From Rhizobium leguminosarum (GTDB lineage: Bacteria; Pseudomonadota; Alphaproteobacteria; Rhizobiales; Rhizobiaceae): a stretch of DNA of 25,159 nucleotides. Under the pieces are notes generated by a model, which worked only from the letters and a program-made list of their open reading frames with translations, did no database searches and was not told the DNA's origin. Position 1 is the stretch's first letter. The number at the start of each line of letters is the position of its first letter. The stretch covers positions 1 through 25,159 of the forward strand of contig NZ_LWBS01000445.1 of assembly GCF_001652265.1 (NCBI RefSeq). Reading direction: 5' to 3'. Of this stretch, positions 1 through 25,159 are shown one piece after another. Both the position numbers and the translations under genes were made by a program.

Positions 1-77
1 GTCCGGTCGGGGGCTCGCCTCAGCGCAAGTGGACATGCCGAGTGTCGCATTTCTAAATAGCTGAAGACGCGCCCAAA

Positions 78-181
78 GTGACACTTCTACTTTGCACACA
101 AACGGACATTCCAACCTTGCCGCCACAGGTGCTGTAGCCGCAAAGTTGAAGTGTCCTGTTTCTGCAAAGTTGGAATGTCAC
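78..181. repeat. Four copies of a ~17-bp motif, two in each orientation, upstream of the transposase remnant
   Basis: Two forward copies lie at 140-156 (GCAAAGTTGAAGTGTCC) and 164-181 (GCAAAGTTGGAATGTCAC). Two reverse copies lie at 78-95 and 104-120; their complements read GCAAAGTAGAAGTGTCAC and GCAAGGTTGGAATGTCC. Neighbouring copies start 24-36 bp apart. A fifth, more degenerate reverse copy may lie near 42-62. The cluster directly precedes the transposase start, so I infer transposase-binding sites in the subterminal end of the element. The true tip of the element and any target duplication are not identifiable here. Confidence 0.7.
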
Positions 182-215
182 ACTCCCCGCGTTTTGAGGA
201 CGTGGGAGATTGCCG

Positions 216-543
216 ATGGGACTGATTGCGATGAGCGAGCCTGATCTGCAGCGGATCGAAGTTTTGTCGAAGGTCATCGATGGCCGGATGACGCGGGTGT
301 CGGCGGCGCGTGTTTTGGCGCTGAGCCCGCGTCAGGTGCGCCGGCTGCTGGAGCGGATCAGAACGGGTGGCGCGGCGTCGATCCGGCACAAGACGATCGG
401 CCGGCCGTCGAACAACCGGATCAACGGTGGGCTTCGCGATTATGCTTTGGCGCTGGCTGGCGAGCGCTATTGGGATTTGGGGCCAACGCTGGCGGCCGAG
501 AAGCTTGCCGAGCGCGATGGGCTGACGGTATCGCGCGAGACGC
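216..543 (+). pseudogene. Truncated ISNCY-family transposase, N-terminal part only
   Basis: The reading frame from ATG 216, with GGGAG seven bases upstream, encodes a helix-turn-helix region (about residues 5-60, with VSAARVLALSPRQVRRLLER). It continues with the stretches GRPSNNR and GPTLAAEKLAERDGL that I recognise from the N-terminus of ISNCY-type transposases. After VSRET, near base 541, the family resemblance stops. The frame then runs antisense through the end of the adjacent sugar permease gene, so the annotated-looking tail to 743 is not transposase. Full-length relatives are several hundred residues and carry an integrase-like DDE domain, which is wholly absent, so the protein cannot be active. 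The breakpoint lies about 20 bp from the permease stop codon, which suggests a deletion or recombination joined the two. Confidence 0.8.
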
Positions 544-743
544 ATGGCCCATTCACCGACCTAGTCCTGATTGGCTACCACTGGCAAGCTGCCTTCGTTC
601 GAAAGACGGGCTTCGGTCTGCCGGGCGGCAAAGACGAGGCGGCGCTTTGCGCGGATCGCGTGCCATTGTTGGTCGATCAGGACGCCGATGAGGATCACGC
701 CACCCATGACAGCGAAATTCAGCGACGAAGGTATACCCAGTAG
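543..743 (+). other. Junction between IS remnant and sugar permease gene
   Basis: The transposase frame stays open to 743 only because it reads antisense across the permease 3' end. No hairpin followed by a T-run is visible between the permease stop (561) and the IS remnant, so the sugar operon may have lost its own terminator at this junction. This is an inference from the absence of a signal. Confidence 0.5.
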
Positions 744-1586
744 ATTCACGAGATTCTGCAACTCCTGGAGCAGGACCGTGCCCAGCACGACGCCGACGAT
801 CGATCCCTCGCCGCCGCGGAGCGAAAAGCCGCCGAGTACGGCAGCGGCAATCGCGTAGAGTTCGTAGAACTGGCCATGGCTCGCCGGCGAGATCGAGCGC
901 GTGTACATGGCGAAATAAATCGCCGAAAGCGCCGTCAGCAGCCCGCAGATGACATAGGCCGACATGACCATGCGGCCGGTACGGATACCGGAATAGCGGG
1001 CCGCCTCCTCGTTCTTCCCGATCGCGTAAAGATAACGCCCGAAGACAGAGCGATGCAGCATGATCCACATGACCACGGCAATGATGACGAGTGCGATGAA
1101 AGTGTTGGGAACGCCGTAAAACCGCCCAGCGGTCAGGAATTCGAGGTCGGGGAAATTTTGACCGAAAGCAAAGCCCGCCGTTCCGTCGGCCGTATAGAAG
1201 CGCGCTGCCCCACGATAGATCAGGAGGCCGCAGAGGGTGACGACGAAGGGCTGCAGGTTGAGCCGGGTGATCAGCCAGCCGTGGACGGCACCTATGACCG
1301 CGCCGAGCACGAGAATGAGCGGGAGCGCCAGCATCCATGACATATCCTGGACTGCGATGAAATCGACGAACAGCACGCCGAGAAGCGCGACGAGCGAGCC
1401 GACGGAAAGCTCGATGCCGCCTGTGATGATGACAAAGGCTTGACCGATCGACAGGATGCCGAACAGGCCGATCAGGTTGGCGGTATTGGCCAGGTTGATC
1501 GGCAGCAGGAAGCGCGGATTGATAATGGCGACGACGATGCCGACGACGACGATCAAAAGCAGCAGTCCGAGATCTTTTTTGATCAT
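561..1586 (-). CDS. Sugar ABC transporter permease (RbsC/BPD_transp_2 family)
   Basis: This is the inner-membrane permease of a ribose-type sugar importer. The 341-residue product is normal for the family. It is strongly hydrophobic with about eight to ten membrane segments and has the family marks GGIELSVGS (residues 56-64) and the cytoplasmic coupling loop AIGKNEEAARYSGI (188-201). The ATG at 1586 follows a GGGGATGG-like ribosome site. It is the last gene of a three-gene minus-strand operon, 42 bp after the ATPase gene, and presumably forms a homodimer in the membrane with that ATPase. The substrate cannot be told from sequence; a pentose, hexose or polyol is likely. The tail after residue 310 is polar and cytoplasmic. 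Its 3' end abuts the transposase remnant but the gene appears complete. Confidence 0.93.
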   Translation of the reverse strand: MIKKDLGLLLLIVVVGIVVAIINPRFLLPINLANTANLIGLFGILSIGQAFVIITGGIELSVGSLVALLGVLFVDFIAVQDMSWMLALPLILVLGAVIGAVHGWLITRLNLQPFVVTLCGLLIYRGAARFYTADGTAGFAFGQNFPDLEFLTAGRFYGVPNTFIALVIIAVVMWIMLHRSVFGRYLYAIGKNEEAARYSGIRTGRMVMSAYVICGLLTALSAIYFAMYTRSISPASHGQFYELYAIAAAVLGGFSLRGGEGSIVGVVLGTVLLQELQNLVNLLGIPSSLNFAVMGGVILIGVLIDQQWHAIRAKRRLVFAARQTEARLSNEGSLPVVANQD

Positions 1587-1628
1587 TCGAAATCCATCCC
1601 CGATACTTATTTATATTGGCCGCATCCG

Positions 1629-3170
1629 CTATTTTACCCTTTTGCCGACGGCAAGCAAAAGGACGCTTTCCTGGCTGATTTCGTTCTCTTCCAATATGCC
1701 GGCGATCTGCCCCTCGTGCATGACGGCGATGCGGTCAGAAACGCCGATCACCTCTTCCATGTCGCTGGAGATCATCAGGACCGCGACTCCGGCATCGGCA
1801 AGCGCTCGCATCAGGCCGTAGATCTCGTTCTTCGCGCCGATATCGATTCCGCGTGTCGGCTCGTCGAAGATCATCACCCTCGGGCTCATCGACAACCATT
1901 TGGCAAGCACCACCTTCTGCTGGTTGCCGCCGGACAGAGTGCCGGTTCGCGTCGAAACGGAGGGCGCCTTGATACCGAGGCGAACGCGCTGCTTTTCGGC
2001 CGCCGCCCTCTCCCGCTCAGCAGAAAGCATGAAGCGGCTGGAGAGCTTGGGGAGATCTGCAAGGGTTATGTTCTGGGCGATCGGGAAATCAAGAAGAATG
2101 CCGTTGCGCTTGCGATCTTCCGGTACCAGGAAAATGCCACGAGCGACGGCGCCCCGGGCAGACCTGATTACAATTTGCCGCCCATCCTGCAGAATGGCTC
2201 CGCCGTAGCTCCGGTCAATGCCGAAGAGCACCCTTGCAAGCTCCGTGCGGCCCGACCCCACGAGCCCTGCAAGCCCCATGATTTCTCCATACCGGATTTC
2301 CAGATCAACGGGACGGCCGGGATAGGCCTCGGTGCGCACGCCGCTTGCCTTCAGCGCAACCGAGCCGGGCGAGCGCTGCGGTTTTGCGGTCCGGGCCGCA
2401 AGCACCCGCCCGATCATCAGTTTCACCATCTGATCGTGGCCAATGTCTTTCTTGGCGAGCGTGCCCACAAGCGTGCCGTCGCGCAGGACTATGACCCGGT
2501 CTGCGACGCGCTCAACCTCGTGCAGGCGATGCGAGATAAAAATTACACTGATGCCATCCGCTTTCAGCGATTTGATAATGCTCAGGAGCCGATCGGTTTC
2601 GGCCAGCGGCAGGCTGGACGTGGGTTCATCGAAGATGACGAGCCTGGCGTTGATGGACAGCGCCTTGGCGATTTCCACCATCTGCTGCTCGGCAAGGGAA
2701 AGCGATGCCACGGGTGTGTCTGCGGAAAAATGAGCCCCTACCCGCTTCAAAAGCGGCTTCACCATGTCTCGCAGCCGATCGCGATCGACGAGCTTGAAAG
2801 GTCCCGCCTTCAGCGGTTCGCGGCCCAGGAAGATATTGGCAGCAACGTCGAGATTCTCAAAGAGATTGAGTTCTTGGTGCACGAAGGCGATGCCGGATGC
2901 GATGCTCGATTCCACAGTGAGGAAACGAAGCTCCGTGCCGTCGAGCAGAACCGTGCCTCGATCGGGCGCGATCACGCCGCCAAGAATCTTCATCAGCGTC
3001 GATTTTCCGGCCCCGTTCTCGCCGACGAGGCCGATGACCTCGCCCGGCAGGATGTCGATTGACAGGCCCTCAAGCGCAACGACGCCCGGATAGGTCTTGC
3101 CAATGCCGGAAAGCGAAAGGAACGGCGTTGCAAGCGCGTCCGGTGACGGGATGTCGGAGCTGTGGTTCAT
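1629..3170 (-). CDS. Sugar ABC transporter ATP-binding protein, two fused ABC domains (RbsA/MglA type)
   Basis: The 513-residue protein has two ATPase domains, as in RbsA, MglA and XylG. Domain 1 has Walker A GENGAGKST (50-58), signature LSLAEQQ (157-163) and Walker B LVIFDEP. Domain 2 has a degenerate Walker A, GLVGSGRTE (302-310), a canonical LSGGNQQ signature (412-418) and Walker B VMIFDEP. This asymmetry is usual in the family and implies that one site hydrolyses ATP. I chose the ATG at 3170 (MNHSSD) over an upstream in-frame start at 3227, because the extra 19 residues are unlike the family. The gene sits between the binding-protein and permease genes, and energises import by the permease. 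Confidence 0.93.
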   Translation of the reverse strand: MNHSSDIPSPDALATPFLSLSGIGKTYPGVVALEGLSIDILPGEVIGLVGENGAGKSTLMKILGGVIAPDRGTVLLDGTELRFLTVESSIASGIAFVHQELNLFENLDVAANIFLGREPLKAGPFKLVDRDRLRDMVKPLLKRVGAHFSADTPVASLSLAEQQMVEIAKALSINARLVIFDEPTSSLPLAETDRLLSIIKSLKADGISVIFISHRLHEVERVADRVIVLRDGTLVGTLAKKDIGHDQMVKLMIGRVLAARTAKPQRSPGSVALKASGVRTEAYPGRPVDLEIRYGEIMGLAGLVGSGRTELARVLFGIDRSYGGAILQDGRQIVIRSARGAVARGIFLVPEDRKRNGILLDFPIAQNITLADLPKLSSRFMLSAERERAAAEKQRVRLGIKAPSVSTRTGTLSGGNQQKVVLAKWLSMSPRVMIFDEPTRGIDIGAKNEIYGLMRALADAGVAVLMISSDMEEVIGVSDRIAVMHEGQIAGILEENEISQESVLLLAVGKRVK

Positions 3171-3212
3171 CGCCTGTCCATAGCTGCTAATGCTGTCGGC
3201 ATGAAGCGTCCT

Positions 3213-3242
3213 TCGCGGCAGCGGCAAGTGCCGCCGCCGCGA
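3213..3242 (-). promoter_or_regulatory. Long GC-rich intercistronic hairpin between binding-protein and ATPase genes
   Basis: CGCGGCAGCGGCA (3214-3226) and TGCCGCCGCCGCG (3229-3241) pair over 13 positions with one mismatch, and T3213/A3242 extend the stem. It begins 8 bp beyond the binding-protein stop and is not followed by a T-run on the minus strand. I infer an mRNA-stabilising or partially terminating element that raises the binding protein relative to the ATPase and permease, as known for other binding-protein-dependent operons. Confidence 0.7.
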
Positions 3243-3249
3243 CGGAGAG

Positions 3250-4212
3250 TCATTTTCCAGCCATGGCCTTCAGGCTGGCGGCATATTTGTCAACGTCATC
3301 CTTGCCGACGATCACCGTCGGGATGATGATCAAGCCGTTGCTGGGAACGCCTGATTTGTCGCCCTTGAGGTAGGCGGCCATCAGCTTCATGCCCTGATAG
3401 GCCCACTCGAACGGCTGCTGCACGACAGTCGCTGCGATCGTGCCTTCCTTGACGCCGCCGAGCGTGATCGGATCGTCATCAAAGCCGACGACGGTGATCT
3501 GGCCGAGTTTGCCGGCGTCGCGCAGCGCCTCATAGATGCGCGGCGTATTGTAGGAGTAGAAGCCGACCATGCAGGTGACGTCGGGGCTGGCCACCAGCGC
3601 GTCCTCGACGTTCTTCTTTGCACGCGTCTGGTCGATATCGTCGCCGCGTACATCTGTCAGCTCGATCTTCGTGCCCTTCAGGCCGTCCTTCATGCCCTGG
3701 ATGCGTTCTTTGGCATTGTCGGCGCCCAGCAGGCCGACGAAGCCGATGCATTTGCCGCCGTCCGGCATTGCTTTCTTGGCGATTTCGGCCGCCTGCGTGC
3801 CGGCGTCGATGTTAGACGAGCCGATATAGGCAACGCGATTAGTCTGCGGCGCGTCACTATCGGTCGTGAAGAGAGCAGTCTGCGAGCCGATCTTGTTCAA
3901 GCCGTCCGTCTGGGTCTTGGGGTCGACCGCGGAGACCATGATCCCCTTGACGCCGGCACTGACCAAGTCTTCCATAAGGCGTTGCTGAACGGCGACAGAT
4001 GCCTGCTCAGGGTACTTCAGCTCCATCTGGTAGTCCGGCATCTCGCCCTGCGCCTTCTTCACGCCCGCCTCCGCGGCCTTCCAGAAGTCGGATGCGCCAT
4101 TGACGACAAATGCGAGTGTCGGTTTGTCGGCAGCATGCGATACGGCAATCGGCGCCGCGCTGAGCATCAACCCGGCGAAGAACAAGGCTGCATTGCGTTT
4201 CAGCTGTTTCAT
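3250..4212 (-). CDS. Periplasmic sugar-binding protein of ABC importer (RbsB-like, Peripla_BP_4)
   Basis: This 320-residue protein captures a sugar in the periplasm and delivers it to the permease. It begins with a signal peptide (MKQLKR, then a hydrophobic stretch) with probable cleavage at SHA/ADK near residue 28. The mature part follows the ribose-binding fold: FVVNGASDFWKAAEAGVKKA, GIMVSAVDP, VAYIGSSN, IGFVGLLGADNAKERIQGMKDGL and VVGFDDDPITLGGVKEGTIAATVVQQP. The ATG at 4212 is preceded by GGGAGGT six bases away, a near-perfect ribosome site, so the in-frame start ten codons upstream is rejected. It is the first gene of the importer operon. The divergent LacI-type gene at 4561 is the likely regulator. 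Confidence 0.93.
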   Translation of the reverse strand: MKQLKRNAALFFAGLMLSAAPIAVSHAADKPTLAFVVNGASDFWKAAEAGVKKAQGEMPDYQMELKYPEQASVAVQQRLMEDLVSAGVKGIMVSAVDPKTQTDGLNKIGSQTALFTTDSDAPQTNRVAYIGSSNIDAGTQAAEIAKKAMPDGGKCIGFVGLLGADNAKERIQGMKDGLKGTKIELTDVRGDDIDQTRAKKNVEDALVASPDVTCMVGFYSYNTPRIYEALRDAGKLGQITVVGFDDDPITLGGVKEGTIAATVVQQPFEWAYQGMKLMAAYLKGDKSGVPSNGLIIIPTVIVGKDDVDKYAASLKAMAGK

Positions 4213-4292
4213 AATACACCTCCCGAGGGGCCGCAGTTGCACGGGCCCGTTTCCGATTTACGGCCGGCCGGATGCGCGCCCCCTCCTAGGGC

Positions 4293-4307
4293 CGTCGCAA
4301 AGCGACG
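4293..4307 (-). other. Small hairpin in the leader of the sugar importer operon
   Basis: CGTCGC and GCGACG pair perfectly around a three-base loop (4299-4301), about 80 bp upstream of the binding-protein start. No T-run follows. Its role is unknown; it could protect the 5' end of the mRNA. Confidence 0.4.
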
Positions 4308-4467
4308 AGTGGCATAGGTTCCGATCGCTCCCTGACGGTATACAAGAAATTTAATTAGTAAATAGTATTATCAATGCAGATCAAAACATTTCATCGCACA
4401 GTCGCCAGGATGGCAATTTTGTACTGGCATTGGCCAATAACTGACAATGTTGCAACAATTCATGCAA

Positions 4468-4497
4468 TTGCCAGCGCTTTCAGATAGATGCTAATAT
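4468..4497 (+). promoter_or_regulatory. Promoter of the LacI-type regulator with overlapping LacI-family operator
   Basis: A -35-like TTGCCA (4468-4473) and a -10-like TAATAT (4492-4497) are separated by 18 bp. The quasi-palindrome TGCCAGCGCTTTCA (4469-4482) has the LacI-family pattern TGnnAGCGCTnnCA with a central AGCGCT. It covers the -35 box, so autorepression is expected. A perfect TGTTGCAACA palindrome lies just upstream (4448-4457). The rest of the 4213-4560 intergenic region is AT-rich around 4340-4385, where the minus-strand importer promoter probably lies, but I see no clear boxes for it. Confidence 0.6.
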
Positions 4498-4560
4498 TAA
4501 TTACCCAAACCGACGATCAATCACCCCTGACCCATTATCAAGCAGAGACAGTTTCCACGA

Positions 4561-5655
4561 ATGCGAAAACCCAAGACCCAGAAGAGGAATAGGCCTGTGC
4601 GCGTGACGATGATGGACATCGCCGCGGCGGCTGGCTGCTCGCAGGCGGCCGTCTCCTTCGTCCTCAACGACACGCCCGGCACCCGTATCTCACAGCAGAC
4701 GCGCGATCGCGTATTGGAGGCGGCGCGGGCGCTCGGCTACATGGAGAAGACCTATACGACGAAGGCCTCCTATTCGGGACTGGACAACGTCATCGGTTTC
4801 GCCGTCGATCAACTCGCCACCAGCCCGGAAGCGATCGTTGCGATCGAAGGCGCGCGGCAAGCCTCCTGGAACGCCGGCAATGTCCTTCTGGTAACCCAGA
4901 CGCTCAGTGACCCCGTCATGGAGCCGAAAGCAATCGAGGCGTTGACGAACGGTGGCATATCGGCGCTCATATATATGACAATCTATACCCGTCAGGTGGA
5001 GATGCCTTCCTATGTCCGCAACCTTAACATCCCGACGGTCCTGCTGAACTGTTATACGGCGGACCATGCCTTTCCCGCCGTGGTGCCGAGCGAGATCGCG
5101 GGAGGGCAGAGCTCCACCCGGCATCTGATCATGCACGGACACCATCGTATCGCGACGATCACCGGCGAAATCTGGATGCAGGCTGCGCAGGATCGGCTGA
5201 CGGGATATCGCCGCGCGCTGGCGACTGCCGATATACCCTTCGATCAGGAATTGGTCATTGAAGGCGACTGGTCGGCCAGTGCCGGCTATGCCTCCACGAT
5301 GAAACTGCTTGCCCTGAAAGAGCCGCCCACCGCGATCTTCTGTCAGAACGACCGCACCGCCATCGGGTGCTACGAAGCGCTCAAGGATGCCGGGCTTCGC
5401 ATTCCCCAGGACATGTCGGTGGTGGGTTATGACGACGAAGAAATTTCACGACATCTCGTACCCCCCCTGACGACGTCGGTCCTTCCACATCTTGCCATGG
5501 GGCAGTGGGCGATCGAGCATCTCAACCCGGAAAATGTGCCCGGAAAACGCTATCCAATTGCGAAGCTGGAATGCTCGCTCGTTAAGCGTCATTCCGTCGC
5601 CGCGCCGCGGGCCGAGGCGCGGCAGATCCTCGATGGCGCATATACGTCGCCATAG
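4561..5655 (+). CDS. LacI-family transcriptional regulator
   Basis: The 364-residue protein is a DNA-binding repressor. Residues ~15-60 form the LacI helix-turn-helix and hinge (VTMMDIAAAAGCSQAAVSFVLND, then ISQQTRDRVLEAARALGY). The rest is a periplasmic-binding-protein-like sensor core, with VAIEGARQASWNAGN, TAIFCQNDRTAIGCYEALKDAGLRIPQDMSVVGYDDEEISRHLVPPLTTSVLP and a C-terminal KLECSLVKRHSV. Divergent from the sugar importer, it probably senses the imported sugar or a derivative and controls both that operon and itself through the operator at 4469-4482. The basic N-terminal tail (KPKTQKRNR) before the helix-turn-helix is longer than usual; an internal start near codon 17 is possible. No strong ribosome site precedes ATG 4561. 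Confidence 0.92.
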   Translation: MRKPKTQKRNRPVRVTMMDIAAAAGCSQAAVSFVLNDTPGTRISQQTRDRVLEAARALGYMEKTYTTKASYSGLDNVIGFAVDQLATSPEAIVAIEGARQASWNAGNVLLVTQTLSDPVMEPKAIEALTNGGISALIYMTIYTRQVEMPSYVRNLNIPTVLLNCYTADHAFPAVVPSEIAGGQSSTRHLIMHGHHRIATITGEIWMQAAQDRLTGYRRALATADIPFDQELVIEGDWSASAGYASTMKLLALKEPPTAIFCQNDRTAIGCYEALKDAGLRIPQDMSVVGYDDEEISRHLVPPLTTSVLPHLAMGQWAIEHLNPENVPGKRYPIAKLECSLVKRHSVAAPRAEARQILDGAYTSP

Positions 5656-5665
5656 CGTTCGCGCC

Positions 5666-5691
5666 GGGCCACTCATCCACTGAGTGGAGCC
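5666..5691 (+). terminator. Hairpin after the LacI-type gene
   Basis: CCACTCA (5669-5675) and TGAGTGG (5681-5687) pair perfectly around TCCAC, with a possible imperfect GGG/CCC extension. It starts 11 bp after the stop codon. No T-run follows, so it is at best a weak or factor-assisted terminator. Confidence 0.45.
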
Positions 5692-5883
5692 CAGTCGCTC
5701 GGAACCCCTGACCGGCGCACATTAGAGGAAGTGGTCGAAATCGCTTCCCGAGCGATAGAACGGGCAGAGCTTGCCTTTGGTCGATAGGCTGGCGAACGGA
5801 TCGCCCTGCCCTTGCGTCGTCACTGACCGAACCACCGATCTCAAATAATCTCAACCACGGATAAAATCTACGCAGAGGCGACG
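5692..5883. other. Intergenic stretch without a recognisable gene
   Basis: Nothing supported is seen here. A 34-codon minus-strand frame (5823 down to 5722, GTG start) reads like ordinary protein near its end (CPFYRSGSDFDHFL), but it has no ribosome site and matches no family I recognise. It may be a remnant. Confidence 0.4.
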
Positions 5884-5912
5884 TTGACGACGTGTGGATT
5901 TGGAGCTAGCTC
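5884..5912 (+). promoter_or_regulatory. Candidate promoter for the attenuator transcript
   Basis: A good -35 TTGACG (5884-5889) is followed after 17 bp by a weaker -10-like TAGCTC (5907-5912). Transcription would start at about 5919-5921, almost on the leader-peptide ATG at 5921. That would explain why no Shine-Dalgarno sequence stands at a useful distance. The S. meliloti trp leader is a known leaderless precedent. The -10 is poor, so this is an inference. Confidence 0.45.
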
Positions 5913-5920
5913 TATCGCCC

Positions 5921-5977
5921 ATGAAAATCGCAATGGTTCTCGTAGTGGTGATATCGCGCATGGGCAGGACGGTCTGA
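5921..5977 (+). CDS. Leader peptide of a branched-chain-amino-acid attenuator (18 aa)
   Basis: The frame reads MKIAMVLVVVISRMGRTV and then TGA (5975-5977). Residues 3-11 contain seven branched-chain residues out of nine (I3, V6, L7, V8, V9, V10, I11), which is the signature of a ribosome-stalling control peptide. It is followed by a 9-bp hairpin and an intrinsic terminator, and then by an acetolactate synthase gene, the first enzyme of valine/leucine/isoleucine synthesis. Low charged Val-, Leu- or Ile-tRNA should stall the ribosome in the run and prevent termination. The peptide itself is probably not functional. It lacks a Shine-Dalgarno sequence and may be translated from a leaderless mRNA. 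Confidence 0.8.
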   Translation: MKIAMVLVVVISRMGRTV

Positions 5978-6003
5978 TCGTCCGGCAATAGCCACCCATG
6001 CGC
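5956..6003 (+). promoter_or_regulatory. Attenuator pause hairpin (segments 1:2)
   Basis: GCGCATGGG (5956-5964) and CCCATGCGC (5995-6003) pair over nine positions without mismatch. GGACG (5967-5971) and CGTCC (5979-5983) form an inner stem. The outer 5' arm lies inside the last codons of the leader peptide, right behind the Val/Ile run, so a ribosome stalled there would cover it. Confidence 0.7.
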
Positions 6004-6011
6004 CGAAAACT

Positions 6012-6034
6012 GGTCCCTGACGGGGCCTTTTTTT
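6012..6034 (+). terminator. Intrinsic terminator of the attenuator (segments 3:4)
   Basis: GGTCCC (6012-6017) and GGGGCC (6022-6027) form a six-pair stem with one G-T pair and a TGAC loop, directly followed by seven T (6028-6034). It lies between the leader peptide and the synthase gene. A second, longer perfect stem, GACGGGGC (6019-6026) with GCCCCGTC (6037-6044), uses the same 3' arm and would exclude the terminator. CAGGAC (5965-5970) could also pair with GTCCCTG (6013-6019) with one bulge. Which one is the real antiterminator is not settled. Confidence 0.8.
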
Positions 6035-6078
6035 ATGCCCCGTCGCACCCATCACCTCACTCACGACGGAATCCAGAT

Positions 6079-7781
6079 ATGACCGGCGAGAAAGCCAACT
6101 CTTCCCTCAACAACCCCTCCGATCGTCGCATGAACGGCTGCGAGATCGTTCTGCAGGCGCTGCGCGACAATAATGTCGAACACATTTTCGGTTATCCCGG
6201 CGCAGCCGTGCTGCCGATCTATGACGAAATCTTCCAACAGGAGGACATCAGACATTTCCTGGTGCGCCATGAACAAGGCGCCGGACACGCCGCCGAAGGC
6301 TATGCCCGCTCGACGGGGAAAGTGGGTGTCATGCTGGTAACATCGGGACCAGGCGTTACAAATGCGGTAACGGCGCTGCAGGATGCGCTTATGGACTCCG
6401 TTCCCCTCGTCTGCCTCGCCGGCCAGGTGCCGACAAGCCTGATCGGCACGGACGCTTTTCAGGAATGCGATACGGTCGGCATCACCCGCCCCTGCACAAA
6501 GCACAATTTCCTAGTCCAACACATCGACGATCTGGCCAAAACGATCCATCTGGCTTTCCGGATCGCGGCGTCCGGCCGGCCCGGCCCTGTTCTCATCGAC
6601 ATGCCGAAGGACGTGCTCTTCGCCATCGGGACCTACGTTGCACCTGACGTAGCTCGGCCGCCCAGCTACCAGCCCGCAATGCAAGGCGATCAGAACGCGA
6701 TCCGGTCGGCTGTCGCATTGATGGCCGAAGCCCGACGACCCATTATCTATACGGGCGGCGGCATCATCAACTCCGGACCGGAGGCGTCGAGATTGTTGCG
6801 CGAGTTTATCGACCTCACCGGCTTTCCGGTAACGTCGACCGTCATGGGGCTTGGGGCCTATCCGGCTACCGGGCCGAACTGGCTGCGGGTCGCCGGACAG
6901 GACGGATCGCATGAAGCGAATATGGCAATTGGCGATTGCGACCTGATGATCGTCATCGGCGCGCGTTTTGACGACCTTGCGACCTCGCGTGCCCGGAGTT
7001 TTCACCTCGCTCGAAGAAAATCCAGATCGATATCGATGCCTCGTCGATCAACAAACGCGTTCTCGTCGACATCGGCATTCGGGGCGACGCCGCACATGTG
7101 CTGGCGGATATGATCCATGCCTGGCGGTCGCTCTCCACTATGCCCGACCAGAAGCGGTTGCGAGCGTGGTGGACGGAGATCGATCACTGGCGAGCCCGCC
7201 ATTCGTTTTCCTATGAGCGGCTGGACCATGCAATCATGCCGCAACATGCCCTGGAGCGCCTGCATGCGCTGACAAAGCCGCACGACCCCATCATCACCAC
7301 GGAGATCGGTCAGCAGATGTGGGTGGCGCAGTTCTTCGGCTTCGACAAACCCAATCGCTGGATTACGTCAGGGGGATTGGGGACGATGGGCTTCGGTCTT
7401 CCTGCCGCGCTGGGCGCGCAGATCGCAAATCCCGGGCGCCTTGTCATCGACATTGCCGGCGACGCTTCGGTGCAAACGACGATGAAAGAGCTGTCGACCG
7501 CGATACAGCATCAAGCGCCGATCAAGATCTTCGTATTGAGCGATGAGCATCCGGGCATGGCGCGAGAATGGGAACAACAGCCGGATGGCAACGGTCGACT
7601 GCGCTCTTATTCGGCATCACTGCCCGATTTCACCAAGCTCGCGGAAGCCTATGGCGCTGTCGGCCTTCGCTGTGAGAGGCCGAGCGAACTAGATGCCAGG
7701 ATCGAGGAGATGATCGACGCGGACCGGCCGGTGCTCCTCCATTGCCGGGTTGCAAGGCTCGCCGACGGCCATCCGCGGTGA
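6079..7781 (+). pseudogene. Acetolactate synthase large subunit, frameshifted (ilvI/ilvB-type)
   Basis: This ThDP enzyme would condense two pyruvates, or pyruvate and 2-oxobutyrate, in branched-chain amino-acid synthesis. Frame 1 from ATG 6079 shows GCEIVLQALRDNNVEHIFGYPGAAVLPIYDEIF, the catalytic-Glu region LVRHEQGAGHAAEGYARSTGKVG, and QECDTVGITRPCTKHN, up to GARFDD. Near 6995-7000 the frame is lost. The next frame resumes with FSPRSKKIQIDIDASSINKRV and runs to 7781, as if one base were deleted. In the ThDP motif GDAS...NN, the usual NN is SD (FVLSDEHPGM), and the normally conserved RQWQQLLHGNR region has become REWEQQPDGNG. The C-terminus is about 30 residues short of relatives. No small-subunit gene follows. 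The start at 5998 is rejected because it lies inside the attenuator. Decay is more likely than a sequencing error, given the several defects. Confidence 0.8.
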
Positions 7782-7814
7782 TGGTAGCAGCTCCCATCCG
7801 TTCAATGTGCTTGA

Positions 7815-7836
7815 TCAGGCCCCTCTGGGGGCCTGA
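7815..7836. terminator. Strong hairpin between the convergent synthase and dehydrogenase genes
   Basis: TCAGGCCCC (7815-7823) and GGGGCCTGA (7828-7836) pair over nine positions around TCTG. No T-run flanks it on either strand. It lies between genes that converge, so a bidirectional terminator is plausible. A second inverted repeat, GCCCGT/ACGGGC (7864-7869/7879-7884), follows. Confidence 0.5.
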
Positions 7837-7964
7837 GGATTGACGGTACACAGGCGGCGCCCGGCCCGTCTCCGGAGAACGGGCGGTTCTGGCATGGCTG
7901 AGCGATACCACGAGACATGTCGCCCATGAGTGAAAGCGCGCCAAGTGGGTGGGGATTCGGTCCG

Positions 7965-9401
7965 CTAATTAACCGTCTCGGTTACAAGCTTTGCATTGAA
8001 ATAAGCTTCCATCGCTTCGCTGCCGCCTTCTGACCCGTAGCCGGAATCTTTTATGCCGCCGAAGGGTAGCTCTGGCAGCGCCAGTCCATGATGATTGATC
8101 GATAGCATGCCACTTTCGATGTCGCGGGCAAGGTTGGCGCTCGTCTTCGTAGAAGTCGTGTAGGCATATGCCGCCAGCCCGTATGGCAGGCGGTTGGCTT
8201 CCGCAATGGCAGAGCCGTAATCCGAAAATGCACTGACGATCGCCATCGGACCGAAGGGTTCTTCGTTCAGCACGCGCGCATCTTGTGGAACGTCGGTCAA
8301 AACTGTCGGCTGGAAGAAGTTGCCGAGATTGCCGATTCTTTTGCCGCCGGTTGCGATCTTTGCGCCACGCATCACCGCGTCGGCCGTCAGCGACTCCATG
8401 GCTTCGACCCTTCGCGGATTGGCAAGCGGCCCCATGGTTACGCCGTCGCGCAATCCATCGCCGACATCGATTGCCTCGGCCGCCTTCACGAAGCCATCGA
8501 GGAATTTTTCAAAGACGCGTTCCTGGATGAGGAACCGCGTCGGAGCCACGCAGACCTGGCCGGCATTTCGAAACTTCGCACCAGCCAATAGTCTGACCGC
8601 AAGATCGATATCGGCATCATCGAAAACGAGAGCTGGCGCATGGCCGCCGAGCTCCATCGTCATCCGCTTCATGTGGACGCCGGCCAGTGAGGCCAGTTGC
8701 TTTCCAACGACGGTCGATCCGGTGAAGGAGATTTTGCGGATAACAGGGTGCGGGATGAGGTGATTTGAAATATCGGCTGGAACTCCGAAAACGAGATTGA
8801 GCACTCCCGCCGGCAGGCCTGCGTCAGCAAAGGCGCGAACAAGCTCGGCGCAGCTTGCCGGCGTCTCCTCCGGTCCCTTCAAAATAATCGAACAGCCGGC
8901 TGCAAGGGCCGCCGAAACTTTCCGTACGGCTTGATTCAACGGGAAATTCCAGGGACTGAAGGCCGCCACCGGACCGACAGGCTCCTTGACAACCATTTGC
9001 CTGATATTGGTCGCTCTGGGTGGAACCAAACGGCCGTAGGCACGGCGAGCCTCTTCGGCAAACCAATCGATGGTGTCGGCAGCCCCCGCCGTTTCCGCCT
9101 TGGATTCCGCCAGCGGCTTGCCCTGCTCCAACGTCATTATTCTCGAGATCGCCGCGGAACGGTCGCGCAAGATCTCGGCGGCTTGGCGCATAAGCTTTGA
9201 CCGGTCGAACGCACTAACGCGCCGCCATTGTTCAAAGCCGGCGGCAGCGGCTGCAAGCGCTTCATCGAGATCACTCTTGCTGGCATTCGAAACGCTACCG
9301 ATGACCTCGCCCGAAGTAGGATTAACGATGGAGAGCTGCCCGTTTGAGCCGTCCCTCCAAAGGCCATTGATGTAAAGTTGGGTATCCGGATATCCCGACA
9401 T
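7965..9401 (-). CDS. NAD(P)-dependent aldehyde dehydrogenase, succinate-semialdehyde dehydrogenase-like
   Basis: This 478-residue cytoplasmic enzyme oxidises an aldehyde to an acid. It has the standard ALDH elements: PWNFP with N152, ILKGPEETP with K175 binding the cofactor (the usual Pro after Lys is Gly), FTGSTVVGK, general base E250 in MELGG, nucleophile C284 in NAGQVC, and EEPFGP. Similarity to the GabD group, together with the upstream aminotransferase, points to succinate semialdehyde or malonate semialdehyde as substrate. I chose ATG 9401 (MSGYPD) because GGAGAG precedes it; the longer in-frame start overlaps the upstream gene. It lies 17 bp after the gamma-glutamyltransferase gene and is the last gene of the operon. 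Confidence 0.9.
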   Translation of the reverse strand: MSGYPDTQLYINGLWRDGSNGQLSIVNPTSGEVIGSVSNASKSDLDEALAAAAAGFEQWRRVSAFDRSKLMRQAAEILRDRSAAISRIMTLEQGKPLAESKAETAGAADTIDWFAEEARRAYGRLVPPRATNIRQMVVKEPVGPVAAFSPWNFPLNQAVRKVSAALAAGCSIILKGPEETPASCAELVRAFADAGLPAGVLNLVFGVPADISNHLIPHPVIRKISFTGSTVVGKQLASLAGVHMKRMTMELGGHAPALVFDDADIDLAVRLLAGAKFRNAGQVCVAPTRFLIQERVFEKFLDGFVKAAEAIDVGDGLRDGVTMGPLANPRRVEAMESLTADAVMRGAKIATGGKRIGNLGNFFQPTVLTDVPQDARVLNEEPFGPMAIVSAFSDYGSAIAEANRLPYGLAAYAYTTSTKTSANLARDIESGMLSINHHGLALPELPFGGIKDSGYGSEGGSEAMEAYFNAKLVTETVN

Positions 9402-9418
9402 ATCGCTCTCCATTGCCG

Positions 9419-11011
9419 TCAGTAGCCGAGTGCGCAACCATCTTTCCGATGATCAGAAGCGCCCAACAGCGTGTTGTGTTGATCGTCAATCCAAATCGCC
9501 TGGGCACCGCCAATCGCCCAATTCGGAGCGACAACCTTGAAGCCGCGCGCTTCGAGATCATCGCCGATCGAGGTGCGAAGACGTGCTTCGGCTTCGATCG
9601 TCGCAGTGCCGGGAAGCGGAAAGAGCCGAGGTAAATCGATTGCGCTCTGAATGTCCAAATTGAAGTCGAACAGCTTGGAGAGGAAGTGGGCGTGGCCCAT
9701 CGCCTGATAGTGCCCCCCCATGACGCCGAACGACAAAACAGTTTTGCCATGGCGTGTCACCAGCCCTGGGATGATCGTGTGCATGGGCCTCTTGCGCGGC
9801 TCTATCGCATTCGGATGGCCCTGCTTCATAACGAAGCTTTGCCCCCGATTGTGGAATAGGACGCCGGAGTTTGGCGCCATCAAGCCGCTTCCGTAGGGAT
9901 GGAAGACCGAGTTGATGAAGCTCGCAACATTTCGGTCCTTGTCGACAACCGAAATATAAACCGTGTCCGAATGCTCGACGCCGTCGAGAACCGCCGCGGC
10001 GTTGGCGGCTGTAGTCATATCGATCTTGGCAGCAAGACTGTCGGCGAGTTCATCGGACAACAGAAAGTCGACCGGAACATCTGATACTGCCGCGTCGGCT
10101 ACCCATCGATCACGGGCGGCATAAGCCAGCCGAGTGGCTTCGATTTCGACGTGCAGATTGTCGACGCCCAGCGGATCGCCTTTGCGTTCAAAACGCTCCA
10201 AAATCTTCAGGATCATCAGAGCGATAATCCCCTGCCCGTTTGGCGGGCATTCATGCACCGTCCATCCTCGATATGTCGCGCTGACGGGCTTCACATATTC
10301 GCCGGCGGCAGATGCAAAATCTTCAAGTGTATGGAGACCGCCAAGCGAATTCAGCCGTGTCACCATGTCGTCCGCCACGGGACCACGATAGAAGCCGTCA
10401 CGGCCTGAAATCGCGATCGCTTCCAGTGTCTGTGCCAGTTCCGGCTGACGTTGAACCGATCCGACAGGCGGGGCCTGATCGTCGATCAAGAAAATACGGC
10501 GTGTCGAAGGATCACGCAGCAACAAATCACGTTGGTTCGAAATATCGACGGCAACGCGTGGGGTGATCCCATAGCCGTCGCGCGCCAGCGCCATTGCGGG
10601 AGCAAGGATTTCAGCCAGCGACATCCTTCCATGATCGGCAACGAGACGCGTCCATGCGTCCACCGCACCGGGAACGGTCACCGCATGCGGCGACGATCGC
10701 TCGATCGAAGTGATGCCGTTTTCCCTGAACCAATCAAAATGCGCCGCCGCCGGCGTGCGTCCCGAGCCATTATAGGCAACGACATCTTCATTTCCGTTTG
10801 ATCTCAGCAGCGCAAAGCAATCGCCGCCTATGCCGGTGGATCCGGCCTCGACCACGCATTGCACGGCACAGGCACCCACCGCAGCATCGATCGCCTTGCC
10901 GCCGGCTTTGAGGATCTCGATCGCGGTCAAAGTCGCCATAGGGTGCGATGTTGCTGCCATCCCATTGCGGCCGACAGCTATCGATCTTCCCGGCATTTCG
11001 AAGTTTCGCAT
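9419..11011 (-). CDS. Gamma-glutamyltransferase-family protein (Ntn hydrolase)
   Basis: The 530-residue protein belongs to the family that self-cleaves and then transfers or hydrolyses gamma-glutamyl groups. The N-terminal part shows AGGKAIDAAVGACAVQCVVEAGSTGIGGDCFALL and NGSGRTP, with the substrate-binding Arg at 85. The predicted autocleavage and nucleophile residue is T350 in HSDTVYISVVD. GSGLMAPNSGVLFHNRG and MGGHYQAMGHAHFL follow. No signal peptide is visible, whereas E. coli Ggt is periplasmic, so this one is probably cytoplasmic. It lies 17 bp after the aminotransferase and 17 bp before the dehydrogenase, inside the same operon, so it probably acts on a gamma-glutamylated pathway intermediate. 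It could equally be an amidohydrolase of the cephalosporin-acylase-like branch. Confidence 0.88.
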   Translation of the reverse strand: MRNFEMPGRSIAVGRNGMAATSHPMATLTAIEILKAGGKAIDAAVGACAVQCVVEAGSTGIGGDCFALLRSNGNEDVVAYNGSGRTPAAAHFDWFRENGITSIERSSPHAVTVPGAVDAWTRLVADHGRMSLAEILAPAMALARDGYGITPRVAVDISNQRDLLLRDPSTRRIFLIDDQAPPVGSVQRQPELAQTLEAIAISGRDGFYRGPVADDMVTRLNSLGGLHTLEDFASAAGEYVKPVSATYRGWTVHECPPNGQGIIALMILKILERFERKGDPLGVDNLHVEIEATRLAYAARDRWVADAAVSDVPVDFLLSDELADSLAAKIDMTTAANAAAVLDGVEHSDTVYISVVDKDRNVASFINSVFHPYGSGLMAPNSGVLFHNRGQSFVMKQGHPNAIEPRKRPMHTIIPGLVTRHGKTVLSFGVMGGHYQAMGHAHFLSKLFDFNLDIQSAIDLPRLFPLPGTATIEAEARLRTSIGDDLEARGFKVVAPNWAIGGAQAIWIDDQHNTLLGASDHRKDGCALGY

Positions 11012-11028
11012 ATCGTCGGTTCCCTCGC

Positions 11029-12411
11029 TCAGTAGAGGCCGGTCGCCCTGGCCCAGGTGTAGGTGTCATCCAACGCCCGGGTGGAGCGGTCGAACAATTC
11101 GTTGATCTGTGCTTCGGTGATGATAAGCGGCGGGCAAAGCGAGTAGTTGTCGCCAAGGGCGCGCGTGATGACGCCATGGACCTGGGCCTGCTTGCCGGCG
11201 TGAATGGCAATGCCGTCCCCTGGCTTGAATTGCTCTTTGGTTTCCTTATTGCGAACCAGTTCGAGTGTGCCGATGAGGCCACGACCGCGGGCGTTGCCAA
11301 CAAGCGGATGGTCGCCAAGTTCGCTCAACCGTCGCTGGAATACCGTGGCAACGTCCCTGACGTGGCCGACAATGTCGCGCTCCTCATAGATTTTCAGGGT
11401 TTCCAAAGCGACGGCGGTAGCAACAGGATGGCCGCTATAGGTGAAACCATGTCCGAATGTTCCGATTTTCTCGCTTTCGGCAACGACCGCGGAATGGACC
11501 TTTTCGTTGATCATCAGGGCAGATATCGGCTGATAGGCCGCCGAAAGCTGCTTTGCCATGACGATCATATCCGGCTGAAGCCCGAAGCTTTCGGAGCCGA
11601 ACATCGTGCCGAGCCTGCCGAAGCCGCAGATGACTTCATCGGCGATCAGCAGCACGTCGTATTTCTTGAGGATTGCCTGGATCTTCTCGTAATAGGTCGG
11701 CGGCGGAACGATGCAGCCACCGGATGCCATCAATGGCTCAGCGAAAAATGCACCGATGGTTTCCGGTCCCTCGGCGAGGATCATCTGTTCAAGCGAATCG
11801 GCACAGCGCATCGCAAATTCTTCCTCAGTTTCGCCCGGGCGGCCGTAGCGATAAAATTCGGGGCAATCCGTATGCAGCACCCGATCAATAGGCAGATCGA
11901 AATCGCGGTGGTTGTTCGGAAGCCCCGTCAGGCTCGCCGAAGCGATGGTGACGCCGTGGTAGGCCCGCATCCGCGATATGATTTTCTTCTTTTCCGGCTT
12001 GCCGATGGCATTGTGATAATACCAGACAAGCTTCATGGCGGTGTCGTTGGCCTCGGAACCCGAATTGGCAAAGAACACTTTCGACATCGGGACCGGTGAA
12101 AGCTGAATGAGCCGGTCGGCAAGCTCGATCGCGGTCTCATGCGTCTTGCCGCCGAAGCTGTGATAGAAGGGCAGTTCCTTCATCTGGCGGGTTGCCGCGT
12201 CTACCAGCCGTTGTTCGCTGAAACCCAGCGAGGCACAAAACAGCCCGCCAAGACCCTCGATGTATTTATTGCCGTCGCTGTCGATGATGTGGATCCCCTC
12301 ACCCTTGGCGATGACCAGCGGGCCGTCCTTCAAATGCTGCGAGGCGTTCGTATAGGGATGAAGAACGAACGCGGCGTCGCGGGATTCAAGGGAGTTGAGA
12401 AGGATGGTCAC
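11029..12411 (-). CDS. Class III aminotransferase (omega-amino acid / GABA type)
   Basis: This 460-residue PLP enzyme moves an amino group from an omega-amino acid or diamine to a keto acid, probably pyruvate. Visible features are GLFCASLGFSEQRLVDAA, NSGSEANDTAMKL (phosphate binding), RMRAYHGVTIASASLTG, the PLP aspartate D258 in LLIADEVICGFGR and the Schiff-base lysine K287 in MAKQLSAAYQPISALMI. This pattern is shared with SpuC- and GABA-transaminase-like enzymes. The start is GTG at 12411, with GGAG eight bases upstream. In the operon it follows the ureohydrolase and binding-protein genes and precedes the gamma-glutamyltransferase. The likely reaction is GABA or beta-alanine to its semialdehyde, feeding the dehydrogenase at the operon end. 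The exact substrate is inferred. Confidence 0.92.
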   Translation of the reverse strand: MTILLNSLESRDAAFVLHPYTNASQHLKDGPLVIAKGEGIHIIDSDGNKYIEGLGGLFCASLGFSEQRLVDAATRQMKELPFYHSFGGKTHETAIELADRLIQLSPVPMSKVFFANSGSEANDTAMKLVWYYHNAIGKPEKKKIISRMRAYHGVTIASASLTGLPNNHRDFDLPIDRVLHTDCPEFYRYGRPGETEEEFAMRCADSLEQMILAEGPETIGAFFAEPLMASGGCIVPPPTYYEKIQAILKKYDVLLIADEVICGFGRLGTMFGSESFGLQPDMIVMAKQLSAAYQPISALMINEKVHSAVVAESEKIGTFGHGFTYSGHPVATAVALETLKIYEERDIVGHVRDVATVFQRRLSELGDHPLVGNARGRGLIGTLELVRNKETKEQFKPGDGIAIHAGKQAQVHGVITRALGDNYSLCPPLIITEAQINELFDRSTRALDDTYTWARATGLY

Positions 12412-12470
12412 AGGGGTTCTCCAAATAATAGCTTTGTTTCGATTGCGGCGCTTGGCAAAGCTCCATCAGT

Positions 12471-12501
12471 CAGCCGGTGCGACCTCTCGGTGCACCGGCT
12501 G
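12471..12501 (-). promoter_or_regulatory. Intercistronic hairpin between binding-protein and aminotransferase genes
   Basis: CAGCCGGTGC (12471-12480) and GCACCGGCTG (12492-12501) pair perfectly over ten positions with an 11-base loop. No T-run follows on the minus strand. As in the sugar importer, it sits just 3' of a binding-protein gene inside an operon, so it may protect or partly terminate the transcript and keep the binding protein abundant. Confidence 0.65.
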
Positions 12502-12536
12502 CCGATTGCTGCCGGAATAAGAGCCTTACCCTTTAA

Positions 12537-13379
12537 TCAATCAAGAGTTGTCTTTATCCACTTTTCTGCGAGCTTGTTGATCGTGCCGTCGGCTTCGGCC
12601 GCTTCGATCGCCGCATCGAACATCGACTTCAAGACCGTATCGTCCTTGCGAAGGCCCGCCGCGATGCCTTGTCCAAAGACCCCGCCTTTGAAGGTCGGAC
12701 CCGCGATCTTGTAGTCTATGAAGTCGTCCTTGCCGAGCGTTGCAGTCAATGAGGTTTTCTGGGCAACGACGGCATCGATCCGACCGGCCTGGAGGTCCAG
12801 ATCATGCTGTTCGACGGTCTTGTATTCCCTGGGATCGACGACGCCCTTGAAATAGGTATCGAGAAACGCAGTGTTCGCCGTCGAGACCTGGGCGCCGACG
12901 GCCTTGCCCTTCAGGGCGTCTCGAAGCGGCTGCAATTCCTGCTCGACCTTCGCCTTGTCGCCAGCGAGGTCCACCGTCGTCCCGGTTCCCGGCAGATCTG
13001 CGAGAGGACCGGTTTTTTCGACCATGAAAGCGGCCGCGGTCGGGGCGTAGGGCTTGCTGAACGAGATGACGGCAAGGCGCTTTTCGGTCACGATCATCGA
13101 AGCCATGATGGCGTCGAACTTCTTCGCGGTGAGCGATGGAATCAGCCCATCCCAGTCCTGGGCGACGATGGTGCATTTGACCTTCATGCGAGCGCAAAGG
13201 TCGTTGGCAAGATCGATCTCGAACCCTGCAAGCTTGCCGTCAGGACCGGTAAAATTCCAAGGTTCGTATGCGCCCTCGGTCGCAATGGTGATCTCGGTTG
13301 GTTTTGTCTCAGCGGCGGCAGCGCCGACAGAGACGACGCCGAGCAGAGCGGACGTCAACAAGAATTTTGATATTTGCAT
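12537..13379 (-). CDS. Polar amino-acid ABC transporter periplasmic binding protein (HisJ/ArgT/OccT-like)
   Basis: The 280-residue protein has a signal peptide cleaved near AAAA/ETK (residue ~23). The mature part has the family-3 solute-binding layout: EITIATEGAYEPWNF, GFEIDLANDLCARMKVKCTIVAQDWDGLIPSLTAKKFDAIMASMIVTEKR (the Arg that binds the alpha-carboxylate), FSKPYAP and DLDLQAGRIDAVVA. It most resembles lysine/arginine/ornithine and opine binding proteins, so a guanidino or basic amino acid is a likely ligand. ATG 13379 is preceded by GGGGA. Its permeases and ATPase are not adjacent but lie in the divergent unit at 15418-17657, an unusual split. It is 80 bp downstream of the ureohydrolase gene. 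Confidence 0.92.
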   Translation of the reverse strand: MQISKFLLTSALLGVVSVGAAAAETKPTEITIATEGAYEPWNFTGPDGKLAGFEIDLANDLCARMKVKCTIVAQDWDGLIPSLTAKKFDAIMASMIVTEKRLAVISFSKPYAPTAAAFMVEKTGPLADLPGTGTTVDLAGDKAKVEQELQPLRDALKGKAVGAQVSTANTAFLDTYFKGVVDPREYKTVEQHDLDLQAGRIDAVVAQKTSLTATLGKDDFIDYKIAGPTFKGGVFGQGIAAGLRKDDTVLKSMFDAAIEAAEADGTINKLAEKWIKTTLD

Positions 13380-13459
13380 TTAGCATTCCCCTTTTTGGTA
13401 GACCCTGCCCTTTTCCCAAGGCGAGGCTGTTGCAGACTCCGCGACATCCAGCCCGTTTG

Positions 13460-14506
13460 CTAGGACGCGCGAACCTTGATTGCCTCGGCCGTCAGGCAGA
13501 GGAGTTCGAATAAGACCTGGGCGGCAATTTGCGCCGTGTTCGACGTTGGATCGTATTGCGGAGCGATCTCGACGACGTCGCCGCCGACGATGTTCAAACC
13601 TGCAAGACCGCGCAGAATTCCGAGTGCCTGGGCAGACGTCAGCCCACCGACCTCAGGCGTCCCCGTGCCAGGCGCAAATGCCGGATCAAGAGAATCGACG
13701 TCGAAGCTGATGTAGGTTGGGCCTGATCCGGCGATTTCTCTCGCTTTGGCGATGACGGCCTTTATGCCGAGGTCGCCAACGTCTTCCGCATGGATGACGG
13801 TCATGCCGGACGCGTAAGAAAATTCCCACAGATACTCGGAATTTCCTCGAATTCCGATCTGGATCGTCCGCGTGGGATCAAGCACACCGTCCAGAACCGC
13901 TTGGCGGAACGGTCCGCCATGATGGAATTTGCACCCCTCGAATGAACCACCCGTGTCGCAATGTGCATCGATGTGGATCATCCCGACGGGCTGATGCTTG
14001 CCAAGGGCCTTGAGAATTGGAAGGCTGATCGAATGGTCACCGCCGACTGCCAGGGGCACAACGCCCGCTTCTACCAGCCCGCGGACAAATCGTTTGATAT
14101 CTTCATGGGATGCAGCAAGATCAAAGCGGCTTTTGAACGGAACATCGCCCACGTCGGCAACGCGTGCATGGGCAATCGGGACGGCTCGCAAGACATGATC
14201 GTAAGGACCGACCCGATCGACATTGCGGACGGCCCTCGGCCCGAATCGCGCGCCTGATCGGTTCGTCACGCCTAGATCCATCGGAATTCCGAAAAGCGCT
14301 ATGTCTATATCCGTAAAATTGGGTGATGCGTCGGGACGACACGGTGCCTTCAGCAATGTCGGAACCCCGCAATAGGGCGCCTGACGACTGTCTGCCTCAC
14401 CGAAGACCAGCTCGGCAACCTTTCGAAACTCCGGATCGAATACTTCGCCGCCTGAAGCGTTCGAAAAACGCTTGCGCAATTCGTCCAGGCTGAGAATCTC
14501 CGGCAT
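13460..14506 (-). CDS. Ureohydrolase (agmatinase / guanidinobutyrase family)
   Basis: This 348-residue enzyme hydrolyses a guanidino group to urea plus an amine using two Mn ions. All metal ligands are present: H158 in GGDHS, D180, H182 and D184 in DAHCD, and D269 and D271 in DVDSLDP. VTNRSGARFGPRAVR (80-94) is a conserved family element and HHGGPF (195-200) lies near the substrate pocket. The ~65-residue N-terminal extension with YCGVPTLLKAPC is longer than in SpeB-type agmatinases and is seen in larger guanidino-acid hydrolases. With the GABA-type aminotransferase and the semialdehyde dehydrogenase downstream, 4-guanidinobutyrate or 3-guanidinopropionate fit better than agmatine, but the substrate is inferred. 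The start ATG 14506 follows GGAGG. It is the first gene of the minus-strand operon, divergent from the GntR gene. Confidence 0.9.
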   Translation of the reverse strand: MPEILSLDELRKRFSNASGGEVFDPEFRKVAELVFGEADSRQAPYCGVPTLLKAPCRPDASPNFTDIDIALFGIPMDLGVTNRSGARFGPRAVRNVDRVGPYDHVLRAVPIAHARVADVGDVPFKSRFDLAASHEDIKRFVRGLVEAGVVPLAVGGDHSISLPILKALGKHQPVGMIHIDAHCDTGGSFEGCKFHHGGPFRQAVLDGVLDPTRTIQIGIRGNSEYLWEFSYASGMTVIHAEDVGDLGIKAVIAKAREIAGSGPTYISFDVDSLDPAFAPGTGTPEVGGLTSAQALGILRGLAGLNIVGGDVVEIAPQYDPTSNTAQIAAQVLFELLCLTAEAIKVRAS

Positions 14507-14584
14507 CTGGCCTCCATGTGTTCTGAAGCAATCTCAAGCCGCATTCAAAAAGCGAATGAGGAGCCATTGCTTGTTGTCTCCAAC

Positions 14585-14617
14585 ATTGTATACATAATCG
14601 TATTCTTCTTGATCAAG
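14585..14617. promoter_or_regulatory. Candidate GntR/FCD operator region between divergent operons
   Basis: The 14507-14659 region separates the ureohydrolase and GntR genes. ATTGTATACATA (14585-14596) contains the perfect palindrome TGTATACA (14587-14594) and resembles the ATnGTATACnAT-like sites of FCD-type GntR regulators. A second perfect palindrome, CTTGATCAAG (14608-14617), lies 13 bp further. No clear promoter boxes could be assigned. Control of both operons from here is an inference. Confidence 0.5.
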
Positions 14618-14686
14618 CAAGAGGGAAAAAGTTATGGTGACGCTCGCCAGGCCCGGTGAATGGACCAGAGATGGAAGGGGAATCGA

Positions 14687-15385
14687 TTGGTAGCGACCAA
14701 GACGGAACAGCGAGGGTCATTGCGTGAGAGCACATATGCCCAGTTGAAGGACCTGATCCTCAGCGGCCAACTTCGCCCCTCGGAGCGCCTTTCAGAAGTT
14801 ACGCTTGCCAAGCGCTTCGGCGTCAGCCGCACGCCGTTGCGTGAAGCGCTGATGAAGCTTGAAGAGGAAGGGCTTATCGTTGGGCAGCGCAATTTTGGCT
14901 ACACTGTGACCGATCTCGACGTCACTAAATTCTGCAATCTACTGGTTGTTCGCGAAGCGCTCGATGTTTGCGCGGCACAACTCGCCTGCGAGATGGCGAC
15001 CGAGGAAGACCTCGATCGGCTTCGCGGCGTCATCGCCCAGATGGTGGAACTCAAGGAAACGACCAACGAGACGCCGTCGGACGCGGCGCGGAATCTCGAT
15101 CTTGGACTGTACATCCATCGCGTCATCGTCGAATCGACCCGAAACGAGGCCCTCGTGAGGGCGACGGATCAAATTTACCAGCAGCTTCGCCTGGCACTTT
15201 GGCTCGAAGTCCTTTGGGTTGATCTGGAGCACACGGATCTCGACGAGCACCGGGCAATCGCAGACGCCATCTGTGCACGCGACCGGGAGGCGGCGGCCGG
15301 TGCAGCGCGGGCGCATGTTCAAAGCTCGCTCAAAAACATGTCGAAGCTCCAGCGCATTTGGGCGCATCGCCGGGCAGCCGACTGA
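14687..15385 (+). CDS. GntR-family regulator with FCD ligand-binding domain
   Basis: The regulator has an N-terminal winged helix-turn-helix (SLRESTYAQLKDLILSGQLRPSERLSEVTLAKRFGVSRTPLREALMKLEEEGL) and a C-terminal all-helical FCD domain with the metal-site-like D..H pattern (NLDLGLYIHRVIVE, DEHRAIADAICARD, ARAHVQ). The TTG at 14687 is preceded six bases upstream by GGAAGGGG, a better ribosome site than that of the in-frame ATG at 14660, so the protein is 232 residues here, or 241 from the ATG. It lies between the two operons of the catabolic island and 32 bp before the permease gene. It probably represses both units and responds to the imported substrate or a product. Confidence 0.88.
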   Translation: MVATKTEQRGSLRESTYAQLKDLILSGQLRPSERLSEVTLAKRFGVSRTPLREALMKLEEEGLIVGQRNFGYTVTDLDVTKFCNLLVVREALDVCAAQLACEMATEEDLDRLRGVIAQMVELKETTNETPSDAARNLDLGLYIHRVIVESTRNEALVRATDQIYQQLRLALWLEVLWVDLEHTDLDEHRAIADAICARDREAAAGAARAHVQSSLKNMSKLQRIWAHRRAAD

Positions 15386-15417
15386 CGCAAACCTGATCTT
15401 TCACCACGAGGTCACGC

Positions 15418-16143
15418 ATGGCACCTATCGATAGTTACCTGACTCTCGTTGGCTTCGGACCGACGGGTTGGGGTTGGCTACTTCTGACCGCAGCCGCCAT
15501 GACAATCGGTGTATCCGTCTGCGGTTTTCTGGCTGGAACGGTAATCGGCTCGATTGTCACCTTCATGCAGTTGTCCCGCCACATGGCCGTCCGGTGGCTT
15601 GCGGATTGTTACACGACGGTTCTGCGCGGCGTGCCGGACCTTCTCGTCATCTATCTCTTCTATTTTGGCGGCAGCGCGTTCCTTGGATCTGTGGGTGGCT
15701 TGTTCGGCTATCAAGGGTTCATTGGAATGCCGGCCTTTTTGACCGGAACACTGGCGCTCGGCGTGGTTTCGGCAGCCTATCAGGCTGAAGTATTTCGCGG
15801 TGCCTACAGATCAGTGGCACGCGGTGAACTCGAAGCCGCCAGTGCCGTCGGCATGCGGCCATGGCCTAAATTCAGGCGTATCGTCGCGCCGCTCGTCCTG
15901 CGCTACGCCATTCCCGGTCTCGGAAACACGTGGCAACTTGTGTTGAAGGAATCGGCATTGATCTCCGTCACGGGTCTCGTCGAACTGCTGCGCCAATCGC
16001 AGATCGCCGCCGGATCTACACGCCGCCCCTTCGAATTCTACCTGTCGGCGGTCGTACTCTATCTCATCGTTACCTGGTTCTCCTCGATTGTATTCAGGCG
16101 AATGGAAGCTCGAACGACCCAAGGTGTCAGGAGGGCGTTATGA
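15418..16143 (+). CDS. Polar amino-acid ABC transporter permease (HisQ/OccQ-like)
   Basis: This 241-residue inner-membrane protein has about five membrane segments. The family marks are TTVLRGVPDLLVIYLFYFGG (66-85) and the EAA loop GELEAASAVGMRPWPKFRRIVAP, which docks with the ATPase. ATG 15418 follows GAGGT. Its stop overlaps the start of the second permease by four bases (ATGA), so the two are translationally coupled. It forms a heterodimer with that permease to import the ligand of the binding protein at 12537-13379. Confidence 0.92.
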   Translation: MAPIDSYLTLVGFGPTGWGWLLLTAAAMTIGVSVCGFLAGTVIGSIVTFMQLSRHMAVRWLADCYTTVLRGVPDLLVIYLFYFGGSAFLGSVGGLFGYQGFIGMPAFLTGTLALGVVSAAYQAEVFRGAYRSVARGELEAASAVGMRPWPKFRRIVAPLVLRYAIPGLGNTWQLVLKESALISVTGLVELLRQSQIAAGSTRRPFEFYLSAVVLYLIVTWFSSIVFRRMEARTTQGVRRAL

Positions 16144-16841
16144 CGGATATCGATTTCATGTGGGATTCGTTTCTCACGCTTCTGAGCGGTGTGCCGCTCA
16201 CCCTCGAGCTTGCGATCACGTCCATTCTGGCAGGAAGCGCCTTGGCGCTTGCACTCTCGCTGCTGGCCGTGACCGGCGGTGCAATGGGACGATCCATAGC
16301 CGGTGCCTATGTCTTCGTCTTCAGAGGTTCACCGCTCCTCGTCCAAATGTTCCTGATCTATTATGGCCTCGGCCAGTTTCGGCACGGGTTACAAGACCTC
16401 GGGCTCTGGTGGTTTTTTCGCGAGCCCTATTGGTGCGCGGTGCTCGCACTCACTCTCAACACTGCCGCCTACTGCAGCGAAATTTTCCGCGGCGGCCTGC
16501 GGGCCGTCTCCAGCCAGGAAATCGAGGCGGCACGCGCTTGCGGCATGTCGGGCGTTCTTCTGTTCAGACGGATCATCCTCCCGATTGCCATCAGGCATGC
16601 GCTGCCGGCCTACGGCAACGAAATCATCCTGATGCTCAAGGCAACGGCACTTGCGTCTGTCATCACAATCATGGAAGTCACCGGCCTGGCCGGAAAGTTG
16701 ATCGCAGACAGCTTTCGCGCTTTCGAGATCTTCGTCGTCGCAGGAGCGATCTACCTTGCGATCAATTTCGTCGTTACCCGCATTCTCATGTTGGTCGAAT
16801 TTTGGCTTTCGCCTCACATGCGCATGCGGCTGCAATCTTAA
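16140..16841 (+). CDS. Polar amino-acid ABC transporter permease (HisM/OccM-like)
   Basis: The 233-residue membrane protein starts at ATG 16140, overlapping the previous stop, with GGAGGG just upstream. A longer in-frame reading from 15930 is out of register with the first permease and is not real. Family marks are YVFVFRGSPLLVQMFLIYYGLGQF and the EAA loop QEIEAARACGMSGVLLFRRIILPIA. It ends 12 bp before the ATPase gene and is the second half of the permease pair. Confidence 0.92.
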   Translation: MTDIDFMWDSFLTLLSGVPLTLELAITSILAGSALALALSLLAVTGGAMGRSIAGAYVFVFRGSPLLVQMFLIYYGLGQFRHGLQDLGLWWFFREPYWCAVLALTLNTAAYCSEIFRGGLRAVSSQEIEAARACGMSGVLLFRRIILPIAIRHALPAYGNEIILMLKATALASVITIMEVTGLAGKLIADSFRAFEIFVVAGAIYLAINFVVTRILMLVEFWLSPHMRMRLQS

Positions 16842-16853
16842 ACGGGAGCATGC

Positions 16854-17657
16854 ATGTCTGGCAGGGGAACGGGTTTGGCTAGCGACAACAACGACAAAAG
16901 CGCTGCCGTTTCGGTTAAGGATCTTCGGAAATGCTTTGGCCGATTGGAGGTCCTGAAGGGAGTCTCGCTGGAAGCACATGAAGGCGATGTGATTTCCATT
17001 CTCGGTTCATCGGGCTCCGGCAAATCAACGATGCTCAGATGTCTCAATATGCTCGAAGTCCCCGACAGCGGGGAAATCCGTATCGGCGGGGAGATGTATG
17101 CTCTGAAGAAAGCCGGGCATAGAACCGAGCCGGCTGACCGCCGGCAAGTCGATCGGATACGCGAACACGTCGGGATGGTGTTTCAAAGCTTCAACCTTTG
17201 GTCGCACATGACGATCCTGGAGAACGTGATCGAAGCACCGGTGCACGTGCAGAAACGCAACCGCGCAGAATGCATCGCGGAGGCCGAAGCTCTGCTCGAA
17301 CGCGTTGGTATCGCCGACAAGCGAAACTTTTATCCTGCGCACTTGTCCGGAGGGCAGCAACAACGGGCTGCGATCGCGCGCGCACTCGCGCAGCGGCCGA
17401 GGGTCATGCTGTTTGATGAACCGACCTCCGCGCTTGATCCCGAACTCGTCGGTGAAGTGCTTAAGGTGATGCGCTCCCTCGCTGAGGAAGGCCGGACCAT
17501 GCTGGTCGTGACGCATGAGATGGCCTTCGCGCGCGAGGTTTCCAATAAAGTGGTATTTCTCCACAAGGGTGTCATCGAAGAGACCGGCGCGCCTGCTGAG
17601 CTTTTTTCGCAGCCGAAGTCTGAACAATTTCGACAGTTTCTTACGGGAACGAGGTGA
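16854..17657 (+). CDS. Polar amino-acid ABC transporter ATP-binding protein (HisP/OccP-like)
   Basis: This 267-residue cytoplasmic ATPase drives the amino-acid importer. It shows Walker [11 protein letters not shown]-loop VFQSFNLW, signature LSGGQQQR, Walker B VMLFDEP and H-loop VTHEM, all intact. An overlapping ATG at 16850 runs into a stop after ten codons, so ATG 16854 is used. It ends the GntR-permease-permease-ATPase unit. The residues around [21 protein letters not shown] are the insertion typical of HisP-type proteins. Confidence 0.94.
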
Positions 17658-17708
17658 CGCCGCCTGACGTCCGGAGCGGATCTCGCCGGCAGCGCTTGTT
17701 TAGCGCTT

Positions 17709-17756
17709 GCGGGCCTGGGGCAGCAGGTTCATGCTTGTTCCTGTTTTGAGGCCCGC
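17709..17756 (+). terminator. Stem-loop after the ABC ATPase gene / in the cyclase leader
   Basis: GCGGGCCT (17709-17716) and AGGCCCGC (17749-17756) pair perfectly over eight positions, with inner CAGG/CCTG pairing (17724-17727/17740-17743). It may end the importer transcript, although no T-run follows, or belong to the 5' leader of the cyclase gene. Confidence 0.45.
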
Positions 17757-17759
17757 TGG

Positions 17760-17780
17760 TTGCGGCTGAAATAGCCGTAA
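17760..17780 (+). promoter_or_regulatory. Second leader hairpin before the cyclase gene
   Basis: TTGCGGCT (17760-17767) and AGCCGTAA (17773-17780) form an eight-pair stem with one G-T pair and a GAAAT loop. It ends 27 bp before the chosen start codon. Its role is unknown. Confidence 0.4.
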
Positions 17781-17807
17781 CAGTTGGGCTTTCGTGAGAC
17801 GCGTGCG

Positions 17808-20800
17808 ATGGAGTGCGCCGGCTGCGGTTTCGATATTCAAAGCGGTTTTGCTTTCTGTCCGCGATGCGGCGCAAGGCAGCCGCTTTCCTGCGCCGCCTGC
17901 GGCAATCCCTGTCAGCCCGATTTTGCCTTCTGCCCGAAATGTGGCGCGCCGATTTCCGGTAAAGTCCAACCCGCAACGAAGCCTAAGATCGAGACGGTAC
18001 TGTCTAAATCGGAGGGCGACGCCGACCGGCGGCCGGTAACCGTGCTCTTCGCCGATCTCTGCGGCTTCACGACGCTGAGCGAGCAGATCGACCCCGAAGT
18101 CATGCGGGTGCTGCAGAACGAATTGTTCGAAGAGATGACCCAGGCAGTCGAAGCCTATGGCGGCTTCGTCGACAAGTTCGTCGGCGATGCGCTGCTGGCG
18201 CTGTTCGGCGCGCCGGTCGCTCATGAGGACGATCCGGTCCGGGCGCTCGGTGCCGCACTCGATATGATCGGTCGGGCGACGCAGGTCGGCGAGCGCTGGC
18301 ACGCCCGCGCAGGCGTGCCGCTGCGTCTGCATATCGGCATCAATAGCGGTCCCGTCGTTACCGGCGGCTTCGGTGCGGTCAGTGCAAAATCCTATTCGGT
18401 GACCGGCGACACGGTAAACACCGCCCAACGCCTGCAATCCATGGCCGGCGAAAACGATATCCTTGTCGGGCCGTTGACCTATCGCCTCACCCGCCATGCC
18501 TTTGCCTTCGAGAGTCTCGGTGCGCAGGCGTTGCGCGGCAAAAGCGGAAACGTCCTTGTCCATCGGCTGACAGGCCTGTCGGAAGCGCCGCATACGGCGC
18601 GCGGGCTCGAGAGTCTCGGCCTTCAGGCGCCGATGATCGGACGGGATGCGGAAATGTCGCGGTTGCTGACATGCCTCGATCTTGCCTGCGGTGGTGCTGC
18701 GCAGCTTGTCCGCCTGATCGGCGAAGCGGGCATCGGCAAGTCGCGGCTGGTCAATGAATTCGTCGCGATAGCCAGCAATGCCGCCCGTTTCCAGGGCCTC
18801 GCCATCCGCAAAGCGACCTGCTCTCCCCTCGGCGAACAATCCTATGGAACGCTCGGCGCGGTCGTGCGCAGCGCCTATGGCATCGGCGAGCGAGACGATC
18901 TCGACAGGGCGCGGCAATTGCTGGCAACGGGGTTCCGCGCGCTCGATCTGACGCAGGAGGAGGTCGAGGGACTTTTGCCGCTCTTTCTGCATGTCCTCGG
19001 CCTCGGCGATCCCGATGGCGCGTTGCGGTACATCGAGCCGGAGCAGCTGCGGCGACAGATCTTCTATGCTGTCCGCACCGTCTTCGAGCGGCGGCTGGCG
19101 CAAGGTCCCCTGCTGCTTGTCATCGAGGATCTGCATTGGGCGGACGCCGCCTCGCTGGAAGTGCTTCGCTTCATGATGGACCGGCTGGAGCGCAGCCGGT
19201 TGATGCTGCTTGCAATCTACCGGCCGACATCGCAGACCGACCCACTGGACTCCAATCGTGTCAGCGTCACCGTGCAGCGTCTTGCCCCACTCTTTGCGGC
19301 CGACGGGCAGAAGCTGCTTGCTGCGTTTTTTGGCGAGAGCTATGCCAAGTTGCCGGTGACGATGCGCAAGCGCATCCTCGACCGCGCCGGCGGCAATCCG
19401 CTTTTCATCGAAGAAATCCTTCGGGTGCTGATCGACATGGGCACGTTGCACAATGACGGCCAGCGCTGGCATGTCGCAGCGGAAGACACGGATGTCGATA
19501 TACCGGTGAACCTGCAAGCCCTGTTGCTTGCCCGCGTCGATCGTCTGCCACAGGAGATCAGACGGCTGGCGCAAGAGGCTGCGGTGGTCGGCCCGAAATT
19601 CGATACCGCCCTGCTCCGCACCATCGCCACCGACCCAGCCGCCATCGATGCCGCATTGGATCATCTCTGCGATGCCAATATCATCGAGGAATTGCGTGGG
19701 CCGGATGCCGGCGGGTCGCCGGGCTATCGCTTCAGCCAGACGCTGATGCATGACGTCATCTATCACAATCTCCTGCTGCAACGGCGCATGGAGCTTCATC
19801 AACGGATCGGTCAGGTTCTGGAACGTCAATATGGCGCAGCGCCCGACCGGCCCGAGCATCTGGCACAGCTCGGCCATCACTTCAGCCTGACCACCGAAAA
19901 GGCCAAGGGCGCCACCTATCTGATGGCGGCGGGCGACCTGGCGCGCAAGGCCTACGCCAATGACGACGCAATGCGCCTCTACCGTCAGGCCCTTGCGGCC
20001 TTCGCAAACGAGGCGGAGGTGACACCGGAGCAACAGGCGCTCTTGGAGCGTCTTGCCGATCTCTGCGGCCCAGCGGGCCTGCGCGATGCCGCCTTGAACC
20101 ATTATCGGCGAGCGCTGGCGATCCACCGCACCAAAGACGATCCTATCGCCGCTGCGAGGATATTGCGCAAGATCGGCCGTTTGCATCTCGATGCAGGACG
20201 CCGCGATCAAGCGGAGACACATTTGGCCGAAGCCGAAGCGATGATCGCAACGATCGATGCGCCGGTCGAACGTGCACACGTCCTGCAGGAGCGCGGCCAT
20301 CTGGCCTTCCGCATGGGCGATCAGGCCGCTGCCGCCGAGTGGGCGACGCAGGCGCTGCAATGCCTGCAAACGCTGCCGATCGACGGGACGACTGAGGCCG
20401 GACGGGAGACGGCGCGAGCGATGGCGGAGGCGCTGAATACCAAGGGTGCGGCCTTTGCGCGGCTCGGACGTCGCCGCGAGGCCGTACAGGAAGTGGAGCG
20501 CAGCCTCTCGGTTGCCGAAAAGGCCGATCTGCAAAGTGCTGCCTGTCGCGCCTATTCCAATCTCGGTGTTCTCTACACGATTGTCGATCCTGCCAACGCC
20601 ATCAGAATCTGCCGGCGCGGTCTCGAGGTTGCGACCCGTATCGGCGATCTCGGCTTCCAGGCGCGCCTTCTCGCCAACCTCGCAGTTGCATGCTGTACCT
20701 TCACTGATCGCTGCGCCGCCGAGGGTGTACCAGCGGCGGAGAAGGCCGTCGAAATCGACCGGGCGCTCGATCAACGCGACCATCTCTCCGTGCCGCTGAT

Positions 20801-21053
20801 CGTGCTGGGCCAGATTCATCAGTGCCACGGGCAGCCGAAGCTAGCTCGTAGGTATTACGAGGAAGCCCTTGAGGTTGCGAAGGAAATTGATGAACCGCAA
20901 CTGCTCTTTCCGTGCTATGATGGCTTGGCGACACTCAGCCTTGAGCATGACGACATGGACGAGGCGGAACGGTATTTCACGCTGGCACAGGATGTGTGCA
21001 TCCGCCACAACCTCGATCCAGGCACGCTCGTCGTCTTGCCGTTTCTCGACTGA
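17808..21053 (+). CDS. Zinc-ribbon / class III adenylate or guanylate cyclase / AAA ATPase / TPR protein
   Basis: From ATG 17808 the product has 1081 residues; an in-frame start at 17784 would add eight. Residues 3-46 hold two zinc ribbons (CAGC...CPRC and CAAC...CPKC). Residues ~76-255 are a class III nucleotide cyclase with metal aspartates D83 (FADLCGFT) and D127 (VGDALLALFG), and N204/R208 in GDTVNTAQR, so it is probably catalytic. Residues ~275-520 are a STAND-like ATPase with Walker A GEAGIGKS (305-312) and Walker B LLLVIEDLHWAD. The C-terminal ~500 residues are helical TPR-like repeats. Such proteins are thought to link cyclic-nucleotide synthesis to protein or ligand sensing; the signal is unknown. 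It is cytoplasmic, with no membrane segment seen. Adenine versus guanine preference is not decidable by eye. Confidence 0.92.
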   Translation: MECAGCGFDIQSGFAFCPRCGARQPLSCAACGNPCQPDFAFCPKCGAPISGKVQPATKPKIETVLSKSEGDADRRPVTVLFADLCGFTTLSEQIDPEVMRVLQNELFEEMTQAVEAYGGFVDKFVGDALLALFGAPVAHEDDPVRALGAALDMIGRATQVGERWHARAGVPLRLHIGINSGPVVTGGFGAVSAKSYSVTGDTVNTAQRLQSMAGENDILVGPLTYRLTRHAFAFESLGAQALRGKSGNVLVHRLTGLSEAPHTARGLESLGLQAPMIGRDAEMSRLLTCLDLACGGAAQLVRLIGEAGIGKSRLVNEFVAIASNAARFQGLAIRKATCSPLGEQSYGTLGAVVRSAYGIGERDDLDRARQLLATGFRALDLTQEEVEGLLPLFLHVLGLGDPDGALRYIEPEQLRRQIFYAVRTVFERRLAQGPLLLVIEDLHWADAASLEVLRFMMDRLERSRLMLLAIYRPTSQTDPLDSNRVSVTVQRLAPLFAADGQKLLAAFFGESYAKLPVTMRKRILDRAGGNPLFIEEILRVLIDMGTLHNDGQRWHVAAEDTDVDIPVNLQALLLARVDRLPQEIRRLAQEAAVVGPKFDTALLRTIATDPAAIDAALDHLCDANIIEELRGPDAGGSPGYRFSQTLMHDVIYHNLLLQRRMELHQRIGQVLERQYGAAPDRPEHLAQLGHHFSLTTEKAKGATYLMAAGDLARKAYANDDAMRLYRQALAAFANEAEVTPEQQALLERLADLCGPAGLRDAALNHYRRALAIHRTKDDPIAAARILRKIGRLHLDAGRRDQAETHLAEAEAMIATIDAPVERAHVLQERGHLAFRMGDQAAAAEWATQALQCLQTLPIDGTTEAGRETARAMAEALNTKGAAFARLGRRREAVQEVERSLSVAEKADLQSAACRAYSNLGVLYTIVDPANAIRICRRGLEVATRIGDLGFQARLLANLAVACCTFTDRCAAEGVPAAEKAVEIDRALDQRDHLSVPLIVLGQIHQCHGQPKLARRYYEEALEVAKEIDEPQLLFPCYDGLATLSLEHDDMDEAERYFTLAQDVCIRHNLDPGTLVVLPFLD

Positions 21054-21127
21054 CCTGTCCTCGTTGCAGTGATCGCCGGAGATCGATTTGGCAAATCGAT
21101 TCAAAAACATAAAGGGAGGAACGAAAC

Positions 21128-21808
21128 ATGCAGGAGAACCACGCCGCAAGACCATTGCAGCCGGGAGATCGCGCGCCGAACGTGGTGCTGGATGCGATCA
21201 CCCGCCAGGGCAAGGTCGCCATCGACGATTTTCGCGGCCAGAAGCCGGTGCTCGTCGGGTTGTTCCGCGGATTGCATTGCCCCTTCTGTCGCCGGCAGAT
21301 CGCCGCCATGGCCGAACTCACCGGCGCATTGCAGGAGAAGGGCATCGATAGCCTGACCGTCGTCAACACGCCGATCGAGCGCGCCCGCCTCTATTTCCGC
21401 TACCATCCGCTTCCCAATCTGCTGGCGGCCTCGGACCCGGAACGGGTATCGCACAGGGCCTTCGGCCTGCCGAATCTGCAGTTCACCGAAAATGAGAATG
21501 AGTGGCCGCGCAAAGTCAGCATGAACACGGTGATGTCGATGCGCATCGACATGCCGGGCGAGCTTCCAGCGCCTATGGACCCGATGGCGGCGTCGGAATT
21601 CCTCGACAAGGCGGACGGCTATGAGTTTACCGAGGATGACAAGCAGATGATCGCCACCGGCCACGGCCAACTCGTCGGCGAATTCCTGCTCGATCGGGAT
21701 GGCGTCGTGCGCTGGTGTTTCACGGAAGTCGAGGAGGATGGCCGCCATATGTTCGGCGGTCCCGCCCCTCGGGAAGTGATGTCGGCAGCGTCGAACATGG
21801 CTGTTTGA
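21128..21808 (+). CDS. Peroxiredoxin-like thioredoxin-fold protein (AhpC/TSA-type)
   Basis: The 226-residue protein starts PLQPGDRAPNVVLDAITRQGKVAIDDFRGQKPVLVGLFRG, followed by the active site HCPFCRRQ (C51, C54) in a thioredoxin fold. The CxxC spacing suggests a disulphide reductase or an atypical peroxiredoxin rather than a classic two-Cys enzyme. A C-terminal extension carries GQLVGEFLLDRDGVVRWCFTEVEEDGRHMFGG, the usual second half of the fold. No signal peptide is visible. AAAGGGAGG precedes ATG 21128. It is 74 bp after the cyclase gene in the same direction but has its own strong ribosome site. It converges with the c-type cytochrome gene. Confidence 0.85.
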   Translation: MQENHAARPLQPGDRAPNVVLDAITRQGKVAIDDFRGQKPVLVGLFRGLHCPFCRRQIAAMAELTGALQEKGIDSLTVVNTPIERARLYFRYHPLPNLLAASDPERVSHRAFGLPNLQFTENENEWPRKVSMNTVMSMRIDMPGELPAPMDPMAASEFLDKADGYEFTEDDKQMIATGHGQLVGEFLLDRDGVVRWCFTEVEEDGRHMFGGPAPREVMSAASNMAV

Positions 21809-21880
21809 AGCGAATGAGGCCGTGTTTGAAAGGTCGGACGCTTGAACAAGGCGAGCGTTCCCGGTCCCGCATGATCGCCC

Positions 21881-22435
21881 TTATTCCATCCTGAACCTGG
21901 CGTGGCAGGTCGTGCAGGTCTGAAGCATGAGGTGGAACGCGTGTTCCGCCGGCATTGCCAGCAGCTCCTGCTCGTTGCGGACATGAGTGCCAAAAGGACC
22001 GCCGCCCATGGCCTCTCCGGGCTTCATGCGCATGCTGGCGGTCATCGGCCCCGGGTTCTTCTGCGCGGCGGCATCCAGTGCGACGGCGTAGTCGCGCAGG
22101 TCGTTGGCGAAACGATCGAACCGGTCGCGCTCTTCGAGGATGTTCTGCCTCGCCTTCGACTGCGGGCTGGCTGGCTCGGAGGCGAAATGTGCGGAAAGAA
22201 CGCTCCCGGACTTGTCACGGATGGCGTCGGCCGCCCATTTGAACTCGCTGGCGTTGTAGGCCGCCGGATCCTTGAACATGCTGGAGAGCGTCTTCGCCGC
22301 GGCGGCCATGGCCTTCATGTCCGCCTGCCGAAGAGCCACGACATCCTCGGCTGCCGGCAGGGGGACTGTCGTGATCAGCACAGCTTCCACGACGGCGAGC
22401 AGTCCGAATATGTTCACGAATATGATCCGTCCCAT
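21881..22435 (-). CDS. Cytochrome c556 / c-prime-type heme protein
   Basis: The 184-residue exported protein starts with a hydrophobic signal or anchor (IIFVNIFGLLAVVEAVLITTVPLPAAED). A helical mature region follows (LRQADMKAMAAAAKTLSSMF, FKWAADAIRDKSG, FDRFANDLRDYAVALD). The single heme-binding motif CTTCH is at the extreme C-terminus (174-178), the hallmark of the c-prime/c556 fold. Electron transfer or binding of small ligands in the periplasm is expected. The start is uncertain: ATG 22435 or ATG 22462 (nine residues more), neither with a clear ribosome site. It is divergent from the cytochrome b561 gene, 213 bp away, and the pair may share a promoter region and pass electrons to one another. 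Confidence 0.85.
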   Translation of the reverse strand: MGRIIFVNIFGLLAVVEAVLITTVPLPAAEDVVALRQADMKAMAAAAKTLSSMFKDPAAYNASEFKWAADAIRDKSGSVLSAHFASEPASPQSKARQNILEERDRFDRFANDLRDYAVALDAAAQKNPGPMTASMRMKPGEAMGGGPFGTHVRNEQELLAMPAEHAFHLMLQTCTTCHARFRME

Positions 22436-22648
22436 AAAGCTGCGTTCCGAATCCACGATCATGCCACTTGCTACCGATATCCGTTCTCATCTGGGCAGCA
22501 AAAGGGCGAAGGCTCTCCGATCACACCGCCATCTTGCGGCAGCTCTCGGCGCGCACTATGGGCAGACTTCTGTGGCAGCTTAGCAAAGGCCCGATCAGGA
22601 AGCGTTAACCGCCGCCGATTAGTCTGGGCTCTCGCTGGGAGAGGATAG

Positions 22649-23152
22649 ATGAAAGGTGGCTATTCGCTGGCCCAGATAGGGCTTCACTGGCTGGTCGCCC
22701 TCATGGTGCCAGTCCAGTATCTGACGGGTGGCAGCATCGGGAGAATCCACCACGCCGTCCACATGGGGATGACGCCATCGCCTTGGGACGTCGTCCAGCA
22801 CCAGCTCCACAACTACGCGGGAATGGCGATCGGCCTGTTCATGGGCGTACGCCTGGTTCTTCGTGTCCTTCACCCGCCCGAGACCGGCGCGCCTGGCACT
22901 TGGACCGGGCGAGCCGCCGCGACGCTTCATCACGCGTTCTACGCCGCAATCATCGGACAGGCCTGCATGGGTTTCGTCGCGAGCTACTTCTGGTTCGGGA
23001 TCGCGCCGTACCACGTTATCGGGTCGAGGATCATCCTGGCGATGGTCGCGCTGCATCTCGCCGCGGCGATCTGGCACACGCTCGTCGTCCGTGACGAGAC
23101 GGTCGATCGGATGCTGCTGCCGCGCCGGAAGCGGTCAGCCGACAATCTGTAA
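22649..23152 (+). CDS. Cytochrome b561 family membrane protein
   Basis: The 167-residue protein has four membrane segments and the His pattern of bacterial b561 proteins: H13 in IGLHWLVAL, H51/H54 in HQLHNYAGM, and H136 and H143 in the last helix (ALHLAAAIWHTLV). It would bind two hemes b in the inner membrane. Relatives oxidise quinols or superoxide (E. coli CybB). GGGAGAGGAT precedes ATG 22649. It follows the divergent c556-type gene and comes before the metal-related genes in the same direction. An operon is possible, but the 220-bp gap to the next gene argues against tight coupling. Confidence 0.85.
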   Translation: MKGGYSLAQIGLHWLVALMVPVQYLTGGSIGRIHHAVHMGMTPSPWDVVQHQLHNYAGMAIGLFMGVRLVLRVLHPPETGAPGTWTGRAAATLHHAFYAAIIGQACMGFVASYFWFGIAPYHVIGSRIILAMVALHLAAAIWHTLVVRDETVDRMLLPRRKRSADNL

Positions 23153-23376
23153 AGTGGCCAAAGGGACGGATGTTGGAGCGCCTCCTCGCTGACTGGAAAC
23201 CAGCGCCGGCCCCGACTGCATCGGCAATATCGTCACCGCCCTCGCCCCTCTCCTCACTTTCCGATCGAATCAATTCCGGGTGCCGTGCGTGATGTTCGCC
23301 ACATAAAGGACCCGAACATCGAGGACAAAGAGGTCGGCAATTGAAATCGAGCTGCTTTGCATGTAGCTCCTTGGGC
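23153..23376 (+). other. Intergenic region before the His/Cys-rich gene
   Basis: This 224-bp gap probably carries the promoter of the downstream genes. I see no convincing boxes and no CueR- or MerR-type operator. A weak inverted repeat GAGCT...AGCTC lies around 23349-23369. Confidence 0.4.
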
Positions 23377-23784
23377 ATGGGCAAGATGTACCGAATCATA
23401 TTGAGCAGGCTGCTCCTGATGATGCGGCTGGTGATCATCGTATCACTAGCGGGGTACTCGCTGTCGAATGCCAACGCCGCGATGCACGGCTCCTCGTTTC
23501 CCAAGCTGGACGTCGTCGCCTCGGACCTGACACCGTCCCACGAGGGCCACGACATGGCGCAGACGGCCCGTCACGACCATCCGCATGGCGACCCCTCCAA
23601 TGATGCCGATGGCGTATCGAAGCTGGTCAAGCAGGAATGCTGCAAGGATTTCTGCGGCGGGCTTGGCATCATTTGTGAAGGTCCCGACGTTGGCGGACCC
23701 ATCGTGAATTCCATCCGGGAATTTATTGACGACCGGGCGACCCTTGGGGAACTTCCGCCTCTCCACCGTCCCCCCAATATCTGA
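23377..23784 (+). CDS. Small exported His/Cys-rich protein, function unknown
   Basis: I do not recognise a named family. From ATG 23377 it has 135 residues. A long hydrophobic segment (RIILSRLLLMMRLVIIVSLAGYSL) ends at a plausible signal-peptide cleavage near ANA/AMH. The mature part has His clusters HEGHDM and RHDHPHGD and a Cys group (ECCKDFC, then IIC), which suggests metal binding or a disulphide. The tail GELPPLHRPPNI is Pro-rich. Internal starts at 23386, 23419 or 23422 are possible, and a TTG start at 23341 extends it; no ribosome site settles the matter. The following lipoprotein and TolC-type genes suggest a periplasmic metal role, perhaps copper, but this is inference. Confidence 0.65.
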   Translation: MGKMYRIILSRLLLMMRLVIIVSLAGYSLSNANAAMHGSSFPKLDVVASDLTPSHEGHDMAQTARHDHPHGDPSNDADGVSKLVKQECCKDFCGGLGIICEGPDVGGPIVNSIREFIDDRATLGELPPLHRPPNI

Positions 23785-23820
23785 ATAGAGACGCGCCCGC
23801 TCGATCGGGTCCAGTCGGTC

Positions 23821-23843
23821 GCCTGCCCCGCATTCGGGCGGGC
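23821..23843 (+). other. GC-rich hairpin between the His/Cys-rich gene and the lipoprotein gene
   Basis: GCCTGCCC (23821-23828) and GGGCGGGC (23836-23843) pair over eight positions with one T-G pair and a seven-base loop. It lies 35 bp before the lipoprotein start, with no T-run. It could be a partial terminator or an mRNA processing/stability element. Confidence 0.5.
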
Positions 23844-23878
23844 GCACCGTAGACTATCTCTTATTCGGAAATTTCATA

Positions 23879-24106
23879 ATGAAACCCTCGCTCTTCGTGG
23901 TGGGGCTGCCGCTTCTTGTCGGCAGCTGCGCATCCACGCTTCCTCCCGACGTGGTGGCGTCCCCCGCAGCGGTCGAACAGCCGTCCGCAGGCCCGGCCGC
24001 ATACCGGTCGCCGATCTCGGGCTACGTCACCAGACAGCCCGTCGATCCCAAGCCATGGCGTAGACAGAACGATCTGCAGTCTCCAGCGAATGGAGACGCC
24101 TCATGA
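23879..24106 (+). CDS. Small lipoprotein
   Basis: The 75-residue product has a lipoprotein signal with lipobox LVGSC (Cys near residue 17). A short Pro/Ala-rich chain follows, ending with YRSPISGYVTRQPVDPKPWRRQNDLQSP. I cannot assign a function; its gene overlaps the TolC-type gene by four bases (ATGA), so the two are coupled and probably act at the outer membrane together. No strong ribosome site is visible. Confidence 0.75.
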   Translation: MKPSLFVVGLPLLVGSCASTLPPDVVASPAAVEQPSAGPAAYRSPISGYVTRQPVDPKPWRRQNDLQSPANGDAS

Positions 24107-25159
24107 TCGAGCCTAGAAGAACAATGGTGGCGCTGATATTCCCGCTGGTGTTGAGCGGCTGCGCCACAGACGCCGAGTATTCCAGCAAGGAAGCGGGCTT
24201 CACCGCCGTTTTCAACAAGACCGCCACTGTCACGGCGAAAGAGACCGTCTGGATCCAGAACCAGAACCAAGCCCGGTCGGCGGCCGCGCAGGTCAGAAGT
24301 CTGCTCGCGCGAAGGAAGACCCTCGACGTCGAAACATCCGTCCAGATCGCGCTGCTCAACAACAAGGGTCTGCAGGCCGCCTACGCCGATCTTGGCGACA
24401 GCGCCGCCGACGCCTGGCAGTCGACTATGTTGCTCAACCCGACCGTCTCCATCGGCACGACCGGCATGGGGACGCCGGAGCTGGGGGCGTTCAAGACGAT
24501 CGAGGGAATGATCACGACGAACATCCTGGCGCTCGCCACGAGGAACAGGGATATCGCGATCGCCGACACTCGCTTCCGGCAGTCGCAACTGACCGCGGCC
24601 GTGAAGACGCTTCAGGTCGCCGCCGACACCCGGCGTGCCTGGATCGGCGCGGTCGCGGCCTGGGAGAACGTCGGGCAGCTCCAGCGTGCGCAGGCGGCGG
24701 CGGACGCCGCTTCCGAGCTCGCGGAGAAGCTGGGCGAGACCGGTGCGATGACCAGGGGCACCCAGGCCCGCGAACATGTGTTCGTTGCTGAACTCGCCGG
24801 AGAGACAGCGAAGGCCCGGCTGGCGGCCCGTCTCGCCAAGGAGGAGTTGACGCGGCTGATGGGCCTCTGGGGCACTGACCTGGACTACCAGGTTCCCAAC
24901 GGCCTGCCCCCGCTACCCAAGTCCGTCGTCAGGCGAGACACCATCGAGGCCGAAGCACTCCGAAATCGGATAGACCTCCAGGTCGCAAAGCTCGAACTCG
25001 AAGCCACTGCCAGATCGTATGGCCTGACCGAAGCAACGCGCTATGTCACCGACCTCGAAATCCTGACGGGCTTCGAAACGGAACGAGAAATCGAGGACGA
25101 CGAGAAGAGGACCAGGACGACCGCTCAGGTCGAACTGGAGTTCGCAATCCCGATCTTCG
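24103..25159 (+). CDS. TolC/CzcC-type outer-membrane efflux protein, cut by window end
   Basis: The frame is open from ATG 24103 to the last base (352 codons visible, no stop), so the gene continues outside. A lipoprotein signal, MVALIFPLVLSGC, is followed by the helical barrel repeats of the outer-membrane factor family: LDVETSVQIALLNNKGLQAAYADLGDSAADAWQSTMLLNPTVSIG, a helical coiled region (AADTRRAWIGAVAAWENVGQLQRAQAAADAASELAEKLGETGAMTRG) and the start of the second repeat (IEAEALRNRIDLQVAKLELEATARSYGLTEATRYVTDLEI). It would form the outer-membrane channel of an export system. TolC proteins preceded by small lipoproteins are common in copper or heavy-metal gene clusters, which fits the neighbours, but the partner pump or oxidase lies beyond the window. 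Confidence 0.9.
   Translation, partial: MIEPRRTMVALIFPLVLSGCATDAEYSSKEAGFTAVFNKTATVTAKETVWIQNQNQARSAAAQVRSLLARRKTLDVETSVQIALLNNKGLQAAYADLGDSAADAWQSTMLLNPTVSIGTTGMGTPELGAFKTIEGMITTNILALATRNRDIAIADTRFRQSQLTAAVKTLQVAADTRRAWIGAVAAWENVGQLQRAQAAADAASELAEKLGETGAMTRGTQAREHVFVAELAGETAKARLAARLAKEELTRLMGLWGTDLDYQVPNGLPPLPKSVVRRDTIEAEALRNRIDLQVAKLELEATARSYGLTEATRYVTDLEILTGFETEREIEDDEKRTRTTAQVELEFAIPIF

Follow-up and report, generated by a model that had tools for sequence, protein, structure and literature searches.

A probable valine leader-peptide attenuator of the Atu_C8 family before a lone acetolactate synthase paralogue of Rhizobium leguminosarum

What does a very short, valine-rich reading frame control when it stands, together with a terminator, before a solitary acetolactate synthase gene? 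The question is raised by a stretch of 25,159 nucleotides of Rhizobium leguminosarum DNA, hereafter called the window. The original prediction had read the locus as a branched-chain amino-acid attenuator, made up of a Val/Leu/Ile leader frame with seven branched-chain residues in nine codons, a perfect 9-bp hairpin behind this run, and GGTCCC-TGAC-GGGGCC followed by seven T. All of these parts stand in the DNA exactly as described (Table 1). The peptide MKIAMVLVVVISRMGRTV is encoded by 18 codons and carries its seven V/I/L residues within codons 3–11, and the two arms of the hairpin, here called P1, pair perfectly over 9 bp and enclose two smaller hairpins, P2 and P3. The element thus has two hallmarks of an attenuator, namely a codon run for the end product and an intrinsic terminator between leader and gene.

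Table 1. Features of the leader and the synthase gene in the window.
Feature	Position	Strand	Basis or remark
TTGACG, -35-like hexamer	5884–5889	+	position kept across copies; putative promoter element
CTAGCT, -10-like hexamer	5906–5911	+	ends 9 nt 5' of leader ATG; promoter role predicted
Leader peptide frame MKIAMVLVVVISRMGRTV + TGA (ATG 5921–5923, TGA 5975–5977)	5921–5977	+	read directly; comparison of 86 distinct codon strings
Tandem Val codons GTG GTG (codons 9–10), presumed control codons	5945–5950	+	near-invariant Val
Rfam RF02502 Atu_C8 match	5923–6044	+	105.4 bits, gathering 50
P1 5' arm GCGCATGGG, within leader frame	5956–5964	+	near-invariant sequence
P2 hairpin, leader stop codon at loop	5967–5983	+	folding and covariation
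P3, GGC-AATA-GCC	5984–5993	+	folding and comparison
P1 3' arm CCCATGCGC	5995–6003	+	contains ATG 5998, opening frame into synthase
Intrinsic terminator, GGTCCC (6012–6017), TGAC, GGGGCC (6022–6027), 6 bp, then T7 (6028–6034)	6012–6034	+	sequence, folding, alignment
Acetolactate synthase paralogue (class B), first part, through frame break to stop	6079–7113	+	Pfam TPP_enzyme_N/M
Acetolactate synthase paralogue, second part, other frame	7098–7781	+	TPP_enzyme_C

A scan of the window against Rfam at gathering score returned one family only, RF02502 (“Rhizobiales sRNA Atu_C8”). Its covariance model was matched over the full length (1–122 of 122, E 1.6e-22), with the same P1, P2, P3 and terminator. 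The RNA 5915–6045 folds with z = -3.9, and none of 200 shuffles was equally stable. The combination of a short frame with at least seven V/I/L in nine codons and a hairpin with T6 within 80 nt occurs a single time in the window, and none of 100 dinucleotide shuffles contains it. Among 21 sequences, P2 showed five pairs changed on both sides with pairing kept. We are confident that the element is a leader-peptide attenuator for branched-chain amino acids, chiefly valine, of the alpha-proteobacterial ilvIH type (Atu_C8), and that it is a second copy placed before a lone synthase paralogue. That it actually regulates this gene we infer from its sequence.

The assembly of this strain (G000: 472 contigs, 93% complete, 5.4% contamination) contains two copies of the element, the one in the window and a canonical one on contig C419, which precedes an ilvI frame of 616 codons with the genome's one ilvH match close downstream. 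The element was present in 60 of 60 genomes of the genus, our own included, and 45 of them had at least two copies. Sixty fetched regions and the window gave 61 oriented genus copies, of which 15 precede ilvI (class A), 18 a lone synthase (class B) and 28 a transporter (class C); all 61, that of the window included, stand directly before ilvI, its paralogue or the transporter. In the bacterial family the element was detected in 193 of 199 genomes at E ≤ 0.001 (187 above the cut-off), nearly always as a single copy under strict filters. Inspection of 29 family loci (L089–L117) indicated that 28 precede ilvI, 24 being class A by motif and 4 more by protein, while the remaining one, L110, precedes a B-type synthase. 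The attenuator reading is supported by this distribution, as the family is a known one that lies mostly before ilvI where inspected. A class-level search for RF02502 found 6 of 385 genomes at E ≤ 0.001 and 2 above the cut-off, one of them our own, under strict filters that deprive it of weight as evidence of absence. Outside the genus, G505 and G590, both from one other genus, carry class B copies, and the leader is joined to the transporter in G624, from a different genus, and in G166, from a different family.

Codons were compared over 122 loci, which include repeats (e.g. L003 = L078) and yield 86 distinct strings. Counted back from a conserved Arg-Met-Gly, Val occupies position -4 in 85 of the 86 strings and position -3 in all of them, whereas positions -5 to -7 hold mainly V, I, L or A by differing codons. 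The run is therefore kept as amino acids while its codons vary, in line with the conservation in homologous loci that a leader-peptide reading calls for. The stop codon lies at +6 in all 86 strings. The letters of P1 are near-invariant as well (CGC in 85 of 86 strings, GGC in 85 of 86), and in the window (5956–6003) and its homologues both arms are conserved beyond the needs of coding and pairing, which may indicate a further role, for example in trans.

The promoter region is also kept. TTGAC was found upstream in all 115 distinct copies of classes A, B and C that were surveyed (TTGACG in 107), with its first T 36–37 nt 5' of the model ATG in 106 of the 115. A -10-like hexamer stands 16 nt beyond it, reading CTATCA in 38 of 59 A copies and [CT]TAGCT in 16 of 20 B and 23 of 36 C copies. 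As these promoter-like hexamers keep a near-fixed distance, the leader mRNA is predicted to start at or beside the AUG, in the window at about 5918–5921, and would probably be leaderless or nearly so. The Rfam model has its first position at 5923, on the last base of the ATG; this, taken with the promoter spacing, suggests that the leader is probably translated from the very 5' end of the RNA.

The acetolactate synthase gene announced by the original prediction was found in part. A forward frame with Pfam TPP domains does run from 6079, but the gene is split over two frames, of 371 aa (5998–7113) and 227 aa (7098–7781), and is not intact. The intact enzyme of three close relatives (L049, L051, L054) has 595 aa. 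The window synthase is 90% identical to an intact relative over 6001–7020 and differs by one base in length at about 6985–7000 from 4 of 4 relatives compared; mutation and assembly error are both possible, and relatives carry intact copies. An ilvI followed by ilvH was not found in the window. The synthase paralogue there stands alone and is not followed by ilvH; this 93% complete genome has its single ilvH match near the C419 copy.

The frame break makes it conceivable that the window copy is a decaying remnant, copied long ago, which is perhaps still transcribed and terminated and controls no working enzyme here. To this reading we assign a chance somewhat short of even. The window leader, however, is undamaged and differs little from the leader of L049, the synthases of the compared relatives lack the break, and with the genome in 472 contigs the break might be an assembly error. 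The ATG at 5998 in the P1 3' arm opens an MRxKxAPxGAFF-like frame, as also in e.g. L094, L111 and L032. A conserved in-frame fusion from this ATG into the gene was rejected as a rule, since only some of the copies keep the frame open into the gene.

As for its surroundings, 311 of 400 plasmid records matching the window, among the matches listed, belong to Rhizobium. Among the same matches, the flanks 1–5661 and 7978–17642 match different Rhizobium plasmid records separately, so the blocks of genes on either side of the leader-synthase unit do not necessarily belong together. Farther downstream (17784–21053) is a frame of 1089 aa with, by eye, a zinc-ribbon-like start and nucleotide-cyclase-like and AAA/TPR-like stretches.

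Identity, place and tree set the B-type synthases apart from A; 19 of the 60 genus genomes have one, and 18 of the 19 have the leader. The synthase of G033 (L142) has no Atu_C8 match above the cut-off; its leader was lost or never gained. A third synthase type, 56–57% identical, is found in five genus genomes (G026, G030, G049, G052, G054), and no element was found near it. The class labels were first based on the GYPGG residue, and the synthase tree (87 rows, some doubled) recovers the same split, with A (65) and B (22) separated with full support. Class B is, judged from these sequences, an old, monophyletic acetolactate synthase paralogue. A comparison of 475 residues in 65 rows of class A and 20 of class B, which include duplicates and leave out the broken or misread window copy and L141_B, gave five near-fixed differing positions, among them Gly to Ala in GYPGG. 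The RFDDRITG loop of class A (60 of 65 A rows listed) is altered in the 11 B rows listed of the 20, in two only slightly, and HEQG is kept in all 20 B rows. In the acetolactate synthase of plants, these loops are located at the inhibitor-binding channel. The loop changes would equally be explained by relaxed constraint.

Leader attenuators of ilvIH (ilvBN) in alpha-proteobacteria are reportedly treated by Vitreschak 2004. Excerpts of later papers citing that work name an “ilvIH cis regulatory” element in S. meliloti (PMC2573895) and an “ilvB leader peptide” of alpha-proteobacteria (PMC1273637), and an excerpt of a third gives ilvIH leader attenuation for Caulobacter, citing Tarleton 1994 (PMC4117421). 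The kind of attenuator in the window is already known: Atu_C8 is the alpha-proteobacterial ilvIH leader. The type and short description of RF02502 in Rfam are those of an sRNA, whereas each member inspected here is a leader, either of ilvI or of one of two further genes. With the alpha-proteobacterial ilvIH (ilvBN) leaders the window element shares the V/I/L leader, the terminator and an acetolactate synthase downstream; unlike them it precedes a second synthase without ilvH, the canonical copy being elsewhere in the genome. It resembles trpL/rnTrpL of Sinorhizobium meliloti, as presented in PMC10117765, in the leaderless frame at the RNA 5' end (only predicted here) and in the short terminated RNA, although that leader has Trp codons in place of Val. 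As in the ilvBN, ilvGMEDA and leu attenuators of E. coli, described in PMC6123439, ribosome stalling on branched-chain codons is the presumed sensor; unlike in these, no 2:3-type antiterminator is detectable in the window element by folding.

In the mechanism that we propose, a supply of charged Val/Ile/Leu-tRNA would let the ribosome complete the leader, P1 would re-form and the terminator would end the transcript, so that a terminated RNA of roughly 115 nt, the “sRNA”, would accumulate. When charged Val-tRNA is scarce, the ribosome would stall on the Val codons and cover the P1 5' arm, and transcription would continue into the synthase gene. The read-through product of the window strain would be broken by the synthase frameshift.

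Folding of 13 elements revealed no antiterminator, the terminator having a probability of 0.99–1.0 at every ribosome position tried. We also computed, for 96 distinct elements, how far the terminator 5' arm pairs with upstream sequence while the 3' arm is still to be transcribed. With P1 hidden the mean rose from 0.21 to 0.45 and was higher in 84 of 96, and with the ribosome at the stop codon it was the same (0.46). The rise was confined to classes A and B; in class C (30 elements) the value was unchanged (0.36 and 0.36), and against shuffled linkers the real sequence was higher in only 27 of 96. An antiterminator formed by the P1 3' arm is unsupported against shuffled linkers, and one formed by CAGGA and the terminator 5' arm was rejected by eye, being absent from many class A copies. 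Because folding yields no antiterminator, the read-through switch is proposed by analogy. Behind the U tract, many copies share ATGCCC (6035–6040), which after read-through could pair with the terminator 3' arm.

The missing antiterminator would suit an element that is primarily a trans-acting sRNA made by constitutive termination, its leader peptide and its place before ilv genes being secondary, and so would the Rfam type “Gene; sRNA” and a P1 sequence more constant than pairing or coding demands. An attenuator RNA acting in trans has a precedent in rnTrpL of S. meliloti (PMC10117765, PMC7298713). We nevertheless consider this reading rather unlikely, as the V/I/L run is conserved at the amino-acid level and all 61 genus copies lie directly before ilvI, its paralogue or the transporter. 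The two roles are compatible, and an attenuator might act in trans as well.

In class C the element precedes a Bcr/CflA-like transporter of about 410–450 aa. Close transporters of this class (E ≤ 1e-60) occur in 28 of 60 genus genomes, and the element is directly upstream in 28 of 28, a stop codon lying inside two of the 28 matches. Three class C proteins compared with NCBIfam had Bcr/CflA efflux as their best model (183–190 bits, curated cut-off 200.9) and also matched CmlA/FloR-type models, again below the curated cut-offs. By sequence, the closest relatives of solved structure are multidrug resistance protein D (EmrD) and MdfA. A homologue in G581 (L122), 49% identical, has a TPP riboswitch upstream instead (L122 1235–1350), which suggests nutrient transport in this group. 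Judged from the leader, the transporter would most plausibly import valine or a precursor during starvation, with efflux of a toxic compound as the rival. That the leader senses antibiotic-slowed translation in place of amino-acid supply, driving an efflux pump (C) or a bypass enzyme (B), is improbable, for although the below-cut-off efflux matches and the known efflux-controlling attenuators such as mef/mel (PMC4335068) agree with it, pump leaders would not need Val codons conserved from family to family, yet VVV/VV is kept in most copies, L155 being without. The class C leader-transporter stretch was also seen on large plasmids (H38–H45) of Rhizobium and Phyllobacterium sp. A18/5-2, with 99–100% query coverage and 76–83% identity. 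Among the papers listed in a literature search, with most subscription journals outside its coverage, none connected the leader with a second synthase or a Bcr/CflA transporter, which is weak evidence that the link is new.

Named genomes were searched with a transporter alignment; the best 80 of 469 relatives were kept, and 40 of these 80 loci were scanned with Rfam. The first 20 gave eight Atu_C8 and two tRNAs, Atu_C8 being above the cut-off in L150–L154, L178 and two Devosia loci (L156, L157). The other 20 had no Rfam match. In a scan of 18 homologous transporter loci besides these, Rfam matched a TPP riboswitch once and Atu_C8 once. A covariance model, R1, built from 21 elements with class C ones included, had 10 matches at E ≤ 0.013 among the best 80 of 469, all just upstream of the transporter. 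The eight Rfam-positive loci scored 90–132 bits, L155 (whose leader lacks VVV) and L162 matched weakly at 22 bits, and L165 had E 0.11. The leader of L158 was found by a frame-plus-terminator search. In sum, a leader precedes the transporter in 12 of the best 80 of 469 and in 12 of 13 loci with at least 49% identity; in the remaining one, L215, the match covers the gene incompletely. L218, flagged by the frame-plus-terminator search, and L221 (R1 E 0.99, inside a gene) were taken as chance. A Val-rich leader before a Devosia orthologue reads MMIENGMVVVGARMGTAA; those of Kiloniellaceae (MKQIVVVVGERRLDR and MISLVVVRRKRRRAR) and Minwuia (MHLLNTVVVGARRPGR) have weaker evidence than that of Devosia. 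A transporter tree made by a quick method (104 rows, row L039 disregarded as a wrong-frame reading) gathered all rows with a leader into a single supported clade; of its 55 rows, 41 have a leader and none was found for 14.

The leaders themselves were placed in a tree of 115 distinct rows, in which the Rhizobium-like B and C leaders are joined (99/98, bootstrap not settled), the B leaders of G505 and G590 stand at the base, and those of Devosia, G166 and G624 stand apart. The joint clade indicates a later common ancestor for the leaders of B and C, whose genes are not related to each other, and leader capture would be the simplest reading. B and C occur together in 1 of 60 genomes (G046), against 8.9 expected from 19 and 28. 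The hypergeometric P of 6.6e-6 does not control for shared descent, and we therefore count the mutual avoidance as a lead, not a result.

A speculative and unlikely extension of the attenuator reading is that a valine attenuator was copied off ilvIH into a small regulon answering blocked branched-chain synthesis, whose two further targets in Rhizobium would be, as alternative answers, class B, an old isozyme that has altered active-site loops and lacks a regulatory subunit, or the class C transporter. If so, B and C would answer the same stress, be it an acetolactate synthase inhibitor, valine poisoning or a lack of valine, and uncharged tRNA arising from the block would turn on whichever of them is present. 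The Val-rich leaders before the transporter orthologues of Devosia, Kiloniellaceae and Minwuia suggest, within this reading, a link older than the genus.

For the family, an RNA filed as sRNA in Rfam, Atu_C8, is identified with the ilvIH attenuator, and the attenuator module of promoter, probably leaderless leader, hairpins and terminator proves portable, since a single leader lineage precedes an isozyme or a transporter, depending on the genome. A transporter group with unassigned substrate gains a strong functional lead in branched-chain amino-acid stress, and it becomes testable how such alpha-proteobacterial attenuators would switch without an evident antiterminator. The main interest lies in an attenuator of a known family that has spread to a spare synthase and a transporter.
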